In this document: piece after piece, positions 1-64,000 of the stretch
Layout: the number at the start of each line of letters is the position of its first letter
Position numbering within the stretch: position 1 is the stretch's first letter
From: Halobacteria archaeon AArc-dxtr1
GTDB taxonomy: Archaea > Halobacteriota > Halobacteria > Halobacteriales > Natrialbaceae
Assembly: GCA_025517425.1 (NCBI GenBank)
Contig: JAOPJY010000003.1
Location: 205,367-269,366 of the forward strand
DNA: 64,000 nt
Reading direction: 5' to 3'
Position numbers and translations under genes: made by a program
The notes under the pieces: generated by a model
Told to the model about the DNA's origin: nothing
What the model saw: the letters and a program-made list of their open reading frames with translations, nothing else
Database searches by the model: none

Positions 1-1980
1 CCGGTAGTCGCCCATGTACGCCCGGGCAGTCTCGATGTCCTCGACGACCAGCGTGTCCCCGAGCACGTACGAGAAGATCCCGGCGTACTCCTGGTCGAAC
101 TCGACGAGATCGTAGGCGAAACCGACGACGCCCGGATCCGAGGGCGCCGAGGGCAGGCCCCGCTCGCGCATCTTCGTGATCGGGAGGAAGGTCGCTCGGC
201 CAGCGTTTCGCGACTTCAGGTACTCGATGCACTGTTGGCCGACCACGTCGTCGTCGACGACGACGTTGGCGAGCCGACCGCCGGCGGCGGTCTCGCAAGC
301 CGTCGCGTACTCGCCGGGGACACTGCCCAGCTGGGCGACCGCGCCGTGAACCTTGTCGATCCCCGAGTTGAGGATCGTCGTCACCGCCCGACCGAACGAA
401 GAGTCGCCGCTCTCGCCCGCATTGGCCTCGAGTTCGGCGTACTCCTGTTGTTTCGCCTGGATCTCGTCGTCGACCTCGTCCAGATCGCTCTGTAATCGGC
501 GTTTCTCGGCTTTCAGGTCGTCGACGACAGCGGCGATATTCTCGCGGTTCGTCTCGGCCTTCTCGAGTTCGCGCTCTAAGTCGGCGCGCTCGTCGTCGAG
601 CTCCGGGAGCGTCTCCCGTTTTGCTTCGATCGTCGCCTCGGTCTCTTCGATCGCGTTCGAGCGCCGGCGCGCTTCGTCTAACAGTCGGTCTTGCTCGCGC
701 TGGTGGTCGTTCTTCTCGGTTTTGGCCTCCTCCAGAGCGGCCTTCCGATCCTGGAGTTCGGCTTTGACCTCGTCGTACTCGGTGTCGACCGACTCGATCT
801 CCTCCTGGACGGCCTCGCGCTCGGCCTCGCGCTCCTGTATCTCGGCTTTGATCGAGGCCTTCTCGAGTTTCGCCTCGCGAATCTCGTCGTCGAGTTCGCC
901 GACGCGCTCTTGCTTGCGATCTAGCTGGACGAACGCTTCGCGGCGATCCGCCTCGGCGGCCTCGATCTGCTCTTCGCTGGCCTCGATCCGGTCTTCGAGC
1001 CGTGAGATCTCGCCTTTGATCGACTCGATCTCACTTTTGATCTCGAGCTGCTCGTCCTCGCCCTTGCGCTCGATTTCGGCGTTTAGGTCCTCTAGGTCCT
1101 CCTCGAGTCTGACGACCCGCCCCTGTCGCTCGTCGAGTTCGCGCTGGCGCTCCTCGAGTTCGTCGGCCAGCTCGTCGACCGCCTCCGCGGCCTGCTCGCG
1201 CGCCTCGCGTTTCTCTTCTAACTCGCTTGCCTTCCGGTAGCCCTCGTACTCGTCCTTTTCGCGGCGGAGCCGTCGGTACCGCATCGCAGTCCGGCGCTCG
1301 TCGGCAAGTTGCTCGAGCCGGTCGCGCTTCTCGCCGATGCGCAGTTCGGCCTCGTCGATGCGCTCTTGGACGACCTCCAACTCCTCGAAGGCGTCTTCCT
1401 TCTTCGCGTCGAACTCGGCGACGCCGGCGATCTCGTCGATGATCTCACGACGCCGGTAGGGCGTCGTGTTGATGATTTCGGTGACGTCACCTTGCATGAC
1501 GACGTTGTACCCCTCTGGCGTGACACCGGCCTGAGCCAGCAGATCCTGGATATCAGAGAGGTTCACCGAGCGGTCGTTCAGGTAGTAGTAGGAGTAGTAG
1601 TTGTCGTCGGTCTCCTTGATGCGCCGGCGGATCCGAATTTCGTCGACGTCGCCGACGTCCTCGCTGCCGGCGGCGTTGACGACCTGCGAGCGAGTGAGCG
1701 TCCCGTCAGCGTTGTCGAGGACGACTTCGACGCTGGCCTCGCGGGTGCCGCCGCTTCGCTCGCCGTCCTCGTGGCCGGGGTTGTAGATGAGATCCGGGAG
1801 CTTCTCCGCCCGAATACCCCGTGTCCTGGCGAGACCGAGCGCGAAGAGCACGGCGTCGATAATGTTCGACTTCCCGGAGCCGTTTGGACCCGTGATAACG
1901 GTGAAATCCTCGTAGAAGGGGATCCTGGTCGGTCGGCCGAAACTCTTGAAGCCGTCCAGTACGAGCGCCTTGATATACAT
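1..1980 (-). CDS. smc: Chromosome segregation protein SMC, N-terminal 660 residues (runs off the left edge)
   Basis: ATPase that organises and segregates the chromosome as a coiled-coil dimer in the cytoplasm. Reading the minus strand from the ATG at 1978-1980 gives MYIKALVLDGFKSFG, followed by the Walker A motif GPNGSGKSN at residues 31-39. A long coiled coil rich in Glu, Arg and Leu fills roughly residues 170-510. The globular hinge follows (about 520-620, with GRAVTTILNS and AGRATFLPITKM). The second coil, signature motif and Walker B are missing because the gene continues beyond base 1. The start codon matches the conserved SMC N-terminus. The next gene upstream on the same strand starts at 2400, leaving a 72-base gap. 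Confidence 0.96.
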   Translation of the reverse strand, partial: MYIKALVLDGFKSFGRPTRIPFYEDFTVITGPNGSGKSNIIDAVLFALGLARTRGIRAEKLPDLIYNPGHEDGERSGGTREASVEVVLDNADGTLTRSQVVNAAGSEDVGDVDEIRIRRRIKETDDNYYSYYYLNDRSVNLSDIQDLLAQAGVTPEGYNVVMQGDVTEIINTTPYRRREIIDEIAGVAEFDAKKEDAFEELEVVQERIDEAELRIGEKRDRLEQLADERRTAMRYRRLRREKDEYEGYRKASELEEKREAREQAAEAVDELADELEERQRELDERQGRVVRLEEDLEDLNAEIERKGEDEQLEIKSEIESIKGEISRLEDRIEASEEQIEAAEADRREAFVQLDRKQERVGELDDEIREAKLEKASIKAEIQEREAEREAVQEEIESVDTEYDEVKAELQDRKAALEEAKTEKNDHQREQDRLLDEARRRSNAIEETEATIEAKRETLPELDDERADLERELEKAETNRENIAAVVDDLKAEKRRLQSDLDEVDDEIQAKQQEYAELEANAGESGDSSFGRAVTTILNSGIDKVHGAVAQLGSVPGEYATACETAAGGRLANVVVDDDVVGQQCIEYLKSRNAGRATFLPITKMRERGLPSAPSDPGVVGFAYDLVEFDQEYAGIFSYVLGDTLVVEDIETARAYMGDYR

Positions 1981-2052
1981 CGTCTTCTCGGGACCTCCGT
2001 GTTCGGTTCCGGTCCGCTCCCGCGAGGAGGGTGTGGCGGGTACAGACCGTCG

Positions 2053-2400
2053 TTATGCGACGATGATGTCGTCGGTTCCTGAGTCTTCCGCTTCGTCGGC
2101 GGCGTCTGTGTCCTCGCCGGCCGCGTCGAGATCGTCGGTAGCCTCGTCGTCGGCCTCGGCCCCACCGTCGTCAGCAGGGCCGTCTGCGGACTCGATCTCG
2201 GCCGACTCGACGAGGTCGCCGACGGCCTCAGATCCATCACTTCGGCGCTCTGGGACCCGAGTCGGCGTCTCGGCGTCCAGTTCGGCTTCGAGCACGCGAA
2301 TGCGCTCTTTGGCCTCGACCAGTTCTTCCGTGAGCCCCTCGACTGTGGACTCGAGCTCCGCGACCGTCGATTCGAGTACCTCGACGCGGTTGTTCGACAT
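2053..2400 (-). CDS. Small coiled-coil protein, DUF7518-like
   Basis: 115 aa. Residues 5-45 form a leucine-zipper-like coiled coil (VEVLESTVAELESTVEGL and onward). An acidic tail rich in Asp, Glu and Ala follows and looks disordered. Such proteins are common next to smc in haloarchaea and are often labelled bZIP-like or DUF7518, with unknown function. It lies upstream of smc on the same strand and may be co-transcribed with it. A TATA-like tttatatg (minus strand) sits just upstream of the ATG at 2400. Family assignment is from memory of the pattern; no DNA-binding basic region is obvious. Confidence 0.75.
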   Translation of the reverse strand: MSNNRVEVLESTVAELESTVEGLTEELVEAKERIRVLEAELDAETPTRVPERRSDGSEAVGDLVESAEIESADGPADDGGAEADDEATDDLDAAGEDTDAADEAEDSGTDDIIVA

Positions 2401-2585
2401 ACCTGCTAGGGGACCGTCGCGACATATAAACGTACGTCAGACACGCATATCGATTCCGTCAGGTTCTCGCGCGAGCGGCGCCGGCTCTCGTTGGACGGGA
2501 CAGCACTGCCCAATCCTCGAATAATCGCCGCGTTCCCGAGGGCGTCCCGTTACGTTTTACCCCGCCGACCTCGAATCGGGTCTCA
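2401..2585. promoter_or_regulatory. Divergent promoter region between the coiled-coil gene and gatB
   Basis: Leftward, a TATA-like tttatatg (complement of about 2423-2430) lies about 25-30 bases from the ATG at 2400. Rightward, gttacgttttacc at about 2549-2561 lies about 27 bases before the gatB ATG. Both spacings suit leaderless haloarchaeal transcripts. No other structure is seen. Confidence 0.45.
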
Positions 2586-4082
2586 ATGACTGCCCAGACC
2601 GTCCAGCAGGGCGACCTCGTCACCGTCATCGGGCTCGAGGTCCACGTCCAGCTGGAGACCGACACGAAGATCTTCTGTGGCTGTTCGACCGAGTCCGCCG
2701 AGGAGCCAAACGAGCACGTCTGCCCCGTCTGCCTCGGCCTGCCGGGTGCGCTCCCGGTGTTGAACGAGGGCGCCGTCGAAGCCGCGGTAAAGATCGGGAA
2801 GGCGATCGACGCCGACATCCCAGAAGAGACCCGCTTTCACCGGAAGAACTACTACTACCCCGACCTGCCGAAGAACTTCCAGATCACGCAGTACGACGAA
2901 CCGATCTGTGCCGACGGCAACCTCGAGGTCAGCGTCGAGGGCGAGCGCCGGACGATCACCATCGAGCGCGCCCACCTAGAGGAGGACCCGGGGAGCCTCC
3001 AGCACGTCGGCGGCGGCGGCGGGATCGACACCGCCGATTACACCTTAGTCGACTACAACCGCGCCGGCACGCCACTGATGGAGATCGTCACGGCGCCGGA
3101 CTTCCGTCGCCCCAGCGAGGTCCGGGCGTTCCTCGCCGAACTCGAGGAAGTCTTGGAGTACCTGGGCGTCTTCGACGCCGAGCGCGACGGGAGCCTGCGG
3201 ATCGACGCGAACCTCTCGATTATCCCCGCCGAGGAGATCGAGAGCGACGATATCGACGAGATCGGCGCCGAGGCGCTGGCGGCCGCGAACCGCACCGAGG
3301 TCAAGAACATCTCGAGTCACAAAGGCGCCGAGAAGGCCTTAGCCTACGAGGAGACCCGACAGAAAAACGCCGTCCGTCGGGGCCGCGCCGTCGAGCAGGA
3401 GACCCGCCACTGGGACGAGTCCCGCGGGATCACCGTCTCGATGCGCTCGAAAGAAGAAGAGAAAGACTACCGCTACTTCGAGGAGGCCGACCTCCCGCCG
3501 CTTCGGGTCTCTCACTGGAAAGACGAGATCTCCATCCCCGAACTCCCTACCGCGCGCCGCGAACGCTTCCAGGCGGAGTACGGGTTGGACGAGGAGTCCG
3601 CCTCGAAGCTCACCTCCACCAAACAGGTCGCCGACTTCTACGAGGACGTCGCCGCCGAGTACGATCCCGATCTCGCTGCGACCTGGGTCGCGGACAACCT
3701 GCTCGGCGAACTCAACTACCGCGACATGGCGATCACCGACCTCGAGGGCCGTCTCGACGAGGTCACCCGCCTCGTCGCCCTCGTCGCCGACGACGAGATC
3801 ACCGCCAAGAACGCCCGCGAGACCGTCCTCCGATCGATGCTCGACGACGGCGACGCGCCCGACGAGATCGTCGATCGCGAGGGGCTGGGCAAGACCGGCG
3901 CCGACGAAGTCGAGCAGGCAGTCACCGAAGCTGTCTCCGAGAATCCCGACGCCGTCGCCGACTACGAATCCGGCGACGACGGCGCGATCAACTTCCTCGT
4001 CGGACAAGTCATGCAGAAGACTGGCGGCAGCGCAGATCCCGGCGACGTCAACCAGTTGCTGCGGGCCGAACTCGAGTCGTAG
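2586..4082 (+). CDS. gatB: Aspartyl/glutamyl-tRNA amidotransferase subunit B
   Basis: Subunit of the GatCAB amidotransferase, which converts mischarged Glu-tRNA(Gln) or Asp-tRNA(Asn) to the correct amidated form; it acts in the cytoplasm with GatA and GatC. The 498-aa protein is of normal length. It opens with VIGLEVHVQLETDTKIFCG and has zinc cysteines in CGCS and CPVCLGLPG, followed by the conserved RKNYYYPDLPKNFQITQYD segment. The C-terminal helical YqeY-like tail (about 350-498) is complete. It starts at an ATG with no obvious leader. gatA and gatC are not in the window. Confidence 0.97.
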   Translation: MTAQTVQQGDLVTVIGLEVHVQLETDTKIFCGCSTESAEEPNEHVCPVCLGLPGALPVLNEGAVEAAVKIGKAIDADIPEETRFHRKNYYYPDLPKNFQITQYDEPICADGNLEVSVEGERRTITIERAHLEEDPGSLQHVGGGGGIDTADYTLVDYNRAGTPLMEIVTAPDFRRPSEVRAFLAELEEVLEYLGVFDAERDGSLRIDANLSIIPAEEIESDDIDEIGAEALAAANRTEVKNISSHKGAEKALAYEETRQKNAVRRGRAVEQETRHWDESRGITVSMRSKEEEKDYRYFEEADLPPLRVSHWKDEISIPELPTARRERFQAEYGLDEESASKLTSTKQVADFYEDVAAEYDPDLAATWVADNLLGELNYRDMAITDLEGRLDEVTRLVALVADDEITAKNARETVLRSMLDDGDAPDEIVDREGLGKTGADEVEQAVTEAVSENPDAVADYESGDDGAINFLVGQVMQKTGGSADPGDVNQLLRAELES

Positions 4083-4275
4083 CTCCGGTCTGGACGTCGA
4101 TTACACGGGAAATTCCTGTTCGTCTTGAGTCCGGTTAGTAAACGTGCGTATTGACCGTAGAGACTCCTATCAGCCAGCGTACCATTTCAAAAAGTCGTGA
4201 TGAATACACAGCGCATATCTTGCACGACGACGAGTCAAAGTGCAATGGCTCAACAGTTGCTAGTGGATGCAGTAT

Positions 4276-4488
4276 TCAGGACTCATTGGTGTCGGTGATG
4301 TCGGGATCGAACAGGTCTTCGATTGCACAATCGAAGTGATCTGCGAGTTTGAACGCGAGTTCCAACGAGGGATCGTACCGGTCACGTTCGATGGCGTTGA
4401 TCGTTTGACGAGAGACGGCAACGGCCTCTGCGAGGGTTGCCTGGCTCTCGTCGCGTGTTTGTCGTTTCTCGCGGATCTTCGAGTCCAT
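4276..4488 (-). CDS. XRE-family HTH transcriptional regulator
   Basis: 70-aa cytoplasmic repressor-type protein that is nearly all helix-turn-helix. It has the sequence SQATLAEAVAVSRQTINAIE, followed by a helix and the typical end FDCAIEDLFDPD. The family usually starts MxxKIREKR, so the ATG at 4488 is chosen. It is coupled to the membrane protein gene just upstream (4491-4895), whose stop is 2 bases away. This is the common haloarchaeal and bacterial pairing of a short XRE regulator with a small membrane protein. The pair's promoter carries tandem inverted repeats (4919-4951), so autoregulation is likely but inferred. Confidence 0.9.
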   Translation of the reverse strand: MDSKIREKRQTRDESQATLAEAVAVSRQTINAIERDRYDPSLELAFKLADHFDCAIEDLFDPDITDTNES

Positions 4489-4490
4489 CG

Positions 4491-4895
4491 CTATCGGTAG
4501 TACCCGAGGAGAAGCCCGTAGGTGATGTACACGACTGCGGTCGTGATTGAGAGAGTTGTCGTCACTGGCCCCCACTCGAAGTGCGGGGTCGTCGATAGCG
4601 CCACCAGCGATGGGAACACGATGGCTGCAAGCCAGCCAAACACAGCGAGTGTGACGCCGCTGGCACGCTGATGGATCGTGTCGTCTCGCTCGTCGAATAA
4701 GGTGTAGTTCGTTGTATAGGGGATCATCATGCCCCCAGTCACTCCGAGAACGTAGAGCCCGACGGCAACTAGCGGGAACTCAAGCGCGGTTCCTACACCA
4801 AGGGCAATTCCTGCAAACACGAAACAGGCTACCATCAGTCGTTTGTACGCTTCCGGCGATCGGGATTGTATGGTGGTGGATGCTAGTTCTGACAT
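4491..4895 (-). CDS. Small membrane protein paired with an XRE regulator (DUF2178-like)
   Basis: 134 aa with about four hydrophobic segments: VACFVFAGIALGVGTALEF, then LVAVGLYVLGVTGGMMIPY, a central segment near LAVFGWLAAIVFPSLVAL, and a last one near LSITTAVVYITYGLLLGYY. The ATG at 4895 (MSELASTTIQ) is preferred over an extension to 4955, because the extension would read through the operator. It resembles DUF2178-type proteins co-transcribed with small XRE regulators; the function of these proteins is not known to me. Confidence 0.75.
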   Translation of the reverse strand: MSELASTTIQSRSPEAYKRLMVACFVFAGIALGVGTALEFPLVAVGLYVLGVTGGMMIPYTTNYTLFDERDDTIHQRASGVTLAVFGWLAAIVFPSLVALSTTPHFEWGPVTTTLSITTAVVYITYGLLLGYYR

Positions 4896-4918
4896 GACTG
4901 GTGTCAACCTCGCTTTCC

Positions 4919-4951
4919 GTAAAGTCTGCTTTACAGTAAAGTGTACTTTAC
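4919..4951. promoter_or_regulatory. Tandem operator: two GTAAAG-N4-CTTTAC inverted repeats
   Basis: Two copies of GTAAAG-N4-CTTTAC occur at 4919-4934 and 4936-4951, separated by one base. The copies are offset by 17 bases. They lie between the TATA-like tttatgta (minus strand, about 4957-4964) and the ATG at 4895, over the expected transcription start. The likely ligand is the XRE protein encoded at 4276-4488. Confidence 0.7.
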
Positions 4952-5123
4952 ACACTTACATAAAACCCCGGGTTCAGTTCGTACGAACCATCCGTTGACT
5001 ACGCCACCTGGATTCAGCTCGGGGCGTTTCTGACAGAAATAGAACGTTCAGACTCTGCTGAATATACAGCGCAAATGTGACACCGCAGATTTCGTCGATA
5101 ATTACACGTCTTGACACAGAGGG

Positions 5124-5348
5124 CTATTCCACTGAGCAGGATCTGTCCGAAGAAGTATCGATACCGAGTAATGCATTTCCGCCGCAGCGACCCGTCAACG
5201 AATTCGAGAGCAGACCCAGTCCCGCAATACCCGTGATAGCTCCAATCACGTGTCTCCGATCAAGTAATGCACCAACCGACATTGCCAGCAACCAGATCCC
5301 ACTCACACCGCGAATAACCCGGTCAGCCTGCGACATGTTTTGCTCCAT
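5124..5348 (-). CDS. DUF2892 (YgaP-type) inner-membrane protein
   Basis: 74 aa with two hydrophobic segments. The family pattern is visible: MEQN...ADRVIRGVSGIWLLA at the N-terminus and GRCGGNALLGIDTS near the C-terminus, matching the usual C-x-LLGIxT ending. DUF2892 proteins sit in the membrane, and some are fused to rhodanese domains; the role here is unknown. The start at 5348 fits the family N-terminus (MExN...DR). It lies 6 bases downstream of the dehydrogenase gene (5355-6170) and is probably in its operon. Confidence 0.82.
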   Translation of the reverse strand: MEQNMSQADRVIRGVSGIWLLAMSVGALLDRRHVIGAITGIAGLGLLSNSLTGRCGGNALLGIDTSSDRSCSVE

Positions 5349-5354
5349 TGACGA

Positions 5355-6170
5355 TCACGCTGGTGATTGCGCACAAGATACGGTATCATCCGCTTCACTC
5401 GTGTATCGCTCCGCGAGCCACTCCTCCCAAGTGACTGTCCCGACCCTTTGATTGGGACACGTCGCATGGCCAGTTCGAAACGCCGCCATAGTTTTGCCGG
5501 GAATTGGAAGTCTCATTATCGGATGTCGGAGGCCACGCGCATTGCGGTACATCTGTGCTAGCTCACCTACTAAATGGATGTTGGGTCCACCAATTGGGCC
5601 AGTTCGACCACTCGCTGTCAGGGTTGCATGATCCACTATGACATCTGCGACCTCACCGACATCGACAGGCTGGATCTGTACGTTCGTCGGAAGGGGCCAT
5701 AGCGGAAGTTTCGCCACCGAATCCAACAGTTCCGCAATGAACGAGTGGAACTGCGTCGCACGGACGATAGTCGTCGGTATATCGCTCTCTTCGACTATCA
5801 TCTCACCAGTGACTTTTTCTTCGTAGTAGGAGAAGGGAATGTCGTCGATACCGACGATAGAAGGATAGAGAAAGTTCTCAACGTCGGCCGCCTCGGCCAC
5901 CTCAACAAGTCGTTTCGTCCCCTCCACATCAACCGCCGCTGTGTCACCCTGCGGGGCCGTCGCCGTGTGGATGATAACATCGGTGTTTTCGAGCGCTGAC
6001 TCGAGGCCCGTGCCATCGATCAAGTCGAGTTCCACCCAGTTGAGATTCTCTTTCGTTTCTTCGGGAGGCGAACGGCTCGCTGCCCGGACAGTATGACCCG
6101 CCGCTGTGAGTCGCGGTCGGAGTGCAGTCCCGAGCGTACCTGTTGCGCCTGCTAGCAGCGTCCGGATCAT
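5355..6170 (-). CDS. NAD(P)-binding atypical short-chain dehydrogenase / NmrA-like reductase
   Basis: 271 aa. The Rossmann motif GATGTLG lies at about residues 7-13, with RAASRSP after the second strand. A middle region holds DVIIHTATAP, and YYEEKVTGE offers a possible Tyr-x3-Lys pair. The C-terminal part (IGGPNIHLVGELAQMYRNA) fits NmrA or atypical SDR proteins that act on quinones or serve as redox sensors. The ATG at 6170 directly precedes the Rossmann fold; a longer frame to 6242 would overlap the promoter. It is divergent from the HTH regulator at 6255, with a shared inverted repeat between them. The substrate cannot be told. Confidence 0.85.
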   Translation of the reverse strand: MIRTLLAGATGTLGTALRPRLTAAGHTVRAASRSPPEETKENLNWVELDLIDGTGLESALENTDVIIHTATAPQGDTAAVDVEGTKRLVEVAEAADVENFLYPSIVGIDDIPFSYYEEKVTGEMIVEESDIPTTIVRATQFHSFIAELLDSVAKLPLWPLPTNVQIQPVDVGEVADVIVDHATLTASGRTGPIGGPNIHLVGELAQMYRNARGLRHPIMRLPIPGKTMAAFRTGHATCPNQRVGTVTWEEWLAERYTSEADDTVSCAQSPA

Positions 6171-6181
6171 AGGTGATGATT

Positions 6182-6209
6182 GGCCATACCGATCTGAGTA
6201 ACTATGGCC
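6182..6209. promoter_or_regulatory. Inverted repeat GGCCATA-N14-TATGGCC in a divergent promoter
   Basis: Perfect 7-base arms at 6182-6188 and 6203-6209 sit midway between two divergent start codons (6170 and 6255), 21 bases apart (two helical turns). A TATA-like tttaattg at 6226-6233 serves the rightward gene as a leaderless transcript. It is a likely operator for the HTH protein at 6255. Confidence 0.5.
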
Positions 6210-6254
6210 GAGTGTACTCGGGTGGTTTAATTGACTGATCACGTATCGTCACCT

Positions 6255-6911
6255 ATGAAACACGTCCGAGTGCGCATTACGGCTCATGGGCGAGCAGGTG
6301 ACATCCACCCGATGTACGGCGTACTGACTGAGGTATCGTTCGTTGAGCGAGCGACGGCAGTACAGTGGAATTATACCGGAGACGCATTGGGCATCCTGCA
6401 TTACGTTGTTGGCGACGCCGAGGCACTCGAAAAAGCGATGCAAGAGATTCCGGAGGTCATCGGCTACGACATGGAACGTATCGACGAGCGGTCATGCTAC
6501 GTGTACGTCCGAGACGCGACAACTGATTCACTCCAAGCGATGTTCAGTCCGCTCTCTTCCGGCGGCCTTATCGCCGTCCCCCCTATCGAATACGAACCTG
6601 ATGGGACGGTGGTTTTCTCAATATTCGGTCCTGACGACGAGATACAGGATGCAATCGAAGGCTTCTCTGTGCCAGTTGACGTGACTATCGAAGAGGTGGG
6701 CAGTCTCACTAGCACGGCGGCTACTATAGAGGCCACCCTCACCGACCGCCAGCGCGAAGTTACCAAAACGGCAGTACAACTAGGCTACTACGACATCCCT
6801 CGGAGCGCCAATCAGGAAGATATTGCTGCGGAACTGGACTGTGCGCCAAGTACCATTGCTGAACACCTGCGGAAAGTTGAGGCAAGGATACTCCGAGCGC
6901 AGTTCGCCTAA
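6255..6911 (+). CDS. Bacterio-opsin activator-type HTH regulator
   Basis: 218-aa cytoplasmic transcription factor. The N-terminal part (1-150) resembles the ligand-sensing half of Bat-like proteins (RDATTDSLQAMFSPL). The C-terminal HTH_10 domain starts LTDRQREVTKTAVQLGYYDI and continues with SANQEDIAAELDCAPSTIAE. The ATG at 6255 is chosen because a TATA-like box lies 22-29 bases upstream and the preceding frame has no family counterpart. It is divergently transcribed from the dehydrogenase, the usual arrangement for a local regulator. Confidence 0.88.
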   Translation: MKHVRVRITAHGRAGDIHPMYGVLTEVSFVERATAVQWNYTGDALGILHYVVGDAEALEKAMQEIPEVIGYDMERIDERSCYVYVRDATTDSLQAMFSPLSSGGLIAVPPIEYEPDGTVVFSIFGPDDEIQDAIEGFSVPVDVTIEEVGSLTSTAATIEATLTDRQREVTKTAVQLGYYDIPRSANQEDIAAELDCAPSTIAEHLRKVEARILRAQFA

Positions 6912-6968
6912 GCCAGGATATTTCCCAAATACGATGTCTCTCCCGAGAATGTCGAGTGAGAATGGCGT

Positions 6969-6976
6969 GTGCTGCT
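6969..6976. repeat. Left 8-bp target-site duplication of the IS6 element (GTGCTGCT)
   Basis: GTGCTGCT is found here and again at 7674-7681, immediately outside the two ends of the insertion sequence. Eight-base duplications are typical of IS6-family insertion. Confidence 0.8.
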
Positions 6977-7673
6977 CATCGTGTTTAGTTACGCGAGTTC
7001 CACCAGACGGCGAACGATCTGAGCCATGTTTCGGCGGTTGCTGGATCGACGTGGCTGAAACTATTGCTAAACGAGGAGGTACGTCGTTTTACCTCTCTAA
7101 AGACACGTTCAACGGCGTTCCGATTTCCATGTCGCTCGGGCCGAAATCGGAGCCCTGTTCGTTGCAATGCAGCCGCTAGATGATGGGCATGATCAACGAG
7201 AAACACCGCGTCTTCGACATCGTGTTTCTCCCGAAGCTCTTGCAGGAATCGCTGCATCAGTGCTGTTGTAGTCGTCGTAAAGAGCCGTACGTGCAAGAAT
7301 TCGTTTATCTTGGGATCGACAGCCGCGTACAGCCAGAACTGCTGTCCATTGATTCGGATCACTGTCTCGTCCAGGGCGACGTGATCCGGACTCGCACCGC
7401 TGGCGGGCTGTAGATCGGCCTTGTGCACCCAGTCGTGGACGGCTTTCCGCGAGCGTTCGACACCGAACTTCTCTAATTCTCGAACGGTATTCGAAAGCGA
7501 TAATCCGGCAAGGTGCAGCCGAATACCGAGCTCCATCAGTCGGCGCGGTGTCCGCTCTCGCTCCACAAAATCCAAGTCGATCCAGTCGCTACGACCGCTG
7601 AGGCGAGCGATTTCTGCCATTGACCAGCCGAAACTCGTCTCGCCTCAACTTTCAGTCTTAACTAAACACGACC
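6977..7673 (-). mobile_element. IS6-family insertion sequence, 697 bp
   Basis: Bounded by GTGCTGCT direct repeats. The ends are catcgtgtttagtta on the left and the complement of ggtcgtgtttagtta on the right, matching at 13 of 15 positions with both mismatches at the outermost bases. A single intact transposase fills the element, and its stop codon lies inside the left inverted repeat, as in compact IS6 elements. It resembles the ISH14/ISH15 group of haloarchaea by size and layout. Confidence 0.85.
6985..7620 (-). CDS. IS6-family DDE transposase
   Basis: 211 aa, full length for the haloarchaeal IS6 group. The DDE triad is visible: D84 in HVALDETVI, D143 in FLVDHAHH and E171 in NAVERVFREVK. 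The N-terminal HTH-like region includes GLSLSNTVRELEKFGVERSR. It ends in FAVWWNSRN with no frameshift, so the enzyme looks active. The IS is inserted between the HTH regulator and the cox operon's distal end and interrupts no gene I can recognise. Confidence 0.95.
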   Translation of the reverse strand: MAEIARLSGRSDWIDLDFVERERTPRRLMELGIRLHLAGLSLSNTVRELEKFGVERSRKAVHDWVHKADLQPASGASPDHVALDETVIRINGQQFWLYAAVDPKINEFLHVRLFTTTTTALMQRFLQELREKHDVEDAVFLVDHAHHLAAALQRTGLRFRPERHGNRNAVERVFREVKRRTSSFSNSFSHVDPATAETWLRSFAVWWNSRN

Positions 7674-7681
7674 GTGCTGCT
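7674..7681. repeat. Right 8-bp target-site duplication of the IS6 element (GTGCTGCT)
   Basis: Exact copy of 6969-6976, directly abutting the right terminal repeat. Confidence 0.8.
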
Positions 7682-7830
7682 GCACCGTGATTATTTCAGT
7701 ACTATCGGCGTGAGATCGATTTGACGTGCCAGATATATCCTCTATATTTAGTAGGCGACTTTTGGCATACTTCGGATAGATCGATAGTCGCTTCGGTAAC
7801 TGCTTCTGCTGTAGGATCGCTGTCGCTCTC

Positions 7831-9009
7831 TCAGTCGTCCGCCTCGACCTCGACCCGGTCGTGGATGTGCCCCTCCCGCGTTCGGAGGTGTCGCGGCTGA
7901 CGATCGTTCGAGACCGCGAGCACCTCCGCGACGATGCTGTGGGCGATCTGGTACGGCGAGCCGCCACCGAGATCGAGCCCGATCGGCGTGTACAGTGCCT
8001 TTAACTCGCCCTCGTCGAACGTTCGCCCCTCTTCTTCGAACACCTCGACCATCTCCGCGAAGCGCTCGTTCGGCCCCATCAGCCCGACGTAGGGGACGTC
8101 GGCGTCGATCAGCGCTTCGACGGCCAGCCGGTCGTCGATGAAGTTGTGGGTCATGACGACGGCGTGGGTGCGCTCGTCCAGATCGACGCCCGCAGCGTCG
8201 AAATCGGCCGCGATCGTTCCGGGTGAGGTCGTAAGCGTTTGGTCTGCGTCCGGGAACTTCTCGGCGAGGTCGACCGCACCGCGGAAGCCGACCACCGTGA
8301 CGCGGAAGTCGTTTTTGGCCGCGAGTTCGGTGACGGGACCGACGTCGTGGCCGGTGCCGAAGATCACGAGTTCCTCGGGCGCTGCGAGCCCGTCGACGAA
8401 GATCTCGAGGGTCCCGTTCCCGGAGTCGAGGTCGACCACGTCGGCCTTCCCCGAACTGGCGAGTTCGGCGGCGGCGCTCTCGAGTCCGGACGGCCAGTCG
8501 GTCGCGGGCTCGCCGTCGGGCGTCGATAGGCGACCCTCGTTTTCGGGGTGGTAGTACGCCCGGTCGCCGCGCTCGAGCGGGTCCCCGTCGGGTGTCGAGA
8601 GCACGGTGCAGATACCGACGTCGCGCCCGTCGTCGAAGGCCGCGACAGCCGGTCGGTAGGTCTCAGAGAGTGGCTCGAGTAGCACCTCGATGATTCCGTT
8701 ACAGCCCACGCCAAGCCCCCAGACGTCGTCCTCGTCGTCTTCCATCAGGTCGTAGGTGACGAGTTTCGGTCGCCCCTCGGCGCGGACCTCCTCGGCGACC
8801 CGCAGCAGTTCGTCCTCCAGACAGCCCGCGGTAATGCTGCCGATTCCCCCCGCCTCGTCAAGGAGCATCTTCGCGCCCGGCCGACGGTAGGCGCTGCCCT
8901 CGACGTCGACGATCGTCGCGAGGACGTCCTCGTCCGACGCTGCTTCGATACGCTCTCGAACGCGCTGTACCACTGCCGTCTCCGGTACGCTCCAGTTGCG
9001 TCGTGTCAT
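7831..9009 (-). CDS. XdhC/CoxF-family molybdoenzyme maturation protein (first of two in the operon)
   Basis: 392 aa. XdhC proteins bind the molybdenum cofactor and help sulfurate and insert it into xanthine/CO dehydrogenase-family enzymes. The N-terminal XdhC_CoxI domain contains VDVEGSAYRRPGAKMLL, AGCLEDEL and LGVGCNGIIEVLLEPL. The C-terminal Rossmann domain follows, with VIFGTGHDVGPVTELA and, near the end, YVGLMGPNERF and PIGLDLGGGSPYQIA. It is the last gene of the cox operon, 33 bases after the DUF364 gene. A divergent XdhC copy occurs at 12468-13580, so the operon carries two. Confidence 0.92.
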   Translation of the reverse strand: MTRRNWSVPETAVVQRVRERIEAASDEDVLATIVDVEGSAYRRPGAKMLLDEAGGIGSITAGCLEDELLRVAEEVRAEGRPKLVTYDLMEDDEDDVWGLGVGCNGIIEVLLEPLSETYRPAVAAFDDGRDVGICTVLSTPDGDPLERGDRAYYHPENEGRLSTPDGEPATDWPSGLESAAAELASSGKADVVDLDSGNGTLEIFVDGLAAPEELVIFGTGHDVGPVTELAAKNDFRVTVVGFRGAVDLAEKFPDADQTLTTSPGTIAADFDAAGVDLDERTHAVVMTHNFIDDRLAVEALIDADVPYVGLMGPNERFAEMVEVFEEEGRTFDEGELKALYTPIGLDLGGGSPYQIAHSIVAEVLAVSNDRQPRHLRTREGHIHDRVEVEADD

Positions 9010-9042
9010 GGTCTGGTCGTGTTGTCGTGCGTGTCTGACCCG

Positions 9043-9963
9043 TCAGCTGTCGCCTTCCGGGTGTTCCCTGTTATCAGTTCGTTCGGTCCCGAGCGCCTTC
9101 AATGGGTCGCCCGACCCGCCAACCGCCACCGGATCCTCGCCTTCGGCATCGTTGCGAACGAGGAACCCCTTCTCGACACCGGCGTCGTGCAGTGACGTCC
9201 CGCACGCCCCCGACGTGACGGCTCGCCGAACCGACTCGGTAGCCGCTATCGAGGCCCCTGCGAGCACGTCGACGCCCGCGTCGAACGCCGGTTCCGGGAC
9301 GAACGAGGCGGTCGCGCCAATGAGGACGACGACCTGCTCGTCCGTGGCGAGCTCGAGATAGTGATCGATGCCGCCGTACAGCAGCGCCGAACCCGTGACG
9401 AAGACCACGTCGGCGCCGTCGATCGCCGACGCGGCCTCGCCGGGTTCGAACAGCGAGACCCCGACGTCCGATGGCGTTTCCGGGACGGCGTCGGGGTCCG
9501 GGCGGCGCTCGATGACGCGCACCGAAACGTCGCCGAACTTCCGAAACGCGGGTCCGAAGAGACCAACGGTCGCGATCGTCCCAACGTCGTCGTCCAGAAG
9601 TTCCATCGGATCGCCCCGGCGCCAGTCGAGCAAGGGCGCAGAGAGGGCGTTTGCGGTCGCGATCGCGATTGCGACGGCGACCCGCGAGTCGGCGTCTGAC
9701 GGCGGCCGCCAGTTGGCGTCGAGCCAGCCGAGGACGGCGCCGGCGCCGGTCGGAATCTCCGGGGGCGTCCCCGAAGGCCGGTAGGCCAGTGCAGCTGTCG
9801 ATCGGGCCTCCCCGTTTTGGCCTGCTGTCTCTCGTACCTCCACACCGTCGAGTTCGACCATGATCGCCCCGTCGCCGACCGTTACGCGATCAATCTCGGC
9901 CGATTCGACGTCGATCCGACGTCTGAGTGTCGCGGCGACCTCCGCTATGATTCGATCGCTCAC
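9043..9963 (-). CDS. DUF364/DUF4213 Rossmann-like protein, cox operon
   Basis: 306 aa with a GTG start at 9963 overlapping the upstream stop (GTGA). The N-terminal DUF4213-like region is IIAEVAATLRRRI and VTVGDGAIMVELDG. The C-terminal DUF364 Rossmann-like half includes VGLFGPAFRKF, VVFVTGSALLYGG and VVVLIGATASFVP. Family members are described as putative heavy-metal chelation proteins and recur near molybdenum or tungsten enzymes. A role in metal or cofactor delivery to the CO dehydrogenase is inferred from the operon only. Confidence 0.85.
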   Translation of the reverse strand: MSDRIIAEVAATLRRRIDVESAEIDRVTVGDGAIMVELDGVEVRETAGQNGEARSTAALAYRPSGTPPEIPTGAGAVLGWLDANWRPPSDADSRVAVAIAIATANALSAPLLDWRRGDPMELLDDDVGTIATVGLFGPAFRKFGDVSVRVIERRPDPDAVPETPSDVGVSLFEPGEAASAIDGADVVFVTGSALLYGGIDHYLELATDEQVVVLIGATASFVPEPAFDAGVDVLAGASIAATESVRRAVTSGACGTSLHDAGVEKGFLVRNDAEGEDPVAVGGSGDPLKALGTERTDNREHPEGDS

Positions 9964-11462
9964 GATCTCCCACCGTCGGATGCGTAGGCCGGCCCACCGC
10001 TGGAAACTGAATCCGAACCGGTCACCTCGAACCGTCGCGGATCGTGTTCGTATCCCACCGCACCCGAGAGTCCGCGCTGTTCTAGCTGCCGGGCGGCCTC
10101 CGCGAGGTCTGCGGGTGTGGCAAACCCGAAGAGGGCGTCGATGTAGGGGAGACACGTTCGCATTCCCTTCGTCGCCGGTTCGTAGCTTGCCGCGACTGCG
10201 AGTGGGTTGAGCCAGACGATCGCTCCGGCCCGCGTCGCAAGCCAGGTGATCCCCGACTCGAGGGCCGCGTCGTCGCCGACATCTAACCCGTCGCTGACGA
10301 CGACCAGGACGGTGTCGCGGTCGACCGCGTCCGGATTGCGAGTTCGGATCGCTTCCATCGCCGCGCCGATTCGCGTCCCGCCGCCCCAGCGGACCGACGC
10401 CTCCCGCAGCGTCGCGGCCGGATCGCCGTCGGTACGATCGAACTGCGCGGTGACGTCGGCGAACTCGTCGTCGAAAAGAAAGACTCGGCCGCGTCGACTG
10501 CGCTCGTGGACGCGCTCGGCGAACGCGAGCAGCGTCGCCCGGTCGATCGTATCGAGGACAGAGCCGCTCACGTCGAGCAGCAGACAGACCCGGCGCTCGC
10601 TGTCTGCGCGCTCGCGTCGGGGCAAGACGACGGGCGCGCCGCCGGTCTCCAGGGCGGCCCGGAGCGCCCGGCGGGCGTCGACCTGGCCTCTCTGTCCCCT
10701 GCTTGGCTGCTCCCGGCGCCCAGGCATCGTCGAGAGCGCGTCGACGAAGCGGTCGATCGCCGCGCGCTCGCGGTCGCCGAGCAGTACGCTGGGAGCGTCG
10801 ATTTCGCTCCGGTCGCCCGAGGTACTGAACCGGCGGGCGTCCTCGTCACCGCCTTCGGAGGGGCGCTCGCCGGTCGCGTGGCGCCGCCCCGTCCGGATCC
10901 GGACCGCTGCTCGTTCGGAGTCTCCCGTCTCACCGTCCGGAACCTCGGCGTCGGATTCCTCCTCGTGGGAGTCGCCCGACTCGCCGGCCATCTCTTCGGA
11001 GACGTCGGCCGGAATCGTCACCGACTCCCCCTCGTCTTCGTCGTGCTCCTCGGATGGCCGCGAGGAGATCCGGTCGATCCCGGTCCGCAGCCGGTGCCAG
11101 AACGTCGGGAAGTACTCGTCGAACGCCTCGAGATCCGTCTCCTCGGCGATTAGCGACGCGCGCATCGCGCTCTCGACGCGCTCGCGGTCCGAGAGACCGA
11201 CGACGGCGAGCGCCCGGGCGGCGTCCAAGCCGCCCGTAATCGGCACGGTAGCGCCGGTTGCCCGAAGCTGGCTTGCGAACCGAATTATTTCGGTGAGGAC
11301 GTGCTCGCGGGCGGCCTGAAAGTCCGGAACGCCACGGGAGACCTCCGGACGGGCAATACCCCCGGTTCGGTCGACGGAGCCGCCGACGGCCCACTCGGGG
11401 CGCACGTTCGACTGGCTGTCGGGCTCAGCGTCTGTCGTTTCGTCTGGCGACTCCTCTGTCAT
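9960..11462 (-). CDS. coxE: CoxE-like von Willebrand factor A protein
   Basis: 500 aa. In characterised cox clusters CoxE is a VWA protein that works with the MoxR-type AAA+ protein CoxD to build the [CuSMoO2] site of CO dehydrogenase. Here the N-terminal half is an acidic helical region (GATVPITGGLDAARALAVVG). The VWA domain follows, with the MIDAS motif DVSGS in VCLLLDVSGSVLDTIDRA, then GGGTRIGAAM and VVVSDGLDVGD. A charged linker of about 120 residues separates the halves. The start lies one base after the AAA+ gene's stop, so translation is coupled. Confidence 0.92.
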   Translation of the reverse strand: MTEESPDETTDAEPDSQSNVRPEWAVGGSVDRTGGIARPEVSRGVPDFQAAREHVLTEIIRFASQLRATGATVPITGGLDAARALAVVGLSDRERVESAMRASLIAEETDLEAFDEYFPTFWHRLRTGIDRISSRPSEEHDEDEGESVTIPADVSEEMAGESGDSHEEESDAEVPDGETGDSERAAVRIRTGRRHATGERPSEGGDEDARRFSTSGDRSEIDAPSVLLGDRERAAIDRFVDALSTMPGRREQPSRGQRGQVDARRALRAALETGGAPVVLPRRERADSERRVCLLLDVSGSVLDTIDRATLLAFAERVHERSRRGRVFLFDDEFADVTAQFDRTDGDPAATLREASVRWGGGTRIGAAMEAIRTRNPDAVDRDTVLVVVSDGLDVGDDAALESGITWLATRAGAIVWLNPLAVAASYEPATKGMRTCLPYIDALFGFATPADLAEAARQLEQRGLSGAVGYEHDPRRFEVTGSDSVSSGGPAYASDGGRS

Positions 11463-11463
11463 A

Positions 11464-12471
11464 TTACTCCGGGGGAGCTGCCGCCGCCTCGGCGGCCTCG
11501 TGCAGCCGACCGAGGAGGTCGGCGTCGACTCGGCCGACGTCCTCGGCCTCTTTCAGCAGGCAACCGAGCGTCGACTCGATCTCCTGTGGCGAGAGCGATC
11601 CCTCGCCGTCCCCGTTTCGCAGCGCGGCTACCGCCCGCGCCCAGTCTAAGGTCTCGGCGACGCCGGGCTGTTTGAGAAACGCCTCTTCGCGGAGGTTCTC
11701 GACGACGGCACAGACCTCGGCGGCGACCGCCGCGTCGAGTTCGGGCACCTTCCGGCGGACGATTTCGTACTCCGTGTCGAACGACGGTGGCTCGACGTGG
11801 AGATACAGACAGCGTCGCTTCAGCGCGTCGCTCAGTCCCCGCGTCCGGTTCGAGGTGAGGACGACGATCGGCGGGTGCTCGGCCGCGACGGTCCCGAGTT
11901 CGGGGATCGACACCTGAAAGTCAGAGAGCAGTTCGAGGAGGAACGCCTCGAACTCGGCGTCCGCGCGGTCGATCTCGTCGACGAGCAACACCGGCGGCCG
12001 GTCGCCCTCGGTTGACAGCGCCCGCAGGAGGGGTCGTTCGAGCAAGAACTCGTCGTCGAAGACCGACCGCGGCGCGACGGCCTCGGCTGCGTTTTCGCCA
12101 CCTTCGACTGCGTTTTGGTCCCTCTCGACTGCGCCCCCGCTTCCACCTGCCTCTGTCGCGACGGCTCCCTCGTTGGATTGAACCGCCAGCAGCTGTTTGG
12201 TGTAGTTCCACTCGTAGAGGGCGTTTTCGGCTGTCAGCCCCTCGTAACACTGCAGCCGGATCAACTCGGTGTCAAACCCCTCGGCCAGCACCTTCCCCAG
12301 CTCGGTCTTCCCGCTTCCCGGCGGTCCCTCGACGAGCAGCGGTCGCCCCAGCTGTAAGGCGAGGTAGGCAGTCGTCACGATGCGGTCGTTGGCGACGTAC
12401 TCGGCCGCCTCGAACCGCTCGCGAAGCTCCGACTCGGTCACGGACGCGAACGGCGACGGTGACTCGCTCAT
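11464..12471 (-). CDS. coxD: CoxD-like MoxR-family AAA+ ATPase
   Basis: 335 aa. MoxR-type ATPase that, with CoxE, is needed in bacterial systems to assemble the CO dehydrogenase active site. The Walker A motif is EGPPGSGKTELGK (residues about 53-65). Walker B and its surroundings are LLVDEIDRADAEFEAFLLE, followed by sensor VLTSNRTRGLSDALKRR. An insertion rich in Gly, Glu and Ala (about residues 100-140) is unusual compared with compact MoxR proteins. It starts in a 4-base overlap with the XdhC gene stop. Confidence 0.94.
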   Translation of the reverse strand: MSESPSPFASVTESELRERFEAAEYVANDRIVTTAYLALQLGRPLLVEGPPGSGKTELGKVLAEGFDTELIRLQCYEGLTAENALYEWNYTKQLLAVQSNEGAVATEAGGSGGAVERDQNAVEGGENAAEAVAPRSVFDDEFLLERPLLRALSTEGDRPPVLLVDEIDRADAEFEAFLLELLSDFQVSIPELGTVAAEHPPIVVLTSNRTRGLSDALKRRCLYLHVEPPSFDTEYEIVRRKVPELDAAVAAEVCAVVENLREEAFLKQPGVAETLDWARAVAALRNGDGEGSLSPQEIESTLGCLLKEAEDVGRVDADLLGRLHEAAEAAAAPPE

Positions 12472-13580
12472 ACCGTCTCCGATGGGGTCGCGTTACTTCC
12501 CGATTCCGGTGACTCGGACTTGGAGTTATCCGACTCCGAGCCATCGGCTCGATCAGCGCCAGCGTCCTCGCTCTCGCAAAACCCGCCGCTCTCCTCGGCC
12601 GCCGACTCGTCCTCGCCCGACCGGAACGCATCGCCGTTTGCAACCGCCACGAGCTCGGCCAGCACGCTGACTGCGATCTCGGCGGGCGAGCCGGCGTCGA
12701 TGTCGAGTCCGGCAGGGCTCGTCACGCGCTCGCGGACGTCTCCCTGGTCTGCGTCGAGCAGCGCCGCCGCACGTTCCGTGACGCGCGCGGCGCGCTTCTC
12801 GCTGGCGACGAGGCCGACGTAGGGGGCTCGCGCACTCACTCCTGCGGCTACCCCCTCGGGGTCGCACTCCCCCATCGAGGCTGCGACGACGAGCGTCCGG
12901 TCGTCGATCAGCGCCTCGATGGCGTCGGGATCACTCGTCGCCAGAACGGTGCCATCGGCGGCCTCCTGGACGGGATCGGCGTCAGTCAGCTCATCAGTGG
13001 TGTCGGTCGGCCTGCCCTCGACGTCGTCCGACCCCGCCGGCGATTCGGCGGCACGCCCGCTCTCGGCGGATGGATCTACCGTCACGATCTCGAAGGGCAG
13101 TTCGGTGGCGAGTCGACGCAGCGAATTCGCGACCGGCGTTGCGCCGACCACGACGATCCGGGCCGTCGGCCGAACCGGTTCGACAAACACCTCCAGGGTC
13201 CCTTCGCTGTGACACTTCATCGGGTGGGCGGAGAGGCCCGGCCGGTCGATGGCGTCTGGCTCAGGCGCGATCCCGACGAGTCGAGACTCACCGTCCGCTA
13301 TCGCGGCCAGCGCCTCTTCGGTCACCGCCGACTGTGCGCAAGATAGCCCGCCGATCCAGCCGTGGAGTTCGCCGTCGCGGGTGGCGACTGCGCTGTCGCC
13401 GACGGTCGTCGAGACCGGTGGCTCCCGACGCACGACCGTGGCGGTCGCGAACGGCTCGCGCGCCCGGCGCAGGCGCTCTGCGAGCGCCCCCGGGTCCTCC
13501 GCGTCCGTCGGGGCGTCTCCGCCCGCGCGCCCTGGCTCCGCCCGGTTCGAACCGCCGTCGGTATTCTCCTCGCCGTTCAT
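12468..13580 (-). CDS. XdhC/CoxF-family maturation protein (second copy, next to coxL)
   Basis: About 370 aa. The XdhC-type N-terminus includes RREPPVSTTVGDSAV and HGWIGGLSCAQSAV, with a conserved Cys. The Rossmann half starts ARIVVVGATPVANSL and ends in SPAGLDIDAGSPAEIAVSVL. Long Ser/Glu/Asp-rich tails occur at both ends and in a mid-protein insert. The ATG at 13580 (MNGEENTDGG) is preferred; the frame stays open to 13625. It is more diverged from the XdhC family than the copy at 7831. It sits directly downstream of coxL after 109 bases and is coupled to coxD. Confidence 0.88.
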   Translation of the reverse strand: MNGEENTDGGSNRAEPGRAGGDAPTDAEDPGALAERLRRAREPFATATVVRREPPVSTTVGDSAVATRDGELHGWIGGLSCAQSAVTEEALAAIADGESRLVGIAPEPDAIDRPGLSAHPMKCHSEGTLEVFVEPVRPTARIVVVGATPVANSLRRLATELPFEIVTVDPSAESGRAAESPAGSDDVEGRPTDTTDELTDADPVQEAADGTVLATSDPDAIEALIDDRTLVVAASMGECDPEGVAAGVSARAPYVGLVASEKRAARVTERAAALLDADQGDVRERVTSPAGLDIDAGSPAEIAVSVLAELVAVANGDAFRSGEDESAAEESGGFCESEDAGADRADGSESDNSKSESPESGSNATPSETV

Positions 13581-13689
13581 CGCTACGTTCAGTCTCGTTC
13601 CGTGGTAGTAGGTGCGTCCGTCCATTAGTCGTGTCGGGAATCGGCACGCGACCGGAAATCGCCGTCCGGTCGACCGAGTCGATCCCGTC

Positions 13690-16152
13690 TCAGTCGTCCG
13701 CTTGCAGTTCGATCTCGACGTTCTCCGCTGGATCGACCGCGAGCCCGGCCTCGTCGAGTTTCTCCCAGACGACGTCGGGGGTCATCGGCATCTCGACGTG
13801 GGTGATCCCGGCGTGGCTCATCGCATCGACGACGGCGTTGACGATGGCCGGCGGCGAGCCGACCGTGGGTGATTCGCCGACCCCCTTCGCCCCGATGGGG
13901 TGGTGTGGCGAGGGCGTCACGGTGTGGCCCGTCTCGAACTCGGGAATCTCCATCGACGTGGGGAGCAGGTAGTTCATGAAGTCCCCGCCGGTGACGTTGC
14001 CGTTGTCGTCGAAGGTGACGTGTTCCATCATCGCGGTGCCGATGCCCTGGGCGAGCCCGCCGTGGATCTGGCCCTCGATCACCATCGGGTTGATCCGGTT
14101 GCCACAGTCGTCGACCGCGACGAACTTCTCGAAGTCGACCTCGCCGGTTTCGCGATCGACCTCGACGACGACGATGTACGAGCCGAAGGGGTAGGTCATC
14201 TCCGGCGGATCGTAGTAGTTGATCGCCTCGAGCCCCGGGTCTTCGCCGGCCGGTTTGTTCATGTACGCACCCGCGGCGATCTCGGTCATCGAGATCGACC
14301 GGTCTGGCGCGCCCGCCACGTGGAACTCGCCGCTCTGGCGGTCCCAGGTGATATCGTCCTCGCTGGCTTCGAGCTCGTTGGCCGCGATCGATTTGGCCTT
14401 CTCGCGGACCTTCCGGGAGGCGACGGCGGCCGCCGCCCCCGCGACCGGCGTACTCCGCGAGCCGTACGTACCCAGTCCGTAGGGGTCGGTGTCCGTGTCG
14501 CCGTGTTCGACGGTGATGTCGTCGACGTCGAGCCCTAACTCCTCGGCGACGATCTGGGCGAACGTCGTCTCGTGGCCCTGTCCCTGGGTCTGGACGCCGA
14601 CGCGAACCGTCGCCTTGCCGGTCGGGTGGACCCGGATCTCCGCGGAGTCGAACATCTCGACGCCTGCGATGTCACACGTCTTGCCGGGGCCGGCGCCGAC
14701 GACCTCGGTAAACGAGGAGATGCCGATGCCGAGCAGTTTGTCGGAGCCGTCTTCGAGCCGGCGCTGTTGCTCCTCGCGGTACTCGTCGTAGTCGGCCATC
14801 TCGAGGGCCTTGTCTAAGGCCTTCTCGTAGTCGCCCGAATCGTAGTTCCACCCCGTCGGGCTCTCGTAGGGGAACTGCTCGGGCTGGATGAAGTTCTTCC
14901 GGCGGATCTCGGCGGGATCCATCTCGAGTTCGTCCGCGAGCACCTTCACCATCCGCTCGATGAGGTAGACCGCCTCCGTCACCCGGAACGAACACCGGTA
15001 GGCGACGCCGCCGGGTGCGCTGTTTGTGTAGGCGGCCGTCAACGAGCCGTAGGCCGTGTCGACGTCGTACGATCCCGTGAAGATGTTGAAGAAGCCGGCC
15101 GGGAACTTCGAGGGCTGGGCGACGGCGTTGTAGGCGCCGTGGTCTGCCAGCACGTCGGTTCTGACCGCCAGAATCTCGCCGTCTTCACTGGCGGCGAGCT
15201 CGCCGGTCATGTCGTAGTCGCGGGCAAAGCCCGTCGACTGGATGTTCTCCGAGCGCTCCTCGACCCACTTGACAGGTTGCTCGAGCACGTACGACGCAGC
15301 TGCAGCCACGACGTAGCCGGGGTAGATCGGCACCTTGTTGCCGAAGCCGCCCCCGACGTCCGGACTCACGATCCGAATCTTGTGCTCGGGGATCCCCGAG
15401 ACCATCGCGAACAGCGTCCGGTGGATGTGGGGCGCCTGCGAGGTCATGTGGACCGTCAGCTTGTCCTTTCCGGGGTCGTAGTCGCCGACGGCGCCGCAGG
15501 TCTCGATCGGCGCTGGGTGGAGGCGCTGGTAGAGCATCTGCTCTTTGACGGTGACGTCGGCCTCCGCGAACACCTCCTCGGTGGCCTCCTTGTCGCCCGT
15601 CTCCCAGTCGAGACAGTGGTTGTCCTCCTTACCCTCGATGTCGTCGCGGATCACCGGGGCGTCATCTTCTAAGGCATCCTCGGCGCGGACGACCGGGTCC
15701 AGCACGTCGTAGTCGACGACGACCTTCTCCGCGCCGTCTTTGGCGGCGTAGCGGTCCTCGGCGATGACCGCGGCGACCTCCTGGGACTGGAATTTGACCT
15801 TGTCGTTGACCAGTACGTCCTGTGTGTCGTCCATCAGCGTCGGCATCGTCGCCAGATCGTACTCCGCCAGGTCCTCGGCGGTGAGGACGGCGACGACGCC
15901 ATCGATCTTCATCGCGCGGGATTTGTCGATCCCCTCGATTCGGGCGTGGGCGTGGGGACTGCGGACGATCTCGCAGTGGAGCATCCCCGGCTTCTTGATG
16001 TCGTCGACGTAGTTTCCGCGACCGGTGATGAAGCGCTGGTCTTCTTTGCGTTTGACCTCCTCACCCATCCCGCCGCGACCGTGCCCGCAGTGTTTCTCGG
16101 GCTGGGGACCACCGTCTTCGGCCTGTGCGAACCGCTCGGAGTCGCTGCTCAT
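13690..16152 (-). CDS. coxL: Form I aerobic carbon monoxide dehydrogenase, large (molybdenum) subunit
   Basis: 820 aa, the usual size. It binds molybdopterin cytosine dinucleotide and, in form I enzymes, a Mo-S-Cu centre that oxidises CO with water to CO2. The form I signature is present: [16 protein letters not shown], with the copper-ligating Cys at residue 387. The catalytic glutamate lies in [12 protein letters not shown] at residue 760. Form II homologues of unclear function carry AYRGAGR instead. MCD-binding segments such as [19 protein letters not shown] are also present. The start overlaps the coxS stop by 4 bases. Electrons would pass through CoxS and CoxM to the respiratory chain. 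Confidence 0.97.
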
Positions 16153-16826
16153 TCGGCATCACCTCCGTAATTCGGATCGGCACTTACAGGGGCGTCTGGC
16201 CCTGTGTGCGTACGATCGGTCGCCGGCCCGCCACAGCAGTTCTCCGCGCCGCAGTCGAACTCGGCGGACGCGGGATCTCCGCCTTCCGTCGTCGTACTCT
16301 CGCCACGCTCAACGGCGACGCCGCCGTCTGCGGCCGCGATTCCTTCCAGCTCGTCGGCGGCGTACTCGATCGAGCGGACGATGTTCTGGTAGCCGGTACA
16401 CCGACAGAGGTTGCCGCTGATCGCCTCTCGAATTTCGTCCTCGCTCGGGTCCGGGTTCTCGTCGAGCAAGGCTTTGCCCGACATGATCATCCCCGGCGTA
16501 CAGTAGCCACACTGGAGGCCGTGCTCCTCGCGAAAGCCCTCCTGTAGGGGATGCAGCTCGCCGCGCGCTTCGGGCAGTTCTTCCATCCCCTCGACGGTCA
16601 TGAGTTCGCTCCCGTCGGCCTGGGCGGCGAACAGTAGACAGGACTTGATCGGCTCCCCGTCTTTGAGGACCGTACAGGCACCACAGTTGCCCGTATCGCA
16701 GCCGATGTGGGTCCCCGTCAGATCCAGTTGCTCGCGGATCGCGTGGACGAGCAGCGTGCGCGGCTCGACCTCGATTTCGTGCTCGGTGCCGTTTACCGTC
16801 AGCGTGATCTCTCTCTGTGTACTCAT
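16149..16826 (-). CDS. coxS: Carbon monoxide dehydrogenase small (2Fe-2S) subunit with C-terminal Cys-rich extension
   Basis: 225 aa against about 160-170 in typical CoxS. Residues 1-85 form a plant-type ferredoxin domain with [13 protein letters not shown] and the fourth Cys in SCLLF. Residues 90-160 form the helical second cluster domain with [14 protein letters not shown] and [12 protein letters not shown]. It carries electrons from the Mo site to the FAD subunit. The extra 60 or so residues contain [11 protein letters not shown], an additional cysteine cluster not part of the canonical subunit. The start is the ATG at 16826, 28 bases after coxM. Confidence 0.96.
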
Positions 16827-16854
16827 TGGCGCACCTCCGCGCTGATCTGTGTCG

Positions 16855-17742
16855 TCATTGGCTCACCCTCCGCGTGGCGACGCCCGCCCGCTCGGCTGCA
16901 TCGACGAGCGCGCGCTGGGTCAGGACGTTTACCATCCGCTCTTTGTAGCTCGCGTCGCCGTGTTCGTCCGACTCCGGATTCGACTGCTCGGCGGCGAGTT
17001 CGCCCGCCGCTCTGAACAGCTCCGTACTCGGGTGTTCGCCCTCGAGGTGCTCTTCGGCGTCGGTCGCCCGGACGTTCGTGATGTCGACGGCCGTCAGGCC
17101 GATTCCCGCAGTCTCGATCTTCCCGTCGTCGTCCAACACGAGCCGGACGGCCGAGCCGGCCATCGCGTAGTCGCCGACCTTCCGCTTGAGCTTGTGGTAG
17201 GCACTCCCCTCGTTCGGCTCAGGTGTCGGGACCCGAATCTCGGTCGCCAGTTCGTCTTCGTCTAGCGTCGTATCGTAGGGCAGGAGGAAGAACTCCGCTG
17301 CAGGAATCACCCGCTCGCCGTCGGGACCGCGAGCGACGACCTCGCCGTGATGGGCCAGCAGGACGCTGCCCCAGTCCCCTTTCGGATCGGCCTGCGTGAT
17401 CGAGCCGACGACCGTGCCACGGTTTCTGATCTGCGGGTCGGCGACGAGGGGGGCCGCGTCCGCGAAGCTGCCGTACCGATCTGCGATCATCTCGGCGTCC
17501 TCGACGTCTGCGTGGCGGACCAGCGCGCCGATCCGGAGATATCCGTCGCGCTCTTCGAGCGTGTCGAGCCCCTCGACGTTGTTGATATCGATGACGGTTT
17601 CGGGCACCGCGAGCCGGAATCGGAGCATCGGGACCATGCTCTGGCCGCCGGCCAGAATCGCCCGGTTATCTAGGCTCTCGAGTAAGCTCACGGCCTCGTC
17701 GACCGTCGTCGGCTCGTGGTGCTCGAACTGGGCGGCTTTCAT
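16855..17742 (-). CDS. coxM: Carbon monoxide dehydrogenase medium (FAD) subunit
   Basis: 295 aa, standard length. FAD_binding_5 domain with the pyrophosphate-binding loop [16 protein letters not shown] at about residues 35-50. The second FAD loop is [20 protein letters not shown], followed by the C-terminal CO_deh_flav_C domain. It takes electrons from CoxS and hands them to the membrane quinone pool. Translation is coupled to coxG by a 4-base overlap. Confidence 0.96.
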
Positions 17743-18332
17743 AACATCCCGCGGATCCGGTCTGTGATCCCCGAATCCGTCTCCTCGACGTCGGTCATCT
17801 GCTGTTCGATATTACTGAAGAAGTTGCCGACTATCTTGTTCGCGACCGGCTGGATCACCCGCGAGCCGAGCTGGGCGATCCGTCCCGAGATGTCGGCTTC
17901 GGTCCACCACTCGATGCGCGACCCCTCACCATCGTCGAGCGGGTGGATCTGCATTCCCGACTCCATGCTGAAGCTGCTTCCGCCGGCGTCCCCGCTTCCC
18001 GTCGCCGTCATCAGGTAGTCCTCGTCGTCGCGTTCCTGGATCGTCACCGTCGTCTCGAAGCGGGGTTTGACGCTGCCGACACCGACCTGCATCAGCGCGG
18101 CGTACTCCTGTCCTTCCTCGAATGCTCGCTCCGCGACGGCCTCTGGATCAGCCTCCGGAAGCGTCTCGGCGTCCTCGTCGGGTTCGTAGTCGTCGAAGCT
18201 GAATTCGTCGTCTTTCGGCGTGATGTACGCACAGCCTTTCAGCGCATCCCGGACCGCGATCGGATCCGAGAGAACGACCCACGCTTTCTCCGGCGCCACG
18301 GCCTCGAGTTCGAACTCGCCGTCGAACTCCAT
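17739..18332 (-). CDS. coxG: CoxG-like SRPBCC protein (carbon monoxide dehydrogenase subunit G)
   Basis: 197 aa. START/SRPBCC fold: MEFDGEFELEAVAPEKAWVV, then a central region VGVGSVKPRFETTVTIQ, and a final amphipathic helix region RVIQPVANKIVGNFFSNIEQ. CoxG is reported to recruit CO dehydrogenase to the membrane or deliver lipid quinone. Here it is the first gene of the operon rather than a distal one. Its strong TATA box and upstream repeats (18378-18422) suggest it carries the operon promoter. Confidence 0.93.
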   Translation of the reverse strand: MEFDGEFELEAVAPEKAWVVLSDPIAVRDALKGCAYITPKDDEFSFDDYEPDEDAETLPEADPEAVAERAFEEGQEYAALMQVGVGSVKPRFETTVTIQERDDEDYLMTATGSGDAGGSSFSMESGMQIHPLDDGEGSRIEWWTEADISGRIAQLGSRVIQPVANKIVGNFFSNIEQQMTDVEETDSGITDRIRGML

Positions 18333-18377
18333 CTACCATCCCCTCCGGCGCCACGACTGTCGGTCGTCACCCGTCAT

Positions 18378-18422
18378 CTTTTATAACCTCGTCCTATGGG
18401 CATACTATTACCACGTCCTATG
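18378..18422 (-). promoter_or_regulatory. cox operon promoter with two CATAGGACG boxes upstream of TATA
   Basis: On the minus strand a consensus-like TTATAAAAG (complement of about 18378-18386) lies about 46 bases before the coxG ATG. CATAGGACG occurs at 18390-18398 and again at 18414-18422. The two copies are 24 bases apart on the same face region, and the nearer one abuts the BRE/TATA. This is the position of an archaeal activator site. Confidence 0.65.
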
Positions 18423-18560
18423 ATGTCGTCCGACACGGTGATAAAGATTATTGTTCATTAACTATCTCGCCGGTGCTGGGTCCGGTCCTACGTGGCCAAT
18501 CGCAGGCGCCATCGAGTGCGCGGCGGAACGACTTTGGAGCCACGGCACACGCTCTCAGAC

Positions 18561-19832
18561 ATGAGCGACACCCACGCCGATCTGGTGCCCTGGACACGAG
18601 CCGCGGCTCGCGTTGGGGAGCTTCGGGCGGACTGGACGCCGAGACTGGGGACCGAGCGCGTCTCGATCGACGAGATTGCGGGACGGACGCTCGCAGAGGA
18701 TCTCTCCGCCCCACGGCCGATTCCGGCCGCGAGCCATGCCACGATGGACGGCTTTGCCTTCGACGCGACCGACGACTACCCCCTCGAGGTCGTCGACGGG
18801 GTCTTCCCCGAGGACGAGCCGCCCGCGGTCGAGCCGGGAACGGCGGTGCGAATCGCCACCGGCGCGCCAGTTCCGGACAGCGCGAACGTCGTGCTCAAAC
18901 GCGAGGAGGCGACCGTCGAGACGGAGCCCGAGACCGGAACCGAACGGCTCTCCGGCCCGACACTGGAGCCGGGAACCTACGTCTACGAGGAAGGCAGCAA
19001 CGTCGCCGAAGGCGAGGTGCTGTTCGAGGCCGGCGAGCGTCTCGGCCCGAAAGACGCCCTGCTGCTCGGGGAACTCGACGTCGAGGCCGTGCGCGTCCGC
19101 GATCGGCTCTCGACCGTACTGCTGGCGACTGGAACCGAGATCCACGAGGGACGGATGCGCGATCTGGACTCGCCGATGTTGGCGGGACTGGTTCGGTCGT
19201 GGGGCCACGAGGCCGCCTACGAGGGGACCGTCCCGGACGAGTATGACGTGGTCGAAGACCGCATCGCCGAACTTGCGGAACGCCACGATGTGGTGATCAC
19301 GACGGGCGGAACCAGTGTCGGTGAGAAAGACTACGTGATCCGCGCCCTCGACTCGCTCGGCGAAGTGCTCTTCCACCGCGTCGCGCTGCGCCCCGGAAAG
19401 CCGATCGCCGTCGCCCGGCTACCGGACCAAGATGCCGTCGCGTTCGCCATCCCTGGCAAACCCCTCGGCGCCTACACGGTGACGACGCTGGTCGCGCGCC
19501 CCTTCTTCGCGGGGCCTGACGCGGAGCAGAGCACCGCTGACGGCGCGGACGACGGGACTGCTCTCCCGACCGTTCCGGCGACGATCGAACGCGACGTGGG
19601 GCTGCCGAATCCCGACTTCGCCTATGCCGTTCCCGTCACGCTCACAGCGGGGCGGGCGATGCCGCTGGGTCACCGGGACTCCGCGCTCTCGATTTACGAC
19701 GAGACGTTCGACCCCAGCGTCCTTTCCTCGAGTACGCGCGCGACCCGGGCGGACGGATTCGTGCTCACCGAGACTGCGCTCGAGGCGGGCGAGCCGGTCG
19801 ACGTCGTTCCCTACCAGGCCGTCGAGCGATGA
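18561..19832 (+). CDS. moeA: Molybdopterin molybdenumtransferase MoeA
   Basis: 423 aa. It inserts molybdate into adenylylated molybdopterin in the cytoplasm. Motifs: ASHATMDGFAFDATDDYPLE (the conserved S-x-MDG-A region), VRIATGAPVPDSANVVLKRE, and the MoCF-binding TTGGTSVGEKDYV. GKPLGAYTV follows, with the beta-barrel MoeA C-terminal domain after it. The ATG at 18561 (MSDTHADLVPW) fits the family start; a longer frame is not conserved-looking. It is divergent from the cox operon and coupled to mocA. Confidence 0.95.
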   Translation: MSDTHADLVPWTRAAARVGELRADWTPRLGTERVSIDEIAGRTLAEDLSAPRPIPAASHATMDGFAFDATDDYPLEVVDGVFPEDEPPAVEPGTAVRIATGAPVPDSANVVLKREEATVETEPETGTERLSGPTLEPGTYVYEEGSNVAEGEVLFEAGERLGPKDALLLGELDVEAVRVRDRLSTVLLATGTEIHEGRMRDLDSPMLAGLVRSWGHEAAYEGTVPDEYDVVEDRIAELAERHDVVITTGGTSVGEKDYVIRALDSLGEVLFHRVALRPGKPIAVARLPDQDAVAFAIPGKPLGAYTVTTLVARPFFAGPDAEQSTADGADDGTALPTVPATIERDVGLPNPDFAYAVPVTLTAGRAMPLGHRDSALSIYDETFDPSVLSSSTRATRADGFVLTETALEAGEPVDVVPYQAVER

Positions 19833-20497
19833 CGGAACCGAGCGAGCCAGCTGACTCGTCTGCGCTTCCCGTCGTCGAGCCGCCGGAGTCGGCTGTGGCT
19901 GGGGGCTCGGATACGACCCCGACCGTCGCCGCCGTTCTGCTCGCGGCGGGGACGAGCAGCCGCTATGGAGAGCGAAACAAGCTCCTCGCGACCCACGACG
20001 GCGCACCGCTCGTCCGCCGGGCCGCCCGGACGCTGCTCGACGCGCGGGTCGAATCTGTCACGGTGGTCGTCGGCCACGAGGCAGACCACGTTCGCGACGC
20101 GCTCGCCGATCTCGATGTCGAGATCGTACACAACGACGCCTACGAAACGGGGCAAGCCTCCTCGGTTCGCGTCGGAGTTCGCGCCGTCCGCAACCGGGCC
20201 GACGCCGTCCTAATCGCGCTCGGGGACATGCCGTTCGTCTCGCCGGCGACCGTCGACGCGCTCGTCGCGAGCTACGAGGCTGGTACCGGCGACGCGCTCG
20301 CCGCGGCCCACGACGGCGCGCGCGGCAATCCGGTCCTCTTCGACGCGCGCTTTTTCGACGATCTCACTGCCGTCGACGGAGATATCGGTGGCCGGGAGCT
20401 GTTACTCGAGAGCGAGGCGGGCGCGCTGGTGGCGGTCGACGACCCCGGCGTCAGACGAGATATCGACACGCCTGCGGACCTGGCGGACAGCTCCTGA
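19829..20497 (+). CDS. mocA: MocA-like molybdenum cofactor cytidylyltransferase
   Basis: 222 aa nucleotidyltransferase (GT-A fold). The N-terminal signature is AAVLLAAGTSSRYGERNKLL, followed by VTVVVGHEADHVRDAL and VLIALGDMPFVSPATVDAL. MocA makes molybdopterin cytosine dinucleotide, the cofactor form used by CO and xanthine dehydrogenases. Placement beside coxL and moeA supports the CTP-specific role over the GTP-using MobA, but specificity is inferred. It overlaps the moeA stop by 4 bases. The first 30 residues are a Pro/Ser-rich extension. Confidence 0.9.
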   Translation: MTEPSEPADSSALPVVEPPESAVAGGSDTTPTVAAVLLAAGTSSRYGERNKLLATHDGAPLVRRAARTLLDARVESVTVVVGHEADHVRDALADLDVEIVHNDAYETGQASSVRVGVRAVRNRADAVLIALGDMPFVSPATVDALVASYEAGTGDALAAAHDGARGNPVLFDARFFDDLTAVDGDIGGRELLLESEAGALVAVDDPGVRRDIDTPADLADSS

Positions 20498-20504
20498 GGT
20501 GCAG

Positions 20505-20669
20505 TTACTCGCCTCCCTCGTCACCGGCTTGCTTCTCGATGATGATCCGGCCATCCTCGACGTGCCACTCGACTCGGTCGCCCGCGCCGACGTCGAGGAA
20601 GTTTCGGACGGGTTTTGGGACCGTCGTCAGGTTCTTCTCGGAGATTTTCGTGTCCGTGAGTATGCCCAT
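20505..20669 (-). CDS. AbrB/SpoVT-like DNA-binding protein
   Basis: 54 aa. It reads MGILTDTKISEKNLTTVPKP, then a swapped-hairpin AbrB pattern with VRNFLDVGAGDRVEWHVEDG and IIIEKQAGDEGGE. Such proteins are small transcriptional regulators or antitoxins that dimerise through the hairpin. It is convergent with mocA, leaving 7 bases between the stops. No toxin gene is adjacent, so a stand-alone regulator is more likely. Confidence 0.88.
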   Translation of the reverse strand: MGILTDTKISEKNLTTVPKPVRNFLDVGAGDRVEWHVEDGRIIIEKQAGDEGGE

Positions 20670-20737
20670 CGCCCGTGGATACTCGCGTAGTCAGTACATA
20701 GTTTTCGCTACGACCTCGCGTAGCTCTCTGTGGCAGG

Positions 20738-21055
20738 TTACCCGGTCGAGCGCCACCGGTGGGCGCCGCCGTCAGAGGCCTTCGAGAAGTCGAGATTGTA
20801 GCGGTCGGATTCGATCAGCACCCGCCCCGGCACGTACCGGCCCTCGTCTGCGGTCTCGTCGAGCAGGTCGCGCTCGCAGAGGGTCTCGAGGACGTCTTCG
20901 ACCGTTCGCTCGCGGCCGGGTTCGAGATTCGCCTCCGCCATCACGCCCGCGACGTCGACTTCTCCCCGGAGGAAGGCGAGTCGAATCGAGGCTACCCAGG
21001 CGGGCTCTCTGTTCATTTCCCGGCACATATCTCCCAGAATGAGACACGCTCTCAT
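20738..21055 (-). CDS. Conserved haloarchaeal hypothetical protein
   Basis: About 105 aa starting MRACLILGDMCREMNREPAW. The predicted fold is helical with a winged-helix-like pattern: RTVEDVLETLCERDLLDE followed by a strand at GRYVPGRVLIESDRYNLDF. I do not recognise the family. The frame stays open upstream to 21079, but the ATG at 21055 fits best. Probably monocistronic. Confidence 0.6.
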   Translation of the reverse strand: MRACLILGDMCREMNREPAWVASIRLAFLRGEVDVAGVMAEANLEPGRERTVEDVLETLCERDLLDETADEGRYVPGRVLIESDRYNLDFSKASDGGAHRWRSTG

Positions 21056-21208
21056 ATACCTGTCCACTGCTGGGCCCAAGCAACGTGCGACACCATTTCC
21101 GGGGATCGGTCAGCACCGCTGGGATGACCTCCCGATGAGTCGGCGATCCCCCATAACCGCCCGCCCGTGTCGACGGTAATACGATATTACCGGTGTAGAA
21201 CGATGATA

Positions 21209-21264
21209 AACGGATGGGGAGCGTTTGAACGACGTTCGTAAACGAACGGAGAGCGTTTGAACGA
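21209..21264. repeat. 24-bp direct repeat pair upstream of the DUF7344 gene
   Basis: Copies at 21209-21232 and 21241-21264 match at 21 of 24 positions and share the core agcgtttgaacga. Their period of 32 bases is about three helical turns. They lie 57-112 bases upstream of the start at 21321 and could be a regulator-binding tandem. Confidence 0.55.
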
Positions 21265-21320
21265 ACCACGACCGTACACCCCCTTGATACGTCCGGTACT
21301 GACTGGTGTGACTGAATGTC

Positions 21321-21665
21321 ATGCAATCCGATGCGTCCACACCCCTCTCGGAAACCACCGCGTACGCACTGCTCTCACACCGCCGACGTCGACTCCTCCT
21401 CCGGCTCATGCAGGAGTTCTCGTCGCCGCTGACGGCCCGCGAAGTTGCCGCGCTGATCGCCAACTGCACCTACGAGGATCCGCCGGAAGATCGCATTCGC
21501 GTCGTCCACATCTCGCTGCACCACACGCACCTCCCGAAACTCGACGACGCTGACGTCGTCGCCTACGACCAGGACAGCGGTGCGATCGAGCCGGGATCGA
21601 ATTTCGGCGTCCTGATCGGCGCGCTCGAAGAGGGCGAACGAGGCCGTTCGCTGGTCAGCCCGTAG
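21321..21665 (+). CDS. DUF7344-type winged-helix protein
   Basis: 114 aa. Winged helix typical of haloarchaeal DUF7344 proteins: AYALLSHRRRRLLLRLMQEF, SPLTAREVAALIA, then HISLHHTHLPKLDDADVVAY and a short wing at the end. The pattern indicates a DNA-binding transcription regulator. The start is the ATG at 21321. The direct repeats just upstream may be its own binding sites. Confidence 0.82.
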   Translation: MQSDASTPLSETTAYALLSHRRRRLLLRLMQEFSSPLTAREVAALIANCTYEDPPEDRIRVVHISLHHTHLPKLDDADVVAYDQDSGAIEPGSNFGVLIGALEEGERGRSLVSP

Positions 21666-21743
21666 CGTTGCGGCCTCGCCATCTGTTGCGCCTCGGCCCC
21701 GCCATCCGTAGCGGTCCCGTCCTTCGAGTCGACGTGGGTGCGA

Positions 21744-22376
21744 TCAGGCCTCGCGGTCGTTGTCCACCGGCTCGACGCGCTTGCCCGTCGCCTGGGGAAT
21801 CACTTCGCGGTCGGCGCCCTCCCACTCGCGTTCGAGTTGGGCGCCCTCGAAGAGCCGATCTAAAAAGACTGCCAGCCCCGCGACCTCGGAGTGGGGCTGG
21901 TTGGTGACGCCGACGTTCCAATCGGCCGCCTCGTAGACGTCGAATGGAACCTTCTCGGCGCCGACGACGATCAGGAGTGGTTGCGCTTCCTCACGGTGGG
22001 CCGTCCGAATCGCGCCTTCGATGTCCTGGACGCGCTCGCCGTACATCGTCAGGTGGACGACGACCCCCGTCCAGTTCCGCACGACGCCCTGGGGAGAGTC
22101 CGTCAGCTCGACACCGAACGGGCCACCAAATCGCTCGGTGATGTCGCGTACGGTCGCGGCCGACTGACCAGCGTTGTCCGGGAGAAGGACCCGGTCGGCG
22201 CCCAGCGCGCGCGCCGTGAGCCCGACGTGGGTCGTCATTCGCTCGTCCCGGCCCGGCCGGTGGCCGAGCCGAAGGACGACCACCTCGGCTGCGGCGTGCC
22301 CCTCTCGACCGTCTTTCGGCAACTCCTCGGAGGCGAGCTCCGCCGGCGCATCCTCGGAAGCGACCGTCTCGTCCAT
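21744..22376 (-). CDS. tRNA (cytidine(56)-2'-O)-methyltransferase aTrm56
   Basis: 210 aa. Archaeal SPOUT methyltransferase that 2'-O-methylates C56 in the T-loop using S-adenosylmethionine. The signature VLRLGHRPGRDERMTTHVGL is followed by TARALGADRVLL. The SPOUT knot region is LLIVVGAEKVPFDVYEAAD and VGVTNQPHSEVAGLAVFLD. An acidic 28-residue N-terminal extension (MDETVASEDAP) precedes the core. The knot residues are intact. Confidence 0.93.
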   Translation of the reverse strand: MDETVASEDAPAELASEELPKDGREGHAAAEVVVLRLGHRPGRDERMTTHVGLTARALGADRVLLPDNAGQSAATVRDITERFGGPFGVELTDSPQGVVRNWTGVVVHLTMYGERVQDIEGAIRTAHREEAQPLLIVVGAEKVPFDVYEAADWNVGVTNQPHSEVAGLAVFLDRLFEGAQLEREWEGADREVIPQATGKRVEPVDNDREA

Positions 22377-22451
22377 GACTCGTCTTCTGAGTCGGGGAAG
22401 TATGTGGGTTCGGATTCGGCGCTCGTTTCCGTCGGCGTCACGCTCACCGTC

Positions 22452-24494
22452 TCACTCGAGGCGCAGGAACTGGCGGTCGTCATCGCGACCCTCGCCAGCC
22501 GGGTAGACCACGATGACGTTCCCCGGGACCGCCGTCGCGACGCTTCGGGGCAGCGTCTGTAGCGACGACTGCCAGCCGGTCGCGTCCCGCCTGGCGCTGA
22601 CGACGATTACCAGCTGATCGATGGTGACCTCGGTTTCGAGCAGGGAGAGCGCCTCGGACCACCCCTCGACGCGCTCGAAGGTCGCGGGAACCGACGGTTC
22701 GGTCGCCTCGAACAGCTGGCGACACCGGTCGGGGTCGCCGCCGACCGCAACCGCGCGGATCGGCGCGCCGAGCTGTTCGCTCAGCTGCTCGATCGTGTGG
22801 ACGGCCCCGAGCACGCCTTCGGTGTGTCCGATTCCTGGCGGGAGCAAGACCACGACGTCCGTGGTGGTGTTGAGGGGCTCGCGGACCCGAGCGACGAGCG
22901 TCAGCTGGTCGGTGCGCGCGAGCACCTGGTCGATGACTGTCCCAATCGTCCGCTGGCGACGAGAGGCGGCGCCATCCCAGCCGAGGACGAGCGTCCGTGC
23001 GCGATTCTCGAGTGCCGCGCGAACGATTCCGGTCGCGACGTTGTGGGCGACGCGGGTCTGTACCTGAACCGGGACGTCCGCCCCGGCGCCGTACTCACGG
23101 ACGTCGTCGAACGCCTCCTCGATCGAGGCGATCTCACGGCTCGCGTCCCGGCCGGGGCGGACCACGCTCAGGGCGTACAACGGCTCCGTCGACTCCTCCC
23201 CGCGGACGAGCAAGGCGAGGTCGATCAGCCGGCGACGGTGTCTCGACCCCCGAGAGAACGGCACCATCACGCGTCCCGGCGCTGCACCGGGATCGTAGCT
23301 CTCACGTCGCTGGCGGGCGAGTGCGCTGCCGTAGCGATCGACGATCGACGGGCTCAGGACGCTCGTAACCAGGATCAACAGGATAACGGCGTTCAGCATA
23401 TCCTCACCGAACAGCCCGACGTCGGGCCGGCTCCCGATCAGGACGATGGCCAGTGCCGCGGCGGCCTGGCCGAGCGAGAGCCCGAACATCGTTCGGAGCT
23501 GGTCAGCGGAGTAGTCGTAGACGCGGGCGGTGGTCCACGCGGCGACGTACTTCGTCACGATCACCATGACGATCATCGAACCGGCCAGCGTCAGTGTCCG
23601 TGGGCCGCTGACGAGCACGCGAACGTCGACGAGCATCCCGATCGACAGGAGGAAAAAGGGAATGAACAACGCGTTGCCGACGAACTCGACGCGATTCATC
23701 AGCGGACCGCTCTTCGGGACGAGCCGGTTCAACGCGAGCCCCGCGAGGAAGGCGCCGACGATCGCCTCGACGCCGACGGCGTGTGCGGCGTAGGCGCTAC
23801 CGAACAGGACCGTCATCACGAACAGGAACTCGAAGTAACTCTCCTCGCCGACCCGTCGGAAGACCCACCTGGCGAACGCGGGCAACAGAAACCAGATCAC
23901 GAAGAAAAAGGCCGTAAGCCCGCCGACGAGTTGCAACCAGAAGTCCGGGCCGAGCTGGTCCTGTGCGAGGGCGACGACGACAGCGAGCACCAACAGCGCG
24001 AACGTGTCGGTGATGATGGTGCCGCCGATCGTCGCCGTGACGCTCTCGTCGCCAGTAATCCCGCGTTGTGCAACGACCGGATAGGCGAGTAGCGTGTGGG
24101 AGGCGAAAATCGAGGCGAACAGCAACGCCGCCGGCAGCGAGAGACCCAGCAGCGCGTAGCCGACGACCGTCCCGACAATCTGGGGAATCAGAAAGGAGGC
24201 GAGCCCGAAGACGACGCTGCGATCTGTCTCCTCTAAAAACTGATTGAGGTTGATCTCGAGACCCGCCACGAACAGCAGGTAGACGAGGCCGACTTCGCCG
24301 AGCAGAACGATCGTCTCGTCGCGCGCGAGCAGCCCCACGCCATTCTCGCCGATTACTGCACCAACCAGGATGATGCCGACGATTCCCGGCAACCGATACC
24401 GCCCGAGGACGAGGGGTGCAATCAGGAAGACGAGCATCGCCAGTCCGAAGATAAGAAGCGGATCTTCAGCCGGTAACGACGGGATCGCGGTCAT
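22452..24494 (-). CDS. Kef-type cation:proton antiporter with C-terminal universal-stress domains
   Basis: 680 aa. Residues 1-400 hold about 12 membrane helices of the Na+/H+ exchanger (CPA2) fold, starting LIFGLAMLVFLIAPLVLG and including YRLPGIVGIILVGAVIGENG, with TITDTFALLVLAVVVALAQ in the core. From about 410 onward are two UspA-like domains (RVMVPFSRGSRHRRRLIDLA; TTDVVVLLPPGIGHTEGVLG). The family moves K+ or Na+ against H+ across the membrane; ion choice is not decidable here. The USP part probably senses nucleotide. Confidence 0.93.
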   Translation of the reverse strand: MTAIPSLPAEDPLLIFGLAMLVFLIAPLVLGRYRLPGIVGIILVGAVIGENGVGLLARDETIVLLGEVGLVYLLFVAGLEINLNQFLEETDRSVVFGLASFLIPQIVGTVVGYALLGLSLPAALLFASIFASHTLLAYPVVAQRGITGDESVTATIGGTIITDTFALLVLAVVVALAQDQLGPDFWLQLVGGLTAFFFVIWFLLPAFARWVFRRVGEESYFEFLFVMTVLFGSAYAAHAVGVEAIVGAFLAGLALNRLVPKSGPLMNRVEFVGNALFIPFFLLSIGMLVDVRVLVSGPRTLTLAGSMIVMVIVTKYVAAWTTARVYDYSADQLRTMFGLSLGQAAAALAIVLIGSRPDVGLFGEDMLNAVILLILVTSVLSPSIVDRYGSALARQRRESYDPGAAPGRVMVPFSRGSRHRRRLIDLALLVRGEESTEPLYALSVVRPGRDASREIASIEEAFDDVREYGAGADVPVQVQTRVAHNVATGIVRAALENRARTLVLGWDGAASRRQRTIGTVIDQVLARTDQLTLVARVREPLNTTTDVVVLLPPGIGHTEGVLGAVHTIEQLSEQLGAPIRAVAVGGDPDRCRQLFEATEPSVPATFERVEGWSEALSLLETEVTIDQLVIVVSARRDATGWQSSLQTLPRSVATAVPGNVIVVYPAGEGRDDDRQFLRLE

Positions 24495-24720
24495 CTCTGA
24501 TAGCGTCCTCTTCGATTTCGGGCGACTCCGTCAGAGCGCGCTACGAGCGCTGTTTCGACCCTCGCGGTCTTCGTGAGAGCACGACCCAACGGTATCAATC
24601 TAGCCCGTCCGACGAGACGCCCCCCTATCGTAATGCCCGATTTGTACTTTCGTAACCAGCTATTATCCGGAAGTGCATGAGACAACGAACTCGTTTCCCA
24701 ACGATCGAGGTGACCCGATA

Positions 24721-25056
24721 ATGGCGTGGCAAGATTTCGTCTTCCTTACCGGCAGTATGCTCTCGGTACTGTTTCTCCTCCCGACGCTGCGAAATCAGGC
24801 CTCGCGCGTCCCTCGCGCGACGAGCATTCCATCGATGGTGATCGGTGGCGTCTATGCCGTTACGTTCTCGACGCTCGGAATGACCTTCTCTGCGGTCGGC
24901 GCGCTCGCGACCTGCGTGATGTGGTCGCTGATCGTCTGGCTGCGTGCGCCGGGCACCGTCGACCTCACCGATTGCTACCGACGCCTCTACGAGACGATCA
25001 GCAACTGCTGTGAGCGCGGTCGCCATCTCACCCACGCCGGCTCCTCGTCCGACTAA
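24721..25056 (+). CDS. Small three-helix membrane protein
   Basis: 111 aa starting MAWQDFVFLTGSMLSVLFLL. Three hydrophobic segments (about 5-22, 38-58, 62-80) are followed by a cytoplasmic tail with two Cys (SNCCERGRH). It is reminiscent of haloarchaeal proteins that follow transporter genes; I do not recognise a family. Divergent from the Kef transporter with 226 bases between. Confidence 0.6.
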   Translation: MAWQDFVFLTGSMLSVLFLLPTLRNQASRVPRATSIPSMVIGGVYAVTFSTLGMTFSAVGALATCVMWSLIVWLRAPGTVDLTDCYRRLYETISNCCERGRHLTHAGSSSD

Positions 25057-25136
25057 CAGCTCTTACCGTCACTGCCCGATCGATCGGTCCGTCGCGTAGT
25101 CGGTACAGTAAACTGTCGGCTCCCCGAGCGTGACGT

Positions 25137-26189
25137 ATGAGGCGAGCCCTGATCGTCGGCTGTGTTGTCTTTCTCGTGGCGCTTGCCGGCTGTCTGGGCA
25201 CAGGTGGCGTCCCCGAGGACGACAGCGACGCGACGGTCCCCGACGGCGAACTCGAGATCCACCACGTAGACGTCGGACAAGCCGACTCGACGCTGCTCGT
25301 CACGCCAGACGGCGAGACGATCCTCGTCGACACCGGTGACTGGCGCCAGGACGGAGCCGACGTGATCGACGCCCTCGAATCGGCGGGGATCGACCGGATC
25401 GACCACCTCGTCGCCACCCACGCGCACGCAGACCACATCGGTGGCCACGCGGCGGTTATCGAGCACTTCGAGACCGAGCACGACGGTGTCGGCGCGATCT
25501 ACGACTCCGGCGTTCCCCACGATTCGGCGACCTACGAGAGCTACCTCGACGCGGTCGAAGCGTACGGCCACGAACTCCTGATCGTCGAGGAAGGCGACAC
25601 CCTCCCCATCGACGATGAGGCGGTCACGGCTGACGTCGTCAACCCGCCGTCGGGCGAGTCGGGCGGCGACCTCCACTACAACAGCGTCGCCCTCGTCGTG
25701 GAGTTCGGTGAGGTTCGCTACCTGACGACCGGTGACGCGGAAGCCGACGCCGAGGAGCGGCTGGTCGACGAGCGCGGTGACGAGATCGATGCGGACATCT
25801 ATCAGGCCGGCCACCACGGCTCCGCGACGTCCTCGACGCCCGACTTCGTCGACGCGGTCGATCCCGAGATCGCGGTGATCTCGAGTGGCTACGATTCCCA
25901 GTACGGTCATCCACACGACGACGTGGTAGAACGCTTTGCCGACCGCGGGATCGAAACCTATTGGACCGGCGTCCACGGCGACATCGTCCTCACGACCGAC
26001 GGCGAGTCGATCGAGGTCTCGACGAGCCAGTCGTTCTCGACCGACGCGGCCGACCTGCTCGACGAAACGCCCGACGACGAGGACGAATCGCCCGCCATCA
26101 CGCCACCCCCAAGCGCACCGGCGATGGATTCGACCCCGCTCGCGTCGAGAATCATTGATGGTGCCTCGGCGTCTACCCTCATCGGATGA
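25137..26189 (+). CDS. ComEC/Rec2-like metallo-beta-lactamase-fold lipoprotein
   Basis: 350 aa. A lipobox signal (VALAGCLG, Cys at about residue 20) anchors it outside the cell membrane. The MBL fold follows: HHVDVGQADSTLLVTPDGE, LVDTGDW, the metal motif THAHADHIGGH, and later QAGHHGSATSSTPDF and YDSQYGHPHDDV. Related single-domain proteins match the nuclease part of the competence protein ComEC, without the channel. A role in extracellular DNA or nucleotide hydrolysis is inferred. It overlaps the DUF3006 gene by 4 bases. Confidence 0.92.
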   Translation: MRRALIVGCVVFLVALAGCLGTGGVPEDDSDATVPDGELEIHHVDVGQADSTLLVTPDGETILVDTGDWRQDGADVIDALESAGIDRIDHLVATHAHADHIGGHAAVIEHFETEHDGVGAIYDSGVPHDSATYESYLDAVEAYGHELLIVEEGDTLPIDDEAVTADVVNPPSGESGGDLHYNSVALVVEFGEVRYLTTGDAEADAEERLVDERGDEIDADIYQAGHHGSATSSTPDFVDAVDPEIAVISSGYDSQYGHPHDDVVERFADRGIETYWTGVHGDIVLTTDGESIEVSTSQSFSTDAADLLDETPDDEDESPAITPPPSAPAMDSTPLASRIIDGASASTLIG

Positions 26190-26461
26190 ACGGGGAGTTT
26201 CGCGGGACGGTCGATCGGATCGTCGACGGCGAGACGGCGGTCGTTCTGATCGAGGAAGACGGCGAGGTGACCGAGCAGTTCGACGTTGCCACAGACCGAC
26301 TTCCGGAGCCAGCGCGCGAGGCGGGCGGGGTGCTCGCGGTCACGGTTGTCGACGGCGCGTTCGAGGCGGCCGAATACCGGTCGGAGGCGACCGAAAAGCG
26401 ACGCGAAACCGTCCGTGAGCGCCTTGACCGGCTCTCTCGAGATCTCTCAGACACTGAGTGA
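26186..26461 (+). CDS. DUF3006 protein
   Basis: 91 aa. The pattern MNGEFRGTVDRIVDGETAVV and LIEEDGEVTEQFDV is typical of DUF3006, a small beta-rich domain that recurs next to ComEC-like MBL proteins, as here. It ends in a charged helix. It is translationally coupled to the MBL gene (4-base overlap), suggesting a functional pair. Function unknown. Confidence 0.88.
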   Translation: MNGEFRGTVDRIVDGETAVVLIEEDGEVTEQFDVATDRLPEPAREAGGVLAVTVVDGAFEAAEYRSEATEKRRETVRERLDRLSRDLSDTE

Positions 26462-26624
26462 TGAGCAGACGCGACGGCTTGCCCGCGTCTATACGCATTG
26501 TTTCGACGAGAAACACATGGTTAACTCCGGTGTTCGTCCCCGGTATGAGGGCTCTATTGGCCGTTGAGGCAGACGATTTCTGGGGAGAAAAACACCCAAG
26601 AACCTCGCGGTGGGTCGGGTACAT

Positions 26625-28691
26625 ATGTCGACGCCACCGGATCCGGAACAACACTTCCGGACGATCGCTCGGTGTGCCCGCGATGGGATCGTCACGATCA
26701 CCGTCGAGGGCACCATTCGATACGCGAACCCGGCGATCGAGCGACTCTTCGGCTACGAACCCCAGGAGCTCGTCGGCCGCTCGCTCTTCGATCTCATGGC
26801 GGAGGATGACGCGCGCGTATACCGCGACGCACTGGCTCGATACCGGGAGACTGGGGAACGTGCGTTCGACTGGGACGATATTCGCTTCTTAGGAGTTCAC
26901 CGCGACGGTCGAGAGATTCCGGTTAGCATCTCGATTAGCGAGTTCGAAGACGGTGGAACGCGGTATCTCACCGGTATCCTGCGCGACGCGAGCGAGCAAC
27001 AGCGCCGGGAACGCCGCCTGGCCGAGTTGAATCGGCTCGCCCAGGACCTGAGTGGGGCCGAATCGGTCGAAGCAGTCTGTGAGCGAGCAACCACCGCCGC
27101 ACAGCTGACGCTCGGTCATCCGCTGGTGACAATCGAACGCTACGACGCCAACGCAGGCCAACTCGACGCATACACGTGGACGTCGGCAGTCGATGATCTC
27201 GTCGATGATGGGACGCTATTCGGCGCCGACCAGTCGCTCCCCTGGCAAACGTTCGTCAACCAGGAGCCGACGATCGCGAACGATCTCGGTGACGCTGCCG
27301 ACGCGACGCCCCTTCGGAGCGCGATCTGCTACCCGCTTGGCTCCCACGGCGTCCTCGTCGCTGGCTCGACCGAGCCGAACGCGTTCGACAACGAGGACGC
27401 CGATACGGCCAGCATTCTGGTTGGAAACACCTACTCCGCCTTAGAGCGTGTCGACCGGGAGGGGACACTGCGCAACCAGCGCGACCAGCTCGCAGCAAAG
27501 ACCGAGTCTCTCGACCGCGTTCGGCGGACCAACGACGTCATCCGCGACCTGACGAAGGTACTGACGCACGCGACCGACCGCGAGGAGATGCTCGAGGCGA
27601 TCTGTACCCGGCTGGCGTCGTCGTACCAGGCCGCCTGGTTTGGCTCTGTCGACCCCGCCAGCGGCGCGGTGGAACCCGAAGCCGCCGCCGGGGGCGCAGC
27701 GGAGTACCTCGCGGTCCTCGACGACGGACAGCCCGGCGGCGAGCCGGTCGAGCAAGCGATCGTCGAGCGCGAGGTACAGGTGCGCGACGATCTCTACCGA
27801 GATCCGCCGTTCGAGCCGTGGCGCCAGGCGGCGATCGAGCGCGGCTACCACGCCCACATCGCGGTCCCGATCGTCTACGGCGAGACGCGGTACGGGGTCC
27901 TCTCGCTGTATGCAGGTACGGCGAACGGATTCGATCGGATGGAAGTGGCCGCCCTCCAGGAGTTCGGTGAGACGATCGGCTACGCGCTCAACGCAACCGA
28001 GCGAAAGCAGGCACTGACCAGCGACCGGTCGATCGAACTCGCGTTCGATATCGTCGGCGACGGGGCGCTGCTTGGCCTACCCGAGCGGGCGGGCGGATCG
28101 GTCGAGCTCGAAAATCTCGTCGAGCGTCCCGACGGTACCGTGACGATGTTCGTTGCAGTTCCCCATGGAGCGGGCGACTGGATCGACAGTTGGGCCACAG
28201 ACCGACCGGAGGTCGAGGCCGTACAGCTCCTCTCAGAGCGTACGGAGACGGCACTGATCGAGGCGACGCTCTCGGACGCAACGGTCTGGGCACAACTCCT
28301 CCGGCGAGGTGCCACCGTTCGGGACGCTACCGCCGCGGTCGAGTCGAGTCGGGTCGTGATCCGGATCCCGAGCAGTGCAGACGCCCGGTCGTTCGGGAGC
28401 CTCCTTCGCGAATACGTCGACGAGGTCGAACTCGTCGCCAGACGGGAGTACGAGGAGCCGGTGTTGACTCCCGAGGAGTTCGGCGTCGAGTTTCGCGAGC
28501 GGCTGACCGACCGACAAAACGAGGTCTTGCAGACCGCGTACTACGCGGGCTACTTCGACTGGCCCCGGGAAACGAAATCGGGCGAACTCGCCGATCTTCT
28601 CGGGATCGCACAGCCGACAGTCAGCCGTCACCTCCGTACGAGCCAGCGGCGGTTGCTCTCGATGATCTACGACGACCCCGACCAGCTCTAA
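26625..28691 (+). CDS. PAS/GAF sensor with bacterio-opsin-activator HTH (Bat-like)
   Basis: 688 aa starting MSTPPDPEQHFRTIARCARD. PAS domain at about 10-125 (GIVTITVEGTIRYANPAIER, LFGYEPQELVGRSLFDLMAE). GAF-like domains at about 150-290 and 305-465. The C-terminal Bat half ends in an HTH_10 domain (LTDRQNEVLQTAYYAGYFDW, then GIAQPTVSRHLRTSQRRLL). These proteins sense redox or light and activate transcription, as Bat does for bacterio-opsin; the target here is unknown. The ATG at 26625 is favoured over an upstream frame start because it precedes the PAS domain directly. Confidence 0.93.
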   Translation: MSTPPDPEQHFRTIARCARDGIVTITVEGTIRYANPAIERLFGYEPQELVGRSLFDLMAEDDARVYRDALARYRETGERAFDWDDIRFLGVHRDGREIPVSISISEFEDGGTRYLTGILRDASEQQRRERRLAELNRLAQDLSGAESVEAVCERATTAAQLTLGHPLVTIERYDANAGQLDAYTWTSAVDDLVDDGTLFGADQSLPWQTFVNQEPTIANDLGDAADATPLRSAICYPLGSHGVLVAGSTEPNAFDNEDADTASILVGNTYSALERVDREGTLRNQRDQLAAKTESLDRVRRTNDVIRDLTKVLTHATDREEMLEAICTRLASSYQAAWFGSVDPASGAVEPEAAAGGAAEYLAVLDDGQPGGEPVEQAIVEREVQVRDDLYRDPPFEPWRQAAIERGYHAHIAVPIVYGETRYGVLSLYAGTANGFDRMEVAALQEFGETIGYALNATERKQALTSDRSIELAFDIVGDGALLGLPERAGGSVELENLVERPDGTVTMFVAVPHGAGDWIDSWATDRPEVEAVQLLSERTETALIEATLSDATVWAQLLRRGATVRDATAAVESSRVVIRIPSSADARSFGSLLREYVDEVELVARREYEEPVLTPEEFGVEFRERLTDRQNEVLQTAYYAGYFDWPRETKSGELADLLGIAQPTVSRHLRTSQRRLLSMIYDDPDQL

Positions 28692-28809
28692 GACGGGCGG
28701 TAGTCGCCGCTGACGGTAAGATGGCTATCATCATAGTATCACCGTACTTGCGACGGTAGAATGATATCGGTAACGCATACCCCCGTCCACCGTGTACGAA
28801 TGATCGTTA

Positions 28810-29112
28810 ATGTCAGAGACGATGTTCACTCCGACGGAGTCGGCTCCGGTCAGTCAGCGAGTCGTGCATGCAGTTGCTACGGAGACTGACACCGATCCCC
28901 TGGAACTCGAACCGCTTTTTGGGGTCGTGGACCCGGAAAGCCTCGATTCACTCTTCGAACCCACCAGCGGCGGCGCCACCCGGTCGACGGGAACGATTAG
29001 GTTCGAGTACGAAGACTGCGAGGTCACCGTTGACGCCGACGGTAGCGTCGACGTGCGTCCGCTCTCAGTCCAGACGGATGTCCCCCGGGCCGAGGCAACG
29101 AGCGCCCAGTAA
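28810..29112 (+). CDS. HalOD1 output-domain protein
   Basis: 100 aa. The HalOD1 pattern is VSQRVVHAVATETDTDPLEL then PLFGVVDPESLDSLF, a beta segment TGTIRFEYEDCEVTVDADG, and a tail. HalOD1 domains are haloarchaeal stand-alone or fused output modules of signalling proteins. It lies 118 bases downstream of the Bat-like sensor in the same direction and may act with it. Confidence 0.88.
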   Translation: MSETMFTPTESAPVSQRVVHAVATETDTDPLELEPLFGVVDPESLDSLFEPTSGGATRSTGTIRFEYEDCEVTVDADGSVDVRPLSVQTDVPRAEATSAQ

Positions 29113-29204
29113 CAGGCGGCGACGCCCATACCCCTCGGCAACGACGTCACGACGTTTCGAACGTCGGATCCGTCGATCGGTGCTTGCAGCGCCGCAGATG
29201 GTTT

Positions 29205-29228
29205 TATCAATTTGATATACATATCAAA
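29205..29228. promoter_or_regulatory. Overlapping inverted repeats upstream of the surface-protein gene
   Basis: TATCAA-T-TTGATA at 29205-29217 overlaps TTTGATAT-ac-ATATCAAA at 29211-29228. They sit in the 276-base gap after the HalOD1 gene, about 160 bases before the next start. The A/T-rich segment may also hold the TATA element, so it could be an operator or a promoter. Confidence 0.45.
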
Positions 29229-29388
29229 AGCTGTTATTTTCCAGCGAGCGATGTCCTGTGATCGTCCGAACGCCTCGGTTTTGCGGAAGAAGCGTACTTA
29301 CAACAGATCAACACGTAATACCATCACCCCGAATTCAGTTTCGTAGAAAGCAGACAAAGAACATTATTGTCTTCGGTGCATGTGGCCT

Positions 29389-30528
29389 ATGTCCAGAGCC
29401 GCACACCTGATGGCCGCACTGGTCGCACTGTCACTGATCTCGGTGGTCGGCGTCGCCGGGATGACGACTGGAAGTGATGACTTCGAATCCGATCGCTGTG
29501 GATTCGGTGCCCCCGTGGTCTCCGAGGGATCCTACTCGGGCTCGTTCGACGATGCGGACGACGACGCTAGCGCGAACGTCCGTCTCTACGAGGACCAGCC
29601 AGTGACGATCACGCTCGACACCGTCTCAGAGACCGATTCGGGTGATATTTTCGTCCACGACGAAGCAGACCGGGATGGATCGACTATCGAGTACGAGGTT
29701 CGTGGTGAGGAGAACATCAACGTCGACCGTGGCGTCCTGAAGGGGCTCCAGAGCGACGCCCCAGCTCAGTTCCAGCTGTGGCCCCAAGAGGACGGCTACG
29801 CCTGCATCCAGCTCACCGCGGATGGCGAATCCGAAGAGGAGTGGAACGTGACTATCGAGCGCCAGGGTTCGGACGTTGCGCTCAAAGACGTCGACGAACT
29901 CGAGAGCGCGGTCGTCTCCCTGGAGAACGATCTCCACGCAGAACAGCAGAAGACCGCCGAGCTCGAGGACGAAATCGACGACCTAGAAACGGAAGTCGCT
30001 GACCTCGAGAGCGAGATCAGCACCCTCGAAGCCGACAAAGCGGACCTCGAAGACGAGATCGACGACCTCAAAGACTCACACGATAGTGAAGTCGCGGACC
30101 TCGAGGCAGAGATCGACGATCTCGAGGAGGAAATTAGCTCTCTGCAAGCTGAGAAGGCGGATCTCGAATCCGAAATTGAAACCCTCCAGACGGATCTCGA
30201 GGACCAAAACCAGACGATCGACGAGCTGAACAAGATGATTGATAACAAAGACGACATCATCGCCGAGCAGGACGACACGATATCCGAACAGAACGATACC
30301 ATCGCCGAGCAGGACAACACGATAGCCGAACAGAACGACACCATCGCAGATCTAGAACAGACCATCGCCGAGCAAAACGAGACGATCGACGAGTTACAAA
30401 GCGATGACAAGAGCGACGATGAGAAGAAGGGGGACGACACCGGTGACGACGACCGGACGCCCGGATTCGCCCTCGGTGCGACCGCACTCGCCCTGATCGC
30501 CGCGGTGCTCGTTCTCCGGCGCCTGTAG
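29389..30528 (+). CDS. PGF-CTERM-anchored coiled-coil surface protein
   Basis: 379 aa. A signal peptide (HLMAALVALSLISVVGVAG) leads to a beta-rich domain of about 130 residues with VYEDQP-like pre-peptidase features (LYEDQPVTITLDTVSETDSG), resembling a bacterial pre-peptidase C-terminal domain. A long coiled coil follows (about 165-335), first with EDEIDDLE repeats, then about eight near-heptads such as AEQNDTIAEQDNTIAEQ. The end is an acidic linker and the PGF-CTERM signal TPGFALGATALALIAAVLV, which archaeosortase A cleaves to attach a lipid. It should therefore stand on the cell surface as a rod. The ATG at 29389 is preferred to 29380. Confidence 0.88.
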   Translation: MSRAAHLMAALVALSLISVVGVAGMTTGSDDFESDRCGFGAPVVSEGSYSGSFDDADDDASANVRLYEDQPVTITLDTVSETDSGDIFVHDEADRDGSTIEYEVRGEENINVDRGVLKGLQSDAPAQFQLWPQEDGYACIQLTADGESEEEWNVTIERQGSDVALKDVDELESAVVSLENDLHAEQQKTAELEDEIDDLETEVADLESEISTLEADKADLEDEIDDLKDSHDSEVADLEAEIDDLEEEISSLQAEKADLESEIETLQTDLEDQNQTIDELNKMIDNKDDIIAEQDDTISEQNDTIAEQDNTIAEQNDTIADLEQTIAEQNETIDELQSDDKSDDEKKGDDTGDDDRTPGFALGATALALIAAVLVLRRL

Positions 30529-30556
30529 CATCGCCAGTCTCACAGCTACGCTCGGC

Positions 30557-31339
30557 TTACTCTCTGCGTGGCATCGTCGAGTGACGGCGGACGGCGCGCA
30601 TGTCGGCGCGATCGGACGACGGGATCGTCGAATGCCTGCTCGATTGGCCGGCTGAGTCGTCCGCACCCGAGAGCGTGTCGCCGAGGAACCCGTCCTCGTC
30701 GGCGGCGTCTTCCTCCCGCTCGCTTTCTTCGGCGTCGTCCGGTTTGGCGTCAACGTCACCCGATTCGACGTCGCCGTCGTCCGCTTCGACCTCGCTGTCC
30801 GCGGAGTCTTCGGCCTCGGACTCGGCTCCGTCATCTCTGAGGTCGACCAGTCGATTCTTCAGGGAGTCGAGTTCATCCCCCAGCGCCTCGACGTCGTCGC
30901 CAGCCGTCGAGAGGAGTTGCTCGAGCCCTGATCCCTCGTCAGCCGGTTCGTCCGCTGTGGACTCGTCTGAACGTCCATCCGCGCTGCCGAGTGTCTCGGC
31001 GAGGGCTGCCACCTCGGAGTCGGATGCTCCCGACTCGTCGGCGAGCGAGGCGAGTTGCGCGATGGCTCGAAGCTCCCGAACCTGATCCGGGGAGCCGCGG
31101 GCGATTGCCGCTGGAATGGACTCCGTCTTGTCGTCCTCGAACGACTCACCCAATCCAACGGCATCGACGGCTGCGCCCGGCTCGTGCTCAACGATGTCGC
31201 GAACCTCGCTCGCGCGCGCTCCGAGATCGAGGTCTTCGATGGCCTCGTCTGAATCTACGTCCGGTTCGTCGGAATCCGATTTCGCCAGCTCGTCTCTGAC
31301 CGCCGAGAGGATCTCGGCGAGCCGATCTGCATCACTCAC
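30557..31339 (-). CDS. Acidic helical protein of a four-gene unrecognised operon (gene 4)
   Basis: 260 aa, very acidic. The N-terminal 60 residues are helical (MSDADRLAEILSAVRDELAK; ARASEVRDIVEHEPGAAVDA). A second helical region contains PDQVRELRAIAQLASLAD, resembling HEAT- or ARM-like short helices. The region after 150 is a disordered Asp/Glu/Ser tail ending in basic residues (RADMRAVRRHSTMPRRE). No family recognised. Its start overlaps the stop of the preceding gene by 8 bases, so it belongs to the operon that starts at 33599. Confidence 0.7.
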   Translation of the reverse strand: MSDADRLAEILSAVRDELAKSDSDEPDVDSDEAIEDLDLGARASEVRDIVEHEPGAAVDAVGLGESFEDDKTESIPAAIARGSPDQVRELRAIAQLASLADESGASDSEVAALAETLGSADGRSDESTADEPADEGSGLEQLLSTAGDDVEALGDELDSLKNRLVDLRDDGAESEAEDSADSEVEADDGDVESGDVDAKPDDAEESEREEDAADEDGFLGDTLSGADDSAGQSSRHSTIPSSDRADMRAVRRHSTMPRRE

Positions 31340-32057
31340 CGTTTCCCTCCGCGGTCGCGAGTTCGTCCGTCGACTCGCTTACCTCCTCGACGATCCGCTC
31401 GGTCATCTCTTCGCGACTGAGATTTGCCTTCACGCCGACGTCCTTGGCGACCGACTGGATATCCGAGTAGGACATGATCGAGAGAAACTCCGTGAGCGTC
31501 TCGCGGCGAAGTCCCTCGAGGTCGTCGGCCGACGGCTCGTCGTCCGACTCCGCTCTCTCTTTGTCAGTCCCCTCTTCACCTGACTCCACCCCTTCGTCGT
31601 CATCCTGTGACGCCGCGCTTTCGGCTTCTTGATCGGACAGCGACTGGTCCTCGGCAGAGTCGGTACTACCGTCATCCGCTTCGTCGGCCTCGGTGTCTGA
31701 TTCCTCGTCGGCTTCAGCGTCTGATTCTCCGCTATCGTCGCCGATCTCGAGCTCCTCGCTGGCGTCCTCGACGACGCCGCCGATCGCGTCCCGAACCGCT
31801 TGCGCGAGGTCGGCTCGAAGTGTCTCGAGATCCCGGCGCTCCTCGTCGTCGCGTTCGATCGTCTCGTGGATCTCCCGGCCGATCGCCTCGCCGAGCTGGC
31901 GTCCGAGCTGTTCGCCGAGTCGGCGCCCGACCGCCGAACCGAGTTCGGCGCCGTCGATGCCGTCCCCGACCGACCCGTCGCCCAGTAGCTCGTCGACCGT
32001 GAGCTGTTCGGAGACTTCCTCGACAACGAGCGCTTTCAGCCCGGTTGCGTCACTCAT
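31332..32057 (-). CDS. Glycine-zipper protein with acidic linker and Rho-N/SAP-like C-terminus (gene 3)
   Basis: 241 aa. Residues 10-60 hold an amphipathic glycine zipper (TVDELLGDGSV, then AELGSAVGRRLGEQLGRQLG). It is followed by a helical Arg/Glu segment and a disordered acidic stretch of about 90 residues. The C-terminal 45 residues (FLSIMSYSDIQSVAKDVGVK then REEMTERIVEEV) look like a SAP, HeH or Rho-N helical module that can bind nucleic acid or protein. The N-terminus is a paralogue of gene 2's. The second Met of the frame is taken as the start. Function unknown. Confidence 0.72.
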   Translation of the reverse strand: MSDATGLKALVVEEVSEQLTVDELLGDGSVGDGIDGAELGSAVGRRLGEQLGRQLGEAIGREIHETIERDDEERRDLETLRADLAQAVRDAIGGVVEDASEELEIGDDSGESDAEADEESDTEADEADDGSTDSAEDQSLSDQEAESAASQDDDEGVESGEEGTDKERAESDDEPSADDLEGLRRETLTEFLSIMSYSDIQSVAKDVGVKANLSREEMTERIVEEVSESTDELATAEGNGE

Positions 32058-32106
32058 CGGTCCCACCTCGTCGCAGTCGGCTGCGGTGCAGAGCCGTCCT
32101 CACGGG

Positions 32107-32619
32107 TTATTCCTCCGTTTCCTCGTCCCCATCGTCGTCCGATTCGTCTGATGCTTCCGATCCCTTCGCGTCGTCTGTCTCGTCGTCGCCACTGTCTGCG
32201 TCGTCGTCGGCCTCTTGCTCGTCCGTCCCCTCCTCAGCGTCCGATTCCGACTCCTCGTCTTCCGCCGCCTCCTCATCCTCTCCAGACTCCTCGCCTTCTG
32301 TATCGTCGTCGGGCTCTTCGTCGCCGGCCTCTTCGTCTTCTGCCGACTCCTCACCCTCGGCTGCCTCTTCGTCCTCCTCGGCTTCCACATCGTCGTCGCT
32401 GAACAGCTCCTCAACCAGCATCGACCCCAACGTGCGGCCGAGGGACTCGCCGATCTTCCGGCCGACGAGTGCGCCGACCTGTGCGCCGAGGGCGGCGCCG
32501 AGCGGTTCGTCCTCGTCGATTTCACCCTCCCACTGCGTCCCTTCGAGGAGTTCGTCGACGTCGATGTTCTCGGTGATCTTCTCGTAGTCGATCCGCTGTG
32601 TCAATGTCTGGTCACTCAT
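32107..32619 (-). CDS. Glycine-zipper protein with a fully acidic tail (gene 2)
   Basis: 170 aa. The N-terminal 75 residues contain DVDELLEG and a glycine zipper with regular small residues (GAALGAQVGALVGRKIGESL, GRTLGSMLVEELF). The remaining 95 residues are almost entirely Glu, Asp, Ser and Ala. Glycine zippers usually pack helices in or against membranes and assemblies. It starts within the stop of gene 1 (4-base overlap). No family is recognised. Confidence 0.72.
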   Translation of the reverse strand: MSDQTLTQRIDYEKITENIDVDELLEGTQWEGEIDEDEPLGAALGAQVGALVGRKIGESLGRTLGSMLVEELFSDDDVEAEEDEEAAEGEESAEDEEAGDEEPDDDTEGEESGEDEEAAEDEESESDAEEGTDEQEADDDADSGDDETDDAKGSEASDESDDDGDEETEE

Positions 32620-33599
32620 GAGTGGGCCTCCTGAGATTCTGCGGGGGCGTCGGCGTCCGTCTCGGCCTCGTTTTCCGGTTCGAGTTGGTCAAGTAACTGT
32701 TCGAGCGCGCTGCTGACGATTGTAGCGATGATCTCTTCGAGCGGGAACCCCGGCACGAGTCCGGCGAGCCCGGACTTGAGCCGGCCGAGGATCGACGGTC
32801 GATCGCTCTCCTCCCCGGTGTCTTCCTCGTCCGTGGCCTCCTCGTCCTCCGCGGCTTCTTCGTCGGCTTCGCTCTCTTCTCCCTCGTCCGATCCGAGGCC
32901 GAGCAGCGACGCGGGTGCCCCGAGGAGCGACTGCAGCCAGGACATTGGCTTTCCGGCGAGATTTCGAAGTCCGCCCACGGTCCGGTCTTTCAGCCCCTGG
33001 AGCCACGATAGCGGCGTTTTGAGGAGGGATTTGGCACTCCCGAGCATCGACTTGACGCGATCTGCCACGGTGCTCGGTCCGTCTAGCAGTCCGGTCACGG
33101 TCGAGAGGAGGTTGCCGAGCAGGTTGCTCTCGCCTGGCCGCGCCGAGACGTCGAGGGTCACTGGATTCAGGTTCACCTCGAGACCGAGGAGATCCAAGAA
33201 GAGTCCGTCGAGGTCGAGGTGAAGGACGCCTGATGCGTCGTCGCCTTCGTAGACGTCTTCGGCATCCTCGACGTGGTACTCGTCCTCCTCGTTCTCTTCA
33301 CTCCCGCCGCCTTCGTCTTTGCTCTCCTCGCCTTCGTCTTCCGCCTCGTCTTCGCTTTCGTCTTCTGCCTCGTCTTCGCTTGCGCTCTCGCCGTCTTCCG
33401 CCTCGTCCTCGCTCTCGTCGTCCGCTGCAGACTCACTCTCCGGTTCGTCGTCATCGCCCTCTGCAGAGTCGGACTCGACCACCTGTCCACCGTCTGGAAT
33501 TGCGCGCGGCGACGCATCCGCGCGGCCGGCGGAGACGGATCCGGCAGGTGGCGGGTGTGAATCCTCGTCGAAGCCATCCTCTCCGTAGCCGAGTGTCAT
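32616..33599 (-). CDS. Acidic protein with LLGLxVNLxPVTLDVSA domain and amphipathic repeats (gene 1)
   Basis: 327 aa. Residues 40-115 are an acidic, disordered run. They are followed by a hydrophobic domain beginning LDGLFLDLLGLEVNLNPVTL and DVSARPGESNLLGNLLSTV. I recall a similar LLG-rich segment in many actinobacterial and haloarchaeal secreted or cell-surface hypotheticals. Two near-repeats follow: TPLSWLQGLKDRTVGGLRNL and KPMSWLQSLLGAPASLLGLG. After a second acidic linker the C-terminus is an amphipathic helix (LEEIIATIVSSALEQLLDQL). There is no signal peptide. It is the first gene of the operon. Confidence 0.72.
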   Translation of the reverse strand: MTLGYGEDGFDEDSHPPPAGSVSAGRADASPRAIPDGGQVVESDSAEGDDDEPESESAADDESEDEAEDGESASEDEAEDESEDEAEDEGEESKDEGGGSEENEEDEYHVEDAEDVYEGDDASGVLHLDLDGLFLDLLGLEVNLNPVTLDVSARPGESNLLGNLLSTVTGLLDGPSTVADRVKSMLGSAKSLLKTPLSWLQGLKDRTVGGLRNLAGKPMSWLQSLLGAPASLLGLGSDEGEESEADEEAAEDEEATDEEDTGEESDRPSILGRLKSGLAGLVPGFPLEEIIATIVSSALEQLLDQLEPENEAETDADAPAESQEAHS

Positions 33600-33769
33600 T
33601 ATCCGGACCTATCCACACTAGTCGGCGTTGTCGTGGTTTCCCTTGCGTGTGCGACCACTGCTGGTACGTAGGGCGGACACGGTGGACCCTGGCCAAGGAG
33701 CGGGTGCGTTCGAGTGCGCCGAATCGGACAAATCGCGGGCGTTATATCGCCCCTGTCCTAACGGTCGAT

Positions 33770-34210
33770 ATGGACCGCCGCGTCTACCTCGCTGGGCTTG
33801 CCAGCGCGTCCACGGCTGCCCTGGCGGGCTGTTCGACCGTTCTGAGCGCGTTCGATAGTGAGCCCTGCGACGGAGACAACTGTGACATCGGGATGACCCG
33901 AACCGAGTTCGTCCCCGAGGAGTACACGGTGAGCGCTGGTGACACCGTCGTCTGGAAGAACACCAGCGAGGCAGACCACACAGTCACGGCCTACGAAAAC
34001 GTTCGGTTCGAAGAGGAGGGCGCGGAGTACTTCGCAACCGGGGGATACGACGACTTCGACACCGCCTTCGAGGAGTTCTGGGGCTCCAGAGGGGGGCGGC
34101 TCGGCACGCAGGAGACGTTCGAGCACACCTTCGACGTGCCTGGGACGTACAGCTACGTCTGTCTTCCCCACGAGGAAGGCGGTATGATCGGCACCATCCA
34201 CGTCGAGTAG
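33770..34210 (+). CDS. Halocyanin-like blue copper lipoprotein
   Basis: 146 aa. Electron carrier on the outer face of the membrane. The N-terminus MDRRVYLAGLASASTAALAG followed by Cys is a twin-arginine-type lipoprotein signal. In the cupredoxin domain the copper ligands are His in EADHTVTAY, and Cys, His and Met in YSYVCLPHEEGGMIGTIHV. The ATG at 33770 sits at the signal peptide. A TATA-like gttatatcg lies just upstream (about 33742-33750). Redox partner unknown. Confidence 0.92.
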   Translation: MDRRVYLAGLASASTAALAGCSTVLSAFDSEPCDGDNCDIGMTRTEFVPEEYTVSAGDTVVWKNTSEADHTVTAYENVRFEEEGAEYFATGGYDDFDTAFEEFWGSRGGRLGTQETFEHTFDVPGTYSYVCLPHEEGGMIGTIHVE

Positions 34211-34345
34211 ACCGCTCTGCGACCAGCAATCCTGTCAGCTACTCACGTTCGGCGAGCGAACGACGAACGCTTTCCTGACTGCGGTGCTACCCGACAGCCG
34301 CGGTGGTATCCGTCTCGTCGCGAAAAATCGTCGTCTTCGAAACCG

Positions 34346-34987
34346 TTAGTCGTCGGTTGCGACGTCGTCCTCGTCGACGCTGACGGAGGTCGCCTCCTCT
34401 TCGGCGACTTCCTCGGGGCGAGCCTCGAGGGTCGTCTTCTGGATCTCGACGCGGCGCAGCGGGTAGATCGTCTTCGCCTCGCCGTAGATCGCCGAGGAGA
34501 GGCGTCCTTCGACGACGCTGTCGATGAGTTCCTCGAAGTCGCGTTCGGCTGCGGCCTCTTTGACCATCTTGACCATCTGGTCGCGGATGGCCTTCTCCTG
34601 GCTCGCGTCGGCCTTTTTCGTCGTGAAGGCGACGGGCTGGATCTGGACGCGGTAGTCGTCCGTCGTCAGGACGGTGACGTAGGCCTCGATCTTCGAGGCG
34701 CCACGTCGAACCAGCGATCGCAGGTAGTCACGGGTGAGCGCGTGCTCTTTGAACTCCGTGTATGCCGCGTCGCTGCCGACGTCCGTAATCTTGAACGTGA
34801 GCTTCGTGTTGTTCTCGCTGGCGTTGTTCGTGAGTTCGCCAAGCGTCGTTTCGATGGTTCGGTCGTACACCTTCTCGGGCTCGTCCGCAGGGGTCTCGCC
34901 GAGTTCCTGTCGGTCGAACTGCTCCGGTGCGTGGACGGTGTACCACCGCTTCTCCTGTTTCGCACGTGAAACTGATCGTTCACTCAT
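34346..34987 (-). CDS. 30S ribosomal protein S3Ae (eS1)
   Basis: 213 aa. Small-subunit ribosomal protein shared by archaea and eukaryotes. It contains EKRWYTVHAPEQFDRQELGE near the N-terminus, then GELTNNASENNTKLTFKITD, DYLRSLVRRGASKIEAYVTV and ERDFEELIDSVVEGRLSS. The last 20 residues form an acidic tail. It is the last gene of the S15-RecJ-Pcc1-S3Ae operon and starts 8 bases before the stop of pcc1. Confidence 0.97.
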   Translation of the reverse strand: MSERSVSRAKQEKRWYTVHAPEQFDRQELGETPADEPEKVYDRTIETTLGELTNNASENNTKLTFKITDVGSDAAYTEFKEHALTRDYLRSLVRRGASKIEAYVTVLTTDDYRVQIQPVAFTTKKADASQEKAIRDQMVKMVKEAAAERDFEELIDSVVEGRLSSAIYGEAKTIYPLRRVEIQKTTLEARPEEVAEEEATSVSVDEDDVATDD

Positions 34988-35330
34988 TGTGTGTCGTGTC
35001 TGTGTTGGTCTCTGTGGCGGCGGTCGAGGTCGCGTCGGTCGCGTCCGCCTCTCCGTCCGCCGGGTTGGTTGCGTGCTGTGCGACTCGCGTTGCGACGTCG
35101 AGATTGACGACGTAGTCGTCGACTGTGGCGTGGAGTCCGGCGGTCGTCTCGCGGTCGATCCGCGTGACCACCGCGCCGTCGGATTCGGTTCGATCGGTCA
35201 CGGAATCGGTCTCCTCGCCGCCCTCGACGGTCGTCACCATCTCGGCGGTGTTGTCGGGGGCGAGCGCGTGGGCGACGGCCTCGGGGTCGTCGTGGGCCGT
35301 CCGAATCGTCGCGCGTCTGGTCGGCGTCAT
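34980..35330 (-). CDS. pcc1: KEOPS complex subunit Pcc1
   Basis: 116 aa. Dimerisation subunit of the KEOPS complex, which makes the universal t6A modification on ANN-decoding tRNAs. The CTAG/Pcc1 fold is visible: MTPTRRATIRTAHDDPEAVA, then AHALAPDNTAEMVT, VTRIDRETTAGLHATVDDYV and NLDVATRVAQ. A Thr/Glu-rich tail follows. The start at 35330 overlaps the RecJ-like gene stop. Other KEOPS genes are elsewhere. Confidence 0.9.
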   Translation of the reverse strand: MTPTRRATIRTAHDDPEAVAHALAPDNTAEMVTTVEGGEETDSVTDRTESDGAVVTRIDRETTAGLHATVDDYVVNLDVATRVAQHATNPADGEADATDATSTAATETNTDTTHNE

Positions 35331-36514
35331 AGTGCTCCCCTCGTCGCGTCGATGAGCGTTTGCTTGTCGCCGTCTCGGTCGTATCGTACGTGTCCGCCTC
35401 GGCTGCCAGGATCGCACTCGCACTCGACGTCACCCTCGCGGAGTTCGTCGGTGACCCCCGCGAAGATCGGGCCAACGGATGAGCCATCTCGAACCGCGAA
35501 CGCGGCCTCGCCGTCGCCGACTACGAGCGTAACCGGCTCCGGCGACCGGTAGTCGGCCGCCAGCCGAGCGACGCTTTCGACCGAGCCGTCGTCGACGTCG
35601 ACGACGAACAGGCCGTCGTATCGGCCGGTCCGGGCCCCGTCGAGGGCGGCGTGGACACGCCGACCGTGGGCGCGCCACGCTGTAAGCGCCGGCTCTGCGG
35701 CCTGGTGTCCCATCGCCAGCGCAACGCCGGTTCCGGGCTCGACTCGGGCGACCGCATCGAGAACGTCGGCATACCCGCCGACCGTCTCGAACGGTGCCGA
35801 CAGCGTCGCGTACGGTCGAACGGCAGTCGACACCGAGCGTGCGGCCCGGTCGGTCGCGCCGTCTGTCGCAACCGCGTCGATAGCGGCCAGCGAGGCGACG
35901 GCACGGTGTGTCTCATCCGACTCCGGATCGTCTGCGACCGCGTCGGAAAATGCCTCGCGCGTCGCCTCGATGTCGCCGGACCACGGAGCCCGGATACGTG
36001 TCGAGTGTGCGAGGCCGTCGATCGGGTCCGCTGTCGGTACCGCGACGCCGGGACGGCGCTCAATCGTACCCGCTTCGTGGGCCGCCTCGAGCAGCGCCTC
36101 GACTTCGGCGGCGCCGGGGTCGACGCCAGCGGCGACACTGCCGGCGAGTGCCAGTACGGGATCGGGCGCTCCGCCGAGTTCCCGTGCCAGTTCCCAGGCC
36201 GCCAGAGAGACGGGTCCCGCTGTCGGGTCGAGCGCCGGCGAATCGACGTTCGAGCGTCCGATTCGAAGGACGACGTCGTCTTCGGAGCCGGTGGACTGAC
36301 CGTTCTCGCGGTCGGGTTCACCGTTTCCGAACGACCTCTCTGTTGGCCGGCCGACGGACACCTGAAACGGCACGCCGCCGTCTGCGAGCGCGGTCGCGAG
36401 CAGGCCGCCTGCGGCGATTGCGTCGCCGTCCGGTCGTGCGAGCAGCCTGACGAAGCCGGCGCTCTCGAGCGCGTCGGCGATCGGGGCTGGTGCGAGGCGA
36501 CCGTCGGCGGACAT
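35327..36514 (-). CDS. RecJ-like DHH-superfamily protein with degenerate motifs
   Basis: 395 aa. The archaeal operon position between rps15 and pcc1 is where RecJ-family exonuclease or GINS-associated nuclease genes are found. The first DHH-superfamily motif survives as RPDGDAIAAGGLLATAL near residue 28, and LPFETV-type segments and ALAMGHQAAEPALTAW occur later. The canonical DHH triplet is absent; LRIGRSNVDSPALDP stands where it would be. A structural or regulatory role is therefore possible. The protein is Ala/Asp-rich. Its start is 6 bases after the rps15 stop. Confidence 0.78.
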   Translation of the reverse strand: MSADGRLAPAPIADALESAGFVRLLARPDGDAIAAGGLLATALADGGVPFQVSVGRPTERSFGNGEPDRENGQSTGSEDDVVLRIGRSNVDSPALDPTAGPVSLAAWELARELGGAPDPVLALAGSVAAGVDPGAAEVEALLEAAHEAGTIERRPGVAVPTADPIDGLAHSTRIRAPWSGDIEATREAFSDAVADDPESDETHRAVASLAAIDAVATDGATDRAARSVSTAVRPYATLSAPFETVGGYADVLDAVARVEPGTGVALAMGHQAAEPALTAWRAHGRRVHAALDGARTGRYDGLFVVDVDDGSVESVARLAADYRSPEPVTLVVGDGEAAFAVRDGSSVGPIFAGVTDELREGDVECECDPGSRGGHVRYDRDGDKQTLIDATRGAL

Positions 36515-36520
36515 GCGTAC

Positions 36521-36988
36521 TTACTCCTCGAGCAGGTCCTTCGCCGTTTCGTAGGAGTACGTGAACTCGGGCTCGAGCTGGTTGCCGCGGTAGTACGCGA
36601 CCAGTCGACGCACCTTCGACTCCGTGTTCTGCAGCGAGCGCTTGTTCTGGGCGTCCTGGGGGTTCTCCTGGACGTGCTCTCGCAGGCGGATCGCCCGCTC
36701 CATCAGCTTTCGGAGGTCCTCCGGAAGCTCGGTGCCGGCGTCGTTTTCGTCTAAGATCTCGGTGATTTTCTTGCCGGTCGCGAGCGAGACGTCCGGAACC
36801 GGGGTTCCGGTGACGCCCTCGTCGCGCAGCTTCATCCCGATCTGACTCGGGTCGTAGCCCTGCTCTGCCAGTTCGACGACCCGCGACTCTACGTCCTCGG
36901 GGTCGACGTCGCTCCACTCCGGTGGTTCGTCTGCCGTCGGCTTGTCCGATCCGGACGAGCCACGACGGCGGGTGTGCATTCGTGCCAT
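36521..36988 (-). CDS. rps15: 30S ribosomal protein S15 (uS15)
   Basis: 155 aa. Primary small-subunit protein. It begins MARMHTRRRGSSGSDKP (archaeal N-terminal extension), then WSDVDPEDVESRVVELAEQG and YDPSQIGMKLRDEGVTG. The S15 fold ends LREHVQENPQDAQNKRSLQN, followed by ESKVRRLVAYYRGNQLEPEF. The frame remains open for 48 codons upstream, but the conserved start is the ATG at 36988. First gene of the operon. Confidence 0.97.
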   Translation of the reverse strand: MARMHTRRRGSSGSDKPTADEPPEWSDVDPEDVESRVVELAEQGYDPSQIGMKLRDEGVTGTPVPDVSLATGKKITEILDENDAGTELPEDLRKLMERAIRLREHVQENPQDAQNKRSLQNTESKVRRLVAYYRGNQLEPEFTYSYETAKDLLEE

Positions 36989-37258
36989 TAGTGAGGATAG
37001 GAATCGCACTGACCGCCGTACATCCGACTCTCGTCGAAGTCGTGCACTTCCGCAATCCCAAGCCCGCAACCGCCCACACGAGCGTGCGAGACGACACGGG
37101 ACAGGTCGGAGTTGCGGCCGTGCGCTTCCCATCTGAGCCTCCCGCCTCAGCGACTAAAGGGTTTCTACCTCGGTTCCGTCGGCCGTGCGCCTCCGTCTCG
37201 TAGTCCGGCCGATTCGTGGGGTTTATCTATACCCGAAGGAAAGCAGTGTTTGTAGTGC
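36989..37258. promoter_or_regulatory. Divergent promoter region of rps15 and tRNA-Ala
   Basis: No gene is seen in these 270 bases. Rightward, tttatcta at 37222-37229 is a TATA box about 30-37 bases before the tRNA 5' end. Leftward, a weak aaccctttagtc (complement near 37152-37163) may serve the ribosomal operon with a leader of more than 100 bases. Confidence 0.5.
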
Positions 37259-37330
37259 GGGCTCGTAGATCAGTGGTAGATCACTCCCTTGGCATGGGAG
37301 AGGCCCCGGGTTCAAATCCCGGCGAGTCCA
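37259..37330 (+). tRNA. tRNA-Ala (GGC anticodon)
   Basis: The 72-base cloverleaf is complete. Acceptor stem gggctcg pairs with cgagtcc (one G-T pair), and the discriminator is A at 37330. The D arm includes agatcagtggtagatca. The anticodon stem ctccc/gggag holds the loop ttggcat with GGC, read as Ala for GCC codons. The T arm is ccccgggttcaaatcccgg. CCA is not encoded. There is no intron. It is the boundary of the mobile-element region to its right and the likely attachment gene. Confidence 0.97.
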
Positions 37331-37498
37331 CTCGAAATTAAGTGGTTTTCCGAGGGTTCCGAAACCGACAGTAGGAACGCTGTTCGCCACGAATACCGCC
37401 GAATCCCCATTTCTGAGTCGTCCATTTTTAGGAGAGTCCACCACGGACCGTTGCGCACCTCGACGCCCTCGAGCGGTCAGTAGAGGGAGGTGGTCCGC

Positions 37499-37624
37499 AT
37501 GAGTCTTAAAGAGGTCTCCCGGCACGGCGTCGAGTACCTCCCAGTCTGTGCCTACTGCGGGACCACGATCGAGACAGCAGAACGAGACTGTCCTGCGCTC
37601 GACGAGGGGGTGTGCCGGCCATGA
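37499..37624 (+). CDS. Very small zinc-knuckle protein
   Basis: 41 aa beginning MSLKEVSRHGVEYLPVCAYC. Two CxxC-type half-sites (CAYC and, after a gap, Cys31 and Cys39) suggest one metal site. Good spacing to ggaggtgg (37487-37494) as a ribosome binding site. It overlaps the next gene by 4 bases, the pattern of the whole cassette. First gene after the tRNA; function unknown. Confidence 0.6.
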   Translation: MSLKEVSRHGVEYLPVCAYCGTTIETAERDCPALDEGVCRP

Positions 37625-37917
37625 TGCGTCTCGATTCCGATCCGGTAGGCGCGAAGCGCTGTCAGGAGTGTGAGAGTCACGTTACCCCTGAGTTCCGTCG
37701 CGGCTACGGCGATCAGGACGACGTCGCACACCGGTGCCGGCGCTGCGATACTGCCGAACGCCTCTCGCAGGGCTCGGCCGCCGGCCTCGAGGTCGTCCTC
37801 GCCGACCCGCTCGACGATCCGACCCGGTTCAACAGCACACTCGAAGATCTCCCGACGCGAGTGCGGTCTGCCGTCGAATCTCGCGTCATCGCGACCGACG
37901 GAGGTGAGGACGCGTGA
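37621..37917 (+). CDS. Zinc-ribbon protein, DUF7563-like N-terminus
   Basis: 98 aa. The N-terminal ribbon KRCQECESHVTPEFRRGYGD ends in HRCRRCDTAERLSQG, giving two CxxC pairs. This matches the DUF7563 small zinc proteins of haloarchaea and their viruses. The C-terminal 50 residues are an acidic helix. The ATG at 37621 overlaps the previous stop (ATGA). Probably nucleic-acid or protein binding. Confidence 0.7.
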   Translation: MMRLDSDPVGAKRCQECESHVTPEFRRGYGDQDDVAHRCRRCDTAERLSQGSAAGLEVVLADPLDDPTRFNSTLEDLPTRVRSAVESRVIATDGGEDA

Positions 37918-38024
37918 CCGCGTTCGTTCCCGCCAACGAGTTCTACGACGTCGAGAGTCGGACCGCGGTCTCCCACCCAGCGCTGCGCGACCTCGAGGCC
38001 AACCGAGGTGAGCGCGATGACTGA
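37914..38024 (+). CDS. Small hypothetical protein (36 aa)
   Basis: GTG start overlapping the previous stop (GTGA). Translation begins with TAFVPANEFYDVESR and ends RGERDD. No motif. It overlaps the next ATG by 8 bases. Its support is the tight overlap on both sides; it could still be only a leader. Confidence 0.4.
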   Translation: MTAFVPANEFYDVESRTAVSHPALRDLEANRGERDD

Positions 38025-38253
38025 GAACGAAACGAACCTCGTCGGGATGTACGTAGTTGGCGGCCTACTTCTGACGGCACTTGCCATCTCGTACGCGATG
38101 CAATTCGATGTCTCAGACCCGACGTGGTTGGATGGTTTCTTCTTCGGTTTTATCGCTGGAGGAATCCTGATGTTTGTGTTCCTGGCTGCACAGGCCTTCG
38201 CGCTCAGTAAATCGTACACCAAGGCTCTAACGGAGGTTCCTTGGGATGAGTAG
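38017..38253 (+). CDS. Two-helix membrane protein
   Basis: 78 aa from the ATG at 38017. Two hydrophobic segments: GMYVVGGLLLTALAISYAM and DGFFFGFIAGGILMFVFLA. Its short tail is charged. No family recognised. It overlaps both neighbours and sits in the early-position cassette of the element. Confidence 0.62.
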   Translation: MTENETNLVGMYVVGGLLLTALAISYAMQFDVSDPTWLDGFFFGFIAGGILMFVFLAAQAFALSKSYTKALTEVPWDE

Positions 38254-38491
38254 CGACGTCATCGCCCGCTGGTCGGAGTACCCATTCACGTCCTACGACC
38301 GCCGCAGTAACGAGATCGAGCACCGCGTCGTCATCGAGCACTACGGCGGCGCTTGCGCGGACGTTCGTCACGAGGTCCAGTCTGTGGACGACGACTCAGT
38401 CCCCGCCGAGTGGACCGAACACGACGTGATCGAGATCCGCGAGCACGGTCTGCAGAAGATCTCCGGTCGTGTGGAGGTGCTACGTTCGTGA
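38246..38491 (+). CDS. Hypothetical protein (81 aa)
   Basis: Begins MSSDVIARWSEYPFTSYDRR. A strand-rich middle (HRVVIEHYGGACADVRHEV) and a C-terminus EHDVIEIREHGLQKISGRVE suggest a small beta domain. It overlaps the preceding stop by 8 bases. No function can be inferred. Confidence 0.55.
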   Translation: MSSDVIARWSEYPFTSYDRRSNEIEHRVVIEHYGGACADVRHEVQSVDDDSVPAEWTEHDVIEIREHGLQKISGRVEVLRS

Positions 38492-38519
38492 GCGTCACTG
38501 ACCGATCGGAGGGGTCCCA

Positions 38520-38738
38520 ATGAGCGCAGTCGATTATATCATGGCGATGCTCTGCGCGATCGCCGGGATGCTTGCGTTCCTGACGCTCGTCGAAGTGGGC
38601 GTCGATCAGGAATCCGCAGGGAACGTGCTGATGTTGATGTTTTTCGCTGGCGGGCTGCTCGCGATCAATCCGACACTCGGGAAACTGTACCGCCGATTCG
38701 CCGTGACAGACAAGGAGGGAGGTGATCGGGATGTCTGA
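38520..38738 (+). CDS. Two-helix membrane protein
   Basis: 72 aa. Segments IMAMLCAIAGMLAFLTLVEV and GNVLMLMFFAGGLLAINPTL are hydrophobic; the tail is basic then acidic. The 28-base gap upstream contains an 11-codon GTG frame that may only provide translational coupling. It overlaps the next ATG by 8 bases. Confidence 0.62.
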   Translation: MSAVDYIMAMLCAIAGMLAFLTLVEVGVDQESAGNVLMLMFFAGGLLAINPTLGKLYRRFAVTDKEGGDRDV

Positions 38739-39393
38739 GAGCGCCCGCTGCATCGGTTGCGACGGCCTACTTCCGCCGGATGGCGGTCTGGAGAGCGCCT
38801 TCTCCCGCGAGGATGGTCACTACTGCTACGACTGCGTAGCGACGCCCCAGATCGCCCTCGTCGGCTGCGGAAAGGCAAAGGTCGAGCTCGATCCTGGCGA
38901 GACGATCGCCGCAAAAGACCTCTATACATCGAACTACTTCCAGCTCAAACGCGAGTACGCCGAGGAGTGTTGCAACAAGTGGCGGATTCTCTCAGCGGAA
39001 CACGGACTTCTCCAACCCGACGAGGAGATTGAGGCCTACGACGCGTCGCTGAAACCGAGTTCAGACAGTTACATCGGCGACTACGAGGCCGGGAAGTGGT
39101 CCGTCCAGACATCCCAGTCAATCAGCCTCTTCGCGTCCTTCCAGGCGATCCACACTCACTACGTCGTCTTGGCGGGCGAGGATTACGTGGGCCACATCGA
39201 AGAGCAACTTCAGAAACTCCGGCACGTCGCGTTCCCGTTCCGGTCGGACGACCTCGGCGGCAACGGAGACCAGATGGGATGGCTCCGTGAGGAGATTGAC
39301 ACCTACCACCCACCCGGCCAGGCTGACCTCGGGCACTACGCGATCGCCGACGGCGGAAGCAACGTGCGCACGGGAGGTGATCGAAATGTCTGA
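38731..39393 (+). CDS. DUF6884-like protein with N-terminal zinc knuckle
   Basis: 220 aa. The N-terminus has two CxxC pairs (ARCIGCDGLLP; HYCYDCVAT). The main domain reads IALVGCGKAKVE, AAKDLYTSNYFQLKREYAEE, WRILSAEHGLLQPDE and later HYVVLAGEDYVGHIEEQLQK. I recognise this as the DUF6884 pattern, common in phages and mobile elements; a link with base-modification enzymes has been proposed for relatives, but I cannot confirm it here. The ATG at 38731 follows ggaggtgatc, a full ribosome binding site. Confidence 0.78.
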   Translation: MSESARCIGCDGLLPPDGGLESAFSREDGHYCYDCVATPQIALVGCGKAKVELDPGETIAAKDLYTSNYFQLKREYAEECCNKWRILSAEHGLLQPDEEIEAYDASLKPSSDSYIGDYEAGKWSVQTSQSISLFASFQAIHTHYVVLAGEDYVGHIEEQLQKLRHVAFPFRSDDLGGNGDQMGWLREEIDTYHPPGQADLGHYAIADGGSNVRTGGDRNV

Positions 39394-39565
39394 GAACGGC
39401 ATTGACCGAATCAAGGTCGTCGGAATCCGTGAGTGTGCGCGATGCGGAAAGGTCGGAGACGATAGTGAAGAGTTCGGAGTTGAAGGGGTTGCCCGGATCG
39501 CCGGGAATCTCTGTGTCGAGTGTGTCCGCGAACTACACCCGGGAGGTGAGCGAGATGCCGAGTGA
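39386..39565 (+). CDS. Small zinc-ribbon protein
   Basis: 59 aa. ECARCGKVGDDSEEFGVEGV, then a second pair in LCVECVRELHPG, make one four-Cys site. It starts at the ATG at 39386 behind gggaggtgatc and overlaps the preceding stop. No function visible beyond metal binding. Confidence 0.65.
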   Translation: MSENGIDRIKVVGIRECARCGKVGDDSEEFGVEGVARIAGNLCVECVRELHPGGERDAE

Positions 39566-39770
39566 CGGGACTGAGCAATTTCCGTGGGGGAAGAGAGAGT
39601 GCCATCGTCACGGAGAATTCTGTGCAGGAGAACGGATGTGCCCAGATTGCTACGATAATCTGCGCTATATGAACGACGATGCGATTGGGGTCTACCCATC
39701 ACTACACGCGGCCACTGACCGTGAGAGGTCAGACAAAACCGGCGTGAAAGAAACGGAGGGCGACCGATGA
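39555..39770 (+). CDS. Small zinc-finger protein
   Basis: 71 aa beginning MPSDGTEQFPWGKRECHRHG. Metal ligands are probably Cys and His in ECHRHGEFCAGERMCPDCYD. The rest is polar. It is preceded by gggaggtgagc, a strong ribosome binding site, and overlaps the previous gene. Confidence 0.62.
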   Translation: MPSDGTEQFPWGKRECHRHGEFCAGERMCPDCYDNLRYMNDDAIGVYPSLHAATDRERSDKTGVKETEGDR

Positions 39771-40003
39771 CGGGTGCCACCATCCCCTTCGACGCGATCT
39801 GCACCAGCTGCAAGCAGACCAAGGTCAAACACGTCCGTCCTCAGGAGGTCGGCCAGCACCCGCAGATCGATCCCGACGCGATCGACGCTTCCGAGTGCAC
39901 GTCGTTCAAGCACGTCTGCTACAATTGCGAGACAGCGACCTACTGGAATCCGGTAGATGTCCTGTCGGGCCTCCTCGCGAATGATGGGGGTGACGACGAG
40001 TGA
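39767..40003 (+). CDS. Small zinc-ribbon protein
   Basis: 78 aa. Two CxxC half-sites: ICTSCKQTKVKHVRPQE and KHVCYNCETATYW. An acidic C-terminus follows. It overlaps its neighbours by 4 bases on both sides. This is the fourth to sixth Cys-rich small protein in a row, depending on how the first is counted. Confidence 0.65.
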   Translation: MTGATIPFDAICTSCKQTKVKHVRPQEVGQHPQIDPDAIDASECTSFKHVCYNCETATYWNPVDVLSGLLANDGGDDE

Positions 40004-41982
40004 GCGACGATCGCGTCGACGACGAGTTCGACCTCCTCGAGGCCGCCGAGCCGATGGGCGCCGAAGAGGATAGCGTCGGCGGCGCGATCGACCAGGACAC
40101 TCCCACCGCTGGCGGCGACCAGGCTGACGGCAGCGTCGAGCTCGAGTTCGACGAGGACGACGTCGACGAGCCCGACGCGCGCTCGGTCTGTCGGTTCTGC
40201 GAGACCGAGTTCCGGACTGTCGTCGCTGAACGCCGTCACCACTCACAGGAACGCTGTGGCGAAAAGCCCGCGTCGTTCGTCCAGGACGCACGCAAGCTGA
40301 TCGATCCCCAACTCCACAAGTTCGGCGGCCAGTTCCTATTCGTTCCCGGCCTCGGTGATTTGCGTGGCTCGCAGGACGGGATGGCGCCGTATTTCGCGAT
40401 CGTCTCGCAGTTCGATCACTGTCAGATGGGCGACGACGGCGAAGACGACGTCGGCACCTTCGACTCGGCTGGTGATACGTGGAAGCTGAATCACGACGAA
40501 GAGAAGGTTAAGTACTGGCCGGGAAAGATCGAGACGCGCCCTGGAGACGCCGGCGATGCGTACTACGAGTATCAGGTCAACGTCGTCGCCGACGACGCCG
40601 TCGGGCGCAAGCGCATCAACTTTCAATTCCGTCCCTCGCTGCCCGAGGCAGTGAACGTCGAGACCGGCGAGCGAATCCAATCGATGCCCGCAGATCTCCC
40701 CGAGGGCGTTCGCGTTCAAGTCGAGAGCGCGAACGTCACACCCGCGGAGATCTTCGAGGTGTTGCAGGACTTGATGCGTCAGATCGACATCGACGCCGCC
40801 TATTTCGATCCCGACAACCTCCACGATCACTCCCGCGTCACCGGCCTTGAGCTCTACGTGCGCTGCATCCGCGAGATCGTCGAGAAGCAGGTCGTCGAGA
40901 CTGGCGCGCTGATGGATCGCCTCTCGCAGTTTTCGAGCGTCCGGCGCGGCCGCGGCGAGTACAAGTGGGACAACGAGGAGATAATCGGCCACCGTCACGC
41001 CGTCGCGATGAACGAAACCTCGCTCGGGAAGCTCTACCGGTCCAACGGCCACGAGGTCGGGAAGCTACTGAAGAGCTATCTGATGAAGAATCCCGAGAAG
41101 CAGGGCGGACCCACGGCGGAGCCGAAGATCGAGGTCCAGTGGAACAAGGAGTATTCGGACTACCTGGGCGGGAACGCGATTCCTTGGAGTGATCCAGAGG
41201 GTTACGACTTCGAGGACCTCCGCGACGAGCTCGACGAGTACCTCATGTTCGCGCTGAACGCAGCCGAGTTACCGCTTCGCGCTGATCCCACCGTGTACGT
41301 CCCCGACGAGTACTGGGACGTCACCGAGTCAGAGCGCGATATCCCGGTCCACGCCGATCCGACCGAGGAGCTTCGCGAGGCCGAGGAGGACCTCACGCGT
41401 GCGCAACTCGCTCGCGACGACACGACGTCGACCGATCGCGCCGTGATCAGGGCGCTGGCCGACGGCGGTCAGATGCACTACCAGCAGATCGTCGACGAGG
41501 CCGACGCCTCCTCGAGCAGCGTCTACCGCGCCGTCGATAAGTTCGGGACGCTCATCGACAAGGTTGGTCGTGGCAAGTACGATCTCGCCGACGACGTCGT
41601 CCGAAGCAAAGTCGAAGACGTGTTCGAGGCACTCGAGGACGTCACCGAGTGGGTCGAAGACGGCATCGAGGCGATCGTCGACGCCAACGACGAGATCGCC
41701 GGCGATTCCCCGCTCGCTCAGTGGGCGCGCCGGCACGGCGTTCACCTCTCCGAGCGCTACGACGAGATCGACGCTGAACTCACCGGTAGTTACTCCGAGT
41801 ACGAGCTGCGTCGCGTGCTTCGGGCCGGCCTCAAGGCCGCCCGCGACACTGGAGCGAACGTCGCAGCCCGCTTCATCTCCGGGGACTTCACCTACCAGGT
41901 TGGTTCCGAGCGCCGCGAAGATCAGCATCCGTTCACGACAGCTGGCGGATCCGTGCTTGTCCTTGGTCGGTCACTTCGCTAA
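40000..41982 (+). CDS. Large multidomain protein with zinc finger and winged helix, possibly replication-related (DUF7845-like)
   Basis: 660 aa with a GTG start overlapping the previous stop. After an acidic stretch there is a finger SVCRFCETEFRTVVAERRHH ending in RC. The body (about 90-420) is unrecognised mixed alpha/beta (FGGQFLFVPGLGDLRGSQDG). A winged helix lies at about 470-540 (DRAVIRALADGGQMHYQQIV, ASSSSVYRAVDKFGTLIDKV). A helical C-terminus follows. Similar large proteins appear in haloarchaeal plasmids and proviruses; a replication or partition role is inference only. The last 30 residues look unlike the rest and may be frame-shifted. Confidence 0.6.
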   Translation: MSDDRVDDEFDLLEAAEPMGAEEDSVGGAIDQDTPTAGGDQADGSVELEFDEDDVDEPDARSVCRFCETEFRTVVAERRHHSQERCGEKPASFVQDARKLIDPQLHKFGGQFLFVPGLGDLRGSQDGMAPYFAIVSQFDHCQMGDDGEDDVGTFDSAGDTWKLNHDEEKVKYWPGKIETRPGDAGDAYYEYQVNVVADDAVGRKRINFQFRPSLPEAVNVETGERIQSMPADLPEGVRVQVESANVTPAEIFEVLQDLMRQIDIDAAYFDPDNLHDHSRVTGLELYVRCIREIVEKQVVETGALMDRLSQFSSVRRGRGEYKWDNEEIIGHRHAVAMNETSLGKLYRSNGHEVGKLLKSYLMKNPEKQGGPTAEPKIEVQWNKEYSDYLGGNAIPWSDPEGYDFEDLRDELDEYLMFALNAAELPLRADPTVYVPDEYWDVTESERDIPVHADPTEELREAEEDLTRAQLARDDTTSTDRAVIRALADGGQMHYQQIVDEADASSSSVYRAVDKFGTLIDKVGRGKYDLADDVVRSKVEDVFEALEDVTEWVEDGIEAIVDANDEIAGDSPLAQWARRHGVHLSERYDEIDAELTGSYSEYELRRVLRAGLKAARDTGANVAARFISGDFTYQVGSERREDQHPFTTAGGSVLVLGRSLR

Positions 41983-42283
41983 GGCCTGCTGAGTGGCAAC
42001 ACTCTTCCACGGGCTGTTTTCTGCAATCTGAGTTTTCATTTTCAGCAGATTATCCAAGCCTACTTGTGTTCAGACTCGCGAGAGACATCTGTCTGGTTGC
42101 TTCGCCCAGTGTTCGGTATCTGTCAGTTCCCACCGGTTGGGCAGCCCCCCTTAGGGCGTGTACCTAACGGTACATTCAACAAAAAACCGCGGCGGCTGCT
42201 CAAACTGCAGTTGTTCCACTCGAAGCAGTCGAAACGCACCCCGCCCCAGGTGGGCGGGTGAGCGAAAATTCTCCTTGGTCGGC
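41983..42283. other. Intergenic region between convergent genes
   Basis: 301 bases without a supported gene. It holds a hairpin of aatctg/cagatt (42025-42051) with a T-rich loop, which may end rightward transcription. A 10-base palindrome aactgcagtt lies at 42203-42212. A GC hairpin lies at 42240-42258 and is annotated separately. It is noticeably richer in T and A than the flanks, so decayed sequence is possible. Confidence 0.5.
42240..42258 (-). terminator. GC-rich hairpin after the leftward membrane-protein gene
   Basis: cccgccc and gggcggg form a perfect 7-bp stem with a 5-base loop, 26 bases beyond the stop at 42284. There is no strong T run after it on the minus strand, so termination is plausible rather than certain. 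Confidence 0.45.
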
Positions 42284-42574
42284 CTACTGCGTGTGCCGCG
42301 ATTCGAAGTGCTCCCGATCCACGTAGAGCTCGACGCCATCAAACTGGAGCACGACCGCAAGAAACAGCATGAACAGGCCCGTAACCAGGAGCTCAACACC
42401 AAGTCCTTGAAACGCGAATCCGACGATGATAAGAATCCCTCCAGTACCTAACCCAGCGCTGACGAGATTCGACGCCTCGTAGTAATCCCCGGCCGGTTGC
42501 AAGAACACATGGGCCACACGATCTCGCAGCGAGAGGTGTCTGTTCGTCGTAATCGTCTGCTCTTCAGGAGGCAT
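42284..42574 (-). CDS. Two-helix membrane protein
   Basis: 96 aa (ATG 42574; two codons longer if 42580). A polar N-terminus is followed by LGTGGILIIVGFAFQGLGVE and LLVTGLFMLFLAVVLQFDGV. The end is charged (DREHFESRHTQ). It overlaps the zinc-finger gene upstream by 11 bases. Unknown family. Confidence 0.62.
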   Translation of the reverse strand: MPPEEQTITTNRHLSLRDRVAHVFLQPAGDYYEASNLVSAGLGTGGILIIVGFAFQGLGVELLVTGLFMLFLAVVLQFDGVELYVDREHFESRHTQ

Positions 42575-42779
42575 CCTCAACGACCTCGTAATCAGTTATC
42601 TGCAGCGTCTCGGTCATCTCCATGAGCGCTTCGGCATCGCCGACCTTCCACGGCGGGACGATCCGGAGCCAGCTGATCCCCCAGCCGCGATGCTTCCCTG
42701 CGTGTCCGTGCAACCAGCCGAGGCTTGTCGAGATCTTCCCGCATTCCTTGCATCGGTAGATCTCGATCTCATCACTCAC
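42564..42779 (-). CDS. Small C2H2 zinc-finger protein
   Basis: About 71 aa from the GTG at 42779 (SDEIEIYRCKECGK); a longer frame to 42815 is open. The finger is CKECGKISTSLGWLHGHAGK followed by His: C-x2-C-x12-H-x3-H-like spacing. Single-finger proteins of this sort are frequent in archaeal viruses and are assumed to bind DNA. A palindrome-bearing promoter lies upstream (42879-42930). Confidence 0.68.
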   Translation of the reverse strand: MSDEIEIYRCKECGKISTSLGWLHGHAGKHRGWGISWLRIVPPWKVGDAEALMEMTETLQITDYEVVEDAS

Positions 42780-42878
42780 GCCGATCACCTCGAGGAGTGC
42801 TGAATACCCCCGCAATTTCGAGAGTTTGCCCCTGCTTTCGACCAGCCTTTGGTATGCACAGACCGGGTGTGCTCGCGC

Positions 42879-42930
42879 GTAATGCGTGAGGGTATTCTAT
42901 TATACTCTCTCTGCGCATTATGCATAATGC
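42879..42930 (-). promoter_or_regulatory. Promoter with 16-bp perfect palindrome GCATTATGCATAATGC
   Basis: The palindrome occupies 42915-42930. A third half-site, gtaatgc, lies at 42879-42885. Between them the minus strand reads gtataatag (about 42893-42901), a good TATA element for the zinc-finger gene. This arrangement places an operator just upstream of the TATA box and another half-site around the start of transcription. Confidence 0.6.
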
Positions 42931-42967
42931 AGCATCTCGACCCCGTCTGGCGATTTGTAGGCCATAC

Positions 42968-43846
42968 CTATGCGTCATCGATCTCACCCTCGTTTATGCG
43001 CCGAGATACGGTGGCCTGATTGATCCCGACGATGTCCCCGATATCGCCTTGCGACAGGTCGGTCTGCTGATAAAGCCTCATCATCCACCAGTTGTCCCGG
43101 GCCCGCCGGGTGCGCTCTTTAGCTTTTTCGAGCGCATCCACATGCTCCGACCGATGGACGTAGTTCGACTGGGTTTTGCCCTCCTTGGACTCGACTTTCT
43201 TCCGATGCAGCTTCTTGAATTCAGGATGCCAGTCCAGTTTTGGCCACGAGATCGTCTCCGTTCGCTTCGAGTACGATTCCTCGTAGTGTTCGTTGTTCTT
43301 GAGTCGGTAGACTTTCGCCTCGCCTTTGGGCTCTCCTTTGTCGGTCTCTTGGCACTGAATCCAGTAATCGGCGCTGTCCGAGCCGATTCGCCCATCGACC
43401 CAGCCCTTCGACGGCGCTGTCATCATTCCGAATACCTGCCGGTAGCGCTTTGTCGCGAACGCCTGACTCAGGTTGACGTTGTCTCGAGATCCAGCACGCC
43501 GTGAGTCGACAGCGTCCTGCACTTCGTCGAGCAGGAGCACCGAACCCGGCGCGACCTCGTCGTACATCATCTCATAGTCTCGCGGATCGAGCGTCGCCTT
43601 CTCGGCTGTCCACCAGTTCATATCCCACAGAAGCGACAGCGTGACCGCGAGCGTCGTCTTGCCGACGCCCGTTTCGGCAGCTGCTGTGATGATGACGTGC
43701 ATGTCTCGCCCCGAGGTCAGCCTCGAGGCGAACTCGTGGAACATCTTCGAGTCGGTCAGTCCCGGGAACTTGTGCCAGATGTCGATCGGGGCCGACACAT
43801 CGTCGAACGGCCCCGGTCCGTCGTCTACTGGTTCTTTTGTCGCCAT
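42968..43846 (-). CDS. P-loop ATPase with C-terminal HTH (virus-type)
   Basis: 292 aa. Walker A AAAETGVGKTTLAVTLSLLW at about residues 56-75; Walker B SVLLLDEVQDAVDSRR at about 100-115; arginine-rich region ATKRYRQVFGMMTAPSKGW. The C-terminal 35 residues form an HTH (TDLSQGDIGDIVGINQATVS then RRINEG). Viral ATPases that drive genome packaging or replication initiation, such as Zot-like or the fusellovirus DnaA-like protein, have comparable size; I cannot place it more firmly. It overlaps the upstream gene by 22 bases and is the last of a three-gene leftward operon. Confidence 0.82.
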   Translation of the reverse strand: MATKEPVDDGPGPFDDVSAPIDIWHKFPGLTDSKMFHEFASRLTSGRDMHVIITAAAETGVGKTTLAVTLSLLWDMNWWTAEKATLDPRDYEMMYDEVAPGSVLLLDEVQDAVDSRRAGSRDNVNLSQAFATKRYRQVFGMMTAPSKGWVDGRIGSDSADYWIQCQETDKGEPKGEAKVYRLKNNEHYEESYSKRTETISWPKLDWHPEFKKLHRKKVESKEGKTQSNYVHRSEHVDALEKAKERTRRARDNWWMMRLYQQTDLSQGDIGDIVGINQATVSRRINEGEIDDA

Positions 43847-44406
43847 TCTTCCACCTCCTTGAGGAGTTCGTCATCGATCTCGGTTCGCGGCGTCGATTCG
43901 TCGATATCGGGGCCGAACCCGAGTTTGTTCGCTGCATCGTCGAGTTTCTGCGATGCGTTCAGGAGCACATGGCCGTCGACGAGCTCTCGGGATTGCGTGT
44001 GGATCTCGCGCTTTCCGAAGCAGTCCTCGATTTCTTTGACTTCGTCCGTCGGCTGGTTTGTCAGTGACTCCAGCCGGTCGAACCCAGTCATCGTTTGCAT
44101 CTTCGGCCGGTAATTAACCACCTCGCCGTTTTTCTTGACTGCCTCCCAGCCATCCTGAATCTGGCAGATCTCCGCTTCTTCCCAGAACTCTTCGACCGAC
44201 GTGTGCTCTCGCAACGGTTTGAGCGCCATGTAGAATTCCATCACTGCCGCCTGTAGTTCGTGGTGGATGCTCCACGGCACGTCTGGCGAGAGTTGTCGGG
44301 CTTCGATGTAATCGGACCGGGCCCGATGGTTTCGCTGCTGGGCTCGCGTGATGATCCGCGTCGCGATCGCGCCTTTTCGGGAGATCTGATCCTCGCTCGA
44401 GCTCAT
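43825..44406 (-). CDS. Hypothetical helical protein of the ATPase operon
   Basis: 193 aa, mostly helical, starting MSSSEDQISRKGAIATRIIT. The middle has SIHHELQAAVMEFYMALKPL and WEEAEICQIQDGWEAVK; a later segment RELVDGHVLLNASQKLDDAA is followed by an acidic end. There is no recognised domain. It starts in the stop of the 77-aa gene and runs 22 bases into the ATPase gene, so the three proteins are likely made together and may form a complex. Confidence 0.65.
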   Translation of the reverse strand: MSSSEDQISRKGAIATRIITRAQQRNHRARSDYIEARQLSPDVPWSIHHELQAAVMEFYMALKPLREHTSVEEFWEEAEICQIQDGWEAVKKNGEVVNYRPKMQTMTGFDRLESLTNQPTDEVKEIEDCFGKREIHTQSRELVDGHVLLNASQKLDDAANKLGFGPDIDESTPRTEIDDELLKEVEEWRQKNQ

Positions 44407-44636
44407 CGGTTATCCCCCGGCATCACGATCAGCGCGCCTGTTTTCGAGTCCATCCATGTGTTCAGTTCATCCTTGCTTTCCAGCTCGTGGTGGCGAACGA
44501 ACTGAATCGGGAGCGTGGCTTTGAGCGAATCTGAGGATCCGTTTGGTTGAGTCAGATACTCGCCCAAGCCGATGACTGCGCCATCGTCGAGAGCGTTCGC
44601 GGCGGAGCGCGCCGAGTCCATCTTTTGGGTGCTCAT
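44403..44636 (-). CDS. Hypothetical protein (77 aa), first gene of the ATPase operon
   Basis: Starts MSTQKMDSARSAANALDDGA at the ATG at 44636. A beta pattern follows (ATLPIQFVRHHELESKDELN, TWMDSKTGALIVMPGDNR). A TATA-like agttttatcat (minus strand, about 44671-44681) lies about 35-45 bases upstream. Overlaps the next gene by 4 bases. No recognised family. Confidence 0.62.
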   Translation of the reverse strand: MSTQKMDSARSAANALDDGAVIGLGEYLTQPNGSSDSLKATLPIQFVRHHELESKDELNTWMDSKTGALIVMPGDNR

Positions 44637-44760
44637 GCGGTGTCTGACCGCCTCGTTTCGTCCCTCTATGATAAAACTACCAGCTGGGTGGTTGCTCAAT
44701 TCACCACGACGATCACCACTGATGCAACGTTTTGTTAGCCTGCTCGGTATCCTGCCGCGC
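44637..44760. promoter_or_regulatory. Divergent promoter between ATPase operon and membrane-protein block
   Basis: Leftward TATA-like agttttatcat at about 44671-44681 (complement). Rightward, the block accactgat at 44715-44723 and gttttg at 44729-44734 lies 32 bases before the ATG at 44761, suiting a leaderless start. The rightward part is repeated upstream of the 752-aa gene (54726-54777) at 38 of 52 positions with no gap. Confidence 0.6.
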
Positions 44761-45117
44761 ATGGCTCTAATGCCAGACGTACTGAAAGACTCAGCCCGCG
44801 AGGGTTGGGAGCTTGGTAGTGAAGATGGGCTTAGTGGCATCAGTAAAGCCGCTGGCCTTGCGGACGGGGCGTTTACGCTTCTGTTCGTGTTGATCATCCT
44901 CGCCGTGGCCGCACTGGTCGGTGGCGAATTCCTCGAAGCAATCCCGTCCGATGGAGCGTTCGGAGACTCCATCGACACGCTCGAGGACAACGCTGCGACC
45001 TCGTTCACGCTGTTCGCGGTCGGCCTGCTCATCATCCCGGCAGCCGCTGTCGTCGGCTACCTGTGGACGCAGATGGGCGGCATGATGAACGGCGGCCTTC
45101 AGCGAATGGGCCGGTGA
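44761..45117 (+). CDS. Two-helix membrane protein, candidate major capsid protein (paralogue A)
   Basis: 118 aa from the ATG at 44761; an internal ATG at 44770 would align better with paralogue B. A short amphipathic N-terminus (LKDSAREGWELGSEDGLSGI) precedes helix 1 TLLFVLIILAVAALVGGEFL. A polar loop of about 30 residues leads to helix 2 TLFAVGLLIIPAAAVVGYLW and a Gly/Met tail GGMMNGGLQRMGR. It shares most residues with the next gene. Fusellovirus capsid proteins VP1/VP3 are likewise small, two-helix and tandem; equivalence is inference from architecture. The promoter is of leaderless type. Confidence 0.75.
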   Translation: MALMPDVLKDSAREGWELGSEDGLSGISKAAGLADGAFTLLFVLIILAVAALVGGEFLEAIPSDGAFGDSIDTLEDNAATSFTLFAVGLLIIPAAAVVGYLWTQMGGMMNGGLQRMGR

Positions 45118-45123
45118 GCGTCG

Positions 45124-45480
45124 ATGCTGGACCAGCTCAAGCATAACGCAAATCGAGGATGGGAGATGGGCCGTGAAGACGGCTTCAGCGGCGTCACTCG
45201 AGCTGCGGGGCTTGCGGACGGGGCGTTTACGCTCCTGTTCGTGTTGATCATCCTCGCCGTGGCCGCACTGGTCGGTGGCGAATTCCTCGATGCTATCGAG
45301 GTCCCAACTGAAGATCCGACTCCGATCGAGGAGTCGATTGGCGACATCGAGTCCAACGCTTCGACAGCCTTCGTGCTGTTCGGCGTTGGCATCCTCGTGA
45401 TCCCGGCCGCTGCCGTTGTCGGCTATCTGTGGACGCAGATGGGCGGCATGATCGGTGGCGGCCTTCAGCGAATGCGCTAA
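45124..45480 (+). CDS. Two-helix membrane protein, candidate major capsid protein (paralogue B)
   Basis: 118 aa starting MLDQLKHNANRGWEMGREDG. The same layout as paralogue A: ADGAFTLLFVLIILAVAALV is nearly identical, the loop differs (VPTEDPTPIEESIGDIES), and helix 2 is VLFGVGILVIPAAAVVGYLW. The C-terminus is GGMIGGGLQRMR. The genes are 6 bases apart and the copies also match at the DNA level over the first helix. The pair looks like a tandem duplication with a diverging exposed loop. Confidence 0.75.
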   Translation: MLDQLKHNANRGWEMGREDGFSGVTRAAGLADGAFTLLFVLIILAVAALVGGEFLDAIEVPTEDPTPIEESIGDIESNASTAFVLFGVGILVIPAAAVVGYLWTQMGGMIGGGLQRMR

Positions 45481-45523
45481 TCCGCATTCCCCCTCGCGGG
45501 ACACACCGTCCATTATTTAGACC

Positions 45524-45784
45524 ATGTCACAAGCACTCAGCAGGGCAGCGCTCGGCTTTGGCGTGTTGCTCGTCGGCCTTCTCACGACTATCGCAGCCGC
45601 CGATCTGGCATACGACGGCGCCGATAGCGAGGCCGACGTTCTCGACACGTTCCACCCGGTCGCCGAAACCGTCCTGCCACTCCTTCCGTTGATCGTCCTC
45701 TTCGTCGCCGTGTTCGGCCTGATCGGCGCGGCTGCGTGGTTTCTGAACACCGTCAAATCCGGTTCCGGAGGTGGTTACCGATGA
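45524..45784 (+). CDS. Two-helix membrane protein
   Basis: 86 aa. RAALGFGVLLVGLLTTIAAA, a polar loop with ADSEADVLDTFHPVAE, then LPLLPLIVLFVAVFGLIGAA and a Gly-rich basic end (KSGSGGGYR). The two-helix plan resembles the paralogues upstream, without clear sequence identity. It overlaps the next gene by 4 bases. A virion or membrane-assembly part is inferred from context. Confidence 0.68.
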   Translation: MSQALSRAALGFGVLLVGLLTTIAAADLAYDGADSEADVLDTFHPVAETVLPLLPLIVLFVAVFGLIGAAAWFLNTVKSGSGGGYR

Positions 45785-46107
45785 TCCTTGAGGTTTTGCT
45801 GGCGCTGCTCGCGATTGGCACGCTCGCATCCGCCGCGATGGCGCTCAAAGTCGCACCCGTGTATTCGGCGATGATGAGTATGGCCGTCTGGCTCGTCGTC
45901 GCGTACGCGTCGACGTCAGTTGACGTCCTTCTCGCAACCAACGACGAGGTCGTCACGCACACAGTCAACGAGCCAGCGCTGGCTATCCTCGCGTTCGGGA
46001 ACGCCGCGATCTCGTTGATCATCCTGGTCGCAGCCGTCGCTGGCCAGTACGGCGCTGGCGAACAGACCGGCATAGACGAACCCTACAATCCGACTGAACA
46101 CCCATGA
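45781..46107 (+). CDS. Membrane protein, three hydrophobic segments
   Basis: 108 aa beginning MILEVLLALLAIGTLASAAM. Further segments: AMMSMAVWLVVAYASTSVDV and LAILAFGNAAISLIILVAAV. The tail is polar (GEQTGIDEPYNPTEHP). It overlaps both neighbours by 4 bases. No family recognised. Confidence 0.66.
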   Translation: MILEVLLALLAIGTLASAAMALKVAPVYSAMMSMAVWLVVAYASTSVDVLLATNDEVVTHTVNEPALAILAFGNAAISLIILVAAVAGQYGAGEQTGIDEPYNPTEHP

Positions 46108-46727
46108 TGCGCAAGCGCAAACAACCCGAGCGACCAGATCCAGAAGAACAGCACCGACGGAGTCAAGAGCAGACCCAGCACTCCGCCGCAACACAGACCG
46201 CCGCCCAAGAGGCGGCCAAGAGCACGCCCGACCTCTCCGAGCTCCAGAGTAAGGAGTTCATCGAGACCGCCTTCGAGCCGGACGTCAACCGTGGCGATGG
46301 AGTCCCCGGGTTCGAGAACAACCGCCTCGAGGAGCGCTATGCTGCTGAGTTCGGTCGTCACGCTGGCCTTGGGAACATCACCCGAGAAGAGTGGGAAGAC
46401 CGCAAGCACCTCAACAGGGCTCGGGCAATCCTCGCGCTCCAGGAGTACCGCCGTCCGAACGGCCTCGGTTCCATGTGCCGGGAAGATATCCGAAAGGCGT
46501 GGACTGACGAAGACGAACCGCTCCCCAAGCGTGACGACGACCTCTCGCGCGAGGTTCGGGCGATGTTCGACGAGAAGACGAATCTTGAAAGCCTGTCGAT
46601 CGGTGCGAAAGGCTTCGACGGTCTCACCAAGATTCACGCGGTCACCTACTCTCAGAATGAGGGTGGATCAAGTGGCAAAAGCGGGCTTCTAAGCCGGATG
46701 ACTGGCGGCCTAATGGGGGGTAATTAG
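46104..46727 (+). CDS. Soluble hypothetical protein of the structural block
   Basis: 207 aa. The basic, Gln-rich start (MMRKRKQPERPDPEEQHRRS) looks disordered. A helical core follows: AAEFGRHAGLGNITREEWED, KHLNRARAILALQEYRRPNG. The C-terminus is Gly/Ser-rich (MTGGLMGGN). No domain is recognised. Given its place it may be a minor virion or scaffold protein. Confidence 0.62.
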   Translation: MMRKRKQPERPDPEEQHRRSQEQTQHSAATQTAAQEAAKSTPDLSELQSKEFIETAFEPDVNRGDGVPGFENNRLEERYAAEFGRHAGLGNITREEWEDRKHLNRARAILALQEYRRPNGLGSMCREDIRKAWTDEDEPLPKRDDDLSREVRAMFDEKTNLESLSIGAKGFDGLTKIHAVTYSQNEGGSSGKSGLLSRMTGGLMGGN

Positions 46728-47483
46728 ATGAAGGAATACATCCCCTTCACGCAGGCCCGCCGCCAGCGGTTATACGCGGAATCACTCCATCGACAGCGTG
46801 GAAACCACGAGGTTCTCCTGCAGATCGAGTATCCTGATGGCACCGAGCAGATGAAGCCTGCGGACTGGGATTCAACTGAATCCTGTTGGAAAACACCCGA
46901 CGAACAGCGGTTTTACTCGAAGGGATTCGGTGGCGACCCCGGGATCCTGAACGGAGTCCCGATCGTCCACGTCGACGCCAGCAACGCTGGAGTCGTCTCC
47001 AGAGAGGCTGCGAAAGCAGCTGCCCGAGAGGATGACTACGACTACGTCGACAGTGACGGGAACGCACTCGAAGTTGTGGAGACAGACGAAGACGGCGCTC
47101 CAATCAAAGTAACGTACTCTGACGATGTGGATAGCTCGGTCGCCTCTGATGGCGGTGCGATGGATATCGACGATGTAGATCTCGCGTACGATCTGTCAGC
47201 ACCAGAGGAGTACGATGGCGAGATCATCAAACGTCGTCTCGCGGGTTACTATGACCCGTATCCCGTCTCACGTCAGGAGGCAGACCAAGCCGTCGAGCAC
47301 GCGAAGAGTGCCGCGGCCGACGCGGCGGGAACGTTGAAGACATTCCTGATCGGCTTCGGAGTCGCCTTCGCCGCCATCCTTCTGTTCATCGTCCTCATGT
47401 GGCTGCTTGGCCAGATCGGTGGCGGTGAAGAAGGGGGGAACGTCATCCCTGCGATGGTGAACAGTATGGGGGTATTCCGATGA
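46728..47483 (+). CDS. Tail-anchored protein of the structural block
   Basis: 251 aa. Residues 1-190 are soluble, with an acidic strand-rich N-terminal domain (EVLLQIEYPDGTEQMKPADW) and a linker. A single membrane helix LIGFGVAFAAILLFIVLMWL lies near residues 205-230, then a Gly/Glu tail with NVIPAMVNSMGVFR. The N-terminus probably faces the virion or cell interior. It follows the previous gene without a gap. Confidence 0.64.
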   Translation: MKEYIPFTQARRQRLYAESLHRQRGNHEVLLQIEYPDGTEQMKPADWDSTESCWKTPDEQRFYSKGFGGDPGILNGVPIVHVDASNAGVVSREAAKAAAREDDYDYVDSDGNALEVVETDEDGAPIKVTYSDDVDSSVASDGGAMDIDDVDLAYDLSAPEEYDGEIIKRRLAGYYDPYPVSRQEADQAVEHAKSAAADAAGTLKTFLIGFGVAFAAILLFIVLMWLLGQIGGGEEGGNVIPAMVNSMGVFR

Positions 47484-47506
47484 CTCAATCTGGGAGGAGG
47501 TAACCG

Positions 47507-50500
47507 ATGTCTGATCCGCCGGCAGAATTCGATCGATCTGTGGCCAGAGAGCAGCGACGCGAGTCTGCAATCGAGCGCCGTCGTCAAGAAGAGCAAGAAG
47601 AGCGGCTCCGCGAAGAGATTGCTGCAGCTGAGGGAGTCGACCCGGCTCACGTTGAGGTTGAGCAGAGGAATGGAGAGATCATCCCACGGCTCACAGACGA
47701 AGGTGAGCAGACCCTTATTGACCAGGAGCGAGAGCGTTCCCGTCAGGAACTTAGAGAAGAGGTTGCTGACGATCTTGGTCTTGAGGTGAGTCAAGTTGCA
47801 GTTGAGCGTGAAGACGAACAGTTCGTGGCCGAACCCACCGAAGAGGGCGAGCAGACGCTCCGCGATGCAGAGGTTGATCGAGCTCGGAGCGAGTTGAGAG
47901 ATGACGTTGCGGACGATCTCGGGCTGGATCCAGACCACGTGCGCGTTATCGAGACCGATGATGGTCTGACCGCAGAACCAACCTCACAGGGAGAGCAGAT
48001 CCTCGTTGACGAGGCAGAGACAGAGATACGTGAGGAAATCGCTGATGAAACTGGCGTGGATCCGGATGACGACATCATTATCGAGGATGGCGAGGCTCGC
48101 TTAACTGACGAGATCCAACAGCAACGCGAGCAAGAACAGCGAGAGGAATTTGTCTCCAGTCTCGACGATGAGATTACCGATCTCATCGATCCAGATCCCG
48201 ATGAGGATGTCGTTATCGACGATGGTCAGATCCAACTCGCCGACGGTGCGGAACAGCAACTCCAGGACGCCACTGAACAACGGCAACGCGAGGAGTTTGT
48301 CTCTGATCTTCGGACAGATGTTCCCGCCGGTACCCGTCTCGACGCAGATGAGGATGTCGTTGTCGAAGATGACGAGATTCGCCTCTCCTCGGACGCCCAG
48401 GACCGAATCCGAGATCTGCAGATCGAAGAGCACCGAGAAGAGGCTGCAGACGATATCGGCATTGATCCAGATGAACTTCGCGTTATCGATGATGGCGATG
48501 AGATCTCGCTCGAACCCACATCAGACGGTGAGGAACGCCTTGGTCGAGAGCGGTTGTTTGACCAGCGTTCGGAGTTAGCCGACGAACTCGGCATCCGTGA
48601 ACAGATGATCGACGTCGAAATGGACGGTGATGTTGATGACTGGGGACTCGATATGGACCCCTCCGTTGCTGGCCACGTCGATGATCCTGCAGACCTCCCT
48701 GGAATTGAAGACGAGCGGGACGAGTTCGCCGACGAACTTGGAATTGAGGTTGAGGATCTGAACATCACCACCGAGGATGGAGAGGTTGCCTTCGAGCCTG
48801 TTGGAGATGGCCGCGAGCAACTGGCTCGAGAAGGGTTGTTTGACCAGCGTTCGGAGTTAGCCGACGAGCTCGGCATCCGTGAACAGATGATCGACGTCGA
48901 AATGGACGGTGATGTTGATGACTGGGGACTCGATATGGACCCCTCCGTTGCTGGCCACGTCGATGATCCTGCAGACCTTCCAGGCGTTGGCAGCGCACGC
49001 GAGGGATTAGCCGACGATTTGGGAGTTTCAGAAGACCAGATCGATATCGACGCGGTCGGTGGCGAGATCTCTCTTGATCCGACGGATGAGGCGATCGAGG
49101 ATGTCACACGCAGAGAGCTCGATACACAGCGCTACGACGTCGCACGCGATCTCGGAATAGATCATCGGGCGCTTGAGATCGATACGGAAGGAGACGTCGA
49201 AGACTGGGGCTTCGATGTTGATCCCGGTCGTGTCAGCGATCCACTCGACGTCCCCGGCGTAGAGGATGCTCGAGAAGACTTTGCCGAGGAGTTGGGCGTC
49301 TCGGAAGATGAGATCGATATCGAAACCGTCGACGACGAGATCACGCTCGGACCAACAGAAGCTGCAGAGGAGCAACTGATACTTGACGAAGTGGCTGGTG
49401 AGCTTGGCGTGTCTCCTGACGATCTCGTTCTGACCGACGTCGATCCTCAGGACGTCGACGAGGTAGAAGAGATGCGTCGTCATTTCGCCGACGAAGTTGG
49501 GCTTTGGCCCGATGCAATCGACGTCAGCCAGCAAAACGGAGAGATTGGATTCAGCGTGGCCGACCGGTTCGACGGCTTCGAGGACGCCACTGAGACGATG
49601 GATTTCGAAGGAGAGTTGACTGGTGTCCAACTCGCGGACGATGCAGATCCGTTTGCCATCGATGCTGTCGAAGATCAACGCCAAGATGTCGCTGACGAGC
49701 TCGGCATCGATGAACATCTCGTTAGCGCCGATATCGAAGATGGTGCTGTCGAGTTCGATCTTCGACCTCGCGGCGAGGCGCTCGTCGAGCGCCAACATCT
49801 CGACGAACAACGCGAGGAGTTTGCCTCCGAGATCGGCGTCGAACCTGGAGACGTGGTGAGAGAAGACGACCAGTTCACAATATCTGAAGATGCCCAACTT
49901 GGGCAGGTTGAGCAACAGGTTTCAGAGGATCTCGGCATCAGTGCCGACGATCTCGAGGCGACGTTCCGTGACGAAGAAGTCGTTGCTGAAGAGCGATTTC
50001 GTCGATCTCGAATGGGGTTAGACGCTGACGACGTCCAAGAAGTCGATATCGATATCGATCCAGATGTCGAAAGCGAGCTGCTCCGAGACGATGCAGCCGA
50101 GACGCTCGGCATTGATCCCGGTGAGGTCGAGGGAGTCGACCCATCGACAGGCGAACTTGAGTTATCTCGTGGTGCTCAGGAGGATCTGCTGCTCGAGCAG
50201 ATCCAAGATGAAGATCCCGGTGTCGATCCAGACGACGTCAGCTTCGTCGAAGACGACGGCGAATTGGTTGCAGAGGTTGAGGGGCCGTCCACGTTCGACA
50301 TGGCTGTCGATCGTTTTGTCTCGATCGGTCGCGAAGAGCACACGCCCCAGGACATCGCCTCAGGCATCGCCGATGGTGTCGTCGATATCGGCTCCAACAT
50401 CAGAGAATCTGTTTCTGGGGCCGCCGAGACGGTTGTAGACGTTGGACAGGAAGCACACAGCCCGCAAGATATCGTGTCAGACGCTGTCGACACTGTTCCA

Positions 50501-52078
50501 ATCGACGAGCGAGCAGCCATCGCTGGCGGTGGCCTCTTGGCAGCACCAGATCCAGTGACCGACATTGGTGGCGCTGCGATCTTGACCGGCGGCGCGCTTG
50601 CAGGGGGAGCCGTGCTCGCTCACGAGCGGTTAACAGAGACTGAGATTGATGAGATCGAACAAGAGACACCAGGTCTGACTGGCGCCGAAATCGACATCCC
50701 AGAAGACAGTGTAGAGTGGGATGTAACCGAGATCGAGGCTCCTGAAGGGCGTGTTGAGTGGGATGCGACTGAGTTTGAAGCCCCTGGAGAACGCGTCGAA
50801 TGGGACACCACAGAACTCGACATCCCAGAAGATCGTCTGGAGTGGCACCAAGAGGAAGTTGGAGTTCCGGAGGACGTCATCGATGAACGGGCAGAGGTCG
50901 GTATTCCAACGATCGAAGCTGCCGAATTTGCGGGTCTCGATCGCCAGTTCGAGGAGGACATCGAACCCGTCTCCGAAGGCGTTAGTGCCGGCGTTATCAC
51001 CGCCGACGATCTCGTCGATCCCGACGAGATGCACCAAGGCGTCGAGCGCGAGCTCGAAGACCAGCAGTTCGACCAAGCCGATTTCGAGCTCGATCGCATC
51101 CAAGAGACGCTATCGGACGATGCGCTGGCCGAGCAAGAGGTCTTCGAAGATGTCACTGGCGAACTCACGCAAGGAGGGACGTTTAGAGACGTGCCCGGAC
51201 AGGCGATCTGGGATGATAGCGAAACACTGAGCCGCGTCGCTGGTGAGCAACTCGCTGAAGAGCCGACACCCGACGCCATCGAGGATACACTCGAGCTGAT
51301 CGAGCAAACCCGGCCGGAAGTATTCGACGACGCCACGACCGAAGCGCCTCAGGGCGTGTCTGAGAGTATCGTTCAGCAGCCAACCGATGCCGTCGATCAT
51401 GTTGGCGGCATCGCAGTTGGTCCAGGACTCGGTAGCGGCCCTCGAGCGCCAGTACTCCCAGACCAACCCGCGTTCGAAGAGCAGATCCTCGACCGGGGTG
51501 CGGTCCCGCCGCTGGTTGATGATGCCGTGCGGCTCGGTCCCGGAGAAGAAATCGTCCACGAACAGCCGTCAGCAATTCCGGAAACGCCACGCGAGCGGGT
51601 CGATTCTCATCTCCGAGAGGGTTTACACGAGCGCCTCGCGGACGACGTCGTCCAACAACCCCAGGGGCGCATCGATGTCGATGTGCCACCGATGGAGCAG
51701 CAACAGCCGGACGTCGGTGCGCCAATGGCACCTGAGCTTCGGACGGGAGTGGCACCATCCGACGAGTTCGTGAGCCCACTCTCACCCACTCAGGTTGAGG
51801 CCGACACCGAGGTCGCGAACCCACAAGAACACCAAGTGGCATTCGAGACGCCGTTCGTCACCCCTCAGGTCCATCAGACTGGTCGACAGGGTCGCCCGCC
51901 GCTTCGGGTGCCGATGCCCGATCTCGATGCCGAAGACGGGGCTGAAGGCGAGGTCCCCGGCTGGCAACAGGGCGACTATTTCAACCCGTTCGCTGGGCCG
52001 GGAGAGATCCTTGGCATCGGCGCTCCTGGCCAATCGCCGATGCAGGGCCTGTTCGGAGGAGGTGGCCAGCGTGGATAG
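47507..52078 (+). CDS. Giant modular repeat protein (1523 aa)
   Basis: The largest gene of the element. A strong ribosome binding site (ggaggaggtaa) lies just before the ATG. Residues about 1-900 are built of some 18-20 imperfect units of 40-50 residues, each an acidic helix, then ADELGI-type turn, then a beta pair (for example EEVADDLGLEVSQVAVERED followed by EPTEEGEQTL). Two units near residues 349-396 and 443-490 are almost identical. Residues about 990-1045 contain a hydrophobic Gly/Ala stretch (GGAAILTGGALAGGAVLAHE). About 1060-1130 carry five 15-residue repeats of the type RVEWDATEFEAPGE. The end is Pro/Gln-rich. A long structural, tether or tape-measure-like role is conceivable; no family recognised. 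Confidence 0.75.
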   Translation: MSDPPAEFDRSVAREQRRESAIERRRQEEQEERLREEIAAAEGVDPAHVEVEQRNGEIIPRLTDEGEQTLIDQERERSRQELREEVADDLGLEVSQVAVEREDEQFVAEPTEEGEQTLRDAEVDRARSELRDDVADDLGLDPDHVRVIETDDGLTAEPTSQGEQILVDEAETEIREEIADETGVDPDDDIIIEDGEARLTDEIQQQREQEQREEFVSSLDDEITDLIDPDPDEDVVIDDGQIQLADGAEQQLQDATEQRQREEFVSDLRTDVPAGTRLDADEDVVVEDDEIRLSSDAQDRIRDLQIEEHREEAADDIGIDPDELRVIDDGDEISLEPTSDGEERLGRERLFDQRSELADELGIREQMIDVEMDGDVDDWGLDMDPSVAGHVDDPADLPGIEDERDEFADELGIEVEDLNITTEDGEVAFEPVGDGREQLAREGLFDQRSELADELGIREQMIDVEMDGDVDDWGLDMDPSVAGHVDDPADLPGVGSAREGLADDLGVSEDQIDIDAVGGEISLDPTDEAIEDVTRRELDTQRYDVARDLGIDHRALEIDTEGDVEDWGFDVDPGRVSDPLDVPGVEDAREDFAEELGVSEDEIDIETVDDEITLGPTEAAEEQLILDEVAGELGVSPDDLVLTDVDPQDVDEVEEMRRHFADEVGLWPDAIDVSQQNGEIGFSVADRFDGFEDATETMDFEGELTGVQLADDADPFAIDAVEDQRQDVADELGIDEHLVSADIEDGAVEFDLRPRGEALVERQHLDEQREEFASEIGVEPGDVVREDDQFTISEDAQLGQVEQQVSEDLGISADDLEATFRDEEVVAEERFRRSRMGLDADDVQEVDIDIDPDVESELLRDDAAETLGIDPGEVEGVDPSTGELELSRGAQEDLLLEQIQDEDPGVDPDDVSFVEDDGELVAEVEGPSTFDMAVDRFVSIGREEHTPQDIASGIADGVVDIGSNIRESVSGAAETVVDVGQEAHSPQDIVSDAVDTVPIDERAAIAGGGLLAAPDPVTDIGGAAILTGGALAGGAVLAHERLTETEIDEIEQETPGLTGAEIDIPEDSVEWDVTEIEAPEGRVEWDATEFEAPGERVEWDTTELDIPEDRLEWHQEEVGVPEDVIDERAEVGIPTIEAAEFAGLDRQFEEDIEPVSEGVSAGVITADDLVDPDEMHQGVERELEDQQFDQADFELDRIQETLSDDALAEQEVFEDVTGELTQGGTFRDVPGQAIWDDSETLSRVAGEQLAEEPTPDAIEDTLELIEQTRPEVFDDATTEAPQGVSESIVQQPTDAVDHVGGIAVGPGLGSGPRAPVLPDQPAFEEQILDRGAVPPLVDDAVRLGPGEEIVHEQPSAIPETPRERVDSHLREGLHERLADDVVQQPQGRIDVDVPPMEQQQPDVGAPMAPELRTGVAPSDEFVSPLSPTQVEADTEVANPQEHQVAFETPFVTPQVHQTGRQGRPPLRVPMPDLDAEDGAEGEVPGWQQGDYFNPFAGPGEILGIGAPGQSPMQGLFGGGGQRG
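48552..48696 (+). repeat. 145-bp internal direct repeat, copy 1
   Basis: Identical to 48834-48978 at 144 of 145 positions (one A/G difference in a silent site). It encodes the ELGIREQMIDVEMDGDVDDW unit. The offset is 282 bases (94 codons), so frame is kept. Confidence 0.93.
48834..48978 (+). repeat. 145-bp internal direct repeat, copy 2
   Basis: Second copy of 48552-48696. The flanking units differ clearly, so the duplication or conversion is recent relative to the other repeats of the gene. Confidence 0.93.
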
Positions 52079-52322
52079 AGCGCAAACGTCGCTCCCGTAC
52101 ATGCTGCTCCTGGGAGCTGTGTCGTTTGTCCTGATGACCTACCTCTACGTTGTCCTGGACCCGGTCGTCACCGAGATCGTCGGGACATCGGCCTGGCAGG
52201 ATGGATCCGAGGAGACGATGGCCGGACGAGAGCGTCTTCTGGCGATGTGGGACGTTGCGCTGATTCTCGGCCTGACTGGTATCGGTCTCACTATCCTGTG
52301 GGCCTCACGGAGGGGAGTCTGA
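52071..52322 (+). CDS. Two-helix membrane protein
   Basis: 83 aa from a GTG overlapping the giant gene's stop. Segments LPYMLLLGAVSFVLMTYLYV and ALILGLTGIGLTILWASRRG flank a polar loop with WQDGSEETMAGRE. Same plan as the next gene. No family recognised. Confidence 0.65.
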   Translation: MDRAQTSLPYMLLLGAVSFVLMTYLYVVLDPVVTEIVGTSAWQDGSEETMAGRERLLAMWDVALILGLTGIGLTILWASRRGV

Positions 52323-52582
52323 TGCTGATCCTGCGCGTGATCGTCGTGATCGTCGGCCTCTTCACGCTCGTGTTGATGGGGCTGATGGTCGGGCTCGTCG
52401 TCGACCCGCTCTTCGAGGAGGTGATCGCCAACGATGCAGTCGAGTCGATGGGGATGGACCAGAGCCTGCGCGTTGCGATGATGATTGGTATGGGGATGGT
52501 CCTGCCGCTGCTCGGCGTGGCGGCGCTCATCTGGCTGCACACATCTGGACTGAAACACGACGTCGGACACCGGAGGTACTGA
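52322..52582 (+). CDS. Two-helix membrane protein
   Basis: 86 aa. LILRVIVVIVGLFTLVLMGL with GLVVDPLFEEVIANDAVE as loop, then MIGMGMVLPLLGVAALIWLH and a short basic tail. Both this and the preceding protein share a V-V-DP motif after helix 1, so they are probably distant paralogues. ATG overlaps the previous stop by one base. Confidence 0.65.
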   Translation: MLILRVIVVIVGLFTLVLMGLMVGLVVDPLFEEVIANDAVESMGMDQSLRVAMMIGMGMVLPLLGVAALIWLHTSGLKHDVGHRRY

Positions 52583-52584
52583 TC

Positions 52585-52686
52585 ATGACGACAGATGACC
52601 TGAAACGGCTCCAGGAAGAGGCGCTCGCAGAGGCGAATCGTGAACTGAACGCTGCGGCACGCACACGAATCCAGACCAATGATTGA
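52585..52686 (+). CDS. Tiny helical protein (33 aa)
   Basis: MTTDDLKRLQEEALAEANRE then LNAAARTRIQTND, a single amphipathic helix. It overlaps the next gene by 8 bases and follows the previous stop by 2 bases, which supports translation. No function known. Confidence 0.5.
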   Translation: MTTDDLKRLQEEALAEANRELNAAARTRIQTND

Positions 52687-53587
52687 CGAACAGAAGATCC
52701 GGGAGATCGTCCAAGACGAGCTCCAGAAGGCAGATGCATCGACAGCAGACGAACAAGACAGCGGAGGATACAGCCGGCGAAACATCTTGCAGGGGGCAGG
52801 CCTCTTCGGCTTCGGATCCCTCGCAGCAACGGCAGTTGGACGCGGAGGTATCGGCCAGGCCAGTGCCAACAACGGTGATGCTCTCTACGGCATTGATCAG
52901 ATCGGGCTACCAGACGATCGCGTCGAGACACTCTACGTCGACGAGGTTGACAGCGTCCTCGAGGCCGGAACGCTGGACGGAGATCTCGACGCAGACGGGT
53001 ACGATATCCAGAACGCTGGATCGGTCAGTACAGAGGAGGCAGATGTCGACGAGGCATTAGTGTCTCTTTTGAGGGACGGCGAAGCCAGAGTTGATCGGCG
53101 CGAAGTCTATGCTATCGAATTAACGGGACAAGGAGGATTTGACGAGACAATAGATGTGCCTCTCTCTGATGGAGTCACAACGATTGTTAGGGCAAAAGAT
53201 ATCGACGATGAGACTGGCAATGTCGAGATCCGATTGCAGTGGGGAGACAGGCAGAGCGACCGCTATACTTTCCTCCATCGGAATGAGCAAGGGGAGACTG
53301 ATAGAGAGGACAATGCCACATCATGGGCTCTGCTCACGCATCACGATGGGGACCGCAATGTCACATCTGGCGAGTGGACTATTCGTCAAACAAACGATGC
53401 TGCGGAAATATCAGGCAGTGGCTATGATATGTTTGGCGAAGAGCACGAAGCTCTAACAGCCGGCGGATTAAGTGGAACCAAAGAAGAGGACGAAATCCGT
53501 CTCGTCACCAATAACGATCCGTCGAGTGATAGTGATTTCAGTTGGGAGTTCCAAATTTTAATCGTGGATGGTGGTTTGGGAAACTGA
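52679..53587 (+). CDS. Tat-exported adhesin-like protein
   Basis: 302 aa. A helical N-terminus (IREIVQDELQKADAS) precedes a twin-arginine signal GYSRRNILQGAGLFGFGSLA at about residues 30-50. After it comes a short repeat region typical of archaeal virus and surface fibres (LDADGYDIQNAGSVSTEEAD). A beta-rich C-terminal domain follows (ETDREDNATSWALLTHHDGD). From about 53040 the gene is visibly richer in A and T than the block before it. A receptor-binding or surface role is inferred. Confidence 0.68.
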   Translation: MIDEQKIREIVQDELQKADASTADEQDSGGYSRRNILQGAGLFGFGSLAATAVGRGGIGQASANNGDALYGIDQIGLPDDRVETLYVDEVDSVLEAGTLDGDLDADGYDIQNAGSVSTEEADVDEALVSLLRDGEARVDRREVYAIELTGQGGFDETIDVPLSDGVTTIVRAKDIDDETGNVEIRLQWGDRQSDRYTFLHRNEQGETDREDNATSWALLTHHDGDRNVTSGEWTIRQTNDAAEISGSGYDMFGEEHEALTAGGLSGTKEEDEIRLVTNNDPSSDSDFSWEFQILIVDGGLGN

Positions 53588-53593
53588 TGAATG

Positions 53594-53618
53594 CCACCAC
53601 TGATTTCGACGGTGGTGG
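53594..53618 (+). terminator. Hairpin between the adhesin-like and carboxypeptidase genes
   Basis: ccaccac and gtggtgg form a 7-bp stem with an 11-base loop, 7 bases after the stop at 53587. The loop side includes accactgat, the 9-mer also present in the two promoter boxes at 44715 and 54726. Terminator or regulatory hairpin. Confidence 0.45.
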
Positions 53619-53630
53619 GGGCGTATTATT

Positions 53631-54647
53631 ATGAATGTGAAGTTTGAAACTTACGACGAAAACGGGACACCCCCCTCAGAATACGACTCATACGGAATGT
53701 TTCGTCTGGATGGAGTCGCAGGACAGACGGTTAATTTTGTCTGGGACAATGTGGATGACATCCGGGATGACCGCGTTCCGAGTGATTATAATCTCCTATG
53801 GACGACAGATGTGGATGACCCGGATAGCTGGCAACGATTCGAGGACAGTCCCCCTATTTGGTCCAAGTCATTTGGTCCAGACGAAAACACGGTTTACGTC
53901 CTCATATGGCCGTCATTGAACTACCAAAACACAGTCGATTATGCCCAAAAACTCGACGAACACGACGAAGTAACTCTTGATGTTATAGGGCAAAGCCAGG
54001 AGGGGCGTGATGTCTACCGAATGGCTATCTCAGACCCTGAAGTTCCTGACAGTGACAAATTAAAATTCCCAATATTCTCAAGAATCCATCCGGGTGAATC
54101 TTTGATAAGTTACACTTTTGAGGGTATGGTTGATTACATCCTTGACGTCTTCCAGGACCCTGATATTGAGTTCGAGGAGGACTACAATTTCCTTTGTTAC
54201 CCGCATCTACATCCCGATGGAATGTATCATGGTTGGGACCGCTACGATGCCGACGAAAGGGACTTTAATCGGGTCTGGGAAGAGGAGACTCCCCCTGCCC
54301 CGATTGATGACATTCGCTCGGACATCGAGGATATGCCGGGAGAGCCAGATTGGTTAGTCGATCTCCACTGTGCAACGCACACCGATCAGGACGCAGCTCT
54401 ATACCATCCCGATGCTCCAAACGCTGACGAGATGGATATAATCGAGGCTGTGGCCGATAAATCGCTATCGATGAGCGACACGAAAGCATGGGACACTGAG
54501 GGGGGAACGACTACTTGGTGGTATGAGAAGCACGGGAGACCGGGAGTGTTGAGCGAGACATGGACTTACTACGACTACGAATTGGACGAACTCAGAGAGG
54601 AGGGGGAAAACTTCATGAAGGAATTGACAACGACTGTTGACTCCTGA
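53631..54647 (+). CDS. M14-family zinc carboxypeptidase
   Basis: 338 aa. The M14 active site is complete: H153 and E156 in SRIHPGESL, H246 in WLVDLHCATH, the Asn-Arg pair in DFNRVW (N213, R214), and catalytic E309 in GVLSETWTYY. Supporting motifs are VIGQSQEGRDVYRMAIS and CYPHLHPDGMYHGWD. A beta-rich N-terminal domain of about 100 residues precedes it, like the N-domain of cytosolic carboxypeptidases. There is no signal peptide. Base composition is lower in G+C than the flanks, suggesting acquisition. The substrate could be a host or virion protein's C-terminus. Confidence 0.9.
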   Translation: MNVKFETYDENGTPPSEYDSYGMFRLDGVAGQTVNFVWDNVDDIRDDRVPSDYNLLWTTDVDDPDSWQRFEDSPPIWSKSFGPDENTVYVLIWPSLNYQNTVDYAQKLDEHDEVTLDVIGQSQEGRDVYRMAISDPEVPDSDKLKFPIFSRIHPGESLISYTFEGMVDYILDVFQDPDIEFEEDYNFLCYPHLHPDGMYHGWDRYDADERDFNRVWEEETPPAPIDDIRSDIEDMPGEPDWLVDLHCATHTDQDAALYHPDAPNADEMDIIEAVADKSLSMSDTKAWDTEGGTTTWWYEKHGRPGVLSETWTYYDYELDELREEGENFMKELTTTVDS

Positions 54648-54725
54648 GGCGCACTTTGCACGAGACTCATTCCTGACTGTCGTGGAATAAACGTTCGATC
54701 CACCACCTGAGCCACCACGCGAGTT

Positions 54726-54777
54726 ACCACTGATCCGATGTTTTGAGAGTCTACTTGATGTTTGCCCGCGCATGGCT
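54726..54777 (+). promoter_or_regulatory. Second copy of the structural-block promoter box
   Basis: Matches 44715-44766 at 38 of 52 positions with no gap, including accactgat, gttttg and the final gcgcatggct. In this copy the atggct would open a 10-codon frame (54772-54804), and the real gene starts at 54826. A transcript starting here would have a leader of about 55-60 bases. Confidence 0.6.
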
Positions 54778-54825
54778 TCGACCGTTTTCACATGTTACAG
54801 CTAAGGCGGCCAGCACAGGGACACG

Positions 54826-57084
54826 ATGGGATCTGACACAGGACTCAGCCGGAAACAGCGCGTCCTCTTAGTCCTGGCTGGCGCGCTTTTCGTCCTCGTG
54901 CTTCCACTTCTCGTCAACGCAGCACTCTCATCGCTCTACACCGCTGAGCCCGGGATTACGTACGATTCCAGCGACGGCCCACAGATCGAGTTAGCGACCG
55001 AACTCGAGAGTGACGCCGCCGAGCCCTTCCCCGAAGAGAACACCGTCGACATGAGCCCGCAGGCCGAGTTCTACAGTGACGGCCCGACTCAGGCGACCGT
55101 CGACCAGTTCGGCGACGACGGGTCACAGACACAGCTCTCGGATCTGAACGTCTCTGATCACCAGCTCGAGATCGATGTCGGCGATCGCGAGCGCGTGGCT
55201 ATCCAGGGCGACGCGGACGAGATCGCGTTCAACGATCCGGACGTGGACGCGGGCGAGGTGATGACCGTCACCCAGTCGGGCACCAGCGAGATCTCCATCT
55301 GGGGTGTCGACGACGAACTCGTCGCTGTTATCGACTCGGACAGTCAGGAGATTATCGAGTGGGTCGAGCCCGACGACGGGATCGTGACGTTCGACGTCGA
55401 CGGTGACCGCTCGATCGAGATGTTATCGGGAGAACCGCCTGTGATCGATTCCGACAGCGCCGAACCTGTCGGCGACCAGGACGAGTTCCCCGAGTCGTTG
55501 CAGGTTGACGTCGAATCCGGCTCCGGAATTGACGAAGACCTTGACGTCGAGTTCGAGCTGAACGGTGAAGACGTCGGCAGCGATACCGTCACCGGTTCCG
55601 GGACGGCATCCACCTCAGTTGACGTCGACGACGTCGGAACACACACGTGGACAGTGACCGTTACGAACGAATTCGGCGACACGTCGACTGAAGAGTTCGA
55701 GTTCGAACTCGACGACACACCACCAGAGATCGATCGCGACAGCGCCGAGCCCGTCGGCGACCTCTCGACGATGCCCGACGACCTCAGCGTCGACATCGCA
55801 CCCGGAACAGACTTTGCGAGCGAGTTCGAGGCCGAGTTCGAGCTCAACGGCGAGTCAGTCGGCACCGACAGCTTCGACGGATCAGGGACTGCGTCAGTCC
55901 CATTCGACGAAGAGGACGGTGGCTCACACACCTGGTCGGTGACCGTCACCGACGAGTTTGGACAGTCGTCAACTGAAGAGTTCGAGTTCGCCTTCCCAGA
56001 CGAACTCATCATCCGCGACGTCACCACGGCCGAGGTCATCAACGAGGCGAACGTCACAGTCGAGTTCTTCAGCGGCGAGTTAGTGACTGAGGCGCAGACG
56101 ACCGACGGCGTCATCGATATGGGGGGTGTGCCGGTTGAGGAGAACCTGATCGTTTCCATCGACGCCGAAGGCTACCACAGCCGGACAACGATCATTCCCT
56201 CCATCCTCGAGCAGCAGACCGCTTGGATGCTCGACCAAGACGAAGACTCCGTCCTCAACGAGTTCGAGATCAACGACGAGACCGGCAGCTTCCAGACCGG
56301 AGAAACGCGTCTCGAGATCAGTCGCCCGATCCCTGATGAAGACACTGACGAGCGCACGTTCGAGGTCGTTGCTGGCGATTACTTCGGTGCAGATGGTGTC
56401 TTCCCCGTCGAACTCGCCACGGGGCAGCGCTACCAGCTTGCGGTCGTCAACGACGACGGCGAGCGCCGATCCGTCGGGACATACACCCCACGGACAGACG
56501 GCCTTCGAACGATCGACATCGGATCCACATCGTGGAGTCTCGGCGACGACGAGAGTTACGCAACCGAGGCACGATACACGACCGAGGAGATCGACGGTGA
56601 GGAGGTCGATCATATCATCTTCGAGTTCGGCGATCCCGAGAATCGCGTTTCGGACTTGGAAGTCCGCGTCGAGGACCGATTCAACAGTTCGAACGTGATC
56701 CACGACGAGTCCGTCGCCGATCCAAGTGACTACCGGCTCGTTCTCCCGCTCGAGGAGGACCAAACAGACACACAATGGGTTATCAACTACAGCGCAACCG
56801 TCGACGGAGAAGTACGGCAAGCCAAGATGCCAGTCGGGCCTTCGGAGGACATCCCCCTCCCCATGGACGCACAATGGCTCCAGACGCTCGTGATCGTCGC
56901 GCTTGTCGTGCTTGCCGCGGCGTTCCCCGGCCCACTGTCCTCCATCGGCGGCGCCGTCGTCGTCTCGATGGCCGGTCTCGCCATGATGGCTGGCTGGCTT
57001 GGGATCCCCGTCTCCGCCTGGTTCGTCGCCGCGACGATCGCGGCGTTGGGCATCCTACGAGCGAGGGAGGCTGAAACGATATGA
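54826..57084 (+). CDS. Membrane-anchored Ig-like surface protein, candidate virion spike
   Basis: 752 aa. An N-terminal membrane helix (VLLVLAGALFVLVLPLLVNA, about 13-32) is followed by a long extracellular part. Two related Ig-like domains of about 95 residues lie near 205-400 (each with DSAEPVGD and ending in HTWTVTVTNEFGDTSTEEFE or a near copy). Further beta-rich domains follow to about 680, including a carboxypeptidase-regulatory-like region (VTVEFFSGELVTEAQTTDGV). Two or three helices close the protein (LQTLVIVALVVLAAAFPGPL). The size and anchoring recall fusellovirus end-filament proteins, an analogy only. Confidence 0.72.
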   Translation: MGSDTGLSRKQRVLLVLAGALFVLVLPLLVNAALSSLYTAEPGITYDSSDGPQIELATELESDAAEPFPEENTVDMSPQAEFYSDGPTQATVDQFGDDGSQTQLSDLNVSDHQLEIDVGDRERVAIQGDADEIAFNDPDVDAGEVMTVTQSGTSEISIWGVDDELVAVIDSDSQEIIEWVEPDDGIVTFDVDGDRSIEMLSGEPPVIDSDSAEPVGDQDEFPESLQVDVESGSGIDEDLDVEFELNGEDVGSDTVTGSGTASTSVDVDDVGTHTWTVTVTNEFGDTSTEEFEFELDDTPPEIDRDSAEPVGDLSTMPDDLSVDIAPGTDFASEFEAEFELNGESVGTDSFDGSGTASVPFDEEDGGSHTWSVTVTDEFGQSSTEEFEFAFPDELIIRDVTTAEVINEANVTVEFFSGELVTEAQTTDGVIDMGGVPVEENLIVSIDAEGYHSRTTIIPSILEQQTAWMLDQDEDSVLNEFEINDETGSFQTGETRLEISRPIPDEDTDERTFEVVAGDYFGADGVFPVELATGQRYQLAVVNDDGERRSVGTYTPRTDGLRTIDIGSTSWSLGDDESYATEARYTTEEIDGEEVDHIIFEFGDPENRVSDLEVRVEDRFNSSNVIHDESVADPSDYRLVLPLEEDQTDTQWVINYSATVDGEVRQAKMPVGPSEDIPLPMDAQWLQTLVIVALVVLAAAFPGPLSSIGGAVVVSMAGLAMMAGWLGIPVSAWFVAATIAALGILRAREAETI

Positions 57085-57452
57085 AGGGACTCCAGATCGC
57101 CGCCTTCGTGTTCTGTTTCAGCCTCTCGATCGGCTTACTCGCCGGCCTCGGGTGGTTCGACGTCGTCGGGACGCAGCCCGATCCCGGGATCGACAACACC
57201 GACGCCGTCGAAGAAGAGGCTGAAGAGGTCGAAGCAGGTGGAGAGAGCAGCCGGGATGAAGGCATCCTCGGCACCATTGGGGCAGTCAACGACGTGATCA
57301 ACACCCTCAGGACGTTAACAGTGCAGACCGGGTCAGCCCTGACGAATCTGGGGGTCCCGGCGCCGATCGCGTACGCGATCCACTCTGTCGTCGCGCTCGC
57401 GCTCCTGGTCACGATGCTCGAGATCATCCGTGGTATGAGGTTCGGAACATGA
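57081..57452 (+). CDS. Two-helix membrane protein
   Basis: 123 aa. AAFVFCFSLSIGLLAGLGWF, an acidic loop (DAVEEEAEEVEAGGESSRDE), an amphipathic segment NDVINTLRTLTVQTGSALTN, then AIHSVVALALLVTMLEIIRG. Start overlaps the previous stop by 4 bases. No family recognised. Confidence 0.66.
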   Translation: MKGLQIAAFVFCFSLSIGLLAGLGWFDVVGTQPDPGIDNTDAVEEEAEEVEAGGESSRDEGILGTIGAVNDVINTLRTLTVQTGSALTNLGVPAPIAYAIHSVVALALLVTMLEIIRGMRFGT

Positions 57453-57742
57453 GAGGCGATCGCGAGTGGTACCGGTATCTCGGTGAGGGAGAGTTCTGGG
57501 ATGCGCTCTTTCAGCCACACATCGACACGGTCGGAACCGCCGGTCTGGCGATGCTTATCGGAGTGCCGCTGATCCTCTCGCTCTACGCCTGGACGGGGAC
57601 GTTCCTCATTCCAGCAATCATCCTGGCACTGTTCGGCGGCATCATGATCATGGCGGCGCCGCCCCAGCTCGCGATCATCGGGACGCTCATGGTCGTGACT
57701 GCAGTGACGATCTCGTTGCTCTCGGTCTGGGGTGACACCTGA
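57449..57742 (+). CDS. Membrane protein, three hydrophobic segments
   Basis: 97 aa. After REWYRYLGEGEFWDALFQPH the segments are GLAMLIGVPLILSLYAWTG, LIPAIILALFGGIMIMAA and IIGTLMVVTAVTISLLSV. It is coupled to both neighbours by overlapping start and stop codons. Unknown family. Confidence 0.66.
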   Translation: MRGDREWYRYLGEGEFWDALFQPHIDTVGTAGLAMLIGVPLILSLYAWTGTFLIPAIILALFGGIMIMAAPPQLAIIGTLMVVTAVTISLLSVWGDT

Positions 57743-58095
57743 TGTCGATCGCACACCGAGAGGTTCGGACGTGGCGGTGGCTCGTCTGGTTGCTCGTCCC
57801 GGCGCTCCCGCTGCACGAGCTCACGCACGCGATCGTCGCGAAGCCCTGGGCCGATGTCGAGATCGACTGGCACCACCCGATGGTCATCATGCACTGGGAC
57901 GATGCGCCCCCGTGGGCGATCCTCTGCGCTCACGTCGCGCCGCTGTTGATCGGCTGTCTCGTCGGCAGCGCGGCGCTGTTCGCCTTTGCGATCGGGTTCG
58001 TTCCCGAGCTCCACTTCTTGGTCTGGGTGTGGCTCCTCGGCAACTGGTTCAATTACACAGCGCTGACGCTGCAGGACCTACGCGTCTTCTCCTGA
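57742..58095 (+). CDS. Small membrane protein with HELTH metalloprotease-like motif
   Basis: 117 aa. Helix 1 is WLVWLLVPALPLHELTHAIV; the HELTH fits the HExxH zinc motif of membrane-embedded metalloproteases and of DUF3267-type proteins. A third ligand could be in IDWHHPMVIMHWDD or in the later ELHFLVWVWLLGNWFNYTAL. Last gene of the coupled structural block. It might process one of the membrane proteins, but this is inference. Confidence 0.7.
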   Translation: MSIAHREVRTWRWLVWLLVPALPLHELTHAIVAKPWADVEIDWHHPMVIMHWDDAPPWAILCAHVAPLLIGCLVGSAALFAFAIGFVPELHFLVWVWLLGNWFNYTALTLQDLRVFS

Positions 58096-58203
58096 CTCGG
58101 TGTCGCACTCTCCTGTCGTCTCCGACACGATCGACGCATATCGATACTCCAGACAGTCCGGGATGCCCGAACCTTCATAATCTGTTGGCGTGTTTGTAGA
58201 CAT

Positions 58204-58428
58204 ATGCGACCCGATAACGACAGAGGCGGTACTGAGAAGCCTTTCGGAAAACGATCTGCTTCGTGCGCTGACTGCCGAGTTGATGAGACTAACGCGATCG
58301 AGACGATGAGGGCTGTGGCAATGGGAGATCGTGATCCCAAAGAGTGGTGGTGTGATCAGCATATCGAGGTGTTCGAGGAAGAGACCCGTGATTGGGCAGA
58401 GGGTACTGAGAACGGGGTGTTTGACTGA
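58204..58428 (+). CDS. Small Cys/His protein upstream of the integrase
   Basis: 74 aa. Possible metal site SCADCRVDET with WWCDQHIEVF. The TATA-like ttcataatct (about 58174-58183) lies about 25 bases before the ATG. It overlaps the recombinase ATG by one base, so the two are co-translated. Function unknown; it may assist or control recombination. Confidence 0.6.
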   Translation: MRPDNDRGGTEKPFGKRSASCADCRVDETNAIETMRAVAMGDRDPKEWWCDQHIEVFEEETRDWAEGTENGVFD

Positions 58429-59012
58429 TGCGAATGAAAGACTACCCCGAGGACGACGGGAAAATGGTCTGGCTTTCCCTCGAGGAGGTCGACCAGCTGA
58501 TCGCGGCCGCCGGCGACACCCGCCGCACCATCGCGATCTCCCTCGGGGCGCGCTGCGGGCTACGATCGAAAGAGATCACGGAGGTCACCCCCGCCGATAT
58601 CGTCCAGAGTGAAGCCGGCGATCGCGTCCGCGTCTGGAAGGGCAAAGGCGACAAGTACCGCGAGTCGCCCCTCCCGCAGGATCTCTCCTCGCGTATCTCT
58701 GCGTACGCCGACGTCGGCGGCCTCGAGCCCGACGATCCGCTCGTCGACTGCGCGACCAGGACGCTCGAGCGCTGGGTGCACCACGCCGCCGATCGCGTCC
58801 GCGCCGAGACCGGCGACGACGGCTGGAAGTTCGTCACGCCTCACGATCTCCGACGTAGTTGGGGTACGCTGCTCGTCGAGGACGACGTCGAGCCCGGCAT
58901 CATCATGGAGTGGGGTGGCTGGGAAGACTGGGAGACCTTCCGCGAGCACTACCTCGGCGCCTATTCCATGAAGAAACAGAAACAGGAGCAGGCGAAAGTG
59001 AGTTGGCTCTAA
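58428..59012 (+). CDS. Short tyrosine recombinase / integrase
   Basis: 194 aa. Only the catalytic domain is present; the usual N-terminal core-binding domain is lacking, as in some haloarchaeal provirus enzymes. Catalytic residues: R46 (GARCGLRSKE), K73 (WKGKGDKYRE), H139 and R142 (TPHDLRRSWG), W165 in the H/W place (EWGGWEDWET) and nucleophile Y175 (FREHYLGAYS). All are intact. It is 21 kb from the tRNA, so it is not next to the visible junction. Confidence 0.9.
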   Translation: MRMKDYPEDDGKMVWLSLEEVDQLIAAAGDTRRTIAISLGARCGLRSKEITEVTPADIVQSEAGDRVRVWKGKGDKYRESPLPQDLSSRISAYADVGGLEPDDPLVDCATRTLERWVHHAADRVRAETGDDGWKFVTPHDLRRSWGTLLVEDDVEPGIIMEWGGWEDWETFREHYLGAYSMKKQKQEQAKVSWL

Positions 59013-59113
59013 TTCTGTCACGGTTTTCCAGACTACTTCCCGAGAAACGACGATCGGGTGCCCCTTCGATGTCTGGTGATTCTCCAGTAGCGAAGCGAAA
59101 TTAAAAACAGTAA

Positions 59114-59175
59114 CCGAACCCGACAAAGCCACGTCGGGCGATTCGGAGAGACGCAAATGGGGGATTCGCGTCTCT
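59114..59175. other. Two abutting hairpins downstream of the integrase
   Basis: Hairpin 1: ccgaa-cccgac / gtcggg-cga-ttcgg at 59114-59146, an 11-bp stem with a 3-base bulge. Hairpin 2: agagacgc / gcgtctct at 59147-59175, a perfect 8-bp stem with a 13-base loop. They touch end to end. Upstream cgaaattaaaaa (59094-59105) is a near-ideal BRE/TATA, putting transcription start at about 59127. It may be a structured leader for the gene at 59214, a small RNA, or a recombination site. Confidence 0.5.
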
Positions 59176-59213
59176 ACCGAACGCTTATTATCTTACCCTG
59201 TCAGTTTCAGATC

Positions 59214-59711
59214 ATGACTGAGCGGAAAACGTGTTCTGAGTGTTCCACACACGTACCTCCGAGCCGCAATCGCTGCGCATCCTGTCGCCGAAAGGCCAGC
59301 CTTTCCGATTCGGCGAGCAGCCCAGACGTCGCTATCGATGGATCGATCAGACGGGAGAACGCGGCGGGTTCGGAATCTCGGTCAGGACGGAATCTTGGTC
59401 GCTTCGTTCCATCACTCAGCCTTCACGCGGTGCTCGTGAGAATCCGATCCCTCTTTTCGACCGGCTTGATGCTCATTTCACTCGGCGTCATCGTGATCGG
59501 CATCTATCTGATGGCTGTTGGCCGACGAACGACCGCTGTCGCCACCGAGATGTCGCTTCACGGGACTACCGTCCCCGAACTCGAGGTCGGCGGTCTCTAC
59601 TTCCGGCCCGACGAGGTCGTGTCTCTGATCGGCGTCGGCTTGTTCATGCTCGGTGCCACGGTGATCGTGAAGATGACGTTCGGAAAATCCACGCACTTGG
59701 CTCCGTTCTGA
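59214..59711 (+). CDS. Zinc-ribbon membrane protein
   Basis: 165 aa. From the ATG at 59214 it begins MTERKTCSECSTHVPPSRNR then CASCRRKASL, a four-Cys ribbon. A Ser-rich linker leads to two membrane helices (TGLMLISLGVIVIGIYLMAV; VVSLIGVGLFMLGATVIVKM) with a 35-residue loop between. The open frame reaches back to 59157 through hairpin 2, but the ATG at the ribbon is preferred. Unknown role. Confidence 0.65.
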   Translation: MTERKTCSECSTHVPPSRNRCASCRRKASLSDSASSPDVAIDGSIRRENAAGSESRSGRNLGRFVPSLSLHAVLVRIRSLFSTGLMLISLGVIVIGIYLMAVGRRTTAVATEMSLHGTTVPELEVGGLYFRPDEVVSLIGVGLFMLGATVIVKMTFGKSTHLAPF

Positions 59712-59759
59712 GTCCGTTTACTTTCGCTCCGCGTGGGTCCGTTTTATTGAGTGTCCGTT
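59712..59759 (+). repeat. Three GTCCGTT repeats upstream of the Orc1/Cdc6 gene
   Basis: GTCCGTT at 59712-59718, 59737-59743 and 59753-59759. The middle one runs into the TATA-like gttttattga (59741-59750), about 27 bases before the ATG at 59773. They may be sites where the initiator represses its own gene or binds an origin. Confidence 0.5.
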
Positions 59760-59772
59760 ACGATGACTGGTT

Positions 59773-60789
59773 ATGATTGAAGACGCGCGGGCGCTTGAGG
59801 TTCGGCACGTCCCCCAGGATCTCGAGCACCGCGACGGGCAGATCGACACGCTGGCCGCCGAGTTGCGGCCGATCGAGAAGGGGTTGTCGGGCGACCATAC
59901 CTTTATTTTCGGCCCCAGCGGCTCAGGGAAGACGACGCTCGCGCAGTTTGCCTCGCGCCAGCTCACCGAGGAAGCCATCGACGTGCGATCGGCATATCAC
60001 AACTGCATGTCGGCAAGTTCGAAGACCGACGTGCTCCACGGCCTCGTCGACGACGGAGATCTGGCGCGGCACCTCCAGCGCGACGGCGTCCCAGCGAGCC
60101 GGTATCTCGACTGTTTTCGCGATGTCGACGGGCACGTCGTCGTGATCCTCGATGAGGTTGACGTCCTGGACGATCCCACGACGCTGATTGCCCTCTCGGA
60201 GTTGGGAAACGTGACGATCGTCGCGATCACCATCGATGAAGACGACTTTTTCGCCAGTTCGCAGTTCAACGGGCGCGTCAAGTCGCGGTTTTCGCGCTCG
60301 CAGAAGATCCAACTTCGGAAGTATCGTCAACACGAGCTCGAGGACATCCTCTGGGCGCGCGTCGAGGCCGGGCTGAAGCCGGGTGTGGTCGGCGATGGCG
60401 TGATCGCTCACATGGCCGATCTGGCCGCCGGTGACGCCCGCGAGGGGGTTATCCTACTGCGCCGAGCGGTGAAACACGTGATTGGCGACGAACGGTCACA
60501 GATCACGGTCGCCGACGTCGATGCGGTCGAAGACAGTGCACGCGAGGAGAAACGTCAAGAGCACATCCACGCGCTCGGGACACACAAGCGCCTTCTCTAC
60601 GATATTATTGAGCGTGCTGGTGAGATCGGCGCGGGTGAGTTGCGCAAGACGTACGAAGAACGGTCGTCAAATCCGAAAGGCGACAGCACTCGCGGAAGGT
60701 ATTTGGCTGCGCTCGAGGACAAGTACGAGCTGATCGAGTCGTCCGGATCCACCAGAGCGAAAGTGTATCGCGTGACCGGGGCGAGTTAG
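59773..60789 (+). CDS. Orc1/Cdc6-family replication initiator
   Basis: 338 aa. AAA+ initiator. Walker A FGPSGSGKTTLAQFASRQL at about residues 46-64; Walker B HVVVILDEVDVLDDP; sensor region GNVTIVAITIDEDDFFASSQ and RVKSRFSRSQKIQLRKYRQH. A winged-helix domain ends the protein (HIHALGTHKRLLYDIIERAG, AGELRKTYEERSSNPKGDST). It is shorter and more diverged than chromosomal Orc proteins, as is usual for plasmid and virus-borne copies. The candidate origin follows it directly. Confidence 0.93.
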   Translation: MIEDARALEVRHVPQDLEHRDGQIDTLAAELRPIEKGLSGDHTFIFGPSGSGKTTLAQFASRQLTEEAIDVRSAYHNCMSASSKTDVLHGLVDDGDLARHLQRDGVPASRYLDCFRDVDGHVVVILDEVDVLDDPTTLIALSELGNVTIVAITIDEDDFFASSQFNGRVKSRFSRSQKIQLRKYRQHELEDILWARVEAGLKPGVVGDGVIAHMADLAAGDAREGVILLRRAVKHVIGDERSQITVADVDAVEDSAREEKRQEHIHALGTHKRLLYDIIERAGEIGAGELRKTYEERSSNPKGDSTRGRYLAALEDKYELIESSGSTRAKVYRVTGAS

Positions 60790-60880
60790 AAGCCGGGCTT
60801 CGGCCCAAGTACGAGCGTGATCGGGCCGTTTGAGTGGGTCTCGACCGTTGGATCGGCGTGTCGCGATTTCTTCTCGGGCA

Positions 60881-61006
60881 TTATCTGCCGCTATGTTCGC
60901 ACTGGAATATAAACTTCTGCCCGTTTTGCCCATCTTTTGCCCATCGGGGTAGCGCGCTTCTACGTCGTGATTTCGTCTGCGAGCGCGGATTTCCAAGTTA
61001 TCTGCC
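60881..61006. repeat. Candidate origin region with tandem and direct repeats
   Basis: ttttgcccatc is repeated head to tail at 60924-60934 and 60935-60945. ttatctgcc occurs at 60881-60889 and 60998-61006. A variant aacttctgccc lies at 60912-60922. The 262-base gap holds no supported gene, is A/T-richer than its surroundings, and lies directly behind the initiator gene, the usual place for an archaeal origin. Confidence 0.5.
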
Positions 61007-61051
61007 CACCGCCGGTGTAGTCTTATCCCCATTCTCGAGTTTCATCAGATC

Positions 61052-61339
61052 ATGTCTGTCAGGACTTCCAACGCGAACGGCGACCGACCGCGGCTGAAGA
61101 CTGAGCTCGACGACGGCCGCGGCGTCGAGATCGAGATCACCGGAACGGCCACGAACAAACGGCGGATCGATGTCCGCGTCGACGGCGGTCTGAAGTGGGT
61201 CTTTGCGGTCCAAGAGGATACCGCCGGGCTCGTCATGGCGCTCAATCAAGAGCACGGCGGCCGCGTTGTCGATGCTGAGATCCCAACCTGGATGGAGCCG
61301 CTCCTGCAGCGGCTCGGCCTCGAGGGGATCGCAGAATGA
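61052..61339 (+). CDS. Hypothetical protein (95 aa)
   Basis: Starts MSVRTSNANGDRPRLKTELD. A beta-rich core (VEIEITGTATNKRRIDVRVD) is followed by a helix (TAGLVMALNQEHGGRVVDAE) and IPTWMEPLLQRLGLEGIAE. No family recognised. It converges with the repressor gene, leaving 2 bases. Confidence 0.6.
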   Translation: MSVRTSNANGDRPRLKTELDDGRGVEIEITGTATNKRRIDVRVDGGLKWVFAVQEDTAGLVMALNQEHGGRVVDAEIPTWMEPLLQRLGLEGIAE

Positions 61340-61341
61340 GG

Positions 61342-61602
61342 TTAGTCTTCGTCGATCTCGAGTTCGTCGGCGCTGATCTCTTCGTCGAGATACCGCCGCC
61401 CGAGTTCTGCGAGCGAATAGTATCCGTCGTCTGCCCGGTGGAGAAGGTCGTTTTTCGCAAGAGTGCGACAGCGTTGTCCGACGTAATCGGGGTGGGAGCT
61501 GATGTTTCTCCCGATGACCGCAGGAGGAACTTCACGGGCATCCCTGACGTACTCAAGGATTGCGTCATCAGTCGGTTTCATCCATGGTGCCCTCTCCCGC
61601 AT
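61342..61602 (-). CDS. phiH1 repressor-like winged-helix regulator
   Basis: 86 aa. The haloarchaeal phiH1-repressor pattern is clear: WMKPTDDAILEYVRDAREVP, PAVIGRNISSHPDYVGQRCR, LAKNDLLHRADDGYYSLAEL and GRRYLDEEISADELE. The family usually begins MRERAxWM, so the ATG at 61602 is kept. It probably holds the element's rightward genes silent. Candidate operators lie in its upstream gap. Confidence 0.9.
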   Translation of the reverse strand: MRERAPWMKPTDDAILEYVRDAREVPPAVIGRNISSHPDYVGQRCRTLAKNDLLHRADDGYYSLAELGRRYLDEEISADELEIDED

Positions 61603-61658
61603 ACCGTTGTCCGGGAGTTGTCATCCTATCAAACCAGGCCATCGACCTTAGTTCCTAC

Positions 61659-61718
61659 GTATATGGGGCTCCTAGAACCTGTATATATCTGGTTGGCGGT
61701 CTTCAACTCTGTATATGG
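61659..61718. promoter_or_regulatory. Three GTATATGG-like boxes in the repressor control region
   Basis: gtatatgg at 61659-61666, gtatatat at 61681-61688 and gtatatgg at 61711-61718 (offsets 22 and 30 bases). They lie between the repressor start (61602) and the divergent gene at 61864. A rightward TATA-like ggatttaag sits at about 61731-61739. This is the expected place for operators of the phiH1-like repressor. Confidence 0.55.
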
Positions 61719-61863
61719 CGAGGATTTAAGTCACTGTAGTATACACTCAGAGTCAACGAGAGTTTCACGCGGATCTGACTATCAGTCGGGTCCGGCAGTA
61801 AAATGCGGACTGGTGCTGATGACACCGGGTCCGCGCGGCTCTCGTGAATCAGGCACGACAGCC

Positions 61864-62118
61864 ATGTTGGAAGAAACGACCCGGGGTAATCAAAACCTCG
61901 ACACGGCTCACGCATCGACAACGAGTAACACATTTAGAGACGGCGACGACCTTCCGGACGACGTCGTCGCGACCGTCCTCGAAGAACTGTTCGACGCGTC
62001 GTTCGAGATCGACGGCGGGAACCCGGACGCACTGATCGCGAGCGGACACGCTGCGTTCGGCGAGGAGATCGTCGACGACTCCATTGCGCGCATCGATCCT
62101 GACGGAGGTGACGCCTGA
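61864..62118 (+). CDS. Small acidic hypothetical protein
   Basis: 84 aa from the ATG at 61864 (MLEETTRGNQNLDTAHASTT). A helical end DDVVATVLEELFDASFEIDG and NPDALIASGHAAFGEEIVDD. It begins the rightward operon controlled from the repressor region and overlaps the next ATG by one base. No family recognised. Confidence 0.62.
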   Translation: MLEETTRGNQNLDTAHASTTSNTFRDGDDLPDDVVATVLEELFDASFEIDGGNPDALIASGHAAFGEEIVDDSIARIDPDGGDA

Positions 62119-62705
62119 TGGCGCGCGGCGGCTGCCGCAACTGCGGCGCGCGGACAACGAAGCCGCGACTGTGCAAGCAGTGTCAGCGCCTCGAGCGCCA
62201 GGGCTTCTTCGCCGATTCCGGGTCGGCGTCGGACAGCCAGTCCCAGACCCAGGAACTCGAGTGCACGGACTGTGGCGAGATCTACCGCGGGACGACCGCA
62301 AGTGAGTGTCCGACCTGCGGCGCGACCCGCTGCCGGTACGTCGGCCCGCTGCCCGGCGAAGATAAGGAGATCATCGCCGACGGCGGGATGTCCTGGACGG
62401 ATCTCACGGGCTTCCAGCGCGACTGCCTCGAGGCGATCGCCCGCGTCGAGCGTGGTGACGAGACCTGTTACGGCCTCGCGATCAAGCGCCGCCTCGAATC
62501 CACGCGTGGGGAGGAGATCAACCACGGCCGCCTCTACCCGAATCTGGATACGCTCGTAGATCTGGACTTCGTCGAGAAGTCGACGCTTGACCGGCGGACG
62601 AACGAGTATCGGCTGACGGACTCTGCGCGAGCGGTGTTGATCCAGCGCGCCGAGCGTCTTGCTGACGCCGCCGAGCTGCACGCGGTCGGAGGTGGTCAAA
62701 CGTGA
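62118..62705 (+). CDS. Zinc-ribbon PadR-like transcription regulator
   Basis: 195 aa. Two zinc ribbons at the N-terminus: GCRNCGARTTKPRLCKQCQR and LECTDCGEIYRGTTASECPT followed by CGA. A PadR-type winged helix lies at about 95-180 (LTGFQRDCLEAIARVERGDE, then YGLAIKRRLES and INHGRLYPNLDTLVDLDFVE). Such PadR proteins are frequent in haloarchaeal mobile elements. It overlaps both neighbours. Confidence 0.85.
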   Translation: MARGGCRNCGARTTKPRLCKQCQRLERQGFFADSGSASDSQSQTQELECTDCGEIYRGTTASECPTCGATRCRYVGPLPGEDKEIIADGGMSWTDLTGFQRDCLEAIARVERGDETCYGLAIKRRLESTRGEEINHGRLYPNLDTLVDLDFVEKSTLDRRTNEYRLTDSARAVLIQRAERLADAAELHAVGGGQT

Positions 62706-62803
62706 GCGAGTGGATCGCCGACGCCGGGACGACCTGGTGCCCGCGCTGTCAGCGCTACCGAATCAACTGCGCCCATCTTGGAGGGGACAATGTCGGCAGC
62801 TGA
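62702..62803 (+). CDS. Tiny zinc-knuckle protein (33 aa)
   Basis: GTG start overlapping the previous stop (GTGA). The end of the protein has TTWCPRCQRYRINCAHLGG, a compact Cys/His metal site. It overlaps the next ATG by 14 bases. The conserved-looking metal site and the overlaps support it. Confidence 0.5.
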   Translation: MSEWIADAGTTWCPRCQRYRINCAHLGGDNVGS

Positions 62804-63050
62804 GGCGAAGCCGGCCGCTGATCGCAAAGCCGAGATCGTCTCAGCTGTCGAGAACCTCGTCGCCGCGGAGGTAACTGATACTGTCGGCGGCGGGGCGCCC
62901 TCGACGGCGATCGCCGAAGAGACCGGACTCGCACGCAAGACCGTTGAGAACTACCTGAAACGGCTCCTCGAGGCTGGCCGCGTCGAGCGTGTCTACGGCG
63001 TCGGCCCGCACGGTCCGCGATACAACTACTTGCCGGGTGATTCGGAATGA
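62790..63050 (+). CDS. Winged-helix regulator
   Basis: 86 aa from the ATG at 62790 (MSAAEAKPAADRKAEIVSAV). The HTH is PSTAIAEETGLARKTVENYL followed by KRLLEAGRVERVYGVGPHG, a wing. The pattern is that of a small DNA-binding protein of the MarR/IclR shape. It overlaps the next gene by 4 bases. Confidence 0.72.
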   Translation: MSAAEAKPAADRKAEIVSAVENLVAAEVTDTVGGGAPSTAIAEETGLARKTVENYLKRLLEAGRVERVYGVGPHGPRYNYLPGDSE

Positions 63051-63325
63051 GTTCGCATTTCCTCGGAGTCGTTCGAGATGATGGTGGGCAGGACTTTGCA
63101 GACGGTTTCGAGATGCACTGCTGCCATGGTGTAACCCGATTCGTTGCACGGTTCGAAGACACTCCCGAGACAGTCCTCGATGCCGATGTTAACGGTGACT
63201 CGGTCACAGTTCAGGGCTGGTCGGATGACGAGTGGTTTTGTGATGATGTAGTCGTCGAACGGATCGATTCGGCACAGGGCGGTGTTGCTGTTCAGTTCCT
63301 CGAAGAAAACGGGGTGGAAGCATGA
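63047..63325 (+). CDS. Hypothetical protein (92 aa)
   Basis: Begins MSSHFLGVVRDDGGQDFADG. Beta-rich, with HCCHGVTRFVARFEDTPETV and a second strand set VAVQFLEENGVEA. It could be a small nucleic-acid-binding barrel. No family recognised; overlaps both neighbours by 4 bases. Confidence 0.55.
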   Translation: MSSHFLGVVRDDGGQDFADGFEMHCCHGVTRFVARFEDTPETVLDADVNGDSVTVQGWSDDEWFCDDVVVERIDSAQGGVAVQFLEENGVEA

Positions 63326-63804
63326 CGGCGAGTAACGTCGTTCAGATCACCCTCGAGGGCGACGAAACCGACAACGAACGCGAGCGCCCCGAGACGTTCC
63401 TCTGGTGTCCGGAAACCGATCAGTGGGTGCTTCGCTCGCTGCGCTTCGACTGGCCGTACGAGCTGTACGAGTCGCCCGAGGCCCACATCGAGGAGTTGAA
63501 CGACACGTCCGAACCGGACGACTCCGGCGTCGGCGACGATTCGGACGAGCCCGAACGCGTGGGCGCGTGGTACGACGTCACGATCTCGGTGTCGGTCGAC
63601 TACCGATTCCGCATCCCCGCCTGGAGCGATCACGAAGCGAAAGACCTCGCGAAAGAGTGGCGGTTGGATGCGAGGCCAGCGGACAGTCACGTCGTCCACA
63701 CGCAGACGCGTGAGGTCGACGAGATCACAACCGAGGACGTTCCCGAAGACTTCGATCCCTACGGGAGCGAGCTGTTGTACGAGGTGTTCGAAGATGCCAA
63801 GTGA
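63322..63804 (+). CDS. Hypothetical protein (160 aa)
   Basis: An acidic N-terminal half (LWCPETDQWVLRSLRFDWPY), a linker rich in Asp/Glu/Ser, then VTISVSVDYRFRIPAWSDHE and AKDLAKEWRLDARPADSHVV. The second part looks like a small alpha/beta domain. Unknown function. It overlaps the next ATG by 11 bases. Confidence 0.58.
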   Translation: MTASNVVQITLEGDETDNERERPETFLWCPETDQWVLRSLRFDWPYELYESPEAHIEELNDTSEPDDSGVGDDSDEPERVGAWYDVTISVSVDYRFRIPAWSDHEAKDLAKEWRLDARPADSHVVHTQTREVDEITTEDVPEDFDPYGSELLYEVFEDAK

Positions 63805-64000
63805 GGAGACCGAGAGTGGCGATGAGCCCACCCTCGAGGAGTTTGCGCTGCGCCGGCGTGCGCACGACCGGCCGACGAGCGTCTGGGTCCAAGCCGACAC
63901 ACAGCGCGACCCGCCAGAAGGGCGCGTGCTTGCCGACCGGATCGCCCACCTGCTGACCGACGACGGCGAGGTGCACGAGACCGATTTGGCGTCTGTTCCC
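63794..64000 (+). CDS. Partial hypothetical protein at the right edge
   Basis: The ATG at 63794 opens a frame that runs to the end of the window (69 codons): MPSEETESGDEPTLEEFALR and later GRVLADRIAHLLTDDGEVHE. No stop is reached. The last part may be the start of a winged-helix or helical domain. The element therefore continues beyond the window. Confidence 0.55.
   Translation, partial: MPSEETESGDEPTLEEFALRRRAHDRPTSVWVQADTQRDPPEGRVLADRIAHLLTDDGEVHETDLASVP

Follow-up and report, generated by a model that had tools for sequence, protein, structure and literature searches.

Twin Two-Helix Genes in an Integrated Haloarchaeal Element as Probable Major Capsid Protein Genes of a Lemon-Shaped Virus Related to LSV-48N

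The Twin Genes TH1 and TH2

The window analyzed here is a 64-kb stretch of haloarchaeal DNA in which two adjoining forward-strand genes, TH1 (44761–45117) and TH2 (45124–45480), encode paralogous proteins of 118 residues each that are 69–71% identical to one another and that are predicted, from ORF calls together with paralogue and profile comparisons, to be copies 1 and 2 of a major capsid protein (MCP). TH1 may start at ATG 44761 or, if judged by TH2, at ATG 44770. Both proteins begin with a polar N-terminus of approximately 30 residues ahead of helix 1 (LADGAFTLLFVLIILAVAALVGGEFL), which is identical in the two, and continue through a variable acidic loop to a helix 2 with the common segment IPAAAVVGYLW and a Gly/Met-rich tail whose last residue is Arg. 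A preliminary description of this DNA had reported two adjoining genes with a near-identical helix 1, a conserved helix 2, a variable loop, and a Gly/Met tail, and both reading frames and all of these features were found where it had placed them.

Of the 76 codons shared by TH1 and TH2, 24 differ synonymously, such change being frequent outside helix 1, and dN/dS is 0.28; therefore, the two are genuine coding genes held under constraint by purifying selection. Within helix 1, the copies are nearly identical even at the DNA level: the patch at 44857–44943 (+) of TH1 and its counterpart at 45211–45297 of TH2 share a 56-nt identical run and 18 successive shared codons without a synonymous change (permutation p=0.008), a pattern that appears gene-conversion-like. 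The same permutation test was applied to seven tandem pairs, of which the window pair is one, and gave no significant unchanged-codon run in the other six.

At the BLAST level, the pair is an orphan. When TH2 was searched directly against phage, plasmid, IMG/VR, and GTDB collections, no match was obtained; IMG/VR scans with other MCP queries likewise gave none, and neither protein has a Pfam or PHROG match, including to pilin, transporter, and holin families.

Gene Neighborhood

The twin genes lie beside a divergent module on the reverse strand. Its first gene (44403–44636, −) encodes a 77-aa protein that is 44% identical (E=3e-20) to the same-place protein (locus L063) of Halostagnicola sp. 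A56, a same-genus genome in the sampled set, the window assembly itself being 2.8 Mb. Next is a protein in the pL6 R5 position (43825–44406, −; 31% identical to an LSV-48N 195-aa protein, E=1.5e-18), whose gene overlaps that of a putative genome-packaging P-loop ATPase with a C-terminal HTH, of the pL6 R6/His1 gp16 type (42968–43846, −; tblastn; BLv25 ORF1, 38%, E=4e-37; His1 gp16, E=1e-15). At 40000–41982 (+) lies a DUF7845 protein (Pfam PF25227, E=2e-88; LSV-48N 711-aa protein, E=3e-30), which is probably a rolling-circle replication initiator of the Rep-Arvir type, a function shown for this family in SNJ2 (2026), with LSV-48N named as a carrier (PMC13107129). A 65-nt repeat just upstream of TH1 (44702–44766) is 71% identical to 54713–54777, just ahead of the spike gene; its core is absent elsewhere in the window, and it is a possible common promoter or operator of the two genes.

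Downstream of TH2, on the forward strand, TH3 (45524–45784), a two-helix protein of 86 aa, takes the place of His1 gp23 and of a TM-beta-TM protein of LSV-48N, without the beta part, and TH4 (45781–46107), a membrane protein of 108 aa, takes that of His1 gp24. The earlier suggestion that three more two-helix proteins follow in the same block holds for TH3, with its two hydrophobic helices, but not for TH4, which has three hydrophobic stretches; the further small membrane proteins lie approximately 6 kb on (52071–52582) and at 57081–57742. Beyond TH4 come a conserved structural-operon protein in the place of an LSV-48N 199-aa protein (46104–46727, +; homologues in L036, L037, L038, L040, L044, and L049), a protein with a C-terminal membrane anchor in the place of an LSV-48N 290-aa protein (46728–47483, +; assigned by position, with a weak match at E=0.08), and a 1523-aa acidic repeat protein (47507–52078, +; LSV-48N, E=3e-4; L041, E=7e-13). 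The latter contains many degenerate repeats, among which a 207-nt unit occurs twice, at 48539 and 48821, with 88% identity, and its counterpart by place in LSV-48N is an 824-aa Asp/Arg-repeat protein.

Two small two-helix membrane proteins (52071–52322, + and 52322–52582, +) stand where LSV-48N also has two such genes, and are followed by a secreted protein with a Tat-like signal (52679–53587, +; homologues in L041, L044, and L049) and by a zinc carboxypeptidase of type M14 (53631–54647, +; PF00246, E=2e-9), cargo within the structural operon that may act on the host cell surface. The surface or tail (spike) protein of 752 aa (54826–57084, +), with Ig-like repeats and C-terminal membrane helices, is 35% identical to an LSV-48N 904-aa protein (E=3e-78). 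Two conserved membrane proteins (57081–57452, +; LSV-48N, 34%, E=1e-13; and 57449–57742, +; LSV-48N, E=5e-4) precede a DUF3267-like membrane zincin with the motif HELTH (57742–58095, +; LSV-48N, 42%, E=8e-18), which is kept in LSV-48N and in four other elements (L044, L096, L098, and L105) and is a candidate for a spindle-virus capsid-trimming protease. A short-form tyrosine recombinase (58428–59012, +; PF00589, E=2e-14; LSV-48N, E=1.5e-24) and a Cdc6/Orc-like AAA protein (59773–60789, +; LSV-48N, 45%, E=4e-92) follow. Only the Rep, the repeat protein, and the spike exceed 500 aa among the genes of the element.

An Integrated Element with Attachment Sites

TH1 and TH2 belong to an integrated provirus of approximately 29 kb with att sites and integrases. 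Its attL is the 3′ end (37318–37330, CCCGGCGAGTCCA) of a tRNA-Ala(GGC) gene (37259–37331, +; ARAGORN). The corresponding attR was not found inside the 64-kb window and is located instead at the contig end, where contig C3 closes with the same 13-nt sequence (window coordinate 66588–66600, 2.6 kb past the window end). Just before attR lies one of the two complete integrase ORFs of the element (65478–66485; 335 aa), which is 42% identical to the LSV-48N integrase (E=9e-93). The G+C content over most of the element is below that of the flank. A sister element of 26.7 kb (L046, genome G015) sits at a tRNA-Pro gene, and its attR is recognizable behind an integrase of 390 aa.

The contig of the window ends precisely at attR, which suggests that the assembly forked at this attachment site, and integrated and excised forms may have coexisted in the sequenced culture. 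The integrated state, together with the fact that we know of no virus from this strain, would also suit a defective or domesticated provirus whose capsid homologues make no particles. This possibility is compatible with capsid identity, and we consider it rather unlikely, as the identified genes all have open frames, neither integrase is truncated, the att sites are recognizable, and TH1 and TH2 are under purifying selection; the position of the assembly break also argues against it, since such a break can occur where integrated and excised forms coexist.

Kinship with LSV-48N, His1, BLv25, SSV, and pL6

A phage search with the ATPase and the 752-aa protein matched Halorubrum spindle-shaped virus BLv25, His1, and Haloferax LSV-48N. 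LSV-48N is an isolated virus with lemon-shaped particles of 65–90 by 35–50 nm (PMC12714723); it integrates and circularizes (PP151251). The two share at least nine homologous, syntenic genes, encoding the Rep (DUF7845), the ATPase, the R5 protein, the Ig-like surface protein, two membrane proteins, the zincin, the short integrase, and the Cdc6-like protein, and the structural operon and the divergent ATPase module have an identical gene order in both. In the place of TH1 and TH2, LSV-48N has a two-helix gene of 166 aa (WWZ16978.1, NCYXQXBW_CDS0020; blastp E=2e-5 in a small set). This gene is single and has a longer N-terminal extension, in contrast to the window pair, and LSV-48N further differs in its Haloferax host, in having the TM-beta-TM protein in the TH3 place, and in having no M14 peptidase gene at the corresponding place.

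Similarly, His1 gp21/VP21 and BLv25 ORF2 are two-helix MCPs that share an operon with gp23-like and gp24-like proteins and have a homologous ATPase nearby, although their direct similarity to TH1 and TH2 is not significant, and the His1 MCP is a single copy of 73 aa. Membership of the element in the Halspiviridae (His1) was considered and rejected, because the element is integrated and has integrases and a DUF7845 Rep, whereas the His1 genome is linear, bears terminal repeats, and encodes a DNA polymerase of type B (PolB).

VP1 and VP3 of SSV1 and SSV2 are likewise tandem paralogous hairpin capsid proteins with a variable N-terminus and a conserved hairpin, and the parallel drawn in the preliminary description with these fusellovirus genes is borne out in that the window pair also consists of tandem paralogous hairpin genes. 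Their profile similarity to the TH proteins is distant and runs via intermediates; in addition, the remaining gene set is unrelated, the hosts are hyperthermophiles, and the VP1/VP3 split predates the SSV1–SSV2 split, whereas window-type pairs are their own sisters. Membership in the Fuselloviridae was also rejected, as the element has two complete integrase ORFs and the LSV-48N gene set rather than SSV core genes and an integrase that is split on integration.

Finally, divergent Rep (F3/DUF7845) and ATPase (R5–R6) modules also occur in the Haloquadratum pL6 plasmids, which share the ATPase/R5 module of the element, and in Natronomonas pharaonis PL23. pL6 R6 has been linked to His1 gp16 as a probable packaging ATPase (PMC5974055, PMC11431627). 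The pL6 plasmids have neither capsid operon nor spike, whereas PL23 has a TH-type pair. The R4 region of pL6A was examined as an MCP relative and is not claimed as such, the provirus MCP profile giving E=0.009 for pL6A but 0.4 for pL6B.

Profile and Structural Evidence for Capsid Identity

At each of 25 loci, all ORFs were ranked with a profile from which that locus had been left out. Of these loci, 22 are proviruses, plasmids, or contigs, the window among them, and three are the viruses LSV-48N, BLv25, and His1. The same-place two-helix gene ranked first or second in all 25; at L099, it is outranked by an adjoining hairpin protein. Among the 759 ORFs of the window, TH1 comes first (E=1e-11) and TH2 second (E=2e-10), and the next match is at E=0.25. 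With a profile of the proviruses plus LSV-48N alone, the top matches are the known or annotated MCPs His1 gp21 (E=0.03), BLv25 ORF2 (0.2), and SSV1 VP1 (2e-4), and in SSV2, VP1 and VP3 rank first and second (0.03 and 0.04); the evidence here lies in the agreement of ranks, as the single E-values are weak except for SSV1.

The comparison with spindle-virus MCPs that had been proposed as a check gave a stepwise link to His1 gp21, BLv25 ORF2, and SSV VP1/VP3 through intermediate proviruses. In hhalign, whose percentages are pairwise and not database-wide, the TH group matches the LSV clade at 95% and group B (L043, L047, L049, and L099) at 85%; group B matches the His1/BLv25 MCPs at 90% and SSV VP1/VP3 at 73%, and group B plus His1/BLv25 matches SSV at 94%. 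Four membrane-protein families of the same viruses, taken as controls, gave at most 2% against these groups. The direct step from the TH group to His1 or SSV is not significant (at most 3%), and a family hmmsearch against PDB sequences gave 7xdi VP1 at E=3. Because a profile of known MCPs alone fails to find TH1 and TH2 in the window, their capsid assignment rests on the profile chain, the position, and the synteny taken together. The MCPs of L099 and L034 match the "virion structural protein" families PHROG 11172 (E=8e-6) and PHROG 16261 (E=3e-4), respectively, in an independent library; the ATPase of L034 is 53% identical to that of the window. A weak match in genome G139 was set aside, that genome having no ATPase match.

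The minor-protein alternative, in which TH1 and TH2 are minor virion membrane proteins and the main shell protein is TH3, TH4, or a protein encoded at 57 kb, appears quite improbable. The operon does encode several small membrane proteins, and the most abundant viral protein reported from LSV-48N supernatants is not a small one but one with similarity to the SSV19 tail protein and a beta-sandwich (PMC12714723); however, a strong match of the His1/SSV-linked profile is obtained only at the TH1/TH2 position, and this position adjoins the ATPase, as does the gene at which the MCP of BLv25 is annotated.

The architecture of TH1 and TH2 is that of spindle-virus MCPs, that is, a small protein with a variable N-terminus, two hydrophobic helices, and a polar loop. 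AlphaFold2, run on TH2 with seven sequences, gave a low-confidence model (pLDDT 65, pTM 0.34) of two helices (2–58 and 67–117) with no significant match among PDB and viral structures, in which SSV19 VP1 (7xdi_A) is at rank 8 (E=5) and the archaeal conjugation pilin 8dfu at rank 20 (E=9.5). This model, like that of the ATPase (pLDDT 43), was too poor to weigh for or against a capsid fold. The weak fold match to 8dfu, the plasmid annotation of some relatives, and the fact that short two-helix membrane proteins are common might suggest instead that TH1 and TH2 serve a device for plasmid transfer, pilus formation, or egress, as pilins, holins, or vesicle proteins. We regard such a role as very improbable: pilin and holin families gave no Pfam or PHROG match, helix 1 begins approximately 30 residues in with no recognizable class III signal, virion proteins are the best of the sequence relatives that carry an annotation, and the genes are arranged as in a lemon-shaped virus.

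Spread among Haloarchaeal Elements and Recurrent Tandem Pairs

An ATPase-led search gave 25 of 295 relatives and 40 of 391 sampled genomes, counts that include pL6-type plasmids and distant ATPases. A two-helix gene that diverges from the ATPase module occupies the corresponding place in approximately 20 other haloarchaeal elements and at most ATPase loci for which the neighborhood was at hand. The helix filter did not find it at some ATPase loci (e.g., L042, L045, L050, L097, L102–L104, L106, and L109).

Seven loci have a tandem pair (the window, L035, L036, L039, L040, L046, and L101), and on the tree, whose branches are long and deep forks unsure, the members of all seven pairs are mutually closest, unlike SSV VP1 and VP3; the L039 copies, 76% identical, form an unresolved fork. 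Because each pair consists of its own closest relatives, the pairs appear to have arisen repeatedly or to stay alike by conversion. In most pairs, the helix protein is nearly identical while synonymous sites have changed, fitting subunits that pack in one shell. SSV1 without the minor paralogue VP3 has an altered particle shape (PMC5748691), and by analogy, it is reasonable to suppose that the second copy of a pair would have a role in shape.

Several relatives deserve mention in their own right. PL23 of Natronomonas pharaonis (23486 bp) has an MCP-type tandem pair (L039:4502–5224) among genes ordered as in LSV-48N, and the chromosome of that genome carries a second copy of the ATPase with an equal score; PL23 thus resembles a temperate spindle-shaped virus present both as an episome and in integrated form. 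An annotated plasmid of Natrinema sp. DC36 (L044; NZ_CP084478, 33.9 kb) has an LSV-48N-like structural operon. Two provirus copies (L099 and L100; G395:C1:467055 and 508258) lie 41 kb apart on one chromosome and are identical in the stretch compared, and it is through their MCP that SSV VP1 is best reached (blastp E=2e-6).

A Third Hairpin and the Shell

In many elements, the gene after the MCP or MCPs, in the place of His1 gp23, encodes the TM-beta-TM protein, which the LSV-48N record annotates as a "major tail protein with Ig-like domain." Its termini resemble the MCP hairpin in L049 (E=7e-10 by blastp, 3e-11 by hmmsearch) and L099 (1e-5). Joined TM-beta-TM termini match the MCPs at 93%, with controls at 10% or less; for loci other than L049 and L099, an MCP-like hairpin in these termini is suggestive only.

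These comparisons allow a tentative model, for which we hold somewhat less than even confidence, in which the shell would be a set of hairpin paralogues: an MCP pair that is recurrently re-duplicated or gene-converted, plus a third, His1 gp23-like hairpin with a beta-domain in its inter-helix loop that would serve as a built-in surface decoration, TH3 being a stripped version. The membrane zincin could trim the MCP N-terminus.

Concluding Remarks

Overall, TH1 and TH2 are very probably paralogues that serve as the major capsid proteins of a temperate spindle- or lemon-shaped virus of the LSV-48N type, integrated in a Halostagnicola genome. The original proposal of capsid proteins of a haloarchaeal spindle-shaped virus is thus supported by the LSV-48N gene neighborhood, the ATPase of the His1/BLv25 kind, and the stepwise family link with controls near zero. 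Each protein would be a helical hairpin in the lipid-protein shell of the virion, its N-terminus and loop being variable and its Gly-rich tail having Arg as the last residue, and many copies of both would lie side by side to give a flexible shell. The divergent ATPase module would load the DNA, the 752-aa Ig-like protein and small membrane proteins would form the tail or spike end, and the provirus may still be active.

To our knowledge, few lemon-shaped haloviruses have sequenced genomes. In several hypersaline waters, the lemon shape is the most frequent particle type (PMC12714723). The discoverers of LSV-48N found none of its ORFs similar to a known capsid protein, considered the virus to have no sequence kinship with the haloarchaeal lemon-shaped viruses known before, and limited their account of related proviruses to Haloferax (PMC12714723). 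The present analysis provides a capsid-protein assignment for the LSV-48N group that names a specific gene, and it joins this group to His1, BLv25, and SSV via the capsid and ATPase genes, a link unreported by its discoverers. It also places the group in many haloarchaeal genera beyond Haloferax, with plasmid PL23 as a member, and leads to the prediction that the "plasmids" PL23 of Natronomonas pharaonis and the 33.9-kb replicon of Natrinema DC36 would be virus genomes.

Follow-up and report, generated by a model that had tools for sequence, protein, structure and literature searches.

How the genome is held and shaped inside a spindle-shaped virion is poorly understood. The closest described system to the locus considered here is LSV-48N, a Haloferax virus whose lemon-shaped particles measure 65-90 x 35-50 nm and are shed chronically (PMC12714723). 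In that report, 13 LSV-48N proteins were detected by LC-MS/MS in the culture supernatant in all three replicates; in the most abundant, residues 365-549 form a beta-sandwich and the C-terminus resembles an SSV19 tail protein. It also states that no LSV-48N ORF resembles a known capsid protein, that there are related proviruses in Haloferax, and that the virus lowers the transcription of host defence genes (PMC12714723). Related Haloferax proviruses are also described in a second report (PMC12596717), and LSV-48N has been named among the viruses with DUF7845 proteins (PMC13107129). Before the present work, the LSV-48N group was known from this one isolate and the Haloferax proviruses. Haloarchaeal elements have also been described as plasmids or plasmid vesicles, among them PL23 of Natronomonas pharaonis, a plasmid with a chromosome-integrated copy (PMC3119063), and the pR1SE-like plasmid-vesicle elements (apHPV), which have a core set of ten genes that includes the subtilisin-like ORF7, and ORF6 (PMC10818511).

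The window analysed here, a stretch of 64,000 nucleotides from contig JAOPJY010000003.1 of Halobacteria archaeon AArc-dxtr1, contains a relative of LSV-48N. A tRNA-Ala(GGC) gene found by ARAGORN at 37259..37331 on the forward strand is the integration target and holds the attL core CCCGGCGAGTCCAC at 37318-37331. The contig ends 2.6 kb past the window, and its last 13 bases (66588-66600 in window numbering) repeat CCCGGCGAGTCCA, the 3' end of the tRNA-Ala; a 335-aa tyrosine integrase adjoins this att copy. Across much of the interval from the tRNA-Ala to the contig end, the GC fraction drops from ~0.65 to 0.55-0.60. The interval constitutes a provirus, about 29 kb in length (29.3 kb by estimate), and its tRNA-Ala, 13-bp att copy, and integrase represent the temperate, integrating trait of LSV-48N-like elements. 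It encodes an AAA+ ATPase that matches phrog_7998 and a DUF7845 replication protein of the Rep-Arvir type (40000..41982, forward strand; PF25227, E=2e-88), whose LSV-48N counterpart matches the same model at E=4.5e-93. Because this DUF7845 protein and a module of particle genes are common to both, the provirus is a relative of LSV-48N, and it constitutes a new, distant member of that group. Elsewhere in the window, at 4001-8000, GC is 0.54-0.56 amid a host region of 0.64-0.69, which is perhaps another inserted element.

The particle module lies entirely on the forward strand. It opens with two two-helix membrane proteins, at 44752..45117 (start codon uncertain) and 45124..45480, the second of which is 72% identical to the first. 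Given their alignment with the two-helix proteins of relatives, they are candidate major capsid proteins. With VP1/VP3 of SSV1 and VP21 of His1 they share only the two-helix architecture; comparison of the candidate capsid sets with VP1/VP3 and VP21 by hhalign gave no significant match (probability <=1%), and neither did profile searches of solved structures. A small two-helix membrane protein (45524..45784) and a small membrane protein (45736..46107), both recognised from their sequences, are followed by a conserved soluble protein of ~200 aa (class c200, 46104..46727) and a conserved protein anchored in the membrane by its C-terminus (class c250, 46728..47483), each of these profile classes being present in 8 of the 16 sequences scanned. 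The c250 gene directly precedes that of a modular repeat protein (47507..52078), the main subject of this analysis. Beyond it are a small membrane protein (52247..52582), in a position that small membrane proteins occupy in the relatives too, and a variable slot, which here holds a protein with a twin-arginine-like signal and no Pfam match (52679..53587) and an M14 zinc carboxypeptidase (53631..54647; PF00246, E=2.3e-9). The module continues with a 752-aa adhesin or spike (54826..57084), which has a signal-like hydrophobic N-terminus, Ig-like domains, and C-terminal membrane helices, and with two conserved membrane proteins (57081..57452 and 57449..57742). It ends with a membrane protein that carries an HExxH motif (57742..58095) and has a weak match, under the curated cut-off, to the zincin family DUF3267 (PF11667, E=6.9e-4).

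Profiles of the flanking genes recover the same order in relatives: the repeat protein is preceded by the candidate capsid protein or proteins, c200, and c250, and is followed by small membrane proteins, the variable slot, and the adhesin, after which come two further small membrane proteins and the HExxH protein. By this measure the module is complete in the window, in LSV-48N, and in loci L027 and L028, and partial in the remaining loci; the repeat protein travels with small membrane proteins of the kind among which the first-pass annotation of this DNA had seen it. In 13 of the 14 loci that have both genes, that of the repeat protein comes first and is separated from the adhesin gene by 1-4 others; in PL23 it follows the adhesin. 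The variable slot contains the M14 carboxypeptidase in the window (53631-54647), a LamG-domain protein in Natrinema (L002, 15553-16281), and a right-handed beta-helix protein in L025 (8188-9663), and looks like a site for exchangeable host-surface enzymes or binders. Of the 16 sequences scanned, 8 have the HExxH membrane protein, a candidate intramembrane protease of assembly, at the end of the module (window 57742-58095, L002, L003, L004, L006, L027, L028, and L032).

The repeat protein is encoded by an open frame that begins with the ATG at 47507 and specifies 1523 residues. It contains no Lys and no Cys and has a net charge of -356, of which residues 1-950 alone account for -250. Residues 30-927 (47594..50287), as delimited by a unit profile and structure models, consist of an array of alpha-beta-beta units of ~48 residues each, of which 19-20 can be counted by eye. 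With an HMM made from 10 of the protein's own units, 24 stretches are recognised, of which 19 score >=7 bits; in 200 shuffled sequences, the best domain found with this HMM scored 8.4 bits. A profile built from the units of other proteins reaches a summed score of 119.6 bits on the 1523-aa protein, compared with a maximum of 11.0 in 500 shuffles, and the full unit profile identifies 15 units at >=7 bits, all within residues 30-927. Part of the array is a direct repeat (48539..49027) of 207 nt with a spacing of 282 nt, in which 48539-48745 and 48821-49027 are 88% identical (94% over 170 nt). Given this degree of identity, the array has grown recently through duplication.

Three further regions follow the array. 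A Gly/Ala-rich hydrophobic segment, found by hydropathy at residues 993-1043 (50483..50635), is only borderline as a transmembrane helix, because its Kyte-Doolittle peak is just 1.45 over 21 residues. Residues 1054-1123 (50666..50875), which come next, form five 14-residue repeats of type VEWDATEFEAPGER. The period of these RVEWDATEFEAPGE-type repeats is exactly 14, and the 26 identities at lag 14 exceed the maximum of 19 at any lag from 5 to 30 in 2000 shuffles. The C-terminal region (residues 1181-1523, 51047..52075) is rich in Pro (11%) and Gln (9%), and its last 110 residues contain a weak motif common to the relatives. The first-pass annotation had described a modular protein of 1523 residues with two repeat types, 18-20 units, a Gly/Ala hydrophobic stretch, five short repeats, and a Pro/Gln-rich end; the frame is open, both the unit profile and the lag-14 test exceed their shuffled controls, and all of these elements are found. 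The lack of Lys and Cys and the direct repeat within the array are additions to that description. Pfam matches on the protein (Homeodomain, SASP, IF2_N, and DUF6388) are under the curated cut-offs, cover 13-45 residues, and are attributed to chance similarity to a recurrent LADELG-type helix.

No signal sequence is visible at the N-terminus of the 1523-aa protein, a feature that bears on where the protein would act. Its gene adjoins those of the adhesin and of the protein with the twin-arginine-like signal, and the 14-residue repeats are beta-strand-like, as might be expected of a surface or secreted protein such as a fibre or an S-layer-binding protein. However, the adhesin starts with a hydrophobic signal-like segment whereas the repeat protein has no such visible signal, and the hydrophobic segment of the repeat protein is internal to the chain across the family. 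A surface location is therefore distinctly unlikely.

Structure prediction modifies one aspect of the initial description. AlphaFold2 models a single unit, from a 24-row alignment, as helix-strand-strand-helix with a mean pLDDT of 94.2; a four-unit array (residues 28-216, 10 rows) is modelled with a mean pLDDT of 92.3 and a pTM of 0.67, many of the alignment rows in both cases being the protein's own units. Thus, the repeat unit called "helix-turn-beta" in the first-pass annotation is real as a unit, and its fold is better described, according to these models, as a helix, a beta-hairpin, and a helix. In the array model, the last helix of one unit is continuous with the first helix of the next over 27 residues, so that hairpins hang on long shared helices. 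Foldseek searches gave nothing at E<=0.001 in the PDB or among viral predicted structures, and sequence searches of solved structures with the 1523-aa protein and the unit profile gave nothing under E 0.27. VIA reached at most Z 2.8 with the unit and Z 4.1 with the array (to part of MutS), with many wings of winged-helix proteins near 3; values of this size are evidence of neither kinship nor a new fold. In comparisons with MarR/PadR, only the wing and adjacent helices are alike (winged-helix rows Z 2.3-3.4); the likeness is thus a local helix-wing-helix (PadR) one, and no chain is above a structural Z of 4.1. A second local likeness, of helix-turn-hairpin type, is to the swapped hairpin of SpoVT-AbrB/MazE, whose Pfam model, PF04014, misses the units.

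The winged-helix likeness (best Z of 2.8 for the unit, 2.9-3.4 for the winged-helix rows of the array) raises the idea of a virion protein that binds or condenses the genome. Common arrangements usually give Z values of this size, and the strong negative charge and absence of Lys, evident already in residues 1-950, make the wrapping of DNA unlikely, an argument that is tempered by the acidity of haloarchaeal proteins in general and by the net charge of only -27 of the LSV-48N homologue. Overall, genome binding is very unlikely. The same composition could instead suit an acidic mimic of DNA, a decoy in the particle or made with it that acts against host nucleases or restriction: the array would be extended, regular, strongly acidic, and free of Lys, and LSV-48N is reported to lower host defence gene transcription (PMC12714723). 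Against a decoy stand the structural position of the gene, the general acidity of haloarchaeal proteins, and the wide variation of charge within the family, again exemplified by LSV-48N. We consider a decoy highly improbable.

Relatives of the repeat protein were reached through the neighbouring adhesin and not through the repeat protein itself. Direct tblastn searches with the 1523-aa protein found none in the collections of phages, plasmids, viral_contigs, and genome_contigs, and only the protein itself in 41 genomes. With the 752-aa adhesin as the query, four haloarchaeal plasmids were found, and the adhesin of PL23 in turn led to LSV-48N. When 146 haloarchaeal genomes were searched with a profile of six adhesins, 13 of them, the genome of the window included, gave a match at E<=1e-10; in viral_contigs, searched with three single adhesins, there was no match. 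Flanks were fetched for 10 of the 12 other adhesin-positive genomes (G071 and G114 were left out). All eight loci with a strong adhesin match have an ORF of 827-1336 aa without Cys shortly before the adhesin, and the two weak adhesin loci (G074 and G089) have no repeat protein. Two more relatives, one of 1397 aa (L065) and one truncated (L066), were reached with the unit profile, and no adhesin was found near either.

The same architecture, consisting of alpha-beta-beta units, one central Gly/Ala hydrophobic segment, and a low-complexity tail, is conserved in 14 relatives: LSV-48N, the four plasmids, and nine further haloarchaeal genomes. The resulting count of 15 family proteins omits L066, whose 701 aa are truncated by the end of the contig, and treats the tandem copies of L005 as one. 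In the named relatives, the repeat proteins are annotated solely as hypothetical proteins, and no paper describing the family was found in a literature search judged by title or the start of the abstract. The earlier impression that no archaeal virus protein resembles this one is not upheld, given that LSV-48N has an 824-aa homologue in the same place, as indicated by the leave-one-out profile described below and by BLASTP (E=8e-4 in a database of 6 sequences).

Several of the loci have peculiarities of their own. The L065 (6913-11106) and L066 (2-2104) repeat-protein genes are found beside ParA-like and integrase genes, with no adhesin match in the fetched stretch, and are possibly in decayed elements, that of L066 being cut by the contig end. 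Because PL23 (L004, NC_007428, 1-23486) carries an LSV-like particle module, in which the candidate capsid genes form a tandem pair, it is probably a virus genome. In the Halomicrobium urmianum plasmid (L005, 1-28834), LSV-like genomes are arranged in tandem with a spacing of 14,077 bp, which could represent a concatemer or an effect of assembly; this spacing of identical copies serves as the estimate of the L005 genome length.

Multiple lines of evidence unite the family. When each protein was scored with a unit profile from which its own units had been left out, 13 of the 14 proteins tested (window, L002-L006, and L025-L032, with L065 left out of the 15) were above all 500 shuffles; the training units were hand-picked, which favours recognisable ones. 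The one that fails, L002, has no unit, yet its C-terminal half is homologous to the LSV-48N protein (BLASTP E=4e-16, in the database of 6 sequences); in the same database, the window and PL23 proteins are 31% identical over 349 aa with E=1.6e-6. Among 651 ORFs of >=150 aa from 16 sequences, the unit profile at E<=0.01 yields 13 family rows, representing 12 proteins and one tandem copy, together with two proteins outside the family, the anchored protein of L027 (15.1 bits) and a 189-aa LSV-48N protein (14.0 bits). The L027 protein (15865-16905, reverse strand), which precedes the repeat protein, carries one unit at 13.7 bits, hinting that units were transferred from one of these genes to the other or that they bind the same partner. 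In the 146 haloarchaeal genomes, all unit matches at E<=1e-6 are in family frames of 710-1524 aa; those that fall elsewhere, with E 2e-4 to 0.01, are scattered. Four of these were inspected: by our own reading, one is of AbrB type, another is thioredoxin-like, and the remaining two are different proteins. The alternative raised in the first-pass annotation, that the units belong to a known repeat family with a cellular function, thus finds neither a fitting Pfam family nor a match at E<=1e-6 outside the gene family in these 146 genomes. An origin of the units from AbrB/MazE, suggested by a 91-aa AbrB/MazE-type antitoxin (L067, 5715-5990, 26 bits), was considered and rejected: in 6 genomes searched with PF04014 at E<=10, no match is located inside a repeat-protein gene, and of 31 single units, one matches the model at E=0.03.

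Composition gives a second signature. Cys is absent from all 15 family proteins and Lys also from 5 of them. Among 51 control rows of >=600 aa, 16 of which are from the repeat-protein family, the 6 rows that lack Lys all belong to the family, and Cys is missing from 16 of 16 family rows versus 7 of 35 others. The most hydrophobic 21-residue stretch lies behind the last unit in every one of the 14 proteins that have units at >=7 bits, with a peak across the family of 0.78-1.45. The C-terminal motif, in a leave-one-out test, exceeds all 300 shuffles in only 9 of 15 proteins, and is therefore used as weak support.

The number of units varies within the family: at >=7 bits, the window protein has 15 and its 14 relatives have 0-4, making it the most expanded of the 15. 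The first-pass annotation suggested that the protein might set a length; it would then be a molecular ruler or tape measure whose unit number determines the length of the particle or genome. By our own arithmetic, each linking helix of ~27 residues would measure ~4 nm if straight, and twenty of them ~80 nm, which is near the length of the LSV-48N particle. Yet LSV-48N itself has 2 detected units and particles of 65-90 nm (PMC12714723), and no correlation is seen between protein length and genome length (Spearman rho 0.31, p 0.54, n=6, the window and L005 genome lengths being estimated). These results count against a ruler, which has a very slim chance of being correct. If recombination can freely change the number of units, the array would act as an adjustable spacer or a multivalent binder and not as a fixed ruler.

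Together, these observations point to a structural or assembly protein in the interior of LSV-like virions that is associated with the membrane, a reading to which we give roughly even chances of being right. The protein belongs to a virus element, as shown by the provirus and by the particle module in common with LSV-48N, and within that module its gene has on one side that of a conserved membrane protein anchored at its C-terminus and on the other, beyond intervening genes, that of the adhesin. In the absence of a signal sequence, we infer that it would stay in the cytoplasm, on the side that becomes the interior of the budded particle. The hydrophobic segment may then lie on or in the viral membrane, although such contact is uncertain because its peak of 0.78-1.45 across the family is under a clear transmembrane value. 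The acidic array and the Pro/Gln-rich tail might reach into the lumen and contact the lattice of membrane proteins, so as to give a multivalent link from shell to lumen and, between the envelope and the genome, a matrix or scaffold. Hence, of the roles in the first-pass annotation, the internal scaffold or tether is still the best reading and the setting of length is not upheld; the tether is the least certain step. A related idea is that the protein is a transient assembly scaffold or an organiser of budding that is present in cells but not in mature particles. The position of the gene and the architecture fit such a scaffold equally, the Pro/Gln tail is interaction-rich, and the HExxH membrane protein of the module, with its weak DUF3267 match, could be a processing protease. 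Nothing specific speaks against it, as the sequences do not separate a transient from a permanent virion part; the fit is almost as good as that of a matrix within the virion, and we regard the transient scaffold as a possibility, if an unlikely one.

The genes of this protein family span several haloarchaeal families, include that of a cultivable virus, LSV-48N, and are open to deletion or tagging. The LSV-48N group, described within Haloferax, now extends to PL23 of Natronomonas, to Natrinema, Halobaculum, and Halomicrobium plasmids, and to further haloarchaeal genomes, so that several "plasmids" become likely virus genomes.

Comparison with other spindle-shaped viruses defines what may be particular to this group. 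His1 (Halspiviridae) and SSV1 (Fuselloviridae) likewise combine small two-helix membrane proteins with a large attachment protein, and there is no repeat-protein gene in their annotated records; the gene is therefore not needed for a spindle shape in general. It is conceivable, though we hold this tentatively and consider it doubtful, that in the halophilic lemon-shaped viruses, unlike SSV1 and His1, the recombining alpha-beta-beta array of a giant modular internal protein links the shell of membrane proteins with the genome and helps to determine the mechanics or shape of the spindle; the array would then be an arrangement absent among solved structures. The PL23 protein (WP_011323373.1, 1036 aa, hypothetical) is 31% identical over 349 aa, has a similar Gly/Ala segment, and lacks Lys and Cys; it differs in having 2 scored units and a gene placed after the adhesin block. 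For LSV-48N (PP151251), the most abundant supernatant protein would be the adhesin homologue WWZ16970.1, because length and domains agree (Big_13 at 370-453). Both LSV-48N and the window element hold adhesin, c200, c250, HExxH, and DUF7845 genes, with adhesins that are ~30% identical and genomes of 24.9 kb and about 29 kb, respectively. The LSV-48N repeat protein (WWZ16973.1, hypothetical) has 824 aa, 2 detected units, and 22 Lys, whereas that of the window has 1523 aa, 15 scored units, and no Lys; the two proteins have the same gene order, the same type of unit, an inner hydrophobic segment, the C-terminal motif, and a complete absence of Cys.

Follow-up and report, generated by a model that had tools for sequence, protein, structure and literature searches.

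The window (the whole 64,000-nt stretch of DNA analysed here) contains what we read as an exchangeable receptor module belonging to a spindle-shaped virus, accompanied by a carboxypeptidase of which the viral collections searched yielded no close relative. The two genes concerned encode a fibre protein with a twin-arginine (Tat) signal and an M14 carboxypeptidase, and, with somewhat better than even confidence, we read them as what now occupies a variable slot of an LSV-48N-like provirus, the enzyme acting at the surface together with the fibre on exposed host proteins.

We read the region from a tRNA-Ala gene to the end of the contig as a provirus of ~29 kb. The 13 nt at the 3' end of the tRNA gene recur exactly at the contig end (window coordinate about 66,600, ~29.3 kb downstream), where the gene for a 335-aa tyrosine integrase adjoins the repeat; the element is integrated in the host chromosome, with an integrase at one end. 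The far flank of the provirus lies outside the view because the contig stops inside the 13-nt repeat. The source genome belongs to the same GTDB family as Natrialba, Natronorubrum and Natrarchaeobius. The features on which the following account draws are:

37259..37331, + strand: tRNA-Ala (ggc), left attachment site of the provirus (ARAGORN)
40000..41982, + strand: DUF7845 protein, a replication endonuclease of the Rep-Arvir type (Pfam DUF7845, E 2e-88; 74% identity in the Natrarchaeobius element)
42968..44406, - strand: P-loop ATPase and its partner protein, element core (matches in many sister elements and in LSV-48N)
44770..45480, + strand: two small paralogous membrane proteins, candidate capsid proteins (tandem hydrophobic pair, same place in sister elements)
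45524..52582, + strand: conserved structural-type genes up to the slot (order kept across the element family)
52071-52322 and 52322-52582, + strand: the last two genes before the slot, encoding small membrane proteins
52679..53587, + strand: 302-aa fibre protein with a Tat signal (alignment of the nine slot proteins; position kept in sister elements)
53057..54806, unstranded: low-GC exchanged segment, comprising the fibre C-terminal part, the peptidase and an intergenic tail (GC segmentation with block-shuffle control; per-gene GC3)
53587..53634, + strand: short reading MNATTDFDGGGGVLL followed by a stop, the displaced M14-family N-terminal motif (shares bases with both the fibre stop, TGATG, and the M14 start, ATGA)
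53631..54647, + strand: M14 carboxypeptidase, M14D/CCP-like, 338 aa (Pfam, PDB sequence search, AlphaFold2, Foldseek, VIA-align)
54826..57084, + strand: Ig-like tail-type protein, C-terminally membrane-spanning, 752 aa (LSV-48N CDS0012, 35.6%, E 5e-68)
57081..58095, + strand: three small membrane proteins, the last with an HExxH motif (conserved after the Ig-like gene)

Both ORFs of the preliminary description, those of the fibre and the peptidase, are present at these coordinates. An Rfam scan of 50000-58000 gave no match. Among the core structural-type genes, 47507-52078 encodes a 1523-aa acidic protein of no known family with recurring units (e.g. RSELADELGIREQMIDVEMDGDVDDWGLDMDPSVAGHVDDPADLPG, which occurs twice).

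Judged by its genes, the element is a member of the LSV-48N-like family of lemon-shaped viruses. It has the gene core of that family, in the same order around the Ig-like protein, and the virus-like structural block in which the pair had been placed is borne out by the matches of the core genes to LSV-48N. The window and LSV-48N (Haloferax, PP151251; PMC12714723) have in common the Ig-like protein, the ATPase and its partner, the large structural-type protein, the DUF7845 Rep, an Orc1/Cdc6-like protein and the integrase, whereas the slot of LSV-48N contains neither a fibre nor an M14 gene and its Ig-like protein is longer (904 versus 752 aa). The DUF7845 family has been reported from both LSV-48N and SNJ2 (PMC13107129). 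Particles of LSV-48N have been imaged, and the most abundant protein of the supernatant has a C-terminus resembling a tail protein of SSV19 (PMC12714723); from the residue ranges given, we infer it to be the Ig-like protein, CDS0012. Relatives of the Ig-like protein occur in 36 of 392 haloarchaeal genomes, and also on plasmids, including PL23 of Natronomonas pharaonis (NC_007428.1), which is itself an LSV-48N-like element with a slot fibre, the ATPase, a DUF7845-type protein and the Ig-like protein. Downstream of the Ig-like gene, the small membrane protein encoded by 57742-58095 contains the sequence HELTH and gives a weak match, below the cut-off, to DUF3267 ('putative zincin'); HE[LA]TH is retained in six of its seven sister-element homologues, and it is possibly a conserved membrane metallopeptidase of the LSV-48N-like family.

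Forty 20-kb regions were retrieved, and their genes were called automatically and matched. The order is constant: the ATPase and its partner lie on one strand, and on the opposite strand follow two small membrane proteins, three to four genes, a protein of ~1000 aa, two more small membrane proteins, the slot and the Ig-like protein. When the slots were sorted by hand from these automatic gene calls, with rearranged or partial loci excluded, 21 of 30 loci had an empty slot and nine, the window among them, had a Tat fibre; an M14 gene is present in the slot of the window only, among these 30 hand-classified loci. One extra locus (L072) encodes a 348-aa slot protein devoid of the Tat motif, and in a genome of the same genus (G396) the fibre is 423 aa long and an M14 is lacking. 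The Natrinema fibre is followed by a LamG protein and the fibre of G023 by a Pfam beta-helix protein; for the other tips, Pfam gives no match. Beside a fibre, the Ig-like protein is shorter (median 659 versus 830 aa; Mann–Whitney p 0.0025, for a small sample with automatic gene starts). The comparison of homologous elements for which the preliminary description had called thus finds the slot to be either empty or occupied by other Tat fibres in the sisters, and the two genes are not fixed among relatives. With slot contents that vary and a core that is constant, the proposal of an exchangeable module within a viral structural block is well supported by these sequence comparisons.

The window fibre is made up of an N-terminal helix, the motif SRRNIL, a conserved linker (GIDQIGLPDDRVETLYVDEV) reaching to about residue 120 and a unique C-terminal part. 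The first ~120 residues, with the helix, the RR pair and the linker, are common to the same-slot fibres of sister elements, and the C-terminal parts differ. All the marks of a slot fibre are accordingly present, namely the helix, an SRRxxL-type motif, a GTxGTxDxPLxAIYVD-like linker and an adjacent Ig-like gene. Across the nine slot proteins, only M1, R33-R34 and G76 are invariant; the twin-arginine signal that had been assigned to the neighbour of the M14 gene is, therefore, both present as a motif and invariant in its RR. The fibre-like repeat attributed to the same protein did not hold up: the cassette DNA has no meaningful repeat, only one chance-like pair of 20 nt. A search of 125 genomes with the full-length fibre returned a single N-terminal match besides itself, and the shared N-termini emerged via the conserved slot; no relatives of the fibre were found in plasmids or phages, and no homologue of its C-terminal part was detected. 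The model of the fibre is poor (mean pLDDT 43), and it was left out of the fold searches.

The segmentation of the core by GC content gives one outlying segment, 53057-54806, with a GC of 0.495 versus 0.598 for the rest of the core and a log-likelihood ratio of 33.2, whereas the highest value among 100 block shuffles was 23.9. Its left border falls at about codon 127 of the fibre gene, where the conserved N-terminus has just ended, and on the right 20 bases separate it from the Ig-like gene; therefore, the exchanged unit is the C-terminal part of the fibre plus the peptidase, and not two whole genes. The difference in composition from both flanks that had been noted for the cassette is, thus, real in its low GC (by segmentation and GC3), but its borders exclude the first part of the fibre gene. 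A further low-GC stretch lies outside the provirus, at 4001-8000 of the window (~0.54-0.56 versus ~0.65). The shape of the exchanged unit bears on the idea that the M14 gene is host cargo, serving the scavenging of extracellular peptides or a surface change that excludes other viruses, rather than being a tool of infection. Such cargo genes are often present in proviruses, and the Natrialba relatives of the enzyme lie near a large secreted subtilisin-like protease; nevertheless, the window gene sits between two structural-type genes on the same strand, and the break in composition that it shares with the fibre tip ties it to the fibre, such that we regard a cargo role as quite unlikely.

The 338-aa protein is the sole Pfam M14 protein in its genome (Peptidase_M14, E 2.3e-9). 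H153-P-G-E156, N213-R214, H246 and E309 are invariant in five aligned clade sequences, and the HxxE zinc ligands, the distal His and the catalytic Glu (H153, E156, H246 and E309, respectively) are all in place, so the earlier statement that the catalytic and zinc residues are intact is upheld. Its best sequence relatives in the PDB are the M14D enzymes 3k2k, 3l2n, 4b6z and 4a37 together with CCP5, of the cytosolic-carboxypeptidase (CCP) group. A modestly confident AlphaFold2 model (pLDDT 67, pTM 0.71) matches these same structures full length in Foldseek and VIA-align, the extra N-terminal beta-domain included. Although the bacterial M14D enzymes and CCP5 thus match best in both sequence and fold along almost the entire protein, with the same catalytic motifs, identity in the fold alignments is 15-18%, and the element copies code the N-terminal FDGG segment outside the catalytic ORF. 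We use the name 'M14D-like' because this N-terminal FD(G/S/A)G segment lies outside the enzyme chain. The M14 had been called complete; this is true of the catalytic domain, which is whole, but not of the family's N-terminal TTDFDGGGG segment, which is coded upstream in another frame (53587-53634). From its family membership and the retained substrate-carboxylate residues N213-R214, the enzyme is predicted to trim protein C-termini.

Beyond three Natrialba species, Natronorubrum halalkaliphilum and one Natrarchaeobius element, no close relatives of the M14 were found. The enzymes of Natrialba taiwanensis, N. asiatica and N. aegyptia are 34-36% identical to the window M14 and fall within the same small clade, but they differ from the element copies in being chromosomal and in being single chains that bear a Tat signal themselves and have the N-terminus in frame; no signal peptide is seen on the window enzyme, nor is there one on the Natrarchaeobius element copy or the Natronorubrum relative. 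In two of the Natrialba species, N. taiwanensis and, by the position of CapC, N. aegyptia, capC and capB lie ~8.5 kb downstream of the related M14 (L134, L043, L044). This proximity would suit a depolymerase of poly-gamma-glutamate capsules of the phage PghP type. PghP of phage phiNIT1 is, likewise, a viral zinc enzyme related to carboxypeptidase A, and it attacks a host surface polymer by opening gamma-PGA (PMC4497714). In PghP-type enzymes, however, Arg127, Asn144 and Arg145 are replaced (the Asn144/Arg145-type residues by Thr/Ser), such that the substrate-carboxylate pair retained as N213-R214 in the window enzyme is missing (PMC6506827). Moreover, the genomes of the window, Natrarchaeobius and Natronorubrum give no CapC match, and the cap genes of N. 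asiatica are on another contig. Because the Asn/Arg pair is retained and the window's genome has no match to CapC, we disfavour this assignment and consider it very improbable.

No relative of the M14 was found in IMG/VR by single-protein and profile patterns (a pattern scan that detects close relatives only) or in phages by tblastn, and the pairing of a Tat protein with an M14 enzyme, therefore, rests on two cases. The second is provided by a Natrarchaeobius chitinivorans contig of 44,423 bases, which has the core of the same element family, including the DUF7845 protein, and appears circular because the ATPase ORF continues from one end of the contig into the other. Its own slot is empty; elsewhere, it encodes a LamG membrane protein, a 357-aa protein with a Tat signal and then, after 2 nt, an M14 of 326 aa that is 31% identical to the window M14. 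The two element M14s cluster together, with weak support (85/78). Homology between the window fibre and the Natrarchaeobius Tat protein was not detectable; what recurs is, therefore, the arrangement. A gene for a thiamine-pyrophosphate enzyme (535 aa; L047:15869-17476) adjoins the Tat/M14 cassette of this circular element.

Eukaryotic CCPs trim the C-terminal tails of tubulin, and a peptidase that stays in the cytoplasm and shortens host proteins at their C-terminal tails (acidic tails, for instance, of proteins of the CetZ/FtsZ type or other) would agree with the inclusion of CCP5 among the best PDB matches and with the missing signal peptide of both element copies and the Natronorubrum relative. 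Set against this are the Tat signals of the Natrialba relatives and the fact that in two elements, though not at the same site, the M14 gene immediately follows one for a Tat-signal protein, and we judge a cytoplasmic role to be unlikely. The preliminary description had also named CetZ as a possible target, for which we find no support: the fibre and the Natrialba enzymes have Tat signals, even if these are lacking in both element copies of the enzyme and in one of its cellular relatives. Our favoured interpretation, by analogy, is that the M14 acts at the cell surface, as suggested by the two Tat-protein/M14 pairs, the Natrialba Tat signals and the precedent of SSV19.

In both element copies, the N-terminal TDxDGGGG motif lies outside the catalytic frame, whereas the Natrialba and Natronorubrum genes have it in frame; the Tat protein of the Natrarchaeobius element ends with this motif. 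The N-domains of bacterial M14D enzymes open with the same kind of segment (NFDGG/NFDAG), and a search of 1.43 Mb in six frames found [DN][FY]D[GSA]GGG solely ahead of these M14 genes. The plainest reason for the displacement is a simple frame break or, in the window, a base error in its short G run. Within 53580-53650, GGGAAAC, which has the shape of a classic -1 slippery heptamer, stands right before the fibre stop, and with a -1 shift at this point the fibre would gain LMNATTDFDGGGGVLL; the heptamer may be there by chance. A programmed frameshift fusing fibre and enzyme was rejected as a mechanism common to both elements because no slippery stretch is seen at the Natrarchaeobius junction; in the window, such a shift could nonetheless give the fibre the same tail as the Natrarchaeobius Tat protein. 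Given that neither viral enzyme ORF includes the opening segment of the M14D N-domain, docking of the enzyme on the fibre could occur. Fibre and peptidase would then be a split pair, joined by strand complementation, in which the enzyme passes the Tat pore as a folded passenger to become a virion-attached carboxypeptidase; we consider this an improbable elaboration.

Returning to the interpretation that we prefer, in which fibre and peptidase fill the slot and act together at the surface, the conserved N-terminus of the fibre would serve for its export and anchoring by the Tat route, and the unique C-terminal part would be the binding tip. The M14 gene, presumably gained together with that tip, would provide a zinc carboxypeptidase of the M14D group that works at the cell surface alongside the fibre and strips C-terminal residues from exposed host proteins, and this trimming might serve attachment, release or the exclusion of rival viruses. 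That the peptidase is exported (perhaps with the fibre as its carrier), where on virion or cell it sits and what its substrate is are all inferred. A role of the module in host range would be in keeping with its position in the slot. A hydrolytic tail component acting on the host surface has a precedent among spindle-shaped viruses: SSV19 hydrolyses a host surface glycan via an endo-mannanase domain in its tailspike, VP4 (PMC12042106). The two cases differ in that the SSV19 activity is that of a glycan hydrolase within one large protein of another virus family, whereas the window has a separate peptidase gene beside a Tat fibre.

To our knowledge, host recognition by the lemon-shaped viruses of halophiles is nearly unstudied. 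The locus described here marks the slot where fibre tips are exchanged and enzymes added in the LSV-48N family, so that the comparison or deletion of one slot offers a test of receptor swapping. The swapping of slot contents suggests that this virus family changes its surface-acting tools on meeting new hosts. If the pairing of peptidase and fibre is true, it would extend to host proteins the experimental case of a surface-hydrolysing archaeal virion, which concerns a glycan hydrolase (PMC12042106).
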